A stretch of 64,000 bases of DNA from Chaetoceros tenuissimus (taxonomy: Eukaryota; Bacillariophyta; Thalassiosirophyceae; Chaetocerotales; Chaetocerotaceae): contig BLLK01000074.1 in assembly GCA_021927905.1 (NCBI GenBank), positions 310,001-374,000 on the forward strand, in the 5' to 3' direction. The notes below the pieces were generated by a model. The model made no database searches. It had not been told where the DNA came from and was given only the letters and a program-made list of their open reading frames with translations. Position 1 is the first letter of the stretch. Every line of letters begins with the position of its first letter. Made by a program: the position numbers and the translations under genes. Of the stretch, positions 1-64,000 are shown piece by piece.

Positions 1-286
1 CCTACATTTTACATTCGTCATTTCTCCTATGTACACCTATCTCTGATTCAAACAATTTCCACCTTCGTACGTCATGCTTATCAGTATTACCTTGCCTGTC
101 AAGTGCATCATACATTGCTACCGTAGAATTCATACTGTAGACTGGCGGCGCTGTCTGGCAGATGCTTACTGACACGGTGTCTTCAAGCGTTAATTAGACG
201 TTCCGAAGATTCTCCTGATCGGCATTTATTGATCCTCAATTTTCCATTTTCTTTCTTATCCCTATTGAACTGGAGGTGCGAGTTGG
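1..286. repeat. Left copy of long direct repeat (LTR-like or segmental)
   Basis: These bases recur almost exactly at 2640-2925 in the same orientation, a constant offset of 2639 bp. The right limit is sharp: both copies share the string ending gcgagttgg and then diverge. The left limit cannot be seen because the copy starts at the window edge. The pair could be LTRs of a non-autonomous element or a plain tandem duplication. Confidence 0.85.
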
Positions 287-1233
287 GTTGCGCAATGAGT
301 TAGGACAAATTGATCATAAATAACATGCGAGTCAGTTAGAATAATTAGCCATTAACAAAGTGAGACCTCTCAAGTTAGTACTTGGAAAGGGGGGTAAGGG
401 GGACGCAGTCCCACCACACCTCAAGTTCCTGATAAGCGGGAATAAAATCAAATATGAATACTTCACTTTTCGTTGAGACTTATCTTTCAATTCTTATAAG
501 AGTGAGGGAAGAGAACATTCTAGGTTTCTCCACTCTAGACATACAATCGATTTGACTCTTTCATATATCTAAAGCTTCACAGTACACTTAGAACCTCAAC
601 GCCAAGATGAGACCTTGCTGCAACAGGAGATGGCGCTATGTCACTTCTCCACAAGGTCAACATCCTCTAACGTGCAATCCAGCACTTTCGAAAATCAGAT
701 AAAGACTTTACTACTTGAAAAACACTAAGAGCAACGCTATGACTCATAATGTCTTCCGGAAGCTCTTGATCTCCCCCTCATCATTTACTACCTCACCATG
801 TCTCTCTGTACAATGTCGATCTCACAAAGTATAATTTCATGCCACGTGCTCTGGCTGAAACCTACTACATTGTACCGAGAAGGCTTGTTTGGTTGGAAAT
901 GCTAGGCTGGTATCCCTGCCTCGCTCTTCATCTGTTTCCAGCTCTTGAATAAAAAGATCTTGATAGAGATGACGTTCTTTTGAAGTCCTTTTTTCTATGT
1001 TCCCTTGAGCAACCTATGCGTATCCTCTCTCCTATGGTAATCAGCCAAAGTATCAGAGTCATAGGGTGTAGCTTTACTTGCAGGTTGCTGTAGATCTACT
1101 TGCAAGCTTCCTGGTTTCTTTAGATATGAACTGAAGAAGTCTGTCGTGAGTGAAATGTTCATAAATAAAATAATGAAACCTGAATACCTAGAGTCAGCCA
1201 ACAAGGCGCCTATGCTACAAGTTCTTTGATAAG

Positions 1234-1700
1234 CCATCAACCCATTCGTTGACCTTTCCTAAAATGACGATGTTTCCCAACACGAAATACCTATGATCCA
1301 ACTTCTTCGACAAGTCATTGACCCACTCGCTGACTTTTTCCCATATCAAAAGATGATCTGTGTAAACTTGAACAAACTATGAAACAAATCCTTCGGTAAG
1401 GCATCGACCCATTTGTTGACCTTTTCCCATATCGAAAGATGATATATATATAATATAAAACTGAGTACTGAAAGTCACCAACCCATGCGTGATGATCTTC
1501 ACAAACAAATACCTATGATGCAAATCCTTCGGCAAGCCATCGACCCATTCGTTGACCTTTTCCCATATCGAAAGATTATATATAATAAAGATTGAGTACT
1601 GAAAGTCACCAACCCATGCGTGACGATCTTCACAAATGAATACCTATGATGTAACTCCTTCGGCAAGCCATCGACCCATTCGTTGACGTTGCCCAAGCCT
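1234..1700. repeat. Degenerate tandem repeat, period about 130 bp
   Basis: The string cgacccattcgttgacctttt followed by cccatatcgaaagat recurs near 1400, 1530 and 1665, with more diverged versions near 1235 and 1315. The last two full units, read from tgagtactgaaag, are about 131 bp apart. The short minus-strand open frame here is a by-product of the repeat. Confidence 0.8.
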
Positions 1701-2204
1701 AAAAGATCCCAAGTCTATTCCACTTTCTTTTCTATCCCTCCACCTTCTCATGCACTCTTTTCTGATCTCATCAACAGCTATTCCCCATGTGCAACTAAAA
1801 GCTGTGCATGCTAGCAACTATCTAATCTATCCTGAGAAGGCTGCACATTCTCTGAATATTTTCCATCTACCTTCTATCCCTTTCCTTCCAAGCTTTGATT
1901 CTCTCCTTCATATATTCCATCCAAAATCCTATATGCTCCTCAGTCTATCAGTGATCATTCAGCGGGTATATTTCCTTTGTTGTGTCCTTACGTGATATGG
2001 ATATAAGAAACAAACGGAGGAAGTATCGTAACTGACATGGACTGAACATATCTCTATTTCCACTATGCCAATACAAATGGAGACATGCGCTGGCGTTGCA
2101 AGCCTAAAGCATGACCGTCTCCATTTGTGTATTACCTCTTTCCGATGTTGTCCAGCAAAAGGTTGCAATAAACCAATCAAGGTTGGCTTTTGCTGGATTT
2201 CATC

Positions 2205-2460
2205 CTCCTCTTTCATCCCCCCCTACTTTAGCACACGAATGCTTGTAGTATAAGCAGAGTTTGAAACAAAGGCAGAGGAAACATGTTAATTCTCTTTCAT
2301 CCCCCATCAACTTCAGCACATGAACGCTTGTAGTATAAGCGGAGTTTGAAAAACAAAATCAGAGAAAAACATGTTCGTCCTTTGTTCCCCCATTTACTTT
2401 AGCAAACAACGCTGGATAGCAGCAGCGAGGTTTGGAGACGAAGTCAGAGACTAACCAAAA
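2205..2460. repeat. Three imperfect tandem copies, about 87 bp each
   Basis: The phrase cttgtagtataagc(a/g)gagtttgaaa occurs near 2243 and 2330, each followed by a CAGAG-AAACATGTT-like stretch. A third, more diverged copy lies near 2390-2450. No coding signal is seen. Confidence 0.7.
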
Positions 2461-2639
2461 AGAGGTAAAGTAAAATGTTTTGCAATGACTGTTGAAAGTT
2501 AAAAAATTTTCTTTCAAGTTCCATACAAGGTAGCTAGCCTTCCATACAACCAAAATTTCAACTTTCTATGAGCACACTGCAATAAAGTTATTGTTGGCTT
2601 TCTTCCTGACACCTTTTCTGACGTGTCTAATTTCAATGG

Positions 2640-2925
2640 CCTACATTTTACATTCGTCATTTCTCCTATGTACACCTATCTCTGATTCAAACAATTTCCA
2701 CCTTCGTACGTCATGCTTATCAGTATTACCTTGCCTGTCAAGTGCATCATACATTGCTACCGTAGAATTCATACTGTAGACTGGCGGCGCTGTCTGGCAG
2801 ATGCTTACTGACACGGTGTCTTCAAGCGTTAATTAGACGTTCCGAAGATTCTCCTGATCGGCATTTATTGATCCTCAATTTTCCATTTTCTTTCTTATCC
2901 CTATTGAACTGGAGGTGCGAGTTGG
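2640..2925. repeat. Right copy of long direct repeat
   Basis: Near-identical to bases 1-286. It is followed by about 540 bp (2926-3471) in which I see no gene; this stretch adjoins the 3' end of the minus-strand gene at 3472-5961. Confidence 0.85.
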
Positions 2926-3471
2926 TACTCTAGCCAAAGTGGATGTTTCGTGAAAGGATGTAGTACAATAATGTATGATGTGTATGAAACATTAGTTGCT
3001 TGAAGTAGCAGCTAAGTTTGGAGAATAGAACTTTTTCGGCAGTGAAAAGTTGGTGGAAATCGTCAGAAGATTAATGTTATATTTTCCAGGATCATGAGGG
3101 CAATTTACCAGAATGGATAGAAAAATGTCGTCAATGTGTCGACAACACGGAAGAAAAAGAGAAAAAGTATTTTTTTAGACGACGTGAACCTACGAGTACC
3201 AACAACGTTGCACGTCAGCGCTTCTAATTCTAACAAGCAGGCAACTCGTGACTCGTCATTCTTACGTGTTCTTATACGTACGTCAGCACCACGGTACAAC
3301 TTCAACTCCAACACTCGAACGTCAGCAGAATGCATGCCTCCTGTTGACATCTCTAAATTTTGAAAATTTAATGCTGTTGGCGTTCAAGTTCAAGTCGTGC
3401 CTATTCCTACGATGTATTATTCTACCTATTATGAAAAAAGTGGTATTTGTGCATTAAATTTATAATCTTCA

Positions 3472-5961
3472 TTACAGCTTTGGTGGAGTGATTACAATTT
3501 TTCTGCTTAGTGATAATAAAGGTGCATGCATTGATCGTCGTTTCTTTTTTTGTTTCTTTGGTATTTCTACCTTTTTCTCTTCTTTTTCACTATCTACAGA
3601 TGATGAAGAATCGCTACTACTGCTGGAAGAGGACGAAGATGATGAGGAGGATGAGGACGAAGAAGACGATGAGGAGGAGGATGTGCTACTATCATCGTCT
3701 TGTTTATCTTCGGCATTTTTAGTACCATCAACTTCAGGTGGATCTTGCCCAATATCTGCTTCTTTTGCCTCTACAATATTTTCAATAGAGTCAGGTCTGA
3801 GAACGATTTCAGTTGGAACAGATGTAGCTCCTGGTATGTTATCCTCACTATCTTGCTTCTGTTCCTTGTCTTTCTTTTCAAGTAGCAAGTCCTGTGATTT
3901 TAGCTCTTGCTCGCTTTCACTACTGGTTGTACTACTACTTGAACTTGAAGATGAACTTGACGATGAAGACGATGAAGAGTCGTCATCACTATTCCCAACT
4001 GATTCGACATCCTTTGCTTCATCATTCTTTTCTAGTGTAGCAGTAGCATTGTTCTCTTTAGATTCTCTGTCGTCGGCATTGCTTTTATCTCCTTCGATTT
4101 CTTGTTTTTCATCACTATTTTTAATAGTTTCTTCTGTATCTTTTGCGTTCACTTTGTAATCTGCAGTAGTTGCTTCCTTATCACAGTCACCCTGTGCTTC
4201 ATCACTCTTTTCTAGTATAGCAGTAGCATTGTTCTCTTCAGCTTCTTTGTCCTCGGCATTGTTTTTACCCCCTTCAATAACTTCCTTTTCATCACTATTT
4301 CTTATAGATTCTGCTGTATCATGTGAGTTGACTTTGTCATCTACAGTAGCTGGTTCCTCATCTGCTTTTTGTTTTGGTGAGGATTCTTTTGATTTCTCAA
4401 CTTCTGCTTGTGGAGCAATGCTCTCAAAGGTTGAACCAAAGTCTTTCTTCAAACTTGCAAGTGAAGCAGTGCTCGAGCCCGAGGATGAAGATTCATTGGA
4501 TTCGACTTTATTTTGGTCTGACGACTCATCTCTTGTTTTTTGTTCTGCGGATATTGCCTTATTGTTTTCAAGTGAGGGTGGGGAGTTCTTGGAATCTTTA
4601 GTTACTGACTCGGTTGTCATTTCAACGTCCATATCATCACACACTTCCCGCATGATTTCGACAATATTTTCTTCCACGGCTTTCTCAAGCTCTTTAGCTT
4701 CAACTTGGCCAGGATCCTTCCTCGATTGATCAACATTATTTTCCAATGTTTGCTGTTCAGATGTCGCAATCTCGTTATCCTCCACGTTTTCTGTTCCTTT
4801 TTCTTTTTCATTCGAGTCAGATTTGTCGCTATCCTTTCCTATATACTCATCAGATGTACTGTGATTCATTACAGTATCTGAGATGCTATTCTTTTCAGTT
4901 TGTCCTTCATTGGATATCTCTTTCGTTTGATTAGCTTCTTTTGTAGTATCTGTCCTTAATGGAGCTATAGCCTCTTCATTTTCAGAAGATTCACTGCTAT
5001 TTATTGGACTAGTTTTACCTGTGGATTTTCTCTTTCTTTTCTTTTTACTTTGTGCAACTTGATTATCATCTGGTACGACTGCTTCTTCAATCTCTACACA
5101 GACACCGGGATTCCGATGATGATATGAAACTTTTAGGAACCTAGTTTTTGCTAGATTCATTTCTTTCGGTGACTTAGAAGTTAGAGTTTCGGTCATGATT
5201 GTAAGAGCGTTTACATCAGCAAGTGATGGCTGCTTATTCGGACTCAATACAAAAGATGTATTTTTAATCCGTAAATGCGCCAAGGCAGAATCAATTGGCA
5301 CCATCTTACATCCTTTGGCACTGCCTGACCTTGAATATTGAACATCATCTGAGAAGGATAAACTAATCTCGATTCTAGCTGTGACGGGCCAATTCCTAGG
5401 ATCTGTGTTTTCAACTCTTCTTCGCTTTTCGCGATTAGTTGAACTAGGAATATGTTTTTTCATGTTGACTCTTGTAAAATATCCATCACCATAGCTGAGT
5501 TCTACTACCATTCCATTAATATTGGTACTTGTAGCATGTTTTTTATTTAGTGCTCGTCGTGAAATTCGTACAAGAAATTCTTTTGGATGCATTTGTTCCA
5601 CAATATGGCGTGTCAAGTATCCAACAGTTGCATCTACTGGAATAGTCTGTGCATTCTGTGTTTCGGTTTGGTTATGAAAGGATATATTCGATGGAAGATA
5701 TATACGATTATTCAAAGGAGCAAACCCCTCCAGTTTACACAAGCGAATATGGGAAAAAAATGACATCATTTCGAATGCATCATAATTAGTAATTTTAAAA
5801 GGCTGCGGATTTATCAACTGTCTCTTGGAAAGGAGTTGAAGATGATGCATAGTCTTTCCATAGTTTATGCATTTTTCTCGAAATTTCGCTAATTCTTCTT
5901 GAGTCGCCGAAGCCGCATCAGGCAAAGTCGGAAAAGGTAGAAGATTGTTATTCTGCTCCAT
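3472..5961 (-). CDS. Acidic Ser-rich nuclear-type protein, unknown function
   Basis: Single-exon gene of 829 aa starting at ATG 5961. I do not recognise its family. The first ~310 residues look globular. A basic KKKRKRK stretch follows, consistent with a nuclear localisation signal. The rest is mostly Glu/Asp/Ser/Asn/Lys-rich low complexity with two long poly-Ser tracts, ending in a basic segment with KKQKKKRR. This layout resembles nucleolar or chromatin-associated acidic-serine proteins such as Nopp140-like proteins, but that is composition only. Internal repetition is visible: blocks with EENNATA-LEK and NSDEK-EIEG occur twice around 4000-4340. The long open frames on the opposite strand arise from the Ser/Glu codon bias. 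Confidence 0.8.
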   Translation of the reverse strand: MEQNNNLLPFPTLPDAASATQEELAKFREKCINYGKTMHHLQLLSKRQLINPQPFKITNYDAFEMMSFFSHIRLCKLEGFAPLNNRIYLPSNISFHNQTETQNAQTIPVDATVGYLTRHIVEQMHPKEFLVRISRRALNKKHATSTNINGMVVELSYGDGYFTRVNMKKHIPSSTNREKRRRVENTDPRNWPVTARIEISLSFSDDVQYSRSGSAKGCKMVPIDSALAHLRIKNTSFVLSPNKQPSLADVNALTIMTETLTSKSPKEMNLAKTRFLKVSYHHRNPGVCVEIEEAVVPDDNQVAQSKKKRKRKSTGKTSPINSSESSENEEAIAPLRTDTTKEANQTKEISNEGQTEKNSISDTVMNHSTSDEYIGKDSDKSDSNEKEKGTENVEDNEIATSEQQTLENNVDQSRKDPGQVEAKELEKAVEENIVEIMREVCDDMDVEMTTESVTKDSKNSPPSLENNKAISAEQKTRDESSDQNKVESNESSSSGSSTASLASLKKDFGSTFESIAPQAEVEKSKESSPKQKADEEPATVDDKVNSHDTAESIRNSDEKEVIEGGKNNAEDKEAEENNATAILEKSDEAQGDCDKEATTADYKVNAKDTEETIKNSDEKQEIEGDKSNADDRESKENNATATLEKNDEAKDVESVGNSDDDSSSSSSSSSSSSSSSSTTSSESEQELKSQDLLLEKKDKEQKQDSEDNIPGATSVPTEIVLRPDSIENIVEAKEADIGQDPPEVDGTKNAEDKQDDDSSTSSSSSSSSSSSSSSSSSSSSSSSDSSSSVDSEKEEKKVEIPKKQKKKRRSMHAPLLSLSRKIVITPPKL

Positions 5962-6351
5962 GAATCCGTTTTTGAAATAAGTAATTGTTAATAGGAATCA
6001 AATGTAAGAAGAAAAATGAACGTACGAGTATTTATGAATTGTTTTGCTGCGAGAATGGTTGGCTGTGAGAAGGCAGAGATAGACCTCTTCCTGTTGTCTC
6101 TCCCTTTCTTTCTCATTTGTTTTGAGTTCACATTTTTTCTGTCAAATCTGAATGTGTGTATCCATTTTAGCTTTTCAATTAAAAGGATCGTAAAACATTT
6201 GAACACATCCATTATTTCATTTTATATGTATGTGATAGACTATATCCAAGAAGGATATGAATGAAAGCTTGGCTTATCATTTGAATCTTCTTGAAAGTCT
6301 TGAAGTTCACTTCCTCGTTTGACTCGATTCTGACTTTTCAAAGACTGTTGT
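5962..6351. other. Intergenic, 5' region of the Ser-rich gene
   Basis: This 390-bp stretch separates the start of the minus-strand Ser-rich gene from the 3' end of the ABC transporter gene. It should hold the promoter of the former. I see only short random open frames on both strands. Confidence 0.4.
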
Positions 6352-9300
6352 TTAATAAACTCTTCTTGTAATTTCTGATTCAAAGTTGTGTAATGATTCT
6401 AATCCAACAACTTTCTCTCTGTAATTTGCTTCATCGATGACTTTGTCATCGTTGTCAGTAAATGAGTCCTGAGGTTGAAAATTTTGCTGCAAATCTTTTT
6501 GTTGTAATAAACTCAAACGTTCACTCTTTCTCATTGTATTTCGCAATTCGACATCTGCCCAGTCAATATCATATTCATTTATTTGTTCTTGTGTTAGGCC
6601 TTGAAATGTATTTCGTGTAGGTTGGAGCAAGTTCAATACCATACTAGATTGCATTATAGATGCTGCCATATTTTGTTTTGCCTCGTTTTCATCTACAGTT
6701 TCATTTGAACCTATGCAATCTCTACCTCGTCGCTTGAAGAAAAGCAATGTCCAAATAAATGCAGCTAATGCAAATATGATCTGAATTCCTTGAGCCAAAG
6801 CTATTGAAAATGGTTGGATTTCAGCCATTGATAAAATATCTCTCCCAGAAGCACACTCGCCTGGAAATTGCGTTGGTCCACACCCATTATCCATTGACAA
6901 TGCTACAACGTATGCAACTGCTGAAGACGAATAAAAATTAGGACAAATGTAATGTATCGCTTTGAAGATCCCATATATATTTTCGAAAAAGAAGTATGGT
7001 CCGGAGAAGAATACCATGAATACATCCATAATCATTACTATATGCGATGAGTAAAGTGAAGAGGACTGAGCGATTGCGGCAGCAAATGTAATTGCACTCC
7101 ATGAAAAGATAAAAAGTGTCATTGTGGTAAATATCATATCCAAATCTACAGTGTACCCTATGATCGGGTTGGTAACAAAGATCCATGCGGCAGCTTGTAT
7201 AACACCATGTACAAATGAACGTAACAGGAGCATCGCTGCGAGGTATCCCGATGGTGACATTAACCTAATCGACCGGAAATGATTCATAACTTGAAAAGAT
7301 TAAAAAGAGATGAGCAATACATACAATGGATATCTCATAACTGCACAAATAAGCTTCCTAATACCTTACCTTGCCTTTCCCTATTGGCATAAATTAGTGC
7401 TCCACCAAAAGATGTTGTAAATGCAGCCCCAATAGTGCTGTAGTTTACGTATAATGGAACTCGGCTACTCTCTCTTGTCTGGAAGAAAGAACTCTCATCA
7501 TGCCAATCTACAGTTGACTTTCTAGCTAAAAAACCAACTACAATCGCTCCCATTACAGAGCATAGGGTCAGCAACAATTCGACAAACGGGATCCCGAAGA
7601 ACTGTCCATACCACAATACTATTGCCGCTTTAAAGGAATCAATAGTATTCCATACAACGCAATCTTTCACTTTTAAACCTGTTGATGGCATAGAATCGAA
7701 ATCGATCTCAATCTCTAATTTCTTATACTCAAACATAGTTTTGCGCTGCTTATCAAGGTGGATCGCTCTATCAAACATTGCGGCAACTGCGGGGGAAGCA
7801 CTATGTACTGTTATTGCAAACGCATGCTTCACTGGTAAATTTTTAATAGCTTTCAAGCATGCCAAAGAGTTATCCTCGTCCAATGCTGCTAACGGTTCAT
7901 CCAAGAAAATAATACTTGGTTCAGATCGAACTACAGAAGCAGCAATATTCAATCTCTGGAGTTGTCCACCAGAAAGGGTACCAATCTGTTGATCAAGAAG
8001 ATTGATTAGACCAAGTTCTTCGAAGCAACCTTTGTAGTCATGAATATGCCCGCCTGATAATGTACATGCAAAGAAAAGTGCATCCTTGACCATCATTTCT
8101 TGAGGCCACATATCCGCATGTTGTGGACAAAGTCCAACTGGAGCTCGTCTAATCCACTTGCCGCATCTTAGTGTCATATGAGGCTGATCAAATCCACAGA
8201 GAAGTTTCATGAAAGAAGTTTTACCCGATCCACTCTCACCAGTGATACATGTCATTCTGCATCCACCCAGGAAGCCTTTATCAAAATGTATTATAGTATC
8301 ATCCACTCCATCTTCTACATTCTTCAATGCAAGTGTCATGTTTTCAAACGACAACATGGGCATATCATATTTTGAAGAATAATCGGCTTCATTAGTCATA
8401 ACCATGAAATCATCAGTCACAAGATTTTTGAATAATGATCGCTGGGACAAAAATACATCAGAAATAGCTGAAAAAAAAAGATGTGAAATAAAAATGAGTT
8501 GTACTTACCTGATGGTAAAACCATATATATGAAATCAAACCAATCAGAGTAATTGCTGCAATGAAAATGATCACAAACCATCTCAACCATGGAGGGCTTG
8601 TCGGATTAAAGTCATCAACAACTTCCAATGGCTCATCATTTCGAATATTAACTGGACATTCAATTCTTAAACAAGCATCACTGCTAGCTCTGAGGAAAGG
8701 GCAGTGGTGCTTTGGACGTATTCTAGCATTGGCAAGATGCAAAAGTCTACATGCCATAGTATCGCCTTGTAGTACTCCCTGTGTGAATTCATCAGTTACA
8801 CCACTTGTGCAGACATCCTGTATATTTGCTGTAGTAGCATAGCAATCTTGAAGGGACTCAAATGGATACATTTCACCTGGACAAGATATTGCAGCACTAT
8901 CGCAAAACTTTTTTCGGTCGTATTCCAATGATAGAAGCGTGCTATTTACAATATGAGGTAGCATAGAATCTACTTGACGCACGAGGTTTGAACCACTTTC
9001 AAAGATGAATACTTGCCGCTCAGGGTTCACAGCATTGTTGAAATTCACAAACCATTGACTAATTACATCCACAGCTATTACATCTTCCGATTCGCAAGTA
9101 ATATTTTGAATGTTTGTGGAAATAATACCAAAGTTCCTACCAAACCCATTCATATCGCCATTTAAAAACTGAAAATATCCAAGTACATCTTCTGCAGTAA
9201 TGAAAGTGCGACTACCCTTGTATCTTATTCGAAAGTCATTTTCATCAAACAAGATACTTTGTAAAGTGTTGTCTGCCTCAAAGATGGATACACGTTCCTT

Positions 9301-9510
9301 TCTCGTGGAATCACTTAGAAGTTCGTAGTATGTGTAGAGTGTATCCAATCTCGCATTATCTAAACACCCTTCACCTTGCAACAGAAGCATTTGATCATGT
9401 TCATTTAATGGACTAGTGACTGAAGAATTGGTTATAGAGGCATATACTTGCCCCTTCCAAAGTATTAGATTTATGGCGACGTATGCAAATAAACTTGTAA
9501 AGGACGGCAT
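6352..9510 (-). CDS. ABCG-type half transporter with N-terminal ectodomain (3 exons)
   Basis: Three exons join in frame: 9510-8509, 8441-7370 and 7289-6352. The introns are 8442-8508 (67 nt) and 7290-7369 (80 nt), both with GTAAG donors, giving 1003 aa. Start ATG 9510 is preferred over an upstream codon because it opens a signal peptide. A Cys-containing extracellular region of ~280 aa follows, then a membrane helix ending near residue 334. The nucleotide-binding domain has Walker A GESGSGKTS (~403), signature LSGGQLQRL (~490) and Walker B IIFLDEP (~512). A C-terminal ABC2-type membrane domain with about six helices follows. This order (ectodomain-TM-NBD-TMD) matches the plant ABCG24/28-like group. 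Substrate is unknown; the protein probably acts in the plasma or an endomembrane. Confidence 0.85.
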
Positions 9511-10288
9511 TTTGAAGAAGGAATCAATTTCAGCAGTAAATAGAACATGTGAAGAGTTATGACACAGAGGCAAGAAGCAAGGAGTATATGCTCTCCTTGT
9601 GTATGGCTGCCTTGTATTTCTTCGTTCCTCTTTAGAAGCAGGCTTCGGGTTCCAAGGTGAAGAGAAGGCTAGATGCAAGTTGATTTGGATTATTTTCGAT
9701 TGGAGTCGTTGATCAATATCATTATTTTGATAAAAAATTAAAGTGTAAAATTGTTCACTCGAAGCATCATTGGCATCAACTATTATATAAGATTAAATCT
9801 ATATTGATAACTTTTAGCATTGGATTCTTGGATTGAGAAGCTCGGATCGGGAAACAGTTCAGAAGAGAAGGAGAAGAGATAAAAAACCATTTTCAACCAA
9901 AGACTTTCTATACATGCTAGTAAATCATATATTGAATGCATCCTTGTCTGATTTTATAGTCCACAAACATAGCATTTACTGAATTGATAATCGTAATCTA
10001 AGGGAACTTTTTTCGAAATGTCACGTACGTAATTAGTAATAGTAGAGAGGGTTCTCATCCAAAACTCTCTCTTTGCTTTCCCTTCCTTTCTATAAAAAGA
10101 TACATACTTCACGATCTTGAAGAATCTTGAACATCAAAAATGAACAATGAAAACATGTTCATCAATGTTTGTTCTTGACTCCTAATGAAATCTCGATGAA
10201 AGGAACATATTGAAGTATTCCTTAGGTTCATTTAGTCTTTCACATTACATAGAAACAGATTTTGACTTTGAAAGGAGATCCCAGAAAG
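9511..10288. promoter_or_regulatory. Divergent intergenic region between ABCG and TMBIM genes
   Basis: The 778 bp lie head-to-head between the minus-strand transporter and the plus-strand TMBIM gene, so they should contain both promoters. I see an AT-rich tract, a cacgtacgt element near 10022 and a tataaaa stretch near 10091. No further gene is visible. Confidence 0.45.
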
Positions 10289-11408
10289 ATGAGAAATGCA
10301 TTTAGGCCGATATTAGGAACAGCACTCGTGATTATATTTTCTAATCACGCTTCGATTGTGTCAGCAAACAAAGGAAATCATTTCATCGAAGGCAGACCCT
10401 CAAACTATAATTCGTCAGCTTTCCTTCATCGTAGATCCTCAGTGCTCCAAAACTTGAGAGCTGGATCACAGACACCAAACTCTAGATCATTCTGGTCTAA
10501 CACACAATCACCACCACAAAATCCTACATCATTTCAAAAGCAGCAATTTAGAGATGAAGAAGTCAAAGTCACAGATGTAACGAATGAATTGAAAGATGAT
10601 GAACGAGAAGTGACAAAAGAAGCTATAGACTCATTTCTTACACGAGATAATAGAAACAGCTTCATTTCAAGAGTGTATATGATACTTTCTGGGCAATTAT
10701 TGATGGTTGCAGCTTCCATCTTTTTATTTGCAAAATATCCAATCATGACCAGATTTATGTTGACAAGAGGGAAATTTGGTAAGTGTAGACATTGTTGATT
10801 TCTATGTTGTTTTAAGTTATCGTTTGCTAACATCTTTCTTTCTAGTTCCTTGGGCTTCACTTATGGTCTCGACCATCACAGTGGCAATCATGTCATTGAG
10901 CGAAAGAGCTCGACGTGTCGCACCTTTGAAATGGCAACTACTTTCCATGTTTTCAATAGCAGAAGCAATCATAGTTGGATTCATATCATCATTCTACAAA
11001 TCGAAAACAGTGCTAAGCGCATCAATGTCGACGGCAGTTGCCACAATGTCTGTGTCAATGTATACAATTTTAAATAAGGATTCCAAACGGGATCTATCAC
11101 AATGGGGCGCTGGTTTATCTTCAATGGGGATGATTTTTATTTTCTATGGAATCATTAACTTGCTTTCCAATGTCGGAATTTTGCCACCAGAATTTTTACC
11201 ATACAACGAACAGCTATATTGCGTATTCGGTACATCTCTTTTCAGTATGTATCTGGCATATCATACAAGGCTTATTGTTTCGGGAAAGCATTCCAAGTAT
11301 AGGTTGAATGATAAAGATTACGTCTTTGGGGCTGTGCTTCTTTACAACGACATCATCAATATCTTTTTGTATCTATTAAGGATTCTTGCTGCCGATGAGC
11401 GTGATTGA
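10289..11408 (+). CDS. Bax inhibitor-1 / TMBIM (LFG) family membrane protein (2 exons)
   Basis: Exons 10289-10778 and 10846-11408 join across a 67-nt intron (GTAAGT donor, TTTCTAG acceptor) to give 350 aa. The start is ATG 10289. The first ~23 residues form a hydrophobic signal-like segment, followed by ~100 polar residues, then about seven membrane helices. The C-terminal stretch DKDYVFGAVLLYNDIINIFL matches the family hallmark of BI-1/LFG proteins. These are multi-pass ER or Golgi proteins that modulate calcium leak and cell-death sensitivity. The signal-like N terminus is unusual for LFG proteins, whose N-terminal region is normally cytosolic and Pro-rich, so the target membrane is uncertain. 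Confidence 0.85.
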
Positions 11409-11849
11409 TTTTAAAGTATAGAAATCTACGAGTATAACATCTATAGGTATATCTCACTGTTGAAATGTTTATGCACAAAATAAAACTGAATAGAGGGATT
11501 CTTTCACTTCTCGTTCTCGAATATTTGTTTGTCAGACGACATCAGATGATTTCTACATGATTGCTACCTTCCCTGCTTGAGTAGTCCAGCATTCTTTTAA
11601 GAAGAATGCTGTGTTTGTTTTGCTCTTCGCTTGATTTGATTCATACACAAACCATAACTCATCCTGATTTTTCGCCAGGAGCATTTAAAATGAGTCATAG
11701 AAGAAAGCAAGAATATGCAATCAGAGAAATAAATAGACACCCGACAGGCCTCACCCGACCGAATTTTTCCATCGTTCCTTACTTCGCGACTCGAGAACTG
11801 AGAATGTGGAATGTTGAGTATATATAAGAATTCTGCTCAGGAATAACTA
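11409..11849. other. Intergenic; original upstream region of the gene at 17.2 kb
   Basis: No gene is visible in these 441 bp. A TATA-like gtatatataag lies at about 11818-11828, just before the retrotransposon. Because the element separates this stretch from the gene at 17184, these bases may be the displaced promoter of that gene. Confidence 0.4.
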
Positions 11850-12065
11850 TGCTACAGATGGTAGCTAACGGTTAGGATAACGCATCCTGACCTGACATGG
11901 ATTATGTTTAGCATTGGCAGAATTCTTTGGTTCTATTCTTCTTCCGTTACGTCATCAGAATTCTGATAAGAATTCTGTCTCTTTTATATTCGGAACAAAC
12001 ATTCTTTTAGGTAGCGATTAGTAACATAATTCCCATCTAATTACTTTGAATCCTTCGTTGTATCA
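11850..12065 (+). repeat. 5' LTR (216 bp)
   Basis: Identical to 16915-17130 as far as I can read, and three further bases (cta) also match. It contains a ttttatattc TATA-like element and a ttacgtcatc CRE-like half-site (ACGTCA). The primer-binding site should begin at about 12066 (ctagtaattac); I could not assign a tRNA to it. Confidence 0.95.
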
Positions 12066-12084
12066 CTAGTAATTACTATTCACA

Positions 12085-13272
12085 ATGAGTGATTCTAATG
12101 CAAATACACCAATCAAAATGTGGCCAGCCCTTGATTACGCAGACTTCGTAACTATCAAGCTTCAGCAAGATTTTGCTGATGGTTCCTATCGCAAAGAGAG
12201 TTTGCCAACCTTTGATGGAGAAGGTGGAAGCACTGGAAACGCGGAAGCCTTTCTCTATGTACGTGAGCGCTTTATCTCCGCAGCCAGCAACCGCAAGCTA
12301 AACTTTGACGACCTAGAAAAGTTCGAGAACTTTGAGGATGTGCTTAAAGGGGTAGCGCAACACTACTGGACTGATACTGTTTCCACCCATGCAGATGTAG
12401 TGGCAGCAGCAAATGCAGACAAGTTTCAAGTTGCAGTGAACCTTATGATGATTAGGTTCTGCGGAGGGCGTTCTGGAGGAGATGCTCTTCTAGAGTACCT
12501 GCGTTCTGATAAAGTGAGAAAGGAAAAGAGCAAGAGTGTTGCGGAGCATGTAGGGAGATTCTGTACTCTTGTAGGATATGCCAAGGAACTCTTGAGAATC
12601 GTAGCGCCAAGACCTGATGATAACCTTGAGAAGAAGCTTGTTTTTGATTCCTTCCCATATCAATGGAAGTTGAATTTCACCAATTCAGGAGCTGTGTATC
12701 ATGAAAAGTCTATCAATGAGATTAGTGAGTACATGGAACGCCAGAAGAGTACTGCAGATGCTGATACTTCCAAGAAACGTGCTCGTCATCAAGATCTGAA
12801 GAATCAGAAGTTCAAGCAGCGTAAGAAAGGAAACAGACGCGGTCAGACTGGTGGCTTCAGAAACCAGTGTACCAGACATGAGCCTCCACATAATAATCAT
12901 GAATGGGAGGACTGCATTCTTAATCCAAGAAGTGCCAATTTCCGTGGTGATACTGGTAGCAGAGGCCGAGGAGGCAGAGGCCGTGGCAATGGTTATGGCG
13001 GCAGAGGCCGTGGTAACGGTGGAGGAAGAGGTCATCATAACCACTCCAACCACAACAATAATGGAGGACAGTCCTATAACTCCGGTAACAATCAAGGACA
13101 TGGTCAGAATCAGAACTACAATTATCAAGGAACTCAAAATAATAACAATGCTAATACTCGTAGCAATCCAGAAAACGGTTCAAACCAGCAGGGTTCGAAT
13201 GGCAGTAATGAACAACACTTCCTCATGGACAATAACAACGTCTGGGGAGCACATCATGGTGCGTTCAATTAA
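12085..13272 (+). CDS. Retrotransposon Gag-like protein
   Basis: 395 aa encoded directly after the 5' LTR. The first ~230 residues resemble a capsid/nucleocapsid-type Gag. A basic linker and a Cys/His cluster (C-x2-H-x3-H-x2-H-x4-C, near residue 268) follow, then an RGG-rich tail with Asn/His/Gln-rich low complexity, consistent with nucleic-acid binding. It sits in the same reading frame as pol but is separated by its TAA stop and a 183-bp spacer that contains more stops. The last codons carry a possible splice donor (G|GTGCGT at 13259), discussed under findings. Confidence 0.9.
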   Translation: MSDSNANTPIKMWPALDYADFVTIKLQQDFADGSYRKESLPTFDGEGGSTGNAEAFLYVRERFISAASNRKLNFDDLEKFENFEDVLKGVAQHYWTDTVSTHADVVAAANADKFQVAVNLMMIRFCGGRSGGDALLEYLRSDKVRKEKSKSVAEHVGRFCTLVGYAKELLRIVAPRPDDNLEKKLVFDSFPYQWKLNFTNSGAVYHEKSINEISEYMERQKSTADADTSKKRARHQDLKNQKFKQRKKGNRRGQTGGFRNQCTRHEPPHNNHEWEDCILNPRSANFRGDTGSRGRGGRGRGNGYGGRGRGNGGGRGHHNHSNHNNNGGQSYNSGNNQGHGQNQNYNYQGTQNNNNANTRSNPENGSNQQGSNGSNEQHFLMDNNNVWGAHHGAFN

Positions 13273-13455
13273 GGTCCACGATTAAATAGGCTTAAGGCCG
13301 CTTCGTGAGGACTTGTTGGAAACGAAAATTTCCACATCTGGATATTCAATATCACAAGTACTCACGAAGTGAGCCATTTTATGTAATTTCAATTTGTCTC
13401 ATCCAATTTTTTCTTTATTTTCTTTATTAACTAATCAACAGGAGTTGTATCCATC

Positions 13456-16400
13456 ATGAATTCACCTTTGGAACTTGGAGAATGCTTCTGGGAACAAGAA
13501 GCAAAACAACAGTTCTGGAAGACTCCTCAAGAGGAGGAAGAAATCCTATGGGAAGAATACTTCGCAACTTCGATTCCAATGGATGTCTATGACTTTATTT
13601 CCTCTCCACCCGTTGAAGTGGAAGCTAGTCTCAGTGTGCAAGCCGACCAAATGAAAAAGGATCCATTAACTGCTCCAGTCTCATTATTGCAACCTCGCAC
13701 TATTAATGGGCATCGCGATACGAAGTTATGTAGAACTCTATTTGATTCCGGTGGAACTTGTGACATCATTCATCGACGTGCCTTACCGAAGAATTGTCCA
13801 GTTTATGATTTAACAGAGGCATCTCCGTCTATTGGCATAGGTGGCACTGTCTACTTCAAACAATATGTAATTCTAGAAAATAGCGTATTGCCCGAGTTTG
13901 GAAGAAAGCATAATATTGAAAAGATCTTTGCGCTTGTACATGATGGAGTGTGTCCTCATGATATCATCTTGGGTCAGAGAACTTTGGCAGCAATGGGCTT
14001 AGTACTGAACTACCAGGACCAAACAATGTCTTGGATGGACATCACCGTTTCCATGAAATCTCGTCGTCATTGGAATAACCGTACGAATGTGCAGCTAGCC
14101 TTCACTGAATATGGATATGATGATGAAGTGGAGGAGCAAGATGAATCTTTTATTCTGGAGTCTAAGTATGACAAAGTTTCAGGAAAAGAAGTAGCAGATG
14201 CTCAGCAGCACTTGTCAGAAGAACAGAGGAAAGATCTACATCGTGTACTGGACGAGTTCACTACGCTATTTGATGGTCAACTAAAAGTATATCCTGATAG
14301 CAAGGTTCATCTTCATCTCAAGCCTGATGCTCAGCCTCGTCAGAGTCGCCCTTACAAGGTTCCTTATGCACACGAAAAAGTTTTCAAGGAAGAACTTGAT
14401 CGTTTGGTGCAGCAAGGTGTTCTTTCTCCCGCTAACCGATCCATCTGGACTGCTCCAACTTTCATTATTCCAAAGAAGGACGGTCGGGTACGCTGGGTAA
14501 GCGATTTCCGGTATCTAAATAAGAATTTGCAACGAAAACAGTATGAGCTACCAAGAATTAAAGACATTCTCGAAAGGAGAAAAGGGTACAAATTTTTTAC
14601 CAAACTTGATATTTCGATGCAATATTACACCTTCGAGTTGGATGAGGAAAGCAAAAACTTATGCACAATCACTACTCCATTTGGTATGTATAAGTATAAC
14701 AGACTGCCAATGGGGATTCTGGAATCTCCAGACATTGCTCAAGAGATAATGGAAAATGTGCTACGTGATGAGGACTGTGAAATCTACATCGATGATATTG
14801 GTATCTTCTCCGATGATTGGAACGAACATGTTGGTAAGATTCAGCGTATACTTAAAAAGCTGCAGGATCACGGATTCACTATGAATCCACTCAAGTGTGA
14901 ATGGGCCGTACAAGAAACTGATTGGCTCGGACATTGGTTAACTCCAAGTGGACTAAAACCTTGGTCCAAGAAGATCAAACCGCTTTTGGCCATGCAACCT
15001 CCTAAAAATGTGAAGCAAGTACGCAGTTTCATAGGGGCTGTAAATTTTTATAAAGATATGTGGCAACGTAGAGCTCATTTGCAGAAGCCGCTAACAGATC
15101 TTTTAAAGACAAACAACTTCCACTGGGGCACAGAACAGCAGCAAGCGTTTGAGCAAATTAAAGCAACAATGGCGAAAGACGTTCTTCTTTTTTATCCTGA
15201 TCATAACCAACCTTTTTTTATCTATACCGACAGCTCGGACTATCAGTTGGGAGCTACACTGGCTCAGCATGATGCTGATGGAAATCTTCGACCAGTGGCC
15301 TTCTTTTCAAAGAAGCTTAATGCAGCTCAACGAAATTATCCTACTGGTGAAAAGGAATTTTTGTCGATCTTCGAGACATTAAAAACTTACCGTACTATGC
15401 TTCTAGGTGCTCAAATCCACATTTACACTGATCATAAAAATCTTACATACAAGAATATATCATCCCAACGAATGCTACGCTGGAGAATGTACATAGAGGA
15501 ATTCGGACCTCAATTACATTTTATTCCGGGCGAAGTCAATACTTGTGCAGATTATTTCTCACGTATGGAAGTTGACAGTAAGATTCTTGAGGAGAAGAGT
15601 AATGGTCCTAGTACAAAAAGAAACTTGGAAGAATCTTTCTTTCAGGATTTAATTTTTGATGATCTTCGGTTAGCAGAATGTTTTGCAAATTTACCTTTGT
15701 CTGAAATGTTTATTAATGTCGCTGAAAACGCTATTTTTCCTTTGGATTACAACAGAATAGCCTTAGCACAACAACAGGATATGCAATTAGCGCAACTAAG
15801 ACAGAGAAGCCCAGCTGATTACTCTTTACGACAGATGAATCCTCAAGTGCAACTCGTGATGTACAAAGATAGGATATTTGTACCAACGCAGTATTCCGTA
15901 CGTATCTTGCGGTGGTATCATAATGCTCTTAATCATTGCGGTGAAGAAAAATTGAAGAAAACCTTCAACGAAAACTTCTTTAGTCCCAGAGCTACAGAAA
16001 CCATTAAGGAGATTTGTTCTAAATGCGAAATATGTCAAGTAAACAAGACAGCTAGTGTTCAATATGGACATTTACCTCCAAGAACAGTTACTATGAATCC
16101 TTGGCATACGGTAGCAGTAGATCTAATTGGACCATGGAAATTCAAAGTGCAAGGAGTAACAGTGGAATTTCATGCCTTGACAATGGTGGATCAAGATACT
16201 AACCTTGTCGAAGCAGTACGTATTCAAAACAAACATGCAAATCATATAGCAACGTTGTTTGAAAATAATTGGCTTTCAAGGTATCCTAGACCGGTTAAGT
16301 GCATTCATGATCAAGGAGGTGAATTTACAGGATCAGAGTTTCAGGAGATGTTGAATAGGTTTAATATCAGACCAGCACAAATCACTACCAGGAATCCACA

Positions 16401-16875
16401 GGGTAATAGTATTTGTGAACGAATGCATCAAACAATGCTTCGTCAGCATCCACCACAGACAGTAGCAGAAGCAACTCAAGCAATAGATACTTTACTTGCC
16501 AATACTGTTTATGCATTGAGAACTGCGGTACATTCGACGATGAATGCATCTCCAGGAGCATTAGCGTTTCAAAGGAATATGATTTTGAATTTACCTTTCA
16601 TTGTTGATTTGAATAATCTCAGAGCTAGGAGGCAAGAAATAGTTGATAGAAGCAATCAAAGAGAAAATGATAACCGAATTGATTATAATTATCAAGTTGG
16701 AAATTGGGTATTGGTAATTGCAGATTCATATCGAACTACAAGCAAATTGGATATAAGATTTGAGGGTCCGTTTCAGATAACGCAAGTTCATGTTAATGGA
16801 AATGTTACCATTCGTCGCAGACCAGGCATTTTGGAAAGGGTGAACATCCGTAGAATAAGACCATATCGTAGATAG
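13456..16875 (+). CDS. Retrotransposon Pol polyprotein (PR-RT-RH-IN)
   Basis: 1139 aa from ATG 13456. The aspartic protease motif DSGGTCD is at residue 97. Reverse transcriptase follows with the catalytic YIDD box at ~444. RNase H has its TDSS motif at ~591. Integrase has an HHCC zinc finger starting near residue 822 and catalytic D889, D952 and E988, exactly the D-x35-E spacing of retroviral-type integrases. No chromodomain is evident at the C terminus. All catalytic residues are present with no stop or shift, so the element may be active. Start choice is uncertain because a spliced Gag-Pol fusion is possible. Confidence 0.95.
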   Translation: MNSPLELGECFWEQEAKQQFWKTPQEEEEILWEEYFATSIPMDVYDFISSPPVEVEASLSVQADQMKKDPLTAPVSLLQPRTINGHRDTKLCRTLFDSGGTCDIIHRRALPKNCPVYDLTEASPSIGIGGTVYFKQYVILENSVLPEFGRKHNIEKIFALVHDGVCPHDIILGQRTLAAMGLVLNYQDQTMSWMDITVSMKSRRHWNNRTNVQLAFTEYGYDDEVEEQDESFILESKYDKVSGKEVADAQQHLSEEQRKDLHRVLDEFTTLFDGQLKVYPDSKVHLHLKPDAQPRQSRPYKVPYAHEKVFKEELDRLVQQGVLSPANRSIWTAPTFIIPKKDGRVRWVSDFRYLNKNLQRKQYELPRIKDILERRKGYKFFTKLDISMQYYTFELDEESKNLCTITTPFGMYKYNRLPMGILESPDIAQEIMENVLRDEDCEIYIDDIGIFSDDWNEHVGKIQRILKKLQDHGFTMNPLKCEWAVQETDWLGHWLTPSGLKPWSKKIKPLLAMQPPKNVKQVRSFIGAVNFYKDMWQRRAHLQKPLTDLLKTNNFHWGTEQQQAFEQIKATMAKDVLLFYPDHNQPFFIYTDSSDYQLGATLAQHDADGNLRPVAFFSKKLNAAQRNYPTGEKEFLSIFETLKTYRTMLLGAQIHIYTDHKNLTYKNISSQRMLRWRMYIEEFGPQLHFIPGEVNTCADYFSRMEVDSKILEEKSNGPSTKRNLEESFFQDLIFDDLRLAECFANLPLSEMFINVAENAIFPLDYNRIALAQQQDMQLAQLRQRSPADYSLRQMNPQVQLVMYKDRIFVPTQYSVRILRWYHNALNHCGEEKLKKTFNENFFSPRATETIKEICSKCEICQVNKTASVQYGHLPPRTVTMNPWHTVAVDLIGPWKFKVQGVTVEFHALTMVDQDTNLVEAVRIQNKHANHIATLFENNWLSRYPRPVKCIHDQGGEFTGSEFQEMLNRFNIRPAQITTRNPQGNSICERMHQTMLRQHPPQTVAEATQAIDTLLANTVYALRTAVHSTMNASPGALAFQRNMILNLPFIVDLNNLRARRQEIVDRSNQRENDNRIDYNYQVGNWVLVIADSYRTTSKLDIRFEGPFQITQVHVNGNVTIRRRPGILERVNIRRIRPYRR

Positions 16876-16903
16876 TGATGACTGCCCAGCATTGGTCAGT
16901 CAT

Positions 16904-16914
16904 GAGGAGAAGAG
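16904..16914 (+). other. Polypurine tract
   Basis: The 11-base all-purine run gaggagaagag abuts the TG of the 3' LTR. This is the expected primer site for plus-strand DNA synthesis and fixes the LTR start at 16915. Confidence 0.85.
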
Positions 16915-17130
16915 TGCTACAGATGGTAGCTAACGGTTAGGATAACGCATCCTGACCTGACATGGATTATGTTTAGCATTGGCAGAATTCTTTGGTTCTA
17001 TTCTTCTTCCGTTACGTCATCAGAATTCTGATAAGAATTCTGTCTCTTTTATATTCGGAACAAACATTCTTTTAGGTAGCGATTAGTAACATAATTCCCA
17101 TCTAATTACTTTGAATCCTTCGTTGTATCA
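16915..17130 (+). repeat. 3' LTR (216 bp)
   Basis: Identical to the 5' LTR. It ends only 53 bp before the ATG of the gene at 17184, so LTR promoter or polyadenylation signals could affect that gene. Confidence 0.95.
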
Positions 17131-17183
17131 CTACGATCGATGTGACAAATTTAGTCGGTTAATCGGAGATACTCCATAAACGC

Positions 17184-18020
17184 ATGCAATTTCTCGGCTT
17201 CTCTACAATGTTTTCCGATCACTTAACGTCAGCACAAACACCACAAGTTGACTTCTTTTCCCCATTCCTCTCCACGAAGCTTCTGGTTCATATATTTGGG
17301 AATGTGAAAGAAGCTGTACTCTTTACTCTTTATTCTTTATTTCACATCTATCCATTCTATACATTTATGTACTATCTCATGTCTATACCAAGAACCATAC
17401 CTACAAGGCAACCATCTGAATCTTCAAATTGCTCATCATCACTTTGCGATTCCACCTCGGACACGATGACAACGCCATTTGTAGCTCGGCGTAGGAATGC
17501 AGTGTACTACTCCAAAAGCAGTTCCTGTCTCCCCAATCCAAAGTTATCCGACTCCAGAAGAAATTGCTCCTTTGGATCAAGTCGAAGCATACAGAGAAGA
17601 AATGCAACTTGCTCATCTTCCACTGACACAGTCAAATCCTCGAACAAAGTCAAGAACGTATACTCGAACGCCATCCACATGTCAAATCCTTCGGATTTGC
17701 AAGTTATATTTGATGTGAATGGACAACCTATGCTAGGTTACAAAGGAACCATAAACATGGTGGAAAGAATTCAGGCATATACTGTTTCAAGAGACTTTTC
17801 AAATTGGAATATATCACCTACACATCGGTCAATATTGGTAAACAGTATTCTCGATGACCTCCTGTCACAAAATTTTACTTTTAATGAAAGAGTAGATGCT
17901 GGTCTTTTTAATCCACTTTCAGAAAGACAAGCTTTTAGGCGGATCAACCGCGCGTTAAAGTCCTTTGAGCAACCTTCCAAGAAAACTGTTCGTAGGTCAA
18001 GTTTTGCACGAAGTGCCTGA
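17184..18020 (+). CDS. Unknown protein with C-terminal DUF6824-like segment
   Basis: 278 aa, single exon. The first ~70 residues are hydrophobic or aromatic, and later Met codons near residues 62 and 66 are alternative starts. The middle is Ser/Arg-rich. The C-terminal ~100 residues (from DVNGQPMLGYKG) contain HRSILVNSIL...RQAFRRINRALKSF, which resembles the DUF6824 pattern common in diatoms (K/R-IV--I, then A--K/R---ALR). That match is weak and from memory. The retrotransposon sits 53 bp upstream, so the promoter or 5' leader is probably interrupted. Confidence 0.6.
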   Translation: MQFLGFSTMFSDHLTSAQTPQVDFFSPFLSTKLLVHIFGNVKEAVLFTLYSLFHIYPFYTFMYYLMSIPRTIPTRQPSESSNCSSSLCDSTSDTMTTPFVARRRNAVYYSKSSSCLPNPKLSDSRRNCSFGSSRSIQRRNATCSSSTDTVKSSNKVKNVYSNAIHMSNPSDLQVIFDVNGQPMLGYKGTINMVERIQAYTVSRDFSNWNISPTHRSILVNSILDDLLSQNFTFNERVDAGLFNPLSERQAFRRINRALKSFEQPSKKTVRRSSFARSA

Positions 18021-18375
18021 GGCCTGAGGCTGTACCGGTATATGATTGGGTCTTGAATAGGTGTTCTCAGTTTTGCTTTTTCTATATATGCTCATATCTT
18101 TATTCTATATATACATATCTTTATTCTTGTAAATTTTATTAAACAGCACTTGTACAAGTAAATGGAATATACAATATTATATTTTTAATAAAAAAACTCT
18201 CTTTGATATTTATATTATAGTTAAATATTGCTACTTTCAAATGAACATGGAATGAATTGAAATTGTTTTTATTTAATCAACATTCCACATTTTATATGTA
18301 TCAATATTAGATGGAAATTTTCACTTGAAATATTTACATTTTGTAAAAGAAAAGTCTCGGTCATTCTCAAAATAG
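18021..18375. other. AT-rich convergent intergenic region
   Basis: The 355 bp lie between convergent genes. They are rich in tatata and poly-A/T and should hold both polyadenylation regions. No coding signal is seen. Confidence 0.4.
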
Positions 18376-18912
18376 TTATGCCCAATTGGATCCAGCTCCA
18401 AGTTGTTGGCGGACAGTTTCTGTACCTGCTTGTGGCGTCGTCGCTAAGGCACCTTTACTCTTTTCATGCATCTTATTCTGGTCATCTATCGATTGAAGAA
18501 TTAAATTAATATTCGTTTCCAAAACCATACCGGCCATTACAATCTCATCCAATACATAATGGACTCTATCTGCATGAAAAATCAAGTCTAATTCACATAC
18601 ATTCTCAAAGCATTTATCTAGAGCCTCCACGAAAACTTGTATAAGATCAAGAACTCCTAGATCTGACTCTTGTGAGTCCACTGCAAATACAAAATAGAGT
18701 GTCGCATAATGCCGATAGATGAGCTTGGTGTTTGATCCCCATTCTGGAATAGACCCTTCTAAATAATTACAAAACGAATCGGGACGCGATGCAACTTGAT
18801 TGAAAATTCTTCTAATAATTGACTGTTGGATCTCCTCCGAAGTGACGGATTGATAAAACTTAGCAAGCCTCGGCTTTCCATGATTATTGACTATGATTAT
18901 TCCTTTGATCAT
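18376..18912 (-). CDS. AP-3 adaptor complex sigma subunit
   Basis: 178 aa, single exon, start ATG 18912. The N terminus MIKGIIIVNNHGKPRLAKFY is typical of sigma adaptins, and the central RHYATLYFVFAVD with following SQESDLGVLDLIQVFVEALD matches AP-3 sigma rather than AP-1/2 sigma. The C-terminal extension past residue ~150 is low complexity. The protein would join delta, beta3 and mu3 subunits in vesicle sorting from Golgi or endosome to lysosome-like organelles. Full length for the family (~160-190 aa). Confidence 0.92.
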   Translation of the reverse strand: MIKGIIIVNNHGKPRLAKFYQSVTSEEIQQSIIRRIFNQVASRPDSFCNYLEGSIPEWGSNTKLIYRHYATLYFVFAVDSQESDLGVLDLIQVFVEALDKCFENVCELDLIFHADRVHYVLDEIVMAGMVLETNINLILQSIDDQNKMHEKSKGALATTPQAGTETVRQQLGAGSNWA

Positions 18913-19199
18913 TTTTGTCCTCTATCTAGATAAATATGTGCGTTGGTAGCTCTTTGATGTTTCTACTTTTACAAAAGGGATGGAGAATCTGGGATTGCCT
19001 GTTGTGGAGATTATTCAACGAGTCTAATTTGGGTTGCTCTGTCAAAGTCTGAACATGTAATTAGTAAAGTAATTAGACTGATGATACTTCACTTTGCCTT
19101 GCTACTACTGGCTACTGGGCTGCTCTGCTTCCTTTTTTCTTCCTTACTAAACTAATTTCTCAATTCACCATAACCGCTCCATAACTTCCATCTTCTTCG

Positions 19200-19664
19200 T
19201 CATATTTCCAGCCAATACTTTTTCACAACATTGGCAAACTCCTTTCGAGAAAGACAACCCTCTTTATCAAAATCGGCAGCAGCAATCATTTCTTTTAATA
19301 TTTTATCATCGGCATCCAAGTCAATCTCACCAGCTAAACTCTTTAAATCCAAAAACGATATTTTATCATTATTTCTTCCAGCAAACAATTCAAACAGGTT
19401 GTCAATTTCACATTCTTCTCCTCGTTCTTTTAGAAATATACTAGCTATTGTAATAAATTCTTCCAATTGAATGTATTCTCGTTTGCATGGATCAATACCA
19501 ATACTTTCGAGTGTAGAAAAAAGATCTTGTTGTTGTTGTGTCAATTTACAATTCATGACCGAGAGCATGGTATTGAGTCTAAATATTGGAACCACTCCTT
19601 TTTCATTACAACAAATTGAGAATATTTCCTTGATTTCTTCCAGTGTGTTGTTTGATAAGTTCAT
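19200..19664 (-). CDS. EF-hand protein, centrin/calmodulin-like
   Basis: 154 aa, start ATG 19664. Length and helix pattern fit a four-EF-hand protein. Only the last loop (DFDKEGCLSRKE) keeps most calcium-ligand positions (D1, D3, E5, E12). The loop near residues 97-108 (GRNNDKISFLDL) is degenerate and the N-terminal pair is non-canonical (for example NEKGVVPIFRL). It is therefore probably a calmodulin/centrin relative with few functional calcium sites. The upstream 19665-19786 is short and leads directly into the inverted-repeat element. Confidence 0.75.
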   Translation of the reverse strand: MNLSNNTLEEIKEIFSICCNEKGVVPIFRLNTMLSVMNCKLTQQQQDLFSTLESIGIDPCKREYIQLEEFITIASIFLKERGEECEIDNLFELFAGRNNDKISFLDLKSLAGEIDLDADDKILKEMIAAADFDKEGCLSRKEFANVVKKYWLEI

Positions 19665-19786
19665 TTTGTTTGAGGTTGGAGAAAAATTAATTGAATACGT
19701 TAGAGACAGTGAACATATCTTTTTTGTGAAGACACATTTTGATGTGAAAGTGAGTCGAGAAATATAAGTGAACGCTTATAATTATC

Positions 19787-20628
19787 TTAACAGCAGAGTT
19801 GTGTAAGAATACCGATTTTGTGCTGCAAAGTGAAAATCTAATTTCGGCTCCAATCGACGCGCAATAAAATACTAATACCTTTCTAAAAGCTCTTTTTGCG
19901 CTTGTTTCAAAACTGCAATCCATGAGAGCGCGCAAGCTTTCTGAGTCGAGAAATTTAGCTTTTCGTAAGACGAGATCGCCACTTTTTCAAATATTTGGTG
20001 TTGAATCCCAACCATATTTCTCGCCACAAAATGAGTTGACGAACGCAAGAAGTTACATAATTTTCATTTCAATAGTTTTCTAAATATTTATGTAGTTATA
20101 TTTGTTGTAGGTCAACTTCAAAATGATTTATTTGAGTGTATAGAAGACATGGTCGATTCATGATTCGAAATTGGCTTCAAATTCAATCGATTTCACAGAC
20201 CAATGACGGAAATTGTGCCATTGTTGGTACAGTCCGTACGTACGAGAAAGAATCAAAGAAAATCCCTCCAAAGAGGCAATCGATAGAAATACTTGCTTTT
20301 ACTCTATGGTTAAACTAATTACATATTCATTCACACAATAACTTCAAGAATTTATTTGTAACTTCTTGCGTTCGTCAACTCATTTTGTGGCGAGAAATAT
20401 GGTTGCAATCAAACTGTGACATAACCGAAGTAAGCTATTTTAGAGGGTACTTTCTCGACTCAGAAAGCATGCGCGCTCTCGTCGATTACAGTTTTGAAAC
20501 AAGCGTAAAAAGAGCTTTTAGAAAGGTATTAGTATTTTATTGCGCATCCATTGGAGCCGAAATTAGCATTTTCACTTTGCAGCAAAAACTCACAAAAATC
20601 AGGTATTCTTACACGACTCTGCTGTTAA
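19787..20628. mobile_element. MITE-like element with long inverted repeats and TTAA ends
   Basis: Arms of about 270-280 bp (19791 to ~20056 and ~20349 to 20624) are inverted copies. Examples are gttgacgaacgcaagaagtt against its reverse complement near 20360, and cagcagagt...aagaatacc against ggtattctt...actctgctg. Both ends are flanked by TTAA (19787-19790, 20625-20628), suggesting a TTAA or TA target duplication, as for piggyBac or Tc1/mariner-type elements. The ~290-bp centre has no transposase. The matching small open frames in both arms are the same repeat read twice and are not genes. Confidence 0.85.
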
Positions 20629-21020
20629 TATATGACTCAAAAACATTAGCACATAACAAATAAAAAGAGGAGTAGATCGATTCAAGATTATCTGTAATTT
20701 TTATTTCTTACATCATTCTCCGGGTTGCCACGACTAAAACATACTGATTACTACGAGTTGTACTGTATGTACTTAAGTGAAAGTCGTCAGCTTCAACTAA
20801 GAAAGATGCTGCTGTCCACGAGATTCGATGCTTCTCTCAACGCATCTTCATCACTTCATTGCAGTATCCTGAATACAATTGAATTGCCTTTTCTTTTACT
20901 ATTCCAATATCATAATTCCTAGGTTGACCTCTCTTAGTAAAGACCTATTGACGTGAAAAGGGAATAGTATCAGAGTAGACAATTTCATACATATTTACAT
21001 TTTATTCATTTTCACAAAAC
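20629..21020. other. Upstream region of the TLC-like gene
   Basis: About 390 bp with no convincing gene. A 65-codon open frame at 20725-20922 has no recognisable features. The promoter of the gene at 21021 should lie here. Confidence 0.35.
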
Positions 21021-21989
21021 ATGTGCAGAGTCGAAGTTCCAGCAATTGTCAATCGTGAGGAAATGAAAAATCATCCAGAGAGTTTAGCTTCTCCAGTATC
21101 GACAATCTCGCAAGTTTCATCAGAGAAAGGATCAAAAGATTTCTTCGCATCCAAGGCACCAACCATGAAACATGTATTGCTGCCAATCATAGCTGCAGCA
21201 CTTCACATGCATGTCTTTTACCATGCACTCGTCACGATGCTGTTTACATCTCTATCCCACACTACAAAGACACCTTCATCAGTGCTATATCAGAATTCGT
21301 TCCTTTTGGAAAGAGCAGTGTTCATGGCATACACTTTTGATCTAATCTCATGTTACATATTCCACGTGATTCCATTTTCTCGATGTGACAAGGCAAAAGA
21401 CATTGCATCACATCATTTACCAATTTTGTTAGCGCTTGTACCGTTGGGAGTAACACTTTGGTCAGAATCTTTTCAAAGTTGGGACCCATTGTTGCAGAAT
21501 ATATTGAATTACCATACTGATTTTGGGATACTACGTCTTGGTGCGTTGATTGGTCTCAGTCGTTCTGTAGGTTGGGGATATATTTCATCATTGAATGAAG
21601 TCATTATGTGTTTGCAAAGAGCTGAAATGAGTTTGCAAGGTTGTACAAAATTTAGAAATGAATTCTTGGAGGGTATGAAATTTCGAGTTTTTACAAGTAG
21701 ACCTTGCGTAGGTCTCGAGTTGTATTTCAAGTGTGGAATCTTTTGTATGTTTGGTTGTTTTGGATTTCAGGCTTGTTGCAGTCTGGATAAGGTTGCTTAT
21801 TACTATTTGATAGAAACAGGATCATCAAGCGTGTTCAAGAGTATGATATCCTCGCCCATGTTTATTCGTGCCATTATATACCGGTTGTTTGTTTTGATAA
21901 TGTATCCAAGCATGGGATTGAGAACTATCAAAAAGATTAAACAATTTCATGCAAACACTGCTGAAATTAGGAGGAAGAAGATGAACTAA
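21021..21989 (+). CDS. Multi-pass membrane protein, TLC-domain-like
   Basis: 322 aa, single exon from ATG 21021. A ~48-residue polar N terminus precedes about six hydrophobic helices. The string CYIFHVIPFS then ASHHLPILLALVP, and later SRSVGWGYISSLNEVIMCLQ, resemble the TLC (TRAM-LAG1-CLN8) fold, where paired His and a G-W-x-x-S-x-x-N-E segment are conserved. The C terminus is basic (RRKKMN), consistent with a cytosolic tail. TLC proteins act in lipid sensing or sphingolipid synthesis, but the ceramide synthase Lag1 motif HDxxD is not evident, so the function is open. Confidence 0.65.
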   Translation: MCRVEVPAIVNREEMKNHPESLASPVSTISQVSSEKGSKDFFASKAPTMKHVLLPIIAAALHMHVFYHALVTMLFTSLSHTTKTPSSVLYQNSFLLERAVFMAYTFDLISCYIFHVIPFSRCDKAKDIASHHLPILLALVPLGVTLWSESFQSWDPLLQNILNYHTDFGILRLGALIGLSRSVGWGYISSLNEVIMCLQRAEMSLQGCTKFRNEFLEGMKFRVFTSRPCVGLELYFKCGIFCMFGCFGFQACCSLDKVAYYYLIETGSSSVFKSMISSPMFIRAIIYRLFVLIMYPSMGLRTIKKIKQFHANTAEIRRKKMN

Positions 21990-22094
21990 CTCTGAAATGG
22001 AAATGTATATAAATAGTGATGATTTTTAAATGACTGTTATTATCCAAGGTTTTGAAAAGTTTAGTCTAGGGTTCCTACATTACAAAGAAATCGA

Positions 22095-22164
22095 ACGTCA
22101 TTGGTTATATTCTTGCTTGGTGACGTCATGAGACAGACAAAATAACATACGTAGGGAGTGACGT
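22095..22164 (+). promoter_or_regulatory. Cluster of CRE-type motifs upstream of the oxygenase gene
   Basis: Three sites occur within 70 bp: ACGTCA (22095-22100), palindromic TGACGTCA (22121-22128) and TGACGT (22159-22164), all 127-196 bp upstream of ATG 22291. TGACGT/ACGTCA are bZIP-type cAMP-response half-sites; in diatoms such CO2/cAMP-responsive elements control carbonic-anhydrase genes. Functional use here is inferred. Confidence 0.5.
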
Positions 22165-22290
22165 ATGATCGAATAAGAATGAAGGCACTGTTGTTTTGCA
22201 CACCATTAGTGTATTTCACTCTTCTTTCCTTTCATGAAACATATCTAATTGTGCTTCAAAACAATAGACTTGTATAGAAACACTTCAAAG

Positions 22291-23379
22291 ATGATATTAG
22301 GAATGAAAGCAGTTTTGGTTTTACCTTTACTCCTCAATTTTGTACAAGCTTTTACGCCCATTATCACAACAGAGTCTAATGACTTCCACTATTCATCGTC
22401 ATCATCATCTCAAGCAAGAAGAAAGTCGTCGCCTTTGTTTGAAACATGTATTCGGCAAGAAGAATCACCGAATGATACTATAGAGGAACTATCAACTGGT
22501 CCTCCTTTACCTATTAAATCACTTCCGTGTGATGCAAATATATTCATATCGAGAAGTAGGCCATTCTTCGATCCATCGTTTGACGACATGACAAAGCCAC
22601 AACAACATTCATATCACATTGCAAGAGTGGGAAATAAACCAGACGTCTTTCATCTTAGAGGCTTTCTAACAAAGTGGGAATGTAGTGCAATCATGAATGA
22701 AGCGCAGTATAATTATGATGATACTGGAATGAACACTGCTAAATCTGAAAATGGAGATTCCTTCCGTACAAACTGTAAAGTCGCTTGGCTTTCAGATGCA
22801 AGAATAGGTAATATTTGTGGTATAATTGGGAAAGCTATCGAAAATGTATTTGTTACAGATGAAGTAAAGACAGCATATGGATCACATAGATCAGATTTGC
22901 AAGTATTGAATTATAAAGAAAAGGGAGGTTTCGTTCTACATCATGATGGTCATGATAGGATATTGACAGTCATTATGTATTTAAATGGAGTTGGAGAAAC
23001 TTGGCTACCTCTTGTTGAAATCGATGATGATGGTAAAAATAGTAGAAATGACGAAGATGAGCAAATAAGTTCGCTACAAGAAGCTCTTTATAAAGTGCAA
23101 TCGCGATCGTTGCAGCCGGGAAAAGATGGAGTATTGATTTCTGGAAGTGTAAAGGATGATAGTTTCATAGATGAAAGTTCGAACTGTGATGAATACGAGT
23201 ATAATCCACATGTTGTACCAGTGGAGGCTGGAGATGCGATTGCATTTTACTCTTATGGTACAGAATGTAAAGGCGAAGATTGGAAATCGATACATGCTGG
23301 AATTCCATTGGAATTCAAAGGTGAAGAGGGAAAATGGATTGCTACAAGCTGGTATCATGCACCATCTATAACATGCTAA
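22291..23379 (+). CDS. Prolyl-4-hydroxylase-like 2-oxoglutarate/Fe(II) oxygenase
   Basis: 362 aa from ATG 22291, which opens a signal peptide ending in VQAF. The catalytic P4Hc fold follows: HLRGFLTKWECSAIM, then the iron-binding H217-x-D219 in VLHHDGHDR with downstream YLN, a distal His (~335, SIHAG) and a Lys near 348 in GKWIATSW that would bind 2-oxoglutarate. An acidic insertion at residues ~243-310 interrupts the fold. The signal peptide suggests ER/secretory or plastid location; secreted hydroxyproline-rich or silica-matrix proteins are plausible substrates, which is inference. Confidence 0.85.
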   Translation: MILGMKAVLVLPLLLNFVQAFTPIITTESNDFHYSSSSSSQARRKSSPLFETCIRQEESPNDTIEELSTGPPLPIKSLPCDANIFISRSRPFFDPSFDDMTKPQQHSYHIARVGNKPDVFHLRGFLTKWECSAIMNEAQYNYDDTGMNTAKSENGDSFRTNCKVAWLSDARIGNICGIIGKAIENVFVTDEVKTAYGSHRSDLQVLNYKEKGGFVLHHDGHDRILTVIMYLNGVGETWLPLVEIDDDGKNSRNDEDEQISSLQEALYKVQSRSLQPGKDGVLISGSVKDDSFIDESSNCDEYEYNPHVVPVEAGDAIAFYSYGTECKGEDWKSIHAGIPLEFKGEEGKWIATSWYHAPSITC

Positions 23380-23916
23380 TTATCATATTTTACTTTTATC
23401 TTTATAAAAAGTTGGAGGTTTATATTTTTCGAATTTATTCAAGCCGATATGATAATATACCGTACATCAATTGTCAAGCAATGATTCTTCTCCTCTTGCT
23501 GGAAAGAAGAATTTCGTGGACCAATAGAAATTCATCATAATTTTTATAAAAGGTTCGTGATGATGAATAAAGTACTTCATCGGTTTAGTTTTCTAACCAT
23601 TAACGATCCCGTCATCAGAACTGATCGGAATATCAGTAAAATGACATTTTACTTATTCCAATTTGATTCAAGTTGAAGTAATGACATTTTGACTTTCACG
23701 TCTTCTCAATGGTGATGGTGTCCATCAAGAAAAGGCCTAGAGATTCCGATTTTATCACGAGAATTAGCGATCAGAACTGGGAAGCAGTTGATAGAGGAAG
23801 ATGAAGATGCAGACCTTGATGCTGAACCAGAAGCAAGAAGCAGAGATGTTCAATGTTCTTTAACCAAATCACACTTTGAAGTTGGCATAAATATTTAAAC
23901 AAGAAATCATAATACC
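23380..23916. other. Intergenic with a possible coding relic
   Basis: No complete gene in these 537 bp. From about 23730 to 23830 one plus-strand frame reads a protein-like stretch (LEIPILSRELAIRTG, then QLIEEDEDADLDAEPEA) without an ATG or usable splice context, which may be a gene fragment. The rest should be the promoter of the first MCGG-family gene. Confidence 0.35.
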
Positions 23917-24465
23917 ATGTGTGGTGGAACTCAACTAAGAAGACTGTCTACTAATGACAGCCACGGCGCTTTCCTAGGCAACAAAAGGAGGTTATCCATC
24001 ACAAAGAACAGTATCAAGGCTATCCACGATTCCCTAGATCAGGAATCAATCAACTCTGAGGTTAGTTCTGTCAAGGAACAAATCAGTGCTCTCAAAGAGG
24101 AATCAAAAGTTGCACAACTAGACTTCCAAAAGCAAATCGAGAAGATGCATAAAGATTGCGCTGAAAGATTGGCCAAAATCACAGAGCTCAAGTCTCGCCT
24201 CTTCAATCTACAAACTCTCAAAAAAGAGAATGAAGTTGCTGAAGAAATGATTGTAGTTCCTAAATCTTTGAAGAGATCCCATCCGAGATCTTCCATTTCT
24301 TCTATATCAACTTGTTCATCAAAGAGGAATGAAGATTTCAAGATCCGCAAGACTCAAGACAAGCTTTGCTTTTCTTCCCAGAGAAATAGATTCCTAGAGC
24401 ACACTCGTGCTATTCCTTCCATGTTTGAGTCTATCAAAATGAAAAGCACGTATGAAACTCCTTAG
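23917..24465 (+). CDS. MCGG-family coiled-coil protein, copy 1
   Basis: 182 aa; first of four tandem paralogues, none of which I recognise. The N terminus MCGGTQLRRLST and a second basic-Ser site (KRRLSIT) look like basophilic kinase targets. The middle (~48-105) is a strongly predicted coiled coil centred on KVAQLDFQKQIEKMHKDCAE. A Ser-rich hinge with KRS and SSIS-type repeats follows, then a conserved C-terminal motif NRFLEHTR-x-(V/I)PSMFESI. There is no signal peptide or membrane segment, so it is probably cytosolic or nuclear. This copy is the most diverged in the linker and lacks the CVKNFIVDR block present in the others. Confidence 0.75.
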   Translation: MCGGTQLRRLSTNDSHGAFLGNKRRLSITKNSIKAIHDSLDQESINSEVSSVKEQISALKEESKVAQLDFQKQIEKMHKDCAERLAKITELKSRLFNLQTLKKENEVAEEMIVVPKSLKRSHPRSSISSISTCSSKRNEDFKIRKTQDKLCFSSQRNRFLEHTRAIPSMFESIKMKSTYETP

Positions 24466-25077
24466 AACAACTCAATTTTCAAGCCTGGTCGTCATTAGCA
24501 ATATAAAGACAAAAAGGTGGCTATAAATAATTGTATATAATGTATAATAAGGCTTATGTTATCATATACCTCAGGATGTAAATCAATTGAAACAACACGC
24601 ATGATAGTCGTACACAAATAAGGAATTGGAAGTATGAATGGGGGTAGATTTTGTATAGATCAGAGCGATATATCAAACTTATTTTTCTTTTGTGTATACT
24701 AAATCATGTAAGGTATCTATGAGAGAACAGTGTCTTTCAAATCAACATTTATCGATTAGATTTTTGGTGAGCACAAGTACCTATGTGATCACTTGACCTA
24801 AATTACTTCTCATAAAAACAGACCCGATAAATGTTCCTACCAATTATGTCATTCATACAAAAGATCTGATGCGTAGTGACAACATCAAACAACACTTTGC
24901 GTTCATCATTCAACCATTCCTTCTGTTCTGTTGATGCTTCCTTCATTCGATTTTCTTTGTTTTTCATCAGAAACGGGGAAAATTGTAAAAGGTCTTCCAG
25001 AGGACAAGGTCTGCCGGGGAGAGTTCCCTTTTTAGAACGAATCAATCCAGACTCACAAAATCAACAGAGGCAAGTGT
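24466..25077. other. Spacer between MCGG copies 1 and 2
   Basis: 612 bp without a supported gene. A minus-strand frame at 24803-25045 shows no family features. The 3' region of copy 1 and the promoter of copy 2 lie here. Confidence 0.35.
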
Positions 25078-25659
25078 ATGGGCATGTGTGGTGGATCTCA
25101 ACTAAGACGACCTTATATTGAAATCCCTTTGAAAGGGATTTCCGTCAAAGAGTGCTGTGTGAAGAATTTCATCGTCGACCATACAACTCGTACCCCATCA
25201 GCAGATGATGTAAAAAATGTTACAACTGACTGTCTCGATCAAGAATCAGTCGACTCCAAGGTCAACTCCCTCCAGCAGCAACTCAGTGCTCTCCAAAAGG
25301 AATCAAAAGTTGCACAGCTAGACTTCCAAAAACAAATCGAGAAGATGCATAAAGACTGCGCTGAGAGACTGGCCAAAATCACAGAGCTCAAGTCTCGTCT
25401 TGTCGGCCTAAAAACATCAAAGAAACCTGAGACTTTGGTAGCTGTCCCAAGAACTTCTTTGAAGCGATCACGTCCAGTGTCATCGATATCATCGGTATCA
25501 TCATCAGCTTCATCGAACAGGAATGAAGATTTCAAAGTCAGAAAGGTTGAAAGAAAGACTTCATTTTCTTCTTCAAGGAATCGATTTTTGGAGCATACAC
25601 GTACTGTTCCTTCCATGTTTGAGTCTATTGAGGTGGAAAATACCTATGGCAAACCGTAA
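25078..25659 (+). CDS. MCGG-family coiled-coil protein, copy 2 (altered N terminus)
   Basis: 193 aa from ATG 25078, or 191 aa from the in-frame ATG 25084 that matches the family start MCGG. The coiled-coil core, Ser-rich hinge and FLEHTRTVPSMFESIEVENTYG tail (split here at NRF) match the paralogues. Unlike copies 1, 3 and 4, the second basic-Ser site is missing and is replaced by PYIEIPLKGISVKE, encoded by a perfect-looking palindrome (gaaatccctttgaaagggatttc, near 25118-25140). CVKNFIVDHTTRTPSAD follows as in copies 3 and 4. If the first ATG is used, the protein starts MG, making N-myristoylation conceivable. Confidence 0.75.
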   Translation: MGMCGGSQLRRPYIEIPLKGISVKECCVKNFIVDHTTRTPSADDVKNVTTDCLDQESVDSKVNSLQQQLSALQKESKVAQLDFQKQIEKMHKDCAERLAKITELKSRLVGLKTSKKPETLVAVPRTSLKRSRPVSSISSVSSSASSNRNEDFKVRKVERKTSFSSSRNRFLEHTRTVPSMFESIEVENTYGKP

Positions 25660-26601
25660 AAATAAGTTTTGGTACGTAAAGACAAATGTACGGATTGACT
25701 TCATGCCACGAACAAAATTCAACAACGTGTACAAAAATGTAAATATTAGTTCATAAAATAATACTTGAGTTATAAGTTCGTGCGAACTACTTCTAAGGAT
25801 GGAAAATCTCTATAACTCAAAATACATTGTGAATACAATTCTGAAGTCATAGGACTCCGTAGATTTTCATTTACATTTCCATGGAGCGTTGACAGTTGAC
25901 AATACTTCAAGTCGTACAACATCATCTTTTGCAATGGTTACTGAATCAATCGGACCAGATGTGTTCTTTGCTGAAATTGGAATGTCATAGACAAACTTCA
26001 CCAGCATAAATTTGAACAGATTTTATGTTCATGTCAATAGAGCATTGACAGTTAGCAATGATAGAAGTACATCATTAGAACATATTTCCTTTTACAATGA
26101 CATACTTTCTTAGCATTTGTTTTTGCAATGACATGCTTTCTAAGCATTTGTTTTTACAATGACATACTTTCTAAGCATTTGTATTCAATTAGACAGATTG
26201 TTCTCCTTTTCTGAATGTACGGTGTCATGGCGTTTCAAAAACTTCACTAGCTGAAACTGAAATCTCTGTACGCAAAACTGACAATCGCAAGTACGCATTG
26301 AAATTGAACTAGCTAGGACATTTTTGAAGAAATTGAAGGAAGTGAAGCAATAGTGCACAATAGTGCACTTACGCACGTCTTACACTTGATTCTGCATTAT
26401 TTAGTTTGGATAGAAACGTCGTCATTTTCTTTCTATGAGAACCAAATCACGGAAAAACGTGAGAGCAGTGAGAATCAATTCGGTATTAAAACTAGATCAT
26501 CTTCCGATAGAATAGGAAAAAAGAGAGAAGGTAGTCCTTTGAGAACAATCCTAGCACCCCTAAAATACTTTCATAAAAAGAATCAAAGCAAAAATACAAA
26601 C
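25660..26601. other. Spacer between MCGG copies 2 and 3, with relics
   Basis: 942 bp. A 46-codon minus-strand frame (25867-26007) reads a plausible protein end (LVKFVYDIPISAKN...TVNAPWKCK), and part of it recurs, diverged, around 26035-26075, so it looks like a duplicated relic. A short tandem repeat lies at 26092-26183. The open frame reaching from 26353 into copy 3 is only upstream continuation of that gene's frame. Confidence 0.4.
26092..26183. repeat. Short tandem repeat, period about 33 bp
   Basis: Three imperfect units of acaatgacatactttcta followed by agcatttgttttt follow one another directly. It is non-coding and upstream of MCGG copy 3. Confidence 0.8.
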
Positions 26602-27204
26602 ATGTGTGGAGGAACTCAACTAAGAAGACTATCTACCTTAGATAGCGATTGCAATATGATGGGCAACCCTAGGAGAAGGTTGTCCATTACAAAGAGCTGC
26701 GTCAAGAATTTCATCGTCGACCGTACAGCAACTCGCATCCCAAGTGCTGATTCCTCTCTAGAAGATCAGGAATCAATCAACTCCATGGTCGACTCCGTCC
26801 AGCAGCAACTCAATACTCTCCAAAAGGAATCAAAAGTTGCACAGCTAGACTTCCAAAAACAAATCGAGAAGATGCATAAAGACTGCGCTGAGAGATTGGC
26901 CAAAATCACAGAGCTCAAGTCTCGTCTATCTGGACTCCAAGCACTCAAGGCTAAGGAGGAGGAAGTGTCTCCTGAGGAAGTTGTTGTGATTATGCCCAAT
27001 ACCTTGAAGCGATCACGTCTAGTATCATCCATATCATCGATATCATCATCGGCCTCATCGAACAGGAATGAAGATTTCAAGATTCAGAAGATTGAAGAAA
27101 GTTCTTCAGTTTCATCGTCAAGGAATCGCTTTTTGGAGCATACACGTAGTGTGCCTGCTATGTTTGAGTCAATTGAGGTAGAAAATACCTATGGTATGCC
27201 ATAG
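26602..27204 (+). CDS. MCGG-family coiled-coil protein, copy 3
   Basis: 200 aa from ATG 26602, chosen over upstream in-frame codons because it gives the family start MCGGTQLRRLST. It contains the RRRLSIT site, CVKNFIVDR block, the ~55-residue coiled-coil core, KRSRLVSSISSIS hinge and the conserved FLEHTRSVPAMFESIEVENT tail. It is nearly identical to copy 4 at nucleotide level apart from small length changes (DCNMMGNP and an EEVSPEEVVVI insertion), showing a recent duplication. Function unknown. Confidence 0.78.
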   Translation: MCGGTQLRRLSTLDSDCNMMGNPRRRLSITKSCVKNFIVDRTATRIPSADSSLEDQESINSMVDSVQQQLNTLQKESKVAQLDFQKQIEKMHKDCAERLAKITELKSRLSGLQALKAKEEEVSPEEVVVIMPNTLKRSRLVSSISSISSSASSNRNEDFKIQKIEESSSVSSSRNRFLEHTRSVPAMFESIEVENTYGMP

Positions 27205-28001
27205 ATTCTATGTTTTTCTTTTCTTCTGAACAATTGCTACATTAGTACGTGAGGTTTCAACTGTGATCAAGAGATTTGCACATAAAGAGTTGTCATCACA
27301 ATAGCTTCACTTATATACATATTATATAATTTAAACATTTTCGAATATTAATATTACAAAGTAACAACAGTGCTCTTTTTCTGTCTGTAGAAAAGATTAC
27401 TAATGATTGTTCTAAATCTCTCACTCATGCCCATTTTTTGCGTTTAATTTGTACTATACTCGTCATTAAGCAAAAGACTTCAGGTAGTAGTTGAAGTTTG
27501 CTGACACGAAACTTCAATTGTTGTATTGGACTCTGACACCATAGCTACAGATCAAGGTACAGAAAGAAGAGAAAGTACGTAGAAAGATGAAGTTGAAAGA
27601 ATACTGACGCGAAACTTCAAAGGCTACCTTGAACTCTGACGTTAATCTAAGAGAATAAAGAGCGACATCTAGCTGGAGGTTTCTTTAGTTTTGAGGAGAC
27701 AAAAGAAAGTCTCATCATCACTTACAACTTGCAATAATGTGAAGTGTAATTTCACGTCGGAAATAGTGAAAATTTCTCCGTTCCTCCGTTTCCCCGAGTT
27801 TCAGTATGAGTATTGAAGACACTTTCTGTTGAAGTCACATCACTAGCTCAAAACTTCAACAACAAAGTGCAGCTGTTTTCGTTTGGTCAATCTGGAATTC
27901 TGGAGCCCTTGATTGAATGATTCCACAATTCAACACAAGTTCAACGAAAAACTGCATCTAGCAGATATTAATTTTAGAATAATCATAGCAAAAATATAAA
28001 C
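27205..28001. other. Spacer between MCGG copies 3 and 4
   Basis: 797 bp with no supported gene. An imperfect direct repeat of about 45 bp occurs (ctgac(a/g)cgaaacttcaa ... ctctgac at about 27500-27540 and 27605-27642). Confidence 0.4.
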
Positions 28002-28562
28002 ATGTGTGGAGGAACTCAACTAAGAAGACTATCTACCTTAGACAGCAGGAGAAGGTTGTCCATTACAAAGAGCTGCGTCAAGAATTTCATCGTCGACCGT
28101 ACAGCAACTCGCATCCCAAGTGCTGATTCCTCCCTAGCAGATCAGGAATCAACCAACTCCATGGTCGACTCCGTCCAGCAGCAACTCAATACTCTCCAAA
28201 AGGAATCAAAAGTTGCACAGCTAGACTTCCAAAAACAAATCGAGAAGATGCATAAAGACTGCGCTGAGAGATTGGCCAAAATCACAGAGCTCAAGTCTCG
28301 TCTATCTGGACTCCAAGCACTCAAGGCCAAGGAAGAAGAACAATTCCTAATGCCCAATACCTTGAAGCGATCACGTCTAGTATCATCCATATCATCGATA
28401 TCATCATCGGCCTCATCGAACAGGAATGAAGATTTCAAGATTCAGAAGATTGAAGAGAACTCGTCAATTTCATCGTCAAGGAATCGCTTTTTGGAGCATA
28501 CACGCAGTGTGCCTGCTATGTTTGAGTCAATTGAGGTAGAAAATACCTATGGTGCCCCTTGA
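28002..28562 (+). CDS. MCGG-family coiled-coil protein, copy 4
   Basis: 186 aa from ATG 28002. It has the same architecture as copy 3, with which it shares long identical nucleotide stretches, including the immediate leader (agcaaaaata-aaacatgtgtgg). It lacks the DCNMMGNP segment and has QFL instead of the longer EEVSPEEVVVI linker. It ends ENTYGAP. The four genes lie head-to-tail on the plus strand with spacers of 0.6-0.95 kb, each with its own upstream region. Confidence 0.78.
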   Translation: MCGGTQLRRLSTLDSRRRLSITKSCVKNFIVDRTATRIPSADSSLADQESTNSMVDSVQQQLNTLQKESKVAQLDFQKQIEKMHKDCAERLAKITELKSRLSGLQALKAKEEEQFLMPNTLKRSRLVSSISSISSSASSNRNEDFKIQKIEENSSISSSRNRFLEHTRSVPAMFESIEVENTYGAP

Positions 28563-29634
28563 ATGTTTTGACAGGTTTTTCAGAACAGTCTGACTAGCTA
28601 CTTAGTCTTTATTTTCAAAACAAATGATTATAAAATTGTAAAAAAATGGACGTTTACCTTTTTTTATAATAAAAACAAAATAATTGTTTAGTTTGGCAAA
28701 GGATGAAATACCTAAGCTTTATCTAATGAAAAGAGTTGTATCTTTAGTTAGACGTTACTGTTACTTGTACCCTTCTAAAAGATTAGGGCTTCTCAATTTG
28801 AAATTGTGTTGGGAAGCTCTCAGATAATACGTATTTTGATTTGCAATACTTAACCAATTCTTTATTAAAACATTTTGGTAAATAAACATCTAAAACAATT
28901 AAAACATATTGAAACAGCACGATAGCTGCATGTCGAAAAATGCAATTTCTAATAACGACCGCAACTGCAACCCATTCGAGTGCAGTAATATTTATCTGGA
29001 CCTATTACCTCATTGCTATCTCTTTTATTACATTTCTTCACTTGAGATTTCTTTTTCTGAATAGTTTCTTTTTTGGCTGGATTATTTTTTCTACTTTGAA
29101 GAATCTTTTTCCCACCATTATTATCAAATAGAGTCATGAGCATGAGAATTATGTTGGATATAATCCTGAATGAATAGCTTCAACAAAAACGGATGAATGG
29201 ACAGATCCATGTTCTCTCCCTTGCTTACACTCTGCACTACTTCCTATTCGTATAACGATGATAATAATGACTAGCGTTTGCCTTGCAGAGGTTTCTACCA
29301 AAAGATTTTTACGAGTAGAGTGTCAGTAGGCTTCTCACTGTACGAGTACCTCGTACGTAGAGAAGGGAGGTGCTGGCATCGGAGGATACTTGACCCTAAG
29401 TACGTACGAGATTTAAGAAATTTCTTAGCAAGTCGCATAGCTAGTTTGAGAGATTCAGATCTCCTTTTCCTTTCCTTCCCTTTTGTAGCTCTTTCATGAT
29501 TCTTCAACTGATGACACTTTTAGACACACTTCCACACGTATTTTTGCATCCACAACGTATCCTTTCCCATTCAACAACACAGAGATAAGTGTATTGGAGG
29601 TCACATAATTATTGTGAACCATATTGCTTGTCAA
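28563..29634. other. Intergenic, 1.07 kb; one doubtful small frame
   Basis: No gene is supported. A 64-codon minus-strand frame at 28949-29143 (Lys-rich, ending CTRMGCSCGRY) is intact but has no homologue I recognise and lies in AT-rich sequence, so I give it little weight. Palindromic cgtacg clusters occur near 29340-29410. The promoter of the gene at 29635 should be near 29500-29630. Confidence 0.35.
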
Positions 29635-30442
29635 ATGAAAACCATGAATCGCTTCATTGCACTATACCTATCACTGCTATCAGTGTTCAATATTGCAGTC
29701 GAGGCAAAGATTGACAGAAATGCACCTCATGGACATACAGGGATCTTAACTCCATACTCTCCTGGACCATTCAGCTTGAAACTTGGAAATAAAGATGAAT
29801 CTGAACTTCTAAAGGGGAATTCAGTCATGAAGCAGCTTCCACCTGATGATCCAAAAGAATCCCTTGGAGGAAAGGCTATTTGTGTACAGGATGTTCAAGC
29901 GCCAAAGAGAGCAGTATGGAGACAGATCCTCGATGTGGATAGTTATCAAGGAAAAGTGAACAAAGTGAAAAAGTGCAAAAATTACAAAGTGATTAAGAAT
30001 CCAGATGGGACTGTGAATTTCAAGACAGAGATGGTGCTTGGAGTCATGCCTGGATATTCTGTACGTGCTCATGTTCCTATTTTATATATTTTTCATTTAT
30101 TTTCAAACCTATGATTCTTGATACTCATTTCTTTTTCGATAGTATACCAACTTTTACAATCATTGTTACCATCAAGAGCAAGACTCAGTAACTTGGTCAC
30201 TTGACTATGATAAGAGTTCTGACTTTGATGATGTAGCAGGACACTGGCATGTGGAGGATCATCCTAGCAAACCTGGATGCAGTCGCGTTTTCTATGCATG
30301 TGATTTGAAAGTGAAGAACGCTCTTCCAAAGCCAATCATGAACTTTTTACAAAAGACTGCGTTGAAGCAGGCAACGGCATGGGTCAAGAAAGAAAGTGAG
30401 GGAAATCCAGAAGATGCAATTCCGTCCCAGTACCTTAAATAG
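29635..30442 (+). CDS. Secreted or plastid SRPBCC/START-like protein (2 exons)
   Basis: Exons 29635-30060 and 30143-30442 join at phase 0 across an 82-nt intron (GTACGT donor, CGATAG acceptor), giving 241 aa. ATG 29635 opens a signal peptide ending near VEAK. The mature part matches the polyketide-cyclase/COQ10-type SRPBCC fold: VWRQILDVDSYQGKVNKVKK, a beta-rich middle, SVTWSLDYDK, and a C-terminal amphipathic helix with NFLQKTALKQATAWVKKE. Such proteins bind hydrophobic ligands. The ligand is unknown. It converges with the kinase gene, whose stop lies 67 bp away. Confidence 0.8.
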
Positions 30443-30508
30443 AATACTGTAATGGAAACAAATTGAGTGTAAATAATGATGCTATTCTAATTTAAAATAA
30501 AGGTTATT

Positions 30509-32317
30509 TTACCACCCGAAAGGTCCAACTCCAGATGTTAAAAAGTATGGGTGTAGCAAGAGTTGTGTAACACCTGGTCGTTTCTTAGGATCTGGTTGCA
30601 GACAGAGGCTAATGAGGTCTCGCAGTCTTGAGTCACTCACAGCGGATACGTCAGCCTTGAAATTACTGTATTGTAGAGACTTGGTGATTTGAGCAGGTGT
30701 TTTGTTGCCGAAATATGAGCGACCTGTTGTCAACTCATAAAGCATCATTCCATAACTCCAAATGTCATAGCTGTAGTCCAATTTAAAGGAAAGTCCTTCC
30801 CCAGATATGAATGCATTTGCGAATTCTGGTGGACATGCTTCTGGACTGAAATCAACAGGATTGGCTCCACGAGGTATGGCTGACTCGAGATCGATGCCCT
30901 TCACACCAGGAAGATTTCCATTGTCTCCAATTTCATCCGATACAATTACAAAGTTTTCACTCTTCATATCCGTCCAAACAATACCAGATGAGTGCATAGC
31001 TTGAATACATTGCAATGCCGCACTTGCAGCATCTCTCATTGCTCGTCCTTCGAAACCACGTCCACCGCGTTCTGCCAAGATAGCCTTCAAATCTTTACGA
31101 CCAGATTCAATAATGAGTGCACATGAATTTTTGAATTCATTTGCAGGGTCTCCATTGGTATTTGGCAAAAATTCTGCCTTATCCACAAATCTACCTGGAA
31201 ATAATCCCGAGCATACACGATTGTAATTGTCAGCCTCTCTTGAAATCGCATCAAAGTTGGTAGATACCTTGACGGTAAGTTTGTCCCCCGTTGGAAGTCC
31301 ATCTTTATCAGCACGATATCCACTCCAAATATTCGACTTTCCAGAAGTACTACGTTGTGGTTTTCCCGCTAAAAGATATTTTCCATTTCCTACTGTTTTT
31401 CCATTGACACCATACTGCAATTTCAAATCTCTCAAATTTTGGATTCTAGCTGCTTCTGCCTTTACAGAATTTGACGCAGCAGTACCTGTTGGTGAAGGCG
31501 CTGGTGCACTAGGCTTATTCGCAACGGAAAAGGATGACCAAGGAGATGGTGCTGATACTTTCTTTGGCGATGGTGAGCCTAGTGAATTAGTAGATTCCGC
31601 TACATTAAACGTTCCTCCCCTCGAAGCAGCTGATGACGTAGTCGATCCCGAAAATGGATTAAGACCAGGTCTCTTTTTTCCTAGTATGTAACTTGACCCA
31701 GAAGACGTAGTCACCACTGATCCTTCTTTGAGCGACCCACGATCTTCATTAATTTTACTCGTAGTAATAATTTCTCCATCCTCTATAGAAGGATCAGGAT
31801 AATTGGATACTTTTCCTTTACATTCTCCTCTCACAGTGACTGTCCAGTTGTCAAGGATAGGCATCTTTTTATTCGCAGCTAGAGTAGATTTCTTTCCTCC
31901 AAAGAAACTGAAACCTCCCGACTGTGCTGGTTTCTTTGCTTGTGGCATATTCTTTGGCTTTCCCAGTTTATACTTGGATCCACTTGCTGTCACAACTGTC
32001 GATCCTTGCCGTGCCTTATCAGCAACAGTTGCCAATTTGGACGTGGTGAGAAATTCTCCATCGAGGATATCTAGATCAGGATGATTCTTGACAATTCCCG
32101 ATACTTCGCCTCTTGGTGTGATGGACCATTCTTCAAGTACTGGAACAGCTAGTAATATAAATGACTGCAGACGTTCATTTTTAATATTTTGTGTAGTTGG
32201 TTGTATTTGTGTCTTTCTTGACAGAGATGATTGAGATATGGAATTGCCGCTTTGAGTCGTGAAGGCATTGACACTTCCCGATAGAAACAGGATGCAAGTT
32301 GCCACAGATACCTTCAT
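30509..32317 (-). CDS. Atypical plastid-targeted protein kinase with N-terminal W-G modules
   Basis: 602 aa from ATG 32317, chosen because it opens a signal peptide ending in VNAFTTQ, an A-F junction typical of diatom plastid import. Two ~60-residue modules follow (starting VLEEWSITPRGE and ILDNWTVTVRGE), then a Ser/Pro linker and a C-terminal protein-kinase domain. The catalytic loop reads WTDMKSEN (D450, K452, N455) instead of HRD-x-K-x-x-N, and the DFG position is DLE (~476). A Lys in KLTVKVS may be the ATP-binding Lys; PPEFA and DIWSYG match subdomains VIII-IX. Activity is plausible but non-standard. The same module recurs in the gene at 35266-36819. Confidence 0.8.
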   Translation of the reverse strand: MKVSVATCILFLSGSVNAFTTQSGNSISQSSLSRKTQIQPTTQNIKNERLQSFILLAVPVLEEWSITPRGEVSGIVKNHPDLDILDGEFLTTSKLATVADKARQGSTVVTASGSKYKLGKPKNMPQAKKPAQSGGFSFFGGKKSTLAANKKMPILDNWTVTVRGECKGKVSNYPDPSIEDGEIITTSKINEDRGSLKEGSVVTTSSGSSYILGKKRPGLNPFSGSTTSSAASRGGTFNVAESTNSLGSPSPKKVSAPSPWSSFSVANKPSAPAPSPTGTAASNSVKAEAARIQNLRDLKLQYGVNGKTVGNGKYLLAGKPQRSTSGKSNIWSGYRADKDGLPTGDKLTVKVSTNFDAISREADNYNRVCSGLFPGRFVDKAEFLPNTNGDPANEFKNSCALIIESGRKDLKAILAERGGRGFEGRAMRDAASAALQCIQAMHSSGIVWTDMKSENFVIVSDEIGDNGNLPGVKGIDLESAIPRGANPVDFSPEACPPEFANAFISGEGLSFKLDYSYDIWSYGMMLYELTTGRSYFGNKTPAQITKSLQYSNFKADVSAVSDSRLRDLISLCLQPDPKKRPGVTQLLLHPYFLTSGVGPFGW

Positions 32318-32942
32318 AGTAGCGTTGGTATTTGATGCAATGTAGAAGTGTTCGGAGTATAGGATAGAGGTCCGTTGCAGAAAAATTTTCTTGTTGAAGC
32401 TTTCTCTTTTCTCTTTCGTTGTGTTGTCTCGTTGTTGAGTTTTGAAAATGCCATGAAGATACATTCGATAGGCCATTTCTCTCATTTTTGTCATACTGTG
32501 TGACGTGTAGTTTCGCGCCATAATTTCCAAACTGAAATATTGATTTTCATAAAAATATATTGAAAGAAAAAGGGAAGGAAAGTAGACGTGCAAGAAGTTC
32601 ACTGATACTAGGACATCATAAAATAATAAATATTAATATTCAATTCTAGTACAAAACTTGTTGAATATTTATAACTAGACTATACATATTTGTTTTACCA
32701 TACACAATTATTTATTTTTAAAAATCATAAAATATATACTTCCTACAACGACATAGTAGTGGCTAATGCTTGCACATCAATCTACTATACGGAGGGTATC
32801 AAATATACAACATACATTAGGACATTGACTACCGGGAGAACAACAAATAATGCACATGCAAATATAAATCTCTCAAAGTTTCCTTGAGGGTTCATCAACC
32901 TGTCATAGTCTTTTACTCTCCATTTCAAATAAAACATGACCT
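32318..32942. other. Kinase upstream region and 3' flank of the Cys/Pro-Ser gene
   Basis: 625 bp. It begins with the leader and promoter of the kinase gene and ends at the stop of the next minus-strand gene. The region is AT-rich and has no supported gene. Confidence 0.35.
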
Positions 32943-34618
32943 CTAACTACAACCTGGGCCAGCTGCACATGATGCACAGCAATTATCTGCAATGTCTGAC
33001 TGAGTGCAGTAATCTGCTATACGTGTTGCGTAATTTGGAATGTTTTTACAAACATAATTACAACTTCTTGTTTCAGCCGAGTTCCAAATTAATTCAAATT
33101 CGTAACCTGGTGTGTCTGTACAAGCTGCTACTGTTGGAGCTGGAGTTGGTGCTGGAGTTGGTGCACTTGTTGGAGCTGGAGTTGGTGCAGCGGTTGGTGC
33201 AAGTGTCGGAGCAGGTGTCGGTCCAACTGGTGAAGCAGATGGTGTAGGGGAAGGTTTGATGCTCGAAGTTGGGTTGGAAGAAGGAGCTCTACTCGGTTCT
33301 TTGGACGGAACTTGAGACGGCTGATCCGAAGGTACGCTTGAAGGACTGCGAGATGGCTCCTTTGATGGAAGTTGAGATGGTTGATCTATTTTCGAGTTGA
33401 GATAACATTGGAGTTAGTTATAAGTCAAGTAAAAGATGAAGGTGAAACGTAAAACGTGACGTATCAATGACAAACACAACCAAATGTTAAAAAAAGTAGC
33501 GCACGTATGAAAGGCACAGTCTACTATCTGATATCATACACCATTCTTTCTCCCCTCATGGAATAATTGTAGAAAGGAACGTCTTATGACACTTACCAGA
33601 TGGAACCATAGACGGAAGCATTGATGGCTCGTCTATTGATTGAAGAAATAATATGAAGAAGGTGAGCATTATACACAGAATTTTTTCAATTCATGTAATG
33701 TAATGAGTCTACTACTAACCAGATGGAACTTGAGATGGACTATCGGAAGGTACATCCGACGGCAACATGGATGGACTGTCAGATGGTGTCAAAGAAGGTA
33801 CCATGGATGGCGCAATAGATGGGATATTTGACGGTGAATCTGAGGGAGAAACTGAAGGGACCAAACTTGGAGCGTCTGAAGGACTGCTTGTAGGCTGGAT
33901 GTAGAAGAAAAATAAACAAATTAGATGACAAATGTAATATCTCCAACTATATAAATTGAACTGACAACTTACTCTCAATGTCGGGAAAGGAGATGGCATA
34001 GGAGAAGGTGGGCGAGAAGGCGCTGGGACCGGCTGAGTAGGGGTGGGTGCAGCAGTTACTGGTGCAGCAGTTGGTGCAGCAGTTGGAGACTTTGTTGGCT
34101 AATGGATTATTCAAAACGATGGAATCAGTTTTGTCTTGAATTATAGTTGATGCATTACACTCAAATAATAACTTCGAACTTACCGCTTGGGTAGGACCAG
34201 TTGTGACAACACCAGAGCAAATGCCACAAGAATCTCCGCAGTTTACAATTTGCTGATCATCCGTACAGTATAAAGCTTTTCTCGCTGTGTTTTTGGCTGG
34301 ATTAGAACTCTTATTGAGGAATGCACAATCAAAAGTTTTATCTGGGATATTTAGAGCAGGATACTCAAAGTTCAAGTCTTCTCCGTAACAAGCCAATTCG
34401 CAATTCGTTGTCACTAGAGGATGTTCGTTTCCAAGACAATATCTCTCTTTTCTCTTCAGTGATTTTTCAGGTGTTGGTGCTGATGCAAGCCAAGTACAAA
34501 AGTCGGGTTTGACACTTCCAGAATTAGTGGAATACTCAAAATTTGCAGTGTTGGTACATGCTTGTGCAGCTACAACCGCTGGAATCAAAGCTAGGACTGA
34601 GAGAGTACGCAGTTTCAT
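32943..34618 (-). CDS. Secreted Cys-rich, Pro/Ser-repeat protein (5 exons)
   Basis: Exons 34618-34184, 34098-33973, 33894-33720, 33632-33597 and 33385-32943 join in frame to 404 aa; exon 4 is a 36-nt microexon. A signal peptide (ends VVAAQA) leads into two Cys-rich modules of ~55 residues (patterns CTWL...RYC...C and CAFL...LYC...CGDSCGIC). A long linker follows, first TAAPTAAP, then many PSxxPS repeats, then APTPAPT repeats. A third Cys-rich module (SCNYV...DYC...CCASC) closes the protein. Pro/Ser/Thr-rich linkers between Cys modules are typical of diatom extracellular or cell-wall proteins and would be heavily glycosylated. The Cys module also occurs in the large gene at 51.5-55.5 kb. Confidence 0.8.
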
Positions 34619-35265
34619 TATAGTCTAAGATACTGAGTCTATTATATATCTATTTTCTCTCTATTGATGGTGCTATTTATTTTGTGTACCCTGGTTCTCG
34701 TTTTGGAACGAGAAGATTTGTTATGTGCCTAGTAAAAGCAACACTTCCCACTTCTATCCAAAGAGCTTTTTCGTCATAACATCTAATATCTTTTTAAATT
34801 TGACTTAAATCTGCTCAGTCGTGATGTATCTGGATCTAGTTTAGACCTATCTTGAGTTTTGAAAAAAGGAAGGGTGGAACATCTCAATAAATAATAAAGC
34901 TGTGGGTACGAGATCTTTGAAGAACTTTTAAGATTATACCTCTAAAAATTAGACTAGAAATTGGCATAGCCTTTCTGGTTTAGAGCTATGTACAGATCTC
35001 GGCTTGGAAAAAGAAACCAATTTTTGAATTTAATTTTGGAGGGATTTCAATACGGTATTGAGCTAATGAAATGAAAGGATATCAATGCGGTATTGAGCTA
35101 ATGGAATAAATGTCGAAAGCATTATTTTTGTTCTTCATTTCATTCGACGGTAAAGGCATGAAAAAAGTCTATGCCATTATTCTTACACAAACAATGTTAT
35201 AGCTTCTTTCTAATTATTAGTTTTTAAAAATTTGACCGTCTTTCATTTCTCCACACATCTAATAT
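34619..35265. other. Intergenic, 647 bp, with a short direct repeat
   Basis: No gene is seen. A 28-bp imperfect direct repeat (tcaat(a/g)cggtattgagctaatg(a/g)aat) lies at about 35046-35106. The promoter of the gene starting at 34618 lies at the left end. Confidence 0.4.
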
Positions 35266-36819
35266 CTATTGTTGAGCAAGTAGCGCAAATACAATAACTG
35301 CCGTGAACCATGCTCCAGCTAGAATTGGAGCTGGAGACTTTTCAACGACTGCTTTTGAGACTGGTCTTTTTGTTCCCAATACATATTTGGATCCATTGAT
35401 AGTAGTAACAGTGGTACCTGTATAAATTGCATTGACATCATTTTCCAACTTGGAAGTAGTAAGAAATTCCCCGTCTTCGATTTCTGGATTAGGACTGTTT
35501 CTCACATTACCAGAAACTCCTCCTGCGCCTGTTACTGCCCAATTATCAATTGTGGGTGTAATGATAGTCTTTACTGGCTTTCTGGAAAAAAGAGATTGAG
35601 CGGGAGGAGCTGGTGCTGGAGCTGATTTAACTGGTGCTGGTGCTTTCTTTGGCACTTCGCTTACAACATCAGCAGAAGATTCTTCATCTTTCTTACCAAA
35701 GCTAAAGAATGGTTTTGATGGTGCCTTTTCTGATTCTTCTTCTTCTTCTTTGCTGTCACTATTTCCACCAAAGCTTGGAAGTGAAATAGCTGGTAAAGAT
35801 ACTGCTGGTGTGGCATTACTTGCACTTCCACTTTCCCTACTCTTTTTGCCAAGTTTATAAAGTCTTCCACTCTCAGAAACAACCGTAAACCCTTCATCAA
35901 TAAAGTCTGCTTCGCTAATGATTTTGTCAGTCGTAATTTGAGTTCCATCAGGAACGATACGGTTATCAGATCCTCGAATGGCTCCTACGAGCCTTCCATC
36001 TAAATTCATATCCCAATTGTTCAAAGTAGGTGTTCCCAAAGTAGGTGTGTCATCTGTAATCTCCACAGTCTTTGCACCTCCTCTTGGAGTTCCTAACTTA
36101 TACTTTTTGTCGTCAACAGTAACAACGGTAAAGCCCGTTTCTGCAAATGCAATATTTGTAGATAATTCGGAAGTAGTTATTTTCTTTCCATTGGACAAAA
36201 CACCTACAACTTCTTCACGATTGTTGACGATCCAATCATTGATAACAGGAACTGGTCCTGCAGCAGCTGCGTTTGAAGATTTAACATCACGTCCAGCTCC
36301 CTTTGTCAAACCACGTCCAACACTACCAAATGGTGCCGGTCTCTTTTTCGCAGGAGTTGGTTCAGTAACAACAGCTTCTGTCTCTACTTGTTGAGCCTTT
36401 TTACCTCCAAAAAAGCTAAAACCTTGCTGCTTCTTTGCTCCTAAAATATATCTTGATCCACTTTCTGTTTCTACAATCGTACCATCCTTGATATCAGAAG
36501 TGACAAGTTTGGAAGTAGTAATTACTTCACCTACTTCAATTTCAGGAATGGGGCTGTCTGTCACAACCCCTTTGACTCCTCCCGCTGATACAACTTGCCA
36601 TTCATCAATCACTGGATACATTGCCATCTGAAGACTAGATGAATATCCTTGAGTTTTGGATGAAGCAAATGCTGCCTTAGTGGTACTCAAGGATTGAATT
36701 AGTCGTTCATTTTTGATGGATAGATTTTGAATAGAAGATCTTTGAGATGTACTTGGTACGAATGCAGCGTCGCACGAGACGAGACTTGCTGCCAGCAGCA
36801 GAGCGCAAGAAAACTTCAT
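35266..36819 (-). CDS. Plastid-targeted tail-anchored protein with four W-G modules
   Basis: 517 aa, single exon, ATG 36819. The signal peptide ends in CDAAFVPS, a classic A-F plastid-import junction. Four copies of a ~60-residue module follow, each reading W-x-V, a G-x-x-x-G pair, an acidic (I/V)xxGe(x)ITTSKL, then G-T-x-V-x-T-x-SGSxY-x-LG. Copies start at VIDEWQV, VINDWIV, TLNNWDM and TIDNWAV, separated by charged Pro/Ala/Ser linkers. A final hydrophobic helix (ILAGAWFTAVIVFALLAQQ) suggests membrane anchoring. The module resembles a small beta-barrel but I know no name for it. It is shared with the kinase encoded 3 kb downstream on the same strand. Confidence 0.82.
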   Translation of the reverse strand: MKFSCALLLAASLVSCDAAFVPSTSQRSSIQNLSIKNERLIQSLSTTKAAFASSKTQGYSSSLQMAMYPVIDEWQVVSAGGVKGVVTDSPIPEIEVGEVITTSKLVTSDIKDGTIVETESGSRYILGAKKQQGFSFFGGKKAQQVETEAVVTEPTPAKKRPAPFGSVGRGLTKGAGRDVKSSNAAAAGPVPVINDWIVNNREEVVGVLSNGKKITTSELSTNIAFAETGFTVVTVDDKKYKLGTPRGGAKTVEITDDTPTLGTPTLNNWDMNLDGRLVGAIRGSDNRIVPDGTQITTDKIISEADFIDEGFTVVSESGRLYKLGKKSRESGSASNATPAVSLPAISLPSFGGNSDSKEEEEESEKAPSKPFFSFGKKDEESSADVVSEVPKKAPAPVKSAPAPAPPAQSLFSRKPVKTIITPTIDNWAVTGAGGVSGNVRNSPNPEIEDGEFLTTSKLENDVNAIYTGTTVTTINGSKYVLGTKRPVSKAVVEKSPAPILAGAWFTAVIVFALLAQQ

Positions 36820-37100
36820 GTTTAATCTCCTTTGTGCAAGCTTGAAAGTGTTGCTAGTAGCTTAATTGTAGCACTAATAGGGATGCAATTGCTGATGATG
36901 GCTTCATTTTTCATATCTCATATCTTTTTGCTTTTGTGCTTTGTAATGGTGGTGATGCGTAATACCTACGTCATTCGATAACGCCTCAATACCTGAAAAG
37001 AGGCTTCTCATGAAATACAAAAATCAATTTGATGCATAAAATGTCTTAGTTACATGTTGATGAATCCTACTTTAATATAGCAAAATAATCATCGACTCAT

Positions 37101-38729
37101 TCAATCAAAAGTATTTAGAATAAGATCTCCTTCCGGTATTTCTTCCGTTGACAAAACAGGAACGTAAATCTCCCCTCCTCCAACTTTGTCTCTTCTCTGA
37201 TAGGAAACATATGGATCGTCATAACCATGTTTGTATATAGTTCCAAGGATAGGGAAATAGCTCGTACCACTAACATAGATGTTTTGGAATTGATGAATGG
37301 TCTTGAAAGAATCTGCAAAATCAAGTCTATCTTTTCTTCCTCTAATGTTTTGCTGTCCTTGTGAGCTAACCTTATCCGATAAATCTGGATTCAACAAAAT
37401 GACTGGTCTATCTCCAGCAGCATCGACCATTTCTTGTAGCGCTTGTATAATGGATGACTCTACACCCACCATAGACTGCGGACAAAGTAGTAAAAAGACA
37501 TCATCTTGTTCCTGTGTAATCTCCTTTGTCTCGCCTGTTTCTTCGTCTTTGACAAGCATCGTACCCTTGTTCACGACATGCTCCTTGCCCACTGCACCAA
37601 AGTTGACAAAATTTCCAACCATTCCTTCATTTTCTTCACCTGGTCTACTTTGCCAATCCATTCTTTGCAACAATGTAGCAGCACCACTCAATTGTTTGGG
37701 TGTACCAGTAAAGATCCCTACACCCATCGATCCCTGTACACAAACTCTTACACGAATATTTTGTTCTGCCAAAGTAATAGCTATCGATCTTGCCAATTCG
37801 AGCAAAGTACCTATTCTATATGAATCCATTTGAGGATTCATCTCAGGAAACATGGAGATAATCTTCATCCTATTCGAAATCTGACCCTTGGAACAAGCAA
37901 CAACAGCATTCAAACCCGATTCTGAAGCAAGATTATAAAAATATTCACGAACATATCTATTATGCGGCACTTGATTTAGATACAAGTCTTCTCGAAGTAA
38001 CGCATTCCGTGATCCATTGATTTGAAATGATAATTGTGTCAATTTTCCAGTTGCGGAAGGTGCATTCACAATCAAGCATAGTCTATTCAGACGACGAATA
38101 AAGTCATCAATTGCATTGTATGATTTCGTAGGTTCTGATTCATAAGATGATGGTCGTGGTATGAGTGGCTGAGATTGAAATTTGCGTAATTCTTCATTCG
38201 GCATTGCATCCAGTGGTACAATTTGCTTTTCGATCGAGGGTTGCTTCTGACCTCGAATTTCAATGGTAACTTCCAGTTCTAGATAGGAAGATGGATTATC
38301 CGAGGAGCTGAGACTAAGTTCATTGGAATTTTCAGAAGGATGAACAATATCGATCAACTTTGCATCTGTAATTTTATAGGATCCGCCTGAGAAAGCATTC
38401 TTCTTCATTTGTTCAATTCCGAGAGGAGTGAAGGCTATTGCAAAATTTGTCAGCTCTTTGCGATGATGCTTATTCATGTATCCCATTGTAAAATCTAAAC
38501 TGTTGGCATCAAAAGCTGACTCTCCATTGAGAACAGCAGATTGGTTACTGGCGCTGTCACTACTACTACTGTAGATACAAGTTTCATATTGACCATTTTT
38601 ATATGTGAAGGATGAGGGAGCTTCGGACGCAAATTCTCTTTTTCTCAGAGCGCCAAGGCCTGAAGGAAAAGTGAATGATAGCGATGATGCTATCGAGCTA
38701 CAAGAGATGATTAGATGAAGAAATTTCAT
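37101..38729 (-). CDS. DUF1995-like protein, probably plastid
   Basis: 542 aa, single exon, ATG 38729. The signal peptide is followed by LSFTFPSGLG, an S-F type plastid junction. The C-terminal two thirds contain alternating hydrophobic strands and helices with LARSIAITLAE, DVFLLLCPQSMVGVESSIIQ and GDRPVILLNPDLSD, the pattern I associate with the plant/algal plastid DUF1995 family, whose members include photosystem assembly factors. The family call rests on motif memory and is moderate. The middle part (RRLNRLCLIVNAPSATGKL) fits the same domain. Confidence 0.6.
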   Translation of the reverse strand: MKFLHLIISCSSIASSLSFTFPSGLGALRKREFASEAPSSFTYKNGQYETCIYSSSSDSASNQSAVLNGESAFDANSLDFTMGYMNKHHRKELTNFAIAFTPLGIEQMKKNAFSGGSYKITDAKLIDIVHPSENSNELSLSSSDNPSSYLELEVTIEIRGQKQPSIEKQIVPLDAMPNEELRKFQSQPLIPRPSSYESEPTKSYNAIDDFIRRLNRLCLIVNAPSATGKLTQLSFQINGSRNALLREDLYLNQVPHNRYVREYFYNLASESGLNAVVACSKGQISNRMKIISMFPEMNPQMDSYRIGTLLELARSIAITLAEQNIRVRVCVQGSMGVGIFTGTPKQLSGAATLLQRMDWQSRPGEENEGMVGNFVNFGAVGKEHVVNKGTMLVKDEETGETKEITQEQDDVFLLLCPQSMVGVESSIIQALQEMVDAAGDRPVILLNPDLSDKVSSQGQQNIRGRKDRLDFADSFKTIHQFQNIYVSGTSYFPILGTIYKHGYDDPYVSYQRRDKVGGGEIYVPVLSTEEIPEGDLILNTFD

Positions 38730-39147
38730 GCTTGAACTATGGCTTTACAAAGATTCATTTCATCTACGTACCTTACATATTTGTATTTTTGTCAGAATAA
38801 TGAGACATCAATAGAAAAGATACTCAAGTAACAGGTATTTATCCTGTTCTTGAAGATGTTATCCCTGTCGTACCATAAAGATCCTTATGGTCTGTCTTGT
38901 ATGACAAAATTGGAGACCAGCCTAAAAAATGATTCATTCCCATATTTCTCTTATTGTTTTCTTCTCTTCCATTACTTTTTCGTATCTTCTTATCTTGTTT
39001 CGAAGCCAAAATTGACAGTTCGTTCTCCTTCATTATTTCTTCATGCACGGCCGCTTCACACTTCATTTGGCATTTTTACATTCTTGAGTCTAGGATCTCT
39101 AATGTATCTTTGCCTTCTTCATTTACAATAGAATATAACAAATTGAG
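38730..39147. other. Divergent intergenic region, 418 bp
   Basis: It lies between the minus-strand DUF1995-like gene and the plus-strand SAP-Ulp1 gene and should hold both promoters. Short overlapping frames have no protein features. Confidence 0.35.
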
Positions 39148-41804
39148 ATGGATTCTTCTCAATCTCGTGAAGAGACTGAGGGTTATCACGGCTCTCCTTT
39201 TCCTTCGTCGGAGCATACACAACAAGTACTTGCCACAACCAGTAACGACAGACCGGCGAAAGTGACTCCAGAACAAATAGAAAAGGAATTCATACATCCG
39301 GAAAACAATGATGGACTTTCTTTTCCAAGGAATTATGAAAATGATACTAATGTTCGAACCACTCCGACATATAAAAGGTATGATCACCTCTGGGATATTC
39401 CAGCCACACCTTTTATCACTGAAAATACAACTTCCGAATCCAATGGACCGCAAGAAGAATCAGAAGAAACCAAAAAGAAACGTGAAGAATTATTGGAACT
39501 TCCAATGAAAGTCCTCAAGGCTCTAGCCAAGACACGTGATTTGAGACAGTCTGGATCAAAAGAAGAGTTGGTGGAACGATTACTCCAACTCCAACCTGAG
39601 ATTTCCGCATTGGAGGTTACATTGTATCTTTCACATGTTAGAGCGAAAGGAAGAGAATCTATGGTAAGGTCCCGAGCAAAGAAAAAGCAAAGGATAGATG
39701 GGTTGCCAGAAGCTGAAAGGATAACCGTAATTGCAGAAGAAAAAGCGAAAGACAAAGAAAGATATGCAACCTACTACCAAAAAAACAGAAAAGGAAATGC
39801 AACCTACTACCAAAAAAACAAAGAAAGAAATGCAACCTACTACCAAACAGTGACAAAGCCAAAGCGCACGGAAATGTCACTACTTGCACTAATTGCGTAT
39901 AGGGAATGTGTAACAGAATGGAGGAGTGATGATTACATCAGTTTTACACTTGATTTATTGCATGATCACATTACGCTCGATGACATCCGAAGAATGGATT
40001 CCTTTTATCCAATTGAAAAAACCGGATTCGATGAAGTAAAGCATGCAATGCCTTTGGTCCATCATTTTTCCAATATTGGACCAGGCACTCTCAATGAGAT
40101 TCTTTTTGCATCAGATTTACCTGATGAAGTGCGGTATGGGATTACACACCTGGCAGAGCTGACGGAAAAGGAGTTGCATGAGTCCCAATACGTTACACCT
40201 AGCTTCTTTCATGGAATGAGGTATTTTATCAAGTACAGAATTTTACCATTCATCACAGAAGCTGATGGACATTTGCATGAATTTTTCGACTACTGGATAC
40301 TCAATCCCGATTTCTTCACTGATACACAAAATGAAGTACCCTTCTCAATAATGAAACCTGTTTTGTCTGCTGATACAGAAATTGCTGCTACTCTCCTTGG
40401 GAAAAATAAAAGTCGTGACTACAGAATGTTTGTTGATCGCTGTTTTAAAATTACATGGAATTCGGAAACAGATGAATTGACCTTGACGGAAATGACATTG
40501 ACAATTCCAAATTCATCTCCGAAAAAATTTGAATTCACATTCGATAAGTCATTTTGGAATACAACGATGTGCTCTTATATCAACCAAGAGGAAGACCATG
40601 AGACTCTGGATTTGCAACAAGTCTGTGATATTATTGATGCTGTTTTTGAGATAAATGGAGTAGAAATGCAGAATACCTCAGTTCTAATCTTAGCTGATCT
40701 ACCAGAACCAAATCGTCAGGAATGTATCGATATAGTGAGATGTGCAAATGCTTATGCAAATGATTACAGTAAATGGTACGAATATGAAGGCAAGAAGGTG
40801 ACTTTGAGAGGACTCGCAACTTTGTTTGAAGACAAACTTATCTGTGATGAGCTTCTAGGTTTTTACACAGGAATCGTCAATGGTAGAAACAGACGCTTGA
40901 TACAAGCAAATGAGGATTCACCTAAGATCTTCATTGTCGATTCATTTTTCTTTGATCAACGTTTAGGTATTGGGGAACCTACAATGTTTACAGAAAATTT
41001 TCTTCGCTTTCCTGAGAATGAGGTTATATTTCTACCACAGAATATAACGTACTTTCAACAGAATAGACAGACCAAAACTATTGCCAAATGGATACAAGCT
41101 TTACATCCAGATCGAGAGACGTCGTCATTACTCTAGTTGAGGCCTTTAGCAAGCACCTTCTAGACGGTGTCATCTTCCAAGTGAATATTACAGGCTATCA
41201 TTATTTTACGGTTTTCCTAGATGCTCAGAAGAAACAGATCGTCACGTACGACTCTTTATCTTCAAATTTTCTTCAAGATATGCATAAAGATCAAACTATT
41301 CCAAAAACCCCAATCGTTTTTGATGAAATCAAGGGAAAGACGTTGGATCAGCTGGAGGTTGGATTGATTACCTCACTGTGCACACAGTTGGGTGTCAAGA
41401 CGGATCGAAATCTGACAACAATGCTCAACTCTCTTATGAGGCCATTAGTAAGTCAACAGGTGCTGTGTGTGCTTCAAGAAGAAAACGAGAGGACTGTCGA
41501 TGATAGAAAAATCAACTTGCAGGAATGGGAGTTGATCTTATCATCGAAATTGCCTCAACAAGGATCTGGTAATAATTGCGCATTATATACAGCTGCAGTT
41601 TGTGATATTTTATCAACAGAAGGGTCTATTGATGCCATAAAAGACCGTGTCAGTAAGCTTGAAATTGATGGTAGACTAAAGATGGCATCAATCTGTTGCA
41701 TTGAATATGGAATTGAAAAAAATCAACCTGACAAAACTGTTGGAATGGAAATTGATGATCGCTGGGAATATTATGATGAGTATGGAAATGCCGGGGGAAT
41801 TTAG
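39148..41804 (+). pseudogene. SAP-domain / Ulp1 (C48) cysteine protease gene split by a frameshift
   Basis: Two overlapping plus-strand frames (39148-41136, 662 aa; 41088-41804, 238 aa) look like one gene broken by a single frameshift in the shared 41088-41136. The first contains a SAP-type helix pair near residue 113 (LPMKVLKALAKTRDLRQSG), a basic stretch with three NATYYQ repeats, and a long middle region. The second holds the C48 catalytic elements: His in GYHYFTVFLD, Asp in VTYDSLS, Gln in LPQQGSG and Cys in NNCALYTAA. Ulp1-like proteases cleave SUMO-like modifiers, and SAP-Ulp1 genes are often transposon-derived. No plausible intron spans the overlap. An assembly error or programmed shift are alternatives. 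Confidence 0.6.
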
Positions 41805-42337
41805 CATTGGAAATAAACTTTTGACTCGTTTTGACCTGGCTACATTTTGACTTTCGAAGCTTGACATGTTATCAATAGCAACTTGGTGCTACCAGCACGC
41901 TCTCAATCTAGAGTCTAAAGTAACCATTTTGTACTAATCTTTTCATGTAGTAGCATAAAATAAATATATCTGAGCACTAGGTGTATTCTTGTTCCATATA
42001 GTTTCCTCAAATGTAGTGAGCTGACCACGGAACAGAACTTATTCCTTTGATGAAGATACTTTTCTTTTGCTCTCTGTTGTTCGGCTCGCAGATGTTTGGC
42101 GATGAATGGAATGACTATTTCCTACAAAATTAGCTAAACTTCTCCAGACCCGGAGTCAAAGATTCCAAATTCAGATTCAATCCACGTGGCTTGTGTTAGG
42201 CCTTTTATTGACACCTTTTTTACCTTGAAGGCCTAGAAACGGTATCTTCAAAATTCGGAAGGCATTGGAAACACAAAAAAGAAAATTCTTCTTCTCACAA
42301 TTTCAAAAAACACAAAACTCAAACGTAATCAATCAAC
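41805..42337. promoter_or_regulatory. Upstream region of the antenna gene
   Basis: 533 bp without a gene. The last ~60 bases are A/C-rich (caatttcaaaaaacac), a leader type common for highly expressed genes. No clear TATA box was identified. Confidence 0.4.
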
Positions 42338-42931
42338 ATGAAGCTTATCCTTGCATCCCTTATCGCATCTGCTGCTGCTTTCGCTCCTTCCCAGGTAGCA
42401 AAGTCCTCCACTGCTCTTAACGCTTTCGAGTCTGAGCTTGGAGTACAGCCACCACTTGGATTCTTTGATCCTCTTGGACTTCTTGATGATGCTGACCAAG
42501 AACGTTTCGACCGCCTTCGTTACGTTGAGGTAAAGCACGGACGTATTGCTCAGCTTGCATTCCTTGGAAACATCATCACCCGTGCTGGAGTTCACCTTCC
42601 AGGAGACATTGACTACTCTGGAACCTCCTTCGACTCTATCCCAGATGGATGGGCAGCAGTTAACGCTATCCCACAAGCTGGACTTCTTCAGATTGTAGCT
42701 TTCGTTGGATTCCTTGAGCTCTTCGTAATGAAGGACATCACTGGAGGAGAGTTCCCAGGAGACTTCCGTAATGGAGCTCTTGACTTTGGATGGGACTCCT
42801 TCGATGAGGAGACCAAGCTTTCCAAGAGAGGAATTGAGTTGAACAACGGACGTGCTGCTATGATGGGAATCCTTGGACTTATGGTTCATGAGCAACTTGG
42901 AGGATCCATCCCAATTGTTGGAGAGATGTAA
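42338..42931 (+). CDS. Fucoxanthin-chlorophyll a/c-binding protein (Lhcf-type)
   Basis: 197 aa, single exon. The pre-sequence ends SAAAFAPSQ, the canonical AFAP junction for diatom plastid import. The mature protein has the LHC fold: helix 1 with chlorophyll-ligand ERFDRLRYVEVKHGRIAQLAF, a middle helix (AGLLQIVAFVGFLEL) and helix 3 with ELNNGRAAMMGILGLMVHE (helix 1 here is written in overlapping pieces: ERFDRLRYVE and VKHGRIAQLA). Conserved E-x-x-H/N-x-R pairs are present. It binds fucoxanthin and chlorophylls a and c in the thylakoid antenna. Codon use is strongly biased (GGA, CTT, TTC), unlike the neighbours, as expected for a very highly expressed gene. Confidence 0.97.
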   Translation: MKLILASLIASAAAFAPSQVAKSSTALNAFESELGVQPPLGFFDPLGLLDDADQERFDRLRYVEVKHGRIAQLAFLGNIITRAGVHLPGDIDYSGTSFDSIPDGWAAVNAIPQAGLLQIVAFVGFLELFVMKDITGGEFPGDFRNGALDFGWDSFDEETKLSKRGIELNNGRAAMMGILGLMVHEQLGGSIPIVGEM

Positions 42932-43286
42932 ATTGATCCTTTATTCCATTGAGTGTAGCCAATCTACACAAAATTACATATTATATGATTTGGATATGAC
43001 CGGCCGAAATCTGCAGCGCTTCGTTACACTTTACCAAGAAGCGTGCCTTAAGAGAAGAAAACAAATTTGCTATTAGTTTTACTCGTTAATTTTTAAGACA
43101 ATATTTTGCTTTAATCTTTCTTTCTATATATGGAGTCTACTTTACCTACGTACGTGAAGTCTTCATAGGAGATGATCAATCTATAAGGAAGACTGTCCCT
43201 CAAATGGAACAAAAATGGACTTAGTTTAAATACAAAATTCCTCCTCCTTAGCTACTTATATAAACTCGGGTAATGGGCTCTTCTCT
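42932..43286. other. Convergent intergenic region, 355 bp
   Basis: It carries the 3' regions of the antenna gene and the SGNH hydrolase gene. A cgtacgtacg-like palindrome lies near 43147. No gene is seen. Confidence 0.35.
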
Positions 43287-44072
43287 TTACAAAACAATAT
43301 TTAGGCCATGTGAATTATCCAGTGACTGCATACATTCTTCATTGCAAATCAATTTTGCCAAAATGATTTCCACTTCTTCCTTCCATAGCATATAACCTTC
43401 ATCACTCAAATGAAGTGTATCTTCATTAAAGAATTTTTTATCGGCTATGGCACCTCCACCTACAACTGAAAGAACTTTAGTTGCTTCCTCGCAAAACATG
43501 GTAAGGCAATTCAAAAATATAATGGAATGGCCATCCTCTACACTGTCTGTATGTTCTAAAGAATGTGCATGATCTTTGTGTTCATCGGCTACTGTAGCAC
43601 ACAGCTTGGTGATTGCAGCATTTAATTGTTCTGATAATTGAAAGTAACCTTTTCTAGCTTCAATCTCATCACTTCCCATCCAGGGCTCCACTTTGGGTCC
43701 AAGAAAAATTAAATGAGGTTGAGAATGACAATCAGGTGTCGACGATTCTTTTGGATGAAAAATAGCCTTTACAGCTTTTTGAAAGGATTCCATAATGAGA
43801 TGGATAGGAATTTTGTTGGAGACATCATTTTCTCCACAGCAAGCAATGTATATCGTAGCGTCAAAATTATTCTCGTCTCCCGATATAGACTCTTGGATTC
43901 CACGGATTTGAGTTGGAAGATTTTTCATGGTGGATCCTCCAACAGCGTTTTGGAAAATAGTCACTGTCAATTCATGATGTGATAGATTTGGTAAGGACAG
44001 ACTTGGCAGCAGATGTTCAGGCCATCTAGCAATATCAGAGTCTCCAATGAAAGCAAGGGCAACACGAAGCAT
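43287..44072 (-). CDS. SGNH/GDSL-type hydrolase
   Basis: 261 aa from ATG 44072; the open frame continues upstream to 44156 without an ATG, so an upstream exon is possible. The four SGNH blocks are present: nucleophile Ser in FIGDSDIARW near the N terminus, Gly in NAVGGSTM, Asn in CCGENDV, and Asp/His in DTLHLSDEGY near the C terminus. These residues form the Ser-His-Asp triad and oxyanion hole of lipases or esterases of this clan. No signal peptide is seen from this start. Substrate is unknown. Confidence 0.82.
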   Translation of the reverse strand: MLRVALAFIGDSDIARWPEHLLPSLSLPNLSHHELTVTIFQNAVGGSTMKNLPTQIRGIQESISGDENNFDATIYIACCGENDVSNKIPIHLIMESFQKAVKAIFHPKESSTPDCHSQPHLIFLGPKVEPWMGSDEIEARKGYFQLSEQLNAAITKLCATVADEHKDHAHSLEHTDSVEDGHSIIFLNCLTMFCEEATKVLSVVGGGAIADKKFFNEDTLHLSDEGYMLWKEEVEIILAKLICNEECMQSLDNSHGLNIVL

Positions 44073-44539
44073 TTTCTCAGAGATATGTTGTGCTGTTCTT
44101 AGTCGCTCGTATATAGGTGAGTGAAGAGTGAAGAACTCTACTTTTGGAAGAATCAAGAAATGTTTCGTCGACGCAGCTTGTAGACTACTGCACAGAAGCG
44201 AATAGTCCCTAAGGAAAAAGCAGCTTTGATGATATGTACTCCTTTATATTCACCTACAATTCAATGCATGAAATACAAACGGGAGAGTATTCCCTTTCCT
44301 ATTCAGATTGATTGGATGATGATGACAGAAGAAATCATATCCACAAAAATCAGTGGTTTGTCCTCGTCCTTTCCACGTTTGCCAATGTCGTGATTCAGTC
44401 TAAATTGGTTCAATCACTTCGAAAATGAAAAACGATATGGAAAAGTACTTTCTTTTTTTATATCTTTATCCTTCACTCTTTATTACATTGAATATATTCA
44501 TCAACTTTTTAAAATAAACAAAAATTTAACTGTAAATCT
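44073..44539. other. Intergenic, about 470 bp
   Basis: It contains the 5' region of the SGNH gene, including about 28 open codons that might belong to an upstream exon, and the 3' flank of the next minus-strand gene. No separate gene is seen. Confidence 0.35.
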
Positions 44540-45853
44540 TTAGTTACCGAGCAATGCATCTTCCTTATTGCTCTTCTTTCTCTTGAACAAACGTGAGAAA
44601 CTGAGTCTCTTTTTCATTTTCTTGGATTTCGACTTTTTGGAAGTTTTGTTGTCTCTTTCTTGAGCCATCGACATAGCCTTCTTCATTGCAATTCTACTCT
44701 TCAAGTACGAAATGTAAAACAAGAGCATGACAAATACAGTTGCAAATGCAGCAATGATCAAGGATGCCTTTAATGATCCATGGTATTTCATATGGATGAT
44801 TCCATTGGAACGAATTGGAGTAACTTTGATTCCTTGAATCCAGTTGCATGCATTCTCATTGATGTTATCATATCCCAAATGGTAATGAAGTTGAGTCTCA
44901 CATTTTCCTGCAACGTCATATGTATTGCCACATACACTGGATAGATTCGCTTCACCATCTTGATTGTAATAGTTGTCAGAAGATGATTCCTTACATGACA
45001 TACAATCTTTATTCACAATTGAAACGGATCCGTAAGGAATAGTATCTCCTCCTGTGATGGAATTGTAAGTGTACTGTCCTCCATCACTATCTGCAAAGGT
45101 AGTACATGTATCATCTGTAAACATTCCCATGTGAATTTCTCCTCCATTGCTTGCACAATATGGACCAATGTAGTACTGTACAGCTTCTTCTTCCAATTGG
45201 CGACGTCCCTCGCCATACGCATTACAAGCTCCATATTCTTGCAAGAACTGCATTCCGTACTCATCTCCAGCTTCCATATTAATACAATCATTTGCACTAG
45301 CATTGTAAAAGCATTGAAATTCACAAGACTGGTTACCATCATCTTGAGCTTCTTCTTCTCCATCTTCTTCTTGTGCTTCATTTTGTGCCTCCTCGAGATT
45401 TCTTTCATTGTTGCATCCACAGCTTTCAGCAAGAGCATCACACTTTTCCTCTGTAACTGCAATCTGAGTTTCAACATATGCTTGTACAAAGGTATCCATG
45501 TCAACTACGTAGTCACCATAAGAAGCAGAACATCCAACTGCTCTCTTGCCCACACAATACTTGGTAGGACAGAGACGAAACAGTACATATCTCTGGGTAT
45601 CAATACGAACCTCGTTGTCATCATCAGCATTCGTATTCCACTGTGCAACATGATGACAGCCAATGAATTTCATAGAGTAGTCTTCCATCCATGTAGTGTC
45701 ATAGCTCTGATTTTCTCCATCGCCGTTTTCAAGTTGACGAGCATGTTTCATCATGCGTAATCCTGTTGGAGAATTCAAAGGGATGCTTCCCATTGCTGCA
45801 CTGACTCCTTTTGCCGCAGCGAGAAATAGTGCAAGTGGTAATTTCAAATTCAT
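44540..45853 (-). CDS. Type I membrane protein with Cys-rich ectodomain and RXL-acidic motifs
   Basis: 437 aa, ATG 45853. A signal peptide ends near VSAAMG. The ectodomain (to ~370) has many Cys, including TKYCVGKRAVGC, ESCGC, CMSCKES and a KCETQLHYHLGYDN segment. Three sites read RQLENGDGE, RNLEEAQNE and RRQLEEE: each is an RXL followed by acidic residues, and one leads into an EEAQNEAQEEDGEEE-type acidic stretch. A membrane helix (ASLIIAAFATVFVMLLFYIS) and a Lys/Ser-rich cytosolic tail (~65 aa) follow. I do not know a named family. RXL is the cleavage signature of diatom silaffin-type precursors, so wall or silica-vesicle association is possible. Confidence 0.75.
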   Translation of the reverse strand: MNLKLPLALFLAAAKGVSAAMGSIPLNSPTGLRMMKHARQLENGDGENQSYDTTWMEDYSMKFIGCHHVAQWNTNADDDNEVRIDTQRYVLFRLCPTKYCVGKRAVGCSASYGDYVVDMDTFVQAYVETQIAVTEEKCDALAESCGCNNERNLEEAQNEAQEEDGEEEAQDDGNQSCEFQCFYNASANDCINMEAGDEYGMQFLQEYGACNAYGEGRRQLEEEAVQYYIGPYCASNGGEIHMGMFTDDTCTTFADSDGGQYTYNSITGGDTIPYGSVSIVNKDCMSCKESSSDNYYNQDGEANLSSVCGNTYDVAGKCETQLHYHLGYDNINENACNWIQGIKVTPIRSNGIIHMKYHGSLKASLIIAAFATVFVMLLFYISYLKSRIAMKKAMSMAQERDNKTSKKSKSKKMKKRLSFSRLFKRKKSNKEDALLGN

Positions 45854-46112
45854 GTCTATCTATGTTGTGTATCTTTATTAATAACATAGAAGTATGTTTG
45901 CATCAAGATAAGGAATAACGAGGGCTTGTTAAGAAGAGATGTGCTTTGAAAACATGTTTTTTTGGCGACGGTGCTCATTCGTGTAAGATTTAGTCGTCCA
46001 AATGTTAATATACTGAGAACTATACGTACGTAGAGTTTAGAGCTGGTATTTTTCTTTATCTTTAGTATCTTTGGTATGTTTTATGATTCCCATTCCTTCA
46101 TTTCATTCATTT

Positions 46113-47396
46113 CTAAAAGATAAATTGCCTTCGTACACGAATATCACTCTTCCAAAACTGACTTCTCATGGCACCATTATTACTCTCCCCCATACTCACT
46201 GAATTCCCATTCAATGGAAGTCGAAGATCAGTCACCCATTTTCCATTCCTCGATAAACTCTCATCTACCCAACTAACTTGTACACAACTCATTGGATCCA
46301 CTCTCACTTTGACATTACTCCTTCCTTCATACAATCTAATATCCCAATTATACAATATTTTCGCATCTAATAGACTAATCTCTGGTTGAATAGTGTGTCT
46401 ATGATCCAAAGCATGCATCACACTCAATGTAGGATTGTTAAAGTTCAAATCTAATATAGAGGCTGTACGACCTGATGCAGATTTTGCAACTACGGTACAT
46501 CGTGAATCATTTTCATCTAAAAAGGAATAGGTTGGTGTGATTGTCAATGAGGATGGTAGTGAAAATGGTAATGGTGATAGGTATCCCGATGAAGATGGCA
46601 TAGTCCATGATGGTGGGAAATTAAGTGTGTACTGTCCACGAATATGTGAGAGTGTTCGTTTTCCTTTGGATAGAATCATTTGTGCAAGGACTGAACATCC
46701 TGCTGCAATTTTAGGTCTTGGTGTGGCTGTTGATTGTGATTCTTCAGTACTATTTTCTTCTGAATTGGTGGGTGTAATGGAAGTAGATGATGACGATGTT
46801 CCAAGTCGTACTGAAAGAGCAGTTGCCTTTTGTTTGACATTATAGGATGCGCCTACGTCCATGTCTACATTTAATTTCGATGAGGAAAGTCTCATATCTC
46901 CTTCAATGAAATTTGGTGCATCGTGCAAGTCATGATAGTTGTAAGATGCAGTAAGAGATGTCGACCTTAAAAATGGTAAATAATTTGGTAATGGAGGACG
47001 AACTGATCTGATTCCATAAAGCATAGTCGGTGACAATGAAGGAATATTAAAAACGTTTGAAAAAAGAGAAGTTGACTGCTGCTTTTGCCTTTGGAAGCTG
47101 AGTGGTAATTTTCTGTACCACCGTTTTCTCGAAGTGGGAGAGATGGCATTAAGTGTCTCTTGATCTCCACTTTCGTCATCGTCAATTACATTTTGATTCT
47201 CTTGAAATTGACGTTGAGATCTGCTTTCCGTCTCTGTCATCTTTGCACGCGAACGTTGAATGTTGGCTTGATGATGCGTTTGTTTTTCATAGGGATCTTT
47301 CAGAGTGACAGTTAAAATTGGGCCTTGAATCTGGAAACGACCTGCATCGCAGCAGACTAGATATGCTACTGCAATGAAAAGATACTGGAGCCTCAT
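46113..47396 (-). CDS. Probable beta-barrel protein with signal peptide, unknown family
   Basis: 427 aa, ATG 47396. A signal peptide (ends CCDAG) is followed by ~95 polar or basic residues and then ~300 residues of alternating amphipathic strands, such as LTASYNYHDL, LNVDMDVGASYNV and ATALSVRLG, ending in SDIRVRRQFIF with a terminal Phe. This strand pattern and C-terminal aromatic residue resemble outer-membrane or outer-envelope beta-barrels. It is also consistent with a periplastid or plastid-envelope barrel reached via the signal peptide. No named family is recognised. A low-complexity SSSSTSITPTN loop sits near residue 210. Confidence 0.6.
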   Translation of the reverse strand: MRLQYLFIAVAYLVCCDAGRFQIQGPILTVTLKDPYEKQTHHQANIQRSRAKMTETESRSQRQFQENQNVIDDDESGDQETLNAISPTSRKRWYRKLPLSFQRQKQQSTSLFSNVFNIPSLSPTMLYGIRSVRPPLPNYLPFLRSTSLTASYNYHDLHDAPNFIEGDMRLSSSKLNVDMDVGASYNVKQKATALSVRLGTSSSSTSITPTNSEENSTEESQSTATPRPKIAAGCSVLAQMILSKGKRTLSHIRGQYTLNFPPSWTMPSSSGYLSPLPFSLPSSLTITPTYSFLDENDSRCTVVAKSASGRTASILDLNFNNPTLSVMHALDHRHTIQPEISLLDAKILYNWDIRLYEGRSNVKVRVDPMSCVQVSWVDESLSRNGKWVTDLRLPLNGNSVSMGESNNGAMRSQFWKSDIRVRRQFIF

Positions 47397-47786
47397 TTTT
47401 ATGTATTAGATCTTTGAGTTTGAGATTGTATGTATGGCTAAGTGATTTGGAGGAAGGTATTGGATGTTGATGCAAATCTTTTTGTTTATGATGTTGTGTC
47501 AAGTGATTTTTACGTTGAGTGTCAACCCTTCATTGACATGAAAGATTTTTTGGGGTGAAAGGTGATCTCTGTGGTCTCTCTCCCCCCTCTTGATTCTTGA
47601 TTGTCTTCTCGGCATTGTTGCATTTTTTCATTTTTGGAAAAAGTCGAAAATGGAAGATAGTAAAAGATTGAAGAAGAAATTTAGGATCCCATGTTTCTAT
47701 TTTATTGCTCTATATTATATATACAATTTTGAATTCAATACTTTTGTCATGCGTAATGATGTTGGAAAATAATTACAGCATACAAA
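47397..47786. other. Intergenic, 390 bp
   Basis: It holds the 5' region of the beta-barrel gene and the 3' flank of the metalloprotease gene. The small frame on the plus strand is not supported. Confidence 0.35.
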
Positions 47787-49358
47787 TTAGCCAAGCCAAA
47801 TTGATACACTTGCTTGATCTCCTGCCACATATGGATTACTACTGTAATTGATGCTGTTGACCTTGATGTACAAAGTCTTGCCATTTTCGAAATTATGGTA
47901 AGTGTATGTTTGACCTCCGGACAAAGCTGATAACTTATGACTAGACATTGACTTTCCACTTTGCATATTCACCACCACTTTGTTGCGATCATGCGTTACA
48001 CCACTATTAACTTGCTTCGCACGGTTGAACCAAATAAACAAATGTGCCGAAGTTGAACGCACAGATAATACAAGCTTTCCACCACTGATTCTGCGGTTTT
48101 TGCGGACATCAGCTAAAGGCACAACTTTAAAAGTTTGAGTGGAGGTGGTAGCGCGAACAAGCTGGTTATCATTTGGGTACCAGTTGAAATACCACAATTT
48201 TGCACCATTGAAGCACATCTTGTTACCTTCCTTATCCCACACTGCCTTGTTTGACATATAATCAGTTCCATCGCCATAGCTGTTAGTTAGAGTTGCTGAA
48301 TGCTGGAAGCCCATGTTGTGTCCAACTTCGTGGACTTGCACAATAGGAAAGGCTTGAGAGTTGGCTTGAACCCATGTTGTTCTACCACCAATTTCTCCCC
48401 AGGCTTGTCCGCCTCTGAAATTGACACAATTATCATTAGGCAGCACGAACATGTAATGATCAATTGTTGCTGTCCCATAAGCTGCCATGGCCTTACTATG
48501 ATATTTCGCGTAGTTCGAAAGTTTCACGTAGTTATAGCTACAGACATTAGCTGGGGGTGGAATAGTTAAGACACCATGTACAGCTCCTTTCACTTGTGAG
48601 GGGTTGATTTTCAATTGATTTCCTGAGCAGTTTTTGTAGATATTTCTCTATTGGAAATATATTTAGAGAATCCGCGTTAGAGAATGACTGTTTGCTGGGA
48701 AGAAAACATAAGTATTCTTTGGCTTTACTTACCAAGTTGCGGTTGTTCTTTCCAAATGTATCAACTGCAATTTGATATGCACTTTGAGGAACTCCAACTG
48801 CTATGATCAAGAGTCTCATGGTTCCTTTGCTTGGAAGTGAAACTAGTTTTCTTCTTCTATCGTTTCCAGTAAATGTAATAGTAATTTGAGAAACTGTGCC
48901 TTCGTTGAAATGGACCTCGTCGTGCAAGTTTACAAGCTCCTCTGGAAAACGAATTTGAACATCGCCATTGTCAAGATTTACCTCTTGAAAGAAGGAAGCA
49001 GTCTCTCCAACCAAACTGTACATAGTACCACCAAACGTATCTTCTTCATAATCTTCCTCACAGAGAAGAGATTGTGGGAGTTCGTCTTGTTCAGGTAGTG
49101 AAACACCATCATTCTCGAATACAACACATTCAATAAATTTTGAATTTTCTGTTTCTATATAGCGTGGAAGTTAGCTTTTATCATGTCAAGCTCTGCTGCA
49201 TATACATATATATGACATATTTAGTTCTTACCAAGTGCTCTTGTAGTGTCGCTCTCTATCTTCTTGTTTGGTGAGGCTCGAAGTCCAGCACCTTCTGTCT
49301 TGAGAAGATACGTCAAAGAGATCAGTGCAGATAAAGTAGAAAGAATAGATAGCTTCAT
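47787..49358 (-). CDS. Gametolysin-like (M11) metallopeptidase, secreted (3 exons)
   Basis: Exons 49358-49232, 49154-48733 and 48647-47787 join in frame (introns of 77 and 85 nt, GTAAG donors) to 469 aa. A signal peptide and an acidic pro-like region lead to a beta-rich segment, then the peptidase domain with zinc site HEVGHNMGFQHS (HExxHxxGxxH, metzincin type) and a possible Met-turn in DYMSNKAVW. A ~100-residue beta-rich C-terminal domain follows. M11 enzymes (gametolysins) degrade algal extracellular matrix; classic gametolysin has QExxH, so the HExxH form here is the standard metzincin one. Targets could be wall proteins of the neighbouring loci, which is inference. Confidence 0.87.
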
Positions 49359-49517
49359 AGTTCAAAGTCGAATGTAAATATGCTCAAAGAGATTTTATGA
49401 GATGTGGAGATGCATGTTATGTTTGCTGACGAATGGTGAAAATAAGGCGGCAGCATACTCCGATTTATAGCAAGAGTGAATGAACCAACATAGATCCGAT
49501 AAAAAAGTATAGAATCC

Positions 49518-49780
49518 TCAAGATACGACTTGTGGCTCTTGAGAAGTGGATGAGACGCAATCTTGTACTTTATTCGTAGTAACATATGCAACGGTATTTG
49601 TGACAGTCTTGGGACCTGACTGAAGATGCCAATGGAGTCTTGTAAAGGCAACGTATGTGTTTGCCACATCACACGGAGTTTTTTGAACAGGAAACTGTTG
49701 TTGAAGAAGAAAGCTCAAATAGCTGTTGCTATCTAAATTGCCGACTGATAATGTATCATAGCTGAAGTTGCTAAGCGCAC
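49518..49780 (-). CDS. Possible last exon of an unrecognised gene
   Basis: One minus-strand frame is open from 49780 to a stop at 49518 and reads protein-like sequence (LSNFSYDTLSVGNLDSN ... CDVANTYVAFTRLHWHLQ ... VTTNKVQDCVSSTS). It has no ATG of its own. An AG acceptor lies directly upstream (tcttaag), and a possible first exon starts at ATG 49910 (MKIQQSIGRLFDTVERIH), but the two do not join in frame with the donor I can see. It may be a broken gene or one with another intron. Confidence 0.3.
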
Positions 49781-50304
49781 CTTAAGATATTTTTCATAGT
49801 AGCATTACGAGATTGTAAAAGAGCTACTAGCAAGAAGCTTTGGTGTACTACCTTACATGTATTCTCTCGACCGTGTCGAAAAGTCTACCAATACTCTGTT
49901 GAATTTTCATATACTGCGTCTCGCTAGCTATAGATAGGTATATTCGTCCTATATATAAATTATAAAAAATATTTAGAAAGTGGTATTATAAGAATAACCA
50001 ATCGGCCTAACATTCCACCATTCAAACATCTCAACAATAATCAACAATCCAACATTCCAAAAAGGGAAGCAAAAAGAGAATATTATTTGTGTAAGTATAA
50101 GATATGTCATCCTTGTCGAGTTAGTAGATTTGTCAGCGAAGAATAATGAGACATCAGCGTTTTGTTGCAACCTATCATTCTGTTCAATTGTTCTATTTCA
50201 TTTAGCTGATGTGAAGATATTATAGTTTTGGAACTCCTGTCTTTCCATACCTAATACCAATTCGAGTTATTTTTACTAATATACACTTCCCTATTTACTT
50301 CAGA
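49781..50304. other. Upstream region of the ferrochelatase gene
   Basis: No supported complete gene. It contains the possible exon start at 49910 (minus) and the presumed promoter of the gene at 50305. Confidence 0.3.
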
Positions 50305-51327
50305 ATGATTGCGTTTAAGAGACAGAAATTTCACCTGGTTTTGCTTCTCTTCTCGTCACTTTTCCAGTCTTCTAGCTCTTTTCTGCAAGCTATATCTTCT
50401 AATAGAAAGATTATATCTTTGAACAAACCGTTGACAGCACAAGTTAGTGACGATGATTTCGATCCTCTATTATCTCCGCATGCGTATCCAAATGGAACTG
50501 GGTCACCAGCAGCAAAGAAAGAAGAAAGTACAGATGATGATTGGTCACCTATGAAAATGAGTTCTGTGAAAGATGACTTTCAGGGAGCAGAAGCTGAAGA
50601 GTATGGTGTTTTGAAAGCTTCTTTTTCTTCAAAGTGGTCGGCAGTTAGTGGTACTTCATCAGCACACTCGGATGTACAAGAAATAGTAGAAGGCAAAGAA
50701 GAACCGGCTGAGTTTTTTGATCCATTACTTTCACCTCATGCATATCCGAAAGGAACAAAAGCCGGACCGATTGCTTCGTCTGAAAAGCAGTCAAAGAAAC
50801 AACAAGTAGGAATCCTTTTGATCGACCATGGTTCCAAAAGAGCTACATCTAATGCTCGTCTAGATACTTTATGTGAAATGTATCAAAAGTCACCGAGTAC
50901 TCCATCTCACTATACTATCAAAGCGGCACATATGGAAATCGCGGAACCATCTATCAAGCAACAAATTGAAGCTTTTTATCAAGAAGGTGTCACAAAGATA
51001 GTTTGTCATCCCTATTTCTTGAGTCCTGGTAGACATGTGCTGGAAGATATTCCAGAGCTGATTGAAGAAGCAGAAATATACATGAAGGAGAAATATGGAA
51101 AAAATAATGACACTTACAAAATGGAAGTAATCATGACTGAAGCTGTTGGAAGTAAACTTGATCTAATGATTGGTCTAATTGGACAAATGGTTACTGAAGT
51201 ATTGGGTGAAGAAGACAAAGATCAATATTACGAAAGTGGCTTTGTTCCCAAAGACAAATCGGATCCGATGGCACTTGGTGGATTTTTTGGTGAAGTTCAG
51301 CGAATGTTGGACGAGCAACTTGACTAA
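50305..51327 (+). CDS. Sirohydrochlorin ferrochelatase (SirB/CbiX-type), plastid
   Basis: 340 aa, single exon. A signal peptide ending SSSFLQ (S-F junction) indicates plastid import. Residues ~45-165 are low complexity and carry two copies of the motif FDPLLSPHAYP(N/K)GT. The catalytic domain starts near 170 with VGILLIDHGSKR and includes KAAHMEIAEPSI and VCHPYFLSPGRHVLEDIPEL, the diagnostic His-containing motifs of class II chelatases SirB/CbiX. It inserts Fe2+ into sirohydrochlorin to form siroheme for plastid nitrite and sulfite reductases. Domain length (~130 aa) fits plant SirB. Confidence 0.9.
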   Translation: MIAFKRQKFHLVLLLFSSLFQSSSSFLQAISSNRKIISLNKPLTAQVSDDDFDPLLSPHAYPNGTGSPAAKKEESTDDDWSPMKMSSVKDDFQGAEAEEYGVLKASFSSKWSAVSGTSSAHSDVQEIVEGKEEPAEFFDPLLSPHAYPKGTKAGPIASSEKQSKKQQVGILLIDHGSKRATSNARLDTLCEMYQKSPSTPSHYTIKAAHMEIAEPSIKQQIEAFYQEGVTKIVCHPYFLSPGRHVLEDIPELIEEAEIYMKEKYGKNNDTYKMEVIMTEAVGSKLDLMIGLIGQMVTEVLGEEDKDQYYESGFVPKDKSDPMALGGFFGEVQRMLDEQLD

Positions 51328-51459
51328 ATATTTTAACTCCACAGCTGTTTTGAACCAGTTCTTCAATCAAAAAATGCTCATAATAATTAACACTTATATA
51401 AATTTATTTTTTTTTCATTCTAATATGTAACAAACATTGTATCAATTTCCTGGACTGCC

Positions 51460-54400
51460 TTATAACATGAGAACATACATACCAATTGCGATAACTACTG
51501 TAACGATTCTTGAACCGGTGGAAGATATTGTTGCATCTGATGAGGATCCAACAGCTCTTACGAATGTTCCATCAGCATCGTCGTAACCATAATCATCGTC
51601 CTCCACGTAGTATTCATCAGTCGTAGGCTCCACTGGAGCATCGTTCGATGTCTCACTTGTATCTCCACCTGAACCAGGATTCAATGGATCTAGGCTGCCT
51701 CCAGATCCATTGCCTCCTTCGACTGGATCACTTTCAACATCTCCGCCAGAGCTTCCCTTTCCTTTAGAGCCGCCCTTGGAAGAACCTTTACTGCTGCCCT
51801 TTGACTTGCCCTTACCCTTCGATACCGGACAATCTACCTTGCCCTTACCCTTGCCCTTGCTGCCTTTCGTTGGTCCAGTTGATCCCTTGGTTGGTCCAGT
51901 TGACTTTCCTTTTGTGGGTCCCTGAAGGTATCTGCCCTCATACTTGCCCTTACCCTTGGTAGGTGATGAAGATCCTTTTCCTTTGCCTTTTCCTTTCGAG
52001 CTTGGAGCAGGAGTAGGTGGACAACTTGGTGGAGCAACAGCGCCCTCTAGATTATATGCAGTTCCAGCTGATACAGAGCCTGAGAAAGAGAGATATGAAA
52101 TGAGCTTTCGACATCAAAGTGAAACTAGCACACATAAAAATTGCCTGAACTTACATTCAAAAGAAGACGAACCGCCACCGCCTTTACCCTTGCCCTTGCC
52201 CTTGCCCTTGCCCTTGCCCTTGCTATTACCCTTGCTCTTAGATGACTTGAGGTTTCTAACATATCCCTTGCTATTACCCTTGGACTTGGATGACTTGGAT
52301 GACTTGGATGACTTGGATGACTTGCCTCCTTTTCCTTTACCACCCTTGGAGTCGGATCCTTTGCCTTTGCCTCCCTTGGAATCAGATCCTTTTCCTTTAC
52401 CTCCCTTTCCTTTACCTTTGCCTTTGCAAGATTTACCTCCCTTGCCTTTGCCACCCTTGCCCTTTCCTGACTCAACACACAATTCTTCTCCTGACACAGT
52501 CATGGACACTTCGTATTGCACGTTTACTTCTCCTGGGACAACTCCGTTTTCATCAGCCTGTGGGCGCTCGCAGAAATTAAGTGACTTGGTATAGGTATGT
52601 TTGGTACATACTTCAGGTTCAATACTACCCGCAGGTAGAGACGGAACTAGATCTGTACTAAATGTAATATCTTGTCCATCTAGCATCAACTCAGTATTGT
52701 CTTGGTCAAGCACGATAGGACCATCCATTCGATTACAGATTTCAAAGGTATACTCAGCCTCGACATTGCATACCTCTTCAATGTCAGGAGGTTGAAGTAC
52801 ATTGTCATCAAAAAGTCCAATATTAGTCACAGAACCAATTTCCTCAAAAGGGATAAACACACCGGCAACACCTGGATCAGGGTTCGACAGACAGTCATAG
52901 CCTGTTAGGTCGAACTCGGATATAGAGGCATCATTTGGAAGATTCGGTTGGTAATAAGCAAATCCACTTTTAATGGTACAGCTCAGGGAGGTCTAAGAAA
53001 TGTGGAAAAAGATGGGAAGAAAGAAAGTTCGGGAAAAAGTGTAGGGGAAAAAGAGTTAGTAAAAGTGAATAAAGTGCAATGAAGGAAATAAATGTATGGA
53101 GTAAGAATGTCAGTACTTACATCTACTACTCCATCGGCACATGTGCCTTGGACTGGACTTGGACCTCCATTGATAGGTAGAACGCTATCATCAGTTTCAA
53201 TTGGCGCTACAATAGGTTCAGTAGTTGCTTTAGGTGACTTCGTTGCTTTAGGTGACTTCGTTTTCTTTGATGTGGAAGAAAAGTCTGCTCCATTGTCGGT
53301 AGGTGTATCTAGTGGAGGCTTACCAGTCGTGGTATCGGTATCGGTGGCAGTACCAGTATTACTACTAGTATCAACAATTGCTGCATTGTTTTTTCTAGCT
53401 TTTGGAGCTTTTGGTGTCTTTGGACTTTTTCCAGGGGAAGAATTGTCAGCTTCTCCGTCTCCATCTACAATTGCACCCAAATTATCAAGTCCATCGCCTC
53501 CACCATAACCATAACCATCACCATCATCATCAAGGTCTAAATCAGGAACTGGTGCAGGTACTGGAGCTGGTACTGGAGCAGGAACTGGCACTGGTACAGG
53601 AGCAGGTACTGGTGCTGGTACAGGAGCTGGTGCAGTAGGTTCTGAGTCCGATACTGGTGATGCAACAGGTGCGTCAGAATCCTCATCTGGAACGTTGCCA
53701 TCAGAAGCACAAGATGCACAGCACTTCACAGCTACATCATCAACGCAATTATTTGAAATGCGAGTTGCTGCATTATTAGCAGTTAGCCATGAACAGTTTT
53801 TGTCAGCGGTGCCAGTTGAGGATCCAGAGTTACTGAATAAGAAAGAAACATCATCTACACAGCCATCAGCATCTGTACCAGAGCTTCCCTTTCCTTTAGA
53901 GCCGCCCTTGGAAGAACCTTTACTGCTGCCCTTTGACTTGCCCTTACCCTTCGATACCGGACAATCTACCTTGCCCTTACCCTTGCCCTTGCTGCCTTTC
54001 GTTGGTCCAGTTGATCCCTTGGTTGGTCCAGTTGACTTTCCTTTTGTGGGTCCCTGAAGGTATCTGCCCTCATACTTGCCCTTACCCTTGGTAGGTGATG
54101 AAGATCCTTTTCCTTTGCCTTTTCCTTTCGAGCTTGGAGCAGGAGTAGGTGGACAACTTGGTGGAGCAACAGCGCCCTCTAGATTATATGCAGTTCCAGC
54201 TGATACAGAGCCTGAGAAAGAGAGATATGAAATGAGCTTTCGACATCAAAGTGAAACTAGCACACATAAAAATTGCCTGAACTTACATTCAAAAGAAGAC
54301 GAACCGCCACCGCCTTTACCCTTGCCCTTGCCCTTGCCCTTGCCCTTGCTATTACCCTTGCTCTTAGATGACTTGAGGTTTCTAACATATCCCTTGCTAT

Positions 54401-55510
54401 TACCCTTGGACTTGGATGACTTGGATGACTTGGATGACTTGCCTCCTTTTCCTTTACCACCCTTGGAGTCGGATCCTTTGCCTTTGCCTCCCTTGGAATC
54501 AGATCCTTTTCCTTTACCTCCCTTTCCTTTACCTTTGCCTTTGCAAGATTTACCTCCCTTGCCTTTGCCACCCTTGCCCTTTCCTGACTCAACACACAAT
54601 TCTTCTCCTGACACAGTCATGGACACTTCGTATTGCACGTTTACTTCTCCTGGGACAACTCCGTTTTCATCAGCCTGTGGGCGCTCGCAGAAATTAAGTG
54701 ACTTGGTATAGGTATGTTTGGTACATACTTCAGGTTCAATACTACCCGCAGGTAGAGACGGAACTAGATCTGTACTAAATGTAATATCTTGTCCATCTAG
54801 CATCAACTCAGTATTGTCTTGGTCAAGCACGATAGGACCATCCATTCGATTACAGATTTCAAAGGTATACTCAGCCTCGACATTGCATACCTCTTCAATG
54901 TCAGGAGGTTGAAGTACATTGTCATCAAAAAGTCCAATATTAGTCACAGAACCAATTTCCTCAAAAGGGATAAACACACCGGCAACACCTGGATCAGGGT
55001 TCGACAGACAGTCATAGCCTGTTAGGTCGAACTCGGATATAGAGGCATCATTTGGAAGATTCGGTTGGTAATAAGCAAATCCACTTTTAATGGTACAGCT
55101 CAGGGAGGTCTAAGAAATGTGGAAAAAGATGGGAAGAAAGAAAGTTCGGGAAAAAGTGTAGGGGAAAAAGAGTTAGTAAAAGTGAATAAAGTGCAATGAA
55201 GGAAATAAATGTATGGAGTAAGAATGTCAGTACTTACATCTACTACTCCATCGGCACATGTGCCTTGGACTGGACTTGGACCTCCATTGATGGGCACAAC
55301 TGCATCGTCTCCGGCTGGCACATCATCATCGGCGGTAATAGCATCATCGTTTGAGTAATACTGATCATCTTCTACAATTGCTTCATTTACTGGGTCTTTT
55401 ACTTTTTCAGGAGCACCCTTTGATGATTTAGAACTCTTTAAAGTTCTTCCAGATACTTCTGCTGCCTGTTTGAGCAACAGAAGTAGGATAGATTGTTTCA
55501 AGTACTTCAT
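51460..55510 (-). CDS. Silaffin-like modular secreted protein 1 (5 exons, ~1214 aa)
   Basis: Exons 55510-55238, 55109-54287, 54211-53121, 52992-52155 and 52079-51460 join in frame; introns are 128, 75, 128 and 75 nt. Order: signal peptide (MKYLKQSILLLLL); SKSSK and acidic segment; Cys domain 1 with YTFEICNRMDG; GKGKG/SKSSK-rich tail; C-S-V-S-A segment with GPTKGSTGPTKG; a small Cys module (NCSWL...CCASC); a PAPVPAP linker; then the same domain and Lys-rich tail again; an acidic Tyr/Asp stretch; and a C-terminal hydrophobic tail (IVTVVIAIGMYVLML) that could be a GPI signal or anchor. RXL sites (RNL, RYL) and a KSSKSSKSSKSSK array occur. It is probably a cell-wall/silica-matrix protein, by inference. 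Confidence 0.8.
51746..53174. repeat. Internal gene duplication, copy A (1429 bp)
   Basis: Near-identical to 53878-55291, including both introns. Copy A is 15 bp longer through differences in the runs encoding KGKGKG and SKSSK. The borders lie inside coding exons (ccagagcttccc at one end, ggacctccattgat at the other), keeping the reading frame. Confidence 0.95.
53878..55291. repeat. Internal gene duplication, copy B (1414 bp)
   Basis: Matches 51746-53174 with an offset of 2132 bp at the left border falling to 2117 bp at the right. About 700 bp of unique coding sequence (Cys module, PAPVPAP linker and Thr/Lys segment) separates the copies. Confidence 0.95.
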
Positions 55511-56653
55511 TATTTGAAGCAAAAGTGTTTTTATGAGCACTTCTCGAGAAGGAGAATGTGGAACCCATGTTGACACGAGAAGCCTTTTGATCGGATAAAA
55601 GGATTCCCGATTTCTTCTTCTATTCAAATTTGTAGAGTGCCAATGTTTACTTTGGAATTTAGAGTGGAAGGAACTGGAAGCTTTCACATATCTTGTGTCA
55701 ATACTGCGACGAGATTTTCTTCTTTGGAAATTTGACCAGTAGAGAGCTTCTCATTTTTCTAAATACCGGGAAATTACTTAAGCCCCTTGAAGTAATCATG
55801 ATCCCGTAAAACTAAACGACTCGATTCGTGAGCTCTCTCCAATTTGTGAGTACAAATCAAGAATCAAGAACCAAGAACCATCTCTCAGTTCTTTACTTAG
55901 AAGACCACTAACATCCGATGCAAACCGAGTAGACACTGTTGAGTTTGACTTGGAAAAGGTGCGCCATGATGGTGACACATGAGAACAGTGGAGACTAAAT
56001 ATTTAGATTCTGCAACAACTTTGTTACAGAGTAGCAGTAGAGGTTGCTTCAACAGCTTCCTCGCTGATGAATTCTATTTGTCAAAGAAAGTTCTATTCAA
56101 TTGTTTGTTGAATTCATTCATAAATGAAATACTTGAAGTGATGACTTGATAGCGTGACAGCTCATGGATAGATGCATGAAATATGTCAATTGATTGTTTC
56201 TCTTTTGCTCGTATGTCACAAATTGCATTTGATTCTCATCATGTGCAGATTAAATGTGTTCTGCGTGTATCCCACACTTCAATAGATTGCATACACATAT
56301 CATTCCCAAAATTATTACCAGTAGTATGCTCGTCGTCTACTCTAGAGGATGCTGAACGTTGATGTTTACCAAATGATGTGAGAAGTCAGTCCATTTAGAA
56401 AATGTAGAGAATGCTTCATCCTATTCGTGCATGGAAACAATTCCAATCAAATGAAAACATCTTTTCAGAATGATTTCAGAAGCAAAATTACGAATGATTC
56501 GTGCTTGAGAAGTGTACTTATACTCAAGAAGTGACAGTAGTGTAGTATTATTATCTTATCGTTACCTACTTTCATTCCTGTTAGAATATTTATATATTTT
56601 ATATAAAGACATGTATTTGATTGCCCATTCCGTTCGGGATGAATACCTCTTCA
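55511..56653. other. Intergenic, 1.14 kb, between the two large genes
   Basis: No gene is supported. It holds the promoter of the first large gene, including the 15-bp motif at 55774-55788, and the 3' flank of the second. Confidence 0.45.
55774..55788. promoter_or_regulatory. Shared upstream motif ttacttaagcccctt (site 1)
   Basis: The same 15 bases occur at 62871-62885. Site 1 lies 264 bp upstream of ATG 55510, site 2 332 bp upstream of ATG 62539, in the same orientation relative to each gene. A shared regulator or a remnant of gene duplication could explain it. Confidence 0.45.
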
Positions 56654-59600
56654 TTAAACCATGATGAAAGCATACAAAAGGATGAGAGCAATTGAGTTTC
56701 TGATTGACTTCTTATCAGTTCCTGAAAGCGCATTGCGATCAGATGTAGATGATGTCATATGGATAGATGAAATGGATGCATTAGCTCCGTATGTGAAGGA
56801 GCTACGTCTGTAAGTGTAACCTTTGAATTGAAAAACGATGTTAGAAAAAGCATAAATATTATAATCATAAAAGAAGCAAAACATGTAGAATACTTACATT
56901 GGGATACATATATTGCTGACTGGTTGCCATGGATTGCAGATCCTCCGCTTGAACTGCCAGAGCTTTTGGTAGATTTTGAACCAGAACCATGTGAAATAAT
57001 AGCAGCAGCTTCAGTTCCCTTTGCCTTTGATGATTTGCTTGACTTGCGAATAGCATAGCTTGTATCGGAGCCCTTGGAAATTATCACAGATGCTTCAGTT
57101 CCCTTCGCCTTTGATAATTTGGTTGATTTGCGAATCGCATAGCTTGTATCGGAGCCCTTGGAAATGATCACAGATGCTTCAGTTCCCTTCGCCTTTGATG
57201 ATTTGGTTGAATTCTTGGAGTCCTTGGAATTCTTGGAGTCCTTCGAATTCTTGGACTTATTTCCGTTCTTTGACTTGTTGTCCTTTTTCTTGATCACTAC
57301 GCCTAACATTCTAGTATCTGAACCCTTGGAGATAACAACAGCTTCAGTTCCCTTTGCATTAGATGACTTGCTGGATTTGCGAACTGCAGATACAGTTTCA
57401 GTTCCCTTTGCATTAGATGACTTGCTGGATTTGCGAACTGCAGATACAGTTTCAGTGCCCTTTGCATTGGATGACTTGCTGGATTTGCGAATTGCAGAGG
57501 TTGTATCAGAGCCCTTGGAGATAACAACAGCTTCAGTTCCCTTTGCATTAGATGACTTGCTGGATTTGCGAACTGCAGATACAGTTTCAGTGCCCTTTGC
57601 ATTGGATGACTTGCTGGATTTGCGAATTGCAGAGGTTGTATCAGAGCCCTTGGAGATAACAACAGCTTCAGTTCCCTTTGCATTGGATGACTTGCTGGAT
57701 TTGCGAATTGCAGAAGTTGTATCAGAGCCCTTGGAGATAACAACAGCTTCAGTTCCCTTTGCATTAGATGACTTGCTGGATTTGCGAACTGCAGATACAG
57801 TTTCTGTGCCCTTTGCATTAGATGATTTACTCGATTTGCGTACAGCAGATACAGTTTCTGTGCCCTTTGCATTAGATGACTTGCTGGATTTGCGAACTGC
57901 AGAGGTTGTATCAGAGCCCTTGGAGATAACAACAGCTTCTGTGCCCTTTGCCTTTGAAGATTTACTAGACTTTCTAGAACTATCCTTATCACCAACAATA
58001 GGAGAATCATCAATGTACGTGTCCATTTGTCCTTGAACATTAATCGAAGTGGAAATATTTTTCCATGAAGTTTTCGCTTCTTCATCGCAGAAATCAATGC
58101 TCTCCTCAACTTTCACAGTTCTACATTCCTCAGGAGCAAATGGTGCATCGAAAAGACCAACTGGAGTGACATCATTTCTATTGACCTTGATTTGTGTAGA
58201 GATCTCATTAAGGAATAGATGATAGGTATCATCGAGATTGCAAATTTTGAAAGTGTAGATTGCAGTACTTTCGCCTATACAGTCGTCACTATTCTCAGGT
58301 AACACAACGAAAGGAGTTTCTTTTCCATTTTCAATAGAATTTAGGCAATCATAGCCATCTAATGGACCGCCCTTAATCCTACACTCAATCTTTACCTGAA
58401 AAAGGGGTGAGACCAACATATAATCAGCATTCAGCTCGAAAGGAAAAAAGAAAACTTACCATAGTATCAGATGAATAACAATACAGTGGATTATCAAAAT
58501 TCCATTCAAATTCTTCGACAATCGCAGAACCTTCAGAACCAACATCTGAGCTATCTTCAATACTGCTTTCAGTACCAGTAGAAGAGTCAGCACTTCCAGC
58601 ATCTGGCTGTTGCCCAGCATCACTACTAGAACCTTGTTTCGATGACTTCGCAGCCTTTGCAGATTTGGATTTTCCTGAATGCTCAGAACCAGCCTGTTGA
58701 CCCTCATTATCGTCACTTCCAATGCTACTCTCGGTAGAAGAGTCAGCACTTCCAGTATCTGGCTGTTGTCCAGCATCACTTCCAGTACTTGTCTCCGATT
58801 CACTATCAGTAGACGATCCAGCACTTCCAGTATCTGGCTGTTGTCCAGCATCTCCGTCAGAGCTATGCTTTGATGACTTGGAAGCCTTTGTAGATTTGGA
58901 ATTTTCATCAGTACTATCAGCAGAGGTAGAAGTAGAAGTAGAAGTAGAAGTAGAAGTAGAAGTAGAACCATCTGGCACTGTTCCTTCATCACTATCGCTA
59001 TCAGTAGAGGTAGAAGTAGAGTCGCCTGATCCGCTATCAGTAGAGGTAGAAGTAGAAGCAGAGCCATCTGGTACTGTTCCTTCATCACTATCGCTATCAG
59101 TAGAGTCAGTACTATCGCTATCAGTAGAGGTAGAAGTAGAAGTAGAAGTAGAACTATCTGGCACTGTTCCTTCATCACTATCGCTATCAGTAGAGGTAGA
59201 AGTAGAAGTAGAGGTAGAAGTAGAGTCGCCTGATCTACTTGAGCTTCCATCATCTGGCACTGTTCCTTCATCTCCGTTAGAGCTATGCTTCGATGATTTG
59301 GAAGCCTTCGTAGATTTGGATTTTCCAGAATGATCAGATCCAGTCTGCTGACCTTCATCATCAGTACTATCAGTAGAGGTAGAAGTAGAAGTAGAGTCGC
59401 TTGATCCACTTGAGCTTCCGTCATCTGGCACTGTTCCTTCATCACTATCGCTATCAGTAGAGGTAGAAGTAGAGTCGCCTGATCCGCTATCAGTAGAGGT
59501 AGAAGTAGAAGTAGAGCCATCTGGTACCGTTCCTTCATCACTATCGCTATCAGTAGAGGTAGAAGTAGAGTCGCCTGATCCACTTGAGCTTCCATCATCT

Positions 59601-62539
59601 GGCACTGTTCCTTCATCTCCGTCAGAGCTATGCTTCGATGATTTGAAAGCCTTCGTAGATTTGGATTTTCCAGAATGATCAGATCCAGTCTGCTGACCTT
59701 CATCATCAGTACTATCAGTAGAGGTAGAAGTAGAAGTAGAGCCACTTGATCCACTTGAGCTTCCGTCATCTGGCACTGTTCCTTCATCACTATCGCTATC
59801 AGTAGAGGTAGAAGTAGAGTCGCCTGATCCGCTATCAGTAGAGGTAGAAGTAGAAGCAGAGCCATCTGGTACTGTTCCTTCATCACTATCGCTATCAGTA
59901 GAGGTAGAAGTAGAGTCGCCTGATCCACTTGAGCTTCCATCATCTGGCACTGTTCCTTCATCTCCGTCAGAGCTATGCTTCGATGATTTGGAAGCCTTCG
60001 TAGATTTGGATTTTCCAGAATGATCAGATCCAGTCTGCTGACCTTCATCATCAGTACTATCAGTAGAGGTAGAAGTAGAAGTAGAAGTAGAGTCGCTTGA
60101 TCCACTTGAGCTTCCGTCATCTGGCACTGTTCCTTCATCACTATCGCTATCAGTAGAGGTAGAAGTAGAGTCGCCTGATCCACTTGAGCTTCCATCATCT
60201 GGCACTGTTCCTTCATCTCCGTCAGAGCTATGCTTCGATGATTTGGAAGCCTTCGTAGATTTGGATTTTCCAGAATGATCAGATCCAGTCTGCTGACCTT
60301 CATCATCAGTACTATCAGTAGAGGTAGAAGTAGAGTCGCTTGATCCACTTGAGCTTCCGTCATCTGGCACTGTTCCTTCATCACTATCGCTATCAGTAGA
60401 GGTAGAAGTAGAGTCGCCTGATCCACTTGAGCTTCCATCATCTGGCACTGTTCCTTCATCTCCGTCAGAGCTATGCTTCGATGATTTGGAAGCCTTCGTA
60501 GATTTGGATTTTCCAGAATGATCAGATCCAGTCTGCTGACCTTCATCATCAGTACTATCAGTAGAGGTAGAAGTAGAGTCGCTTGATCCACTTGAGCTTC
60601 CGTCATCTGGCACTGTTCCTTCATCACTATCGCTATCAGTAGAGGTAGAAGTAGAGTCGCCTGATCCACTTGAGCTTCCATCATCTGGCACTGTTCCTTC
60701 ATCTCCGTCAGAGCTATGCTTCGATGATTTGGAAGCCTTCGTAGATTTGGATTTTCCAGAATGATCAGATCCAGTCTGCTGACCTTCATCATCAGTACTA
60801 TCAGTAGAGGTAGAAGTAGAAGTAGAGTCGCTTGATCCACTTGAGCTTCCGTCATCTGGCACTGTTCCTTCATCACTATCGCTATCAGTAGAGGTAGAAG
60901 TAGAGTCGCCTGATCCGCTATCAGTAGAGGTAGAAGTAGAAGCAGAGCCATCTGGTACTGTTCCTTCATCACTATCGCTATCAGTAGAGTCAGCACTATC
61001 GCTATCAGTAGAAGTAGAAGTAGAGGTAGAAGTGGAACCATCTGGTACCGTCCCTTCATCACTATCGGTACCAGAGTCTTCCGAGCTACTAGAGCCTTCA
61101 TCACTTGAAACTATTCCCTCATCGGAAGAAGTACCAGAGTCTTCCGAGCTACTAGAGCCTTCATCACTTGAAACTATTCCCTCATCGGAAGAAGTACCAG
61201 AGTCTTCAGAGCTAGATGCCGATCCAGAGCTACCGGAAACTGGCTGTTGTCCAGCATTACTATCAGAGCTCTGCTTTGTTGACTTGGAAGACTTTGTTGA
61301 TTTGGATTGTTTACTAGAGCTTTCATCACCTGAAACTATTCCCTCATCAGAAGAAGTACCAGAGTCTCTAGAGCTAGATGCCGATCCCGAGGTACTAGAG
61401 CTTTCATCACCTGAAACTATTCCCTCATTAGACTGACTTCGATCAACTTGATAAGTGCTTCGCCTAAATGTATAACCTATTCTTGCTGTTAGATTCCAAT
61501 GTAAAATAAAATAGTTTTCAGTGACTGTGGCTTACATTTGCATGTTCTCAAGTAACGCATAACATGATCATTTTCTCCCACTTCCAAATTTCTTTGTCCT
61601 TTGCCCACATAATAACCCTTCGCATTTGAGTACTTGCTTGACTTTCCTCGTTTGGATGCCTTATCAGATCTATTTCCTTTTCCTTTGCCACCCTTGGATG
61701 ATTTATCAGATCTATTTCCTTTTCCTTTGTCACCCTTGGAGGATTTTCCAGAGCGACTTGTTTTTGAAGATTTATCACTCTTTCCACCTTTCCCACTCTT
61801 GGACTTGTTACTTTTACCACCTTTTCCTCTTGAACCTTTGCCTTTTTGAGATTTATTGCTCTTGTTTCCTGGTTTCACAGGTTGCACCAACGGTTCATCT
61901 TCTTCAAAGACTCCTTGCATCTTTAAAGAAAGGTTGACCTCGCGGGAACTGAAACTACCTGCTCCCTCAATGTCACATAGGTTCCACGTTTCCATCTTGT
62001 CGAAGACTTTACATTCTTCTGGCTCGATTGGAGCATCAAAGAAGAAAGATGGTGTGATGTCCTTCTTATCAAACCGAACATGTGCCTTCATTTCATCTAA
62101 AATGAAAGAAGAATCGTCTAAGTTACACATCTCAAAGGTAATCTTGACAGTGACTGGCTCAATAGAGCAACTGCCATCTTCCTTGAGTTCAGCAACAGCA
62201 AATGGTTTCTCTTCGCCGTTTTCCATGCTATTGATACAGCTTTTACCATCCAAAGGACCACCTACAATAACACATGAAATACGTGTCTATTACATTTAAA
62301 ATATGGGTTAGTTTCGGAATAAATCTAGTAATGAAGACTCATAGCAAGATATCTATTCCCGTCGCTCAGTATACCGAACTACTCGTGTCAACCTTCACAT
62401 CACATTTTCCCTTCAAATTATTTCAAACTCTACTCACTTCTGTGTTACAATCACATGTATTTGGATTTGGGAAGTCCCATTGTGCGTATGCACTCAGGGA
62501 CTGATATAGAAGTAATGATATCGCTTTGAAAGATCTCAT
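56654..62539 (-). CDS. Silaffin-like modular secreted protein 2 (5 exons, ~1844 aa)
   Basis: Exons 62539-62438, 62286-61536, 61476-58460, 58395-56898 and 56820-56654 join in frame (introns 151, 59, 64 and 77 nt). Exon 1 encodes a signal peptide and CDCNTE. Exon 2 has Cys domain 1 (GGPLDGKSC, FEMCNLDD) and a Lys/Gly/Ser-rich tail ending QRNLEVGE. Exon 3 is a ~1000-residue Ser/Thr/Asp repeat region with interspersed SKSTKASKSSKHSS blocks. Exon 4 has Cys domain 2 (GGPLDGYDC, FKICNLDD) and ~18- and 27-residue repeats of KSSKSSNAKGTE type. Exon 5 ends in a hydrophobic tail (IALILLYAFIMV), possibly GPI. The alternation of acidic/phosphorylatable and Lys-rich parts suits silica-associated proteins; this role is inferred. 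Confidence 0.8.
57300..57970. repeat. In-frame coding repeats, 54- and 81-bp units
   Basis: The tract encodes repeated KSSKSSNAKGTE followed by either TVSAVR (18 aa) or AVVISKGSDTTSAIR (27 aa) in mixed order, about ten units. Related but more diverged KAKGTEASVIISKGSD units lie at 56990-57200. All unit lengths are multiples of three. Confidence 0.9.
58900..61080. repeat. In-frame coding repeats in the Ser/Thr/Asp region
   Basis: Short units (STSTSTDS, SDEGTVPDDGSSSGS) are nested in a larger unit of about 80 codons that also contains GQQTGSDHSGKSKSTKASKS. The larger unit recurs with a 240-bp period near 60289, 60529 and 60775 and with more variable spacing to 59340. The opposite and shifted frames stay open only because of this repetition. 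Confidence 0.9.
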
Positions 62540-63954
62540 CTAAGAGGGGTTCTTTGTTTTATGAAAAGATTTCTTTTGGATGAAGCCTCTAAGATAGCCA
62601 TCCCTTCCATTCCTATTGATTCCTCATCCATCCTTCTTTCGGAAGCCTTGATTCAATCAAACATGTGAAGCATGATCTCAGCTATTTCTCTATGAATTTC
62701 ACGTGATGTTGAGTTATGACAGCTGTCAAAATTTGAAGAAAGGTCGAAAAGTCCGAAGTTGATCTTGCAAAGCCGAAAAGGGATTGAAATTGATGAGAAT
62801 CGTACATCAGATAGGGTTCGGATATCATCCGCATGCATTCATTCTTCAAGAGTGGCACCTTCCTCTACATTTACTTAAGCCCCTTTGATGTTAGACTTCG
62901 CATGATCAGAATGGTGGTGCTCGTATTCAGATATTTGCTTCCTCTTCAGCAGCTGCTTTTCTGTAAACCTCCCTTCTTGCAACGGATAGGAAATAGATCT
63001 TTGGCAGCAACTTGAACACAATAGCAATTGCTTTTTGAAAATAATTCCAGTGATATGCGAGCCTTGCAAACTGAGAGACGAAGGCGAATGCAAAAATTCC
63101 TCTGATCCCCTTTCAACTTTTTATAAAATAAAAGCTGACTATATCGTTTGCAATTTTGGAATCAATTATAATTCGCCAGCTCCATGCTGGAAACTTGACT
63201 CAATAGTAGGATTGGTAACAATGAAACTGTAGCATCTCCTTATTGTTTCAATGTATATCATCGCATGTGTTGACATTCCTTGTTGATGTTTTCTCTCGGT
63301 TGCTAAAGTGCATTCGAAATGAAGATCTCTTTCATATCCACAATTGGAGAATTCAAATTAGCCGCAAAAATGAGTAGATATAGGATAGGTATCAGCAACC
63401 ATTCTGCATATCTAGGTATCACGCTGTATCATCATCTGTAAAAGAAACATTGTGGACTTCAAATCATTATAGTGTCGCTCAAATTCACACATGTATATCT
63501 TGAAAAATGAAGCTTTGTAAACAACTGTTCTCAAATCGTAAATTTACAATGGAAATGTGAGTAGGCATTTTGATAAAGTCAAGAAGTAACTTTGAAGTAG
63601 AGACCGGCGAATGGGTTCTCCTTTTTGCACATGAATCTTGTGCACCTAATGAGTCCTGTAGAGCACCTTTCCCCGACACCATTGAAGAATTACTGTAGGA
63701 ATTTGAGAGGAAAGATTGCGAAGCCTATTGAACGGGACTGCAGTCGTGCGCACTATGGATGTGATTGCAGCAGAATCCTTTTTATGAAAAAGATAGAAAG
63801 ACGAAGAAAAGAGTAGAAGAAGAGTGACGATCTTTTAGATCTTCTTTTTCAAAACACGTATTGAATGCTAAATGAAAAGATACTGGCATCAGGTACATCA
63901 ATAAGATAGTTCTAGCTTATTCATATCTACCTCTATCTGCAACTAAAGCTAAAG
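62540..63954. other. Divergent intergenic region, 1.4 kb
   Basis: It lies between the second large gene (minus) and the start of a plus-strand gene at 63955. Apart from the shared 15-bp motif at 62871-62885, I see no gene or structured element. Confidence 0.4.
62871..62885. promoter_or_regulatory. Shared upstream motif ttacttaagcccctt (site 2)
   Basis: Exact copy of 55774-55788. Both sites are followed within 30 bp by a catgatc string, extending the similarity. Confidence 0.45.
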
Positions 63955-64000
63955 ATGAAGTCACTCGGAACTCTTCTCGTTTCGGCTTTGATGAGTCAAG
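63955..64000 (+). CDS. Start of a signal-peptide protein, cut by the window edge
   Basis: ATG 63955 opens MKSLGTLLVSALMSQ, a typical signal-peptide start, and the frame is still open at the window end. The upstream sequence aactaaagctaaag is A-rich, as for other starts here. Its product cannot be told, but it lies next to the silaffin-like genes. Confidence 0.5.
   Translation, partial: MKSLGTLLVSALMSQ

Follow-up and report, generated by a model that had tools for sequence, protein, structure and literature searches.

Silaffin-like proteins of diatoms are described in PMC5501833 by a signal peptide and KXXK motifs, in which X is serine or glycine, with a pentalysine cluster (five nonconsecutive lysines in 12 to 14 aa) and RXL as further features. 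PMC4557024 links KXXK to both silaffins and cingulins and RXL to these two and also to frustulins and silacidins; PMC9650480 presents pentalysine clusters as silaffin targeting peptides. Silicanin-1 is reported as a type I transmembrane protein of 426 aa with an RXL site and an NQ-rich domain containing 18 cysteines (PMC5525289).

We analyzed a stretch of 64,000 nucleotides of the Chaetoceros tenuissimus genome (the window; contig C58:310001-374000), where two predicted minus-strand genes, A and B, resemble several of these systems. With the T. pseudonana and C. fusiformis silaffins and SFLP (KXXK) proteins they share KXXK, pentalysine, and RXL motifs, a high serine content, and a putative secretory signal; Cys domains with an internal Lys-rich loop and a GPI-like C terminus set them apart from the descriptions of those proteins. 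Gene B has the long acidic Ser/Asp-rich repeat region of silacidins, but this region is Thr-rich, has no RXL inside it, and is part of a larger basic/acidic chain. Membership among the silacidins was rejected because the acidic Ser-rich repeats are not bounded by RXL, which in the final model of gene B occurs only at residues 266, 278, and 1652. Cingulins were rejected since neither protein has Trp- or Tyr-rich regions alternating with KXXK (Trp, 0.1-0.2%; Tyr, 1.1-2.5%); Tyr is found, by eye, only in short patches such as YYVEDDDYGYDD in gene A. The silicalemma-associated proteins (SAPs) are like A and B in having a Ser-rich luminal part, RXL, and a membrane link. However, a conserved cytosolic segment follows the transmembrane helix of SAPs, whereas A and B end in a hydrophobic stretch, and SAP membership was rejected because hydropathy rose above threshold only at their extreme C termini. 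Silicanin/SiMat7-like proteins are also secreted and contain cysteines and RXL; A and B were rejected as members since they have neither the 18-Cys luminal domain nor a type I transmembrane helix with a cytosolic tail. Among the entries listed by literature searches on GPI and diatom silica, Chaetoceros and silaffins, and Cys-rich or loop-type silaffins, none described this architecture.

Architecture of the two predicted proteins

The first-pass annotation had joined about ten minus-strand frames through GT-AG introns into two genes, each with two Cys domains, Lys/Ser/Gly-rich segments, and a hydrophobic C terminus. Our sequence-based models, with 10 exons in total, gave the same coding lengths, and the Cys domains and Lys-rich segments were located in both genes (Table 1). 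The hydrophobic C terminus was confirmed as well, the hydropathy peak lying at the extreme C terminus in A and B.

Table 1. Features of genes A and B and of a neighboring gene (window coordinates)
Feature	Position	Strand	Remarks
Gene A, CDS span	51460..55510	(-)	3645 nt, 1214 aa, one terminal stop, four GT-AG introns
Gene A, exons	55510-55238, 55109-54287, 54211-53121, 52992-52155, 52079-51460	(-)	
Gene A, N terminus, residues 1-38	55397..55510	(-)	Putative signal peptide (by eye), then RTL and pentalysine cluster (KSSKSSKGAPEKVK)
Gene A, Cys domain 1, exon-2 part	54606..55109	(-)	
Gene A, Lys/Gly/Ser loop insertion 1	54288..54605	(-)	106 aa, 30% Lys; coordinates from exon ends
Gene A, linker mini-domain	53703..53879	(-)	Cys-rich (CVDD...CSWL...C...KCCASCAS)
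Gene A, Cys domain 2, exon-4 part	52489..52992	(-)	
Gene A, Lys/Gly/Ser loop insertion 2	52156..52488	(-)	111 aa, 31% Lys; coordinates from exon ends
Gene A, hydrophobic extreme C terminus and stop	51460..51507	(-)	IVTVVIAIGMYVLML; from hydropathy; putatively GPI-signal-like
Gene B, CDS span	56654..62539	(-)	5535 nt, 1844 aa, one terminal stop, four GT-AG introns
Gene B, exons	62539-62438, 62286-61536, 61476-58460, 58395-56898, 56820-56654	(-)	
Gene B, putative signal peptide, residues 1-19	62483..62539	(-)	AYA/Q; from translation, by eye
Gene B, Cys domain 1, exon-2 part	61912..62286	(-)	
Gene B, Lys/Ser/Gly loop insertion 1	61537..61911	(-)	125 aa, 22% Lys, with RNL and RYL; coordinates from exon ends
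Gene B, exon 3	58460..61476	(-)	Module 1 terminal motif CYTFRRS, then ~980 aa of acidic Ser/Thr/Asp repeats with KSKSTKASKSSK clusters inside
Gene B, Cys domain 2, exon-4 part	58030..58395	(-)	
Gene B, Lys/Ser loop insertion 2	56899..58029	(-)	377 aa, 17% Lys, 26% Ser; coordinates from exon ends
Gene B, last exon	56654..56820	(-)	Remainder of terminal motif CYTYRRSS and putative GPI-like C terminus (SIALILLYAFIMV)
Silicanin/SiMat7-like gene	44540..45853	(-)	Signal peptide, RXL, 321-aa luminal region with 18 Cys, transmembrane helix, 53-aa basic tail

With a 15-residue hydropathy window and a threshold of 1.6, the only residues to pass were the last 18 of gene A and the last 17 of gene B. The N terminus of neither protein reached the threshold, whereas the two C termini and the signal peptide of a neighboring gene did. 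By eye, the signal peptide of gene B is good (AYA/Q) and that of gene A is short. Both tails run from small residues through a short spacer into a hydrophobic stretch that ends with the protein. A hydrophobic C-terminal end preceded by small residues and a short spacer is the layout of GPI signals. The resemblance of the A and B termini to such signals suggests membrane tethering, an addition to the earlier annotation. To our knowledge, a GPI-like C terminus is not a feature of classical silaffins.

Lys-rich segments within a Cys-domain family

Judged from their sequences, the polycationic "tails" of A and B are insertions inside the Cys domain, bounded by its last Cys. In the family to which this domain is assigned below, the last strand (...xxG) leads through a short loop to a terminal motif (CYAYDFLRVF, CYLFRRTTMEY, or CYMHWRSS). 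We examined this loop in 18 paralogue domains, a set that leaves out L026. It was 8 to 24 residues long in 14 of the 15 domains measured by script; the exception, a value of 2 for L032, was a false cut (9 by eye), and the three unparsed domains, L035, L039, and L018, gave 9, 9, and 9 to 11 by eye. Thus, loops before the last Cys in the 18 paralogue domains span about 8 to 24 residues and are not Lys-rich repeats, whereas those of the window modules span 106, 111, 125, and 377 residues with 17 to 31% Lys (four of four modules).

The modules of gene B end in CYTFRRST and CYTYRRSS, for which CYLFRR, CYMHWRSS, and CYAYDF are the family counterparts. The gene A ending, CSVSAGTAY, is unlike the family beyond the Cys, so its loops are placed by the position of the last Cys and the common intron phase instead: the Cys codon is split by a phase-1 intron in all four modules (in the first module of B, only with the later of two acceptors). 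If the last Cys is disulfide-bonded to the body of the domain, as we infer, the polycation would be held as a closed loop. The first-pass view that both genes are built on one repeated module was right and can be sharpened, the module being, by this comparison, a Cys domain of a wider family with the Lys-rich stretch in its last loop.

The family was traced in searches of the C. tenuissimus genome itself (41,027,912 bases, 68 contigs). Exon-sized queries did not reveal it, and the gene A domain found three places only, all in the window. The second domain of gene B did reveal it, with 13 places at E ≤ 10, two of them gene B itself and the other 11 on C44 (8), C38 (2), and C27 (1); the best of these had an E value of 7.4e-4. 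A reverse query with a C44 domain gave 25 matches at E ≤ 0.01, adding members on C54 (two), C21, C16, and C14, and the window domain was the weakest of them (E = 0.0067). The matches of the gene B domain are reciprocal and singly weak (E = 7e-4 and 0.0067). Profile-to-profile comparison (hhalign) of three window sequences, the identical other copy in gene A being left out, with 17 of the 24 nonwindow matches (near copies L031, L033, L036, L038, and L044 and partial L047 and L048 left out) gave a probability of 97.3% and an E value of 2.2e-11, with a Cys pattern common to both. The same pattern is found in members from all seven contigs (C44, C38, C27, C54, C21, C16, and C14). The window domain is thus assigned to a wider family in this genome, mostly without a Lys-rich part among the members read; for gene A, whose own query matched only in the window, the link comes from the profile comparison and from the resemblance between genes A and B.

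A phase-0 intron lies four residues upstream of the second Cys of the domain in all four modules. It has consensus borders and the same place in three paralogues, L026 (C27), L018 (C38), and L053 (C14), where it comes after a signal-peptide-like exon. It is missing from seven family ORFs with both Cys in one open frame (L016, L017, L020, L021, L049, L051, and L052).

The company kept by the domain varies. C44 carries three genes with tandem Cys domains, two ORFs there running into an LRR-like start; Pro/Ser-rich linkers occur in another C44 ORF and in the C21 member; the C38 member has a beta-propeller-like stretch; the C27 member adjoins a sulfatase-like ORF; and the C16 member combines a Lys/Ser-rich stretch with an RNL site (all named by reading). 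The minimal form, on C14, consists of a signal peptide and one Cys domain without an insertion. A Pfam scan of four family ORFs gave no match above the cutoff. The Cys-rich linker mini-domain of gene A had one weak other match in the genome (E = 8.9e-4, first 48 residues). Two nearly identical 568-aa ORFs with a Cys domain and a propeller-like stretch, L018 and L019 (C38:502635 and 495020), lie 7.6 kb apart and are another recent duplication within the family. In bacterial/archaeal and viral collections, 157 and 27 stretches, respectively, matched a pattern and none was confirmed by tblastn; A and B therefore show no sign of prokaryotic or viral origin in those collections.

Silaffin-like motifs and charge

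K[SG][SG]K occurs 25 times in gene A (shuffle mean, 1.32) and 31 times in the 1847-aa model of gene B (shuffle mean, 1.78), and 0 of 5000 shuffles reached either count. There are 11 merged pentalysine stretches in A and 11 in B (14-aa window; B as the 1847-aa model). RXL sites, which the first-pass annotation had linked to silaffin-type processing, number five in gene A (shuffle mean, 0.53; 0 of 5000 reach 5), two of them copies by duplication, and three in gene B (shuffle mean, 0.57; 84 of 5000 reach 3; computed on the 1847-aa model, the count being kept in the final one). Since the shuffles ignore repeat structure, they show only that composition alone leaves the motifs unexplained. Charge alternates along the chains, with a pI of 4.1 to 4.2 for Cys domains and linkers and 10.3 to 10.7 for Lys segments; the acidic region of gene B carries a net charge of -153 over 986 aa. 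The term "silaffin-like" accordingly stands as far as the published motifs go, while the accompanying role of A and B in silica is put forward here as a probable one.

The gene A leader, in which RXL precedes a KSSK run, recurs elsewhere. Genome-wide, the pattern KS[ST]KS[ST]K, searched with one codon set, had 22 matches versus 1 for a reversed control. Frames read around all 22 comprised 13 ORFs, one ORF in L064, and genes A and B, and in 4 of these 16 the K-S-S/T-K run stood directly after RXL or after one further Lys: gene A, a CBM_14 ORF on C34, and two related ORFs on C59. L064 (C34, locus 2904-3632) combines a signal-peptide-like start and an RXL-KSSK-type run with a CBM_14 chitin-binding domain (E = 4.1e-7); L079 (C59), where one of the two ORFs has a propeller-like stretch, has the same kind of start and run. 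The runs after RXL in L064 and L079 read KSSKSSK or KKSTKSTK. Elsewhere the pattern stood on a subtilase-like ORF, on Pro/Ser repeats, or near the C terminus; the frames of L070, L071, and L075 are short and perhaps do not belong to genes. The recurrence of the leader on unrelated domains suggests a possible portable silica-targeting tag. L077 (C33:166660-171800) holds two inverted, very similar silaffin-like ORFs, each with a signal peptide and three RXL, including RHL and RQL sites, with 17 and 24 KXXK and with KGKGGKGKGGKS repeats like those in the loops of gene A; these are perhaps the plain silaffins of C. tenuissimus.

A silicanin/SiMat7-like neighbor

The gene at 44540-45853 lies 5.6 kb from the A/B locus and encodes 437 aa, with an RQL site and 13.7% N+Q in the luminal region (limits set by the analyst). 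Its three RXL were reached in 248 of 5000 shuffles. In its signal peptide, RXL, 18 luminal Cys, and type I transmembrane helix it agrees with the description of Silicanin-1, and by architecture it is silicanin/SiMat7-like. Matches to it were found at 14 places in the genome, itself included, representing about 12 genes. In an alignment with 8 of the 13 other places, two (L056 and L057) kept all 18 Cys and six, possible fragments among them, kept fewer; across all nine aligned sequences, 9 of the 18 Cys columns are invariant.

KSSK-type and SiMat7-like genes were close to each other more often than expected at random. Three of 13 KSSK-type clusters fell within 20 kb of such a gene (random mean, 0.15; 3 reached in 6 of 20000 placements); at 10 kb there were 2 (reached in 40 of 20000) and at 50 kb 3 (109 of 20000), the contigs concerned being C34, C19, and C58. 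The idea came after the data had been seen and the random placement ignored contig ends, and we treat the proximity as a lead.

Between this gene and gene A, the frame at 47787-48614 (-) encodes a gametolysin-type peptidase M11 (Pfam E = 8e-9). An overlapping frame at 48547-49170 (-), without a Pfam match, may be its first exon.

Possible roles of A and B

The reading we favor, with modest confidence, is that A and B are paralogous genes for large secreted, possibly membrane-tethered silaffin-like matrix proteins. By its sequence, each protein is a chain of two modules with acidic stretches between them. After entry into the secretory pathway, the Lys clusters would be modified with methyl or polyamine groups and the serines phosphorylated, and cleavage at RXL would expose KSSKSSK in gene A. 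The disulfide-closed Cys domain would hold each polycation as a loop and serve for anchoring or cross-linking; silica would be nucleated and patterned by the mixed polycation/polyanion phase; and the hydrophobic C termini would tether the proteins through GPI to the membrane of the silica deposition vesicle or of the cell until processing. This reading draws on the published motifs, the charge alternation, the loop insertion in four of four modules, the family homology, the nearby SiMat7-like gene, the KSSK clustering, and the codon bias described below. If true, silica-directing polycations can be mounted as loops on a preexisting folded secreted domain, and need not occur only as free disordered peptides.

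Several observations weigh against it. Lys/Ser-rich repeats are of low complexity and could arise without a role in silica, and the Cys domain is also found in proteins without a Lys-rich part. The signal peptides are below the hydropathy threshold, the RXL sites are partly duplicated in A and in modest excess in B, and nonsynonymous differences outnumber synonymous ones in exon 3 of gene B (220 versus 172). All paralogues compared come from one genome.

A and B could instead be general cell-surface or extracellular-matrix glycoproteins (GPI-anchored, mucin-like, forming an adhesive or protective coat) that have no part in silica, with the Cys domain binding a ligand or polysaccharide and the repeats acting as spacers that are Lys/Ser-rich by chance. 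The settings in which the Cys domain otherwise occurs (tandem arrays with an LRR-like start, a propeller-like stretch, Pro/Ser linkers, and a sulfatase-like ORF beside it) would agree with this, as would the GPI-like tails. However, dense KXXK, pentalysine, and RXL together are the published signature of biosilica proteins, and Si-responsive proteins of T. pseudonana are also reported to contain Pro-Thr/Ser repeats (PMC5501833). We consider this alternative somewhat unlikely.

A more specific form of the silaffin-like reading concerns the setae. In C. tenuissimus, seta silica is reported to be always outside the cell membrane, which the authors regard as strong, though incomplete, evidence that setae lack a silica deposition vesicle, and they speculate that a secreted organic template is made at the membrane tip of the seta (PMC8324917). 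A tethered silaffin deserves attention for this reason, and a membrane-linked silaffin-like protein would fit such a site, the placement of A and B in setae, valves, or silica being conjectural. That they are GPI-tethered silaffin-like scaffolds for extracellular silica, within the template machinery of the seta tip, strikes us as unlikely, and both this and the broader silaffin-like reading are weakened by the subthreshold signal peptides and by an intron that is not family-wide. If it is true, the locus offers concrete candidates for silica templating linked to the membrane, and does so in a species whose silica has been imaged outside the cell membrane.

Double module of gene A and gene models

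Over 1441 aligned bp, the two modules of gene A have identical introns and differ only in repeat number, by 6 nt at one place and 9 nt at another, and in 4 mismatches at the extreme edge of the alignment. Three causes could account for this near-identity: the duplication is very recent, gene conversion has taken place, or the consensus is an artefact. The heterozygosity of C. tenuissimus NIES-3715 is given as 1.56% (PMC8613185), and near-identity that extends through introns in such a strain could mean that assembly or polishing made the double module in part, from one genomic module or from two divergent ones homogenized in the consensus. We judge this quite improbable, since the linker of ~650 bp between the modules occurs once in the gene, the module flanks differ, two in-frame length differences are retained, and gene B has the two-module architecture without identity between its modules.

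Intron phases are 0,1,0,1 in both genes, and all eight introns of the final models, 59 to 151 nt long, are GT-AG. The second intron of gene B has two in-frame acceptors 9 nt apart, giving models of 5535 nt (1844 aa) and 5544 nt (1847 aa). The earlier acceptor (5544 nt) was dropped; the later one is preferred because it restores the Cys codon (T/GT) and the motif CYTFRRS, which matches CYTYRRS of the second module of B.

Mismatches between repeat copies of gene B at codon positions 1, 2, and 3 numbered 26, 11, and 118 in exon 4 (98 synonymous and 38 nonsynonymous codon differences) and 169, 118, and 263 in exon 3 (172 and 220, respectively); pairs of copies are not independent, and the counts are given without a P value. 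In the annotated frame, position 3 is clearly favored in exon 4 and less strongly so in exon 3. That the exons are spliced otherwise, as several short genes or as noncoding low-complexity DNA, is barely credible given this bias, the common phases of the two genes, and the phase-0 intron position shared with three paralogues, even with other frames of the repeats open over long runs.

In 2-kb bins, the mean G+C content of the window was 39.2%. A CbiX-type chelatase gene at 50305-51327 (+) is convergent with gene A and ends 132 bases from its stop. Farther away, a frame at 13456-16875 (+) resembles a protease followed by reverse transcriptase, RNase H, and integrase and is preceded by a gag-like frame at 12085-13272 (+); by reading, not by search, the pair is an LTR retrotransposon.
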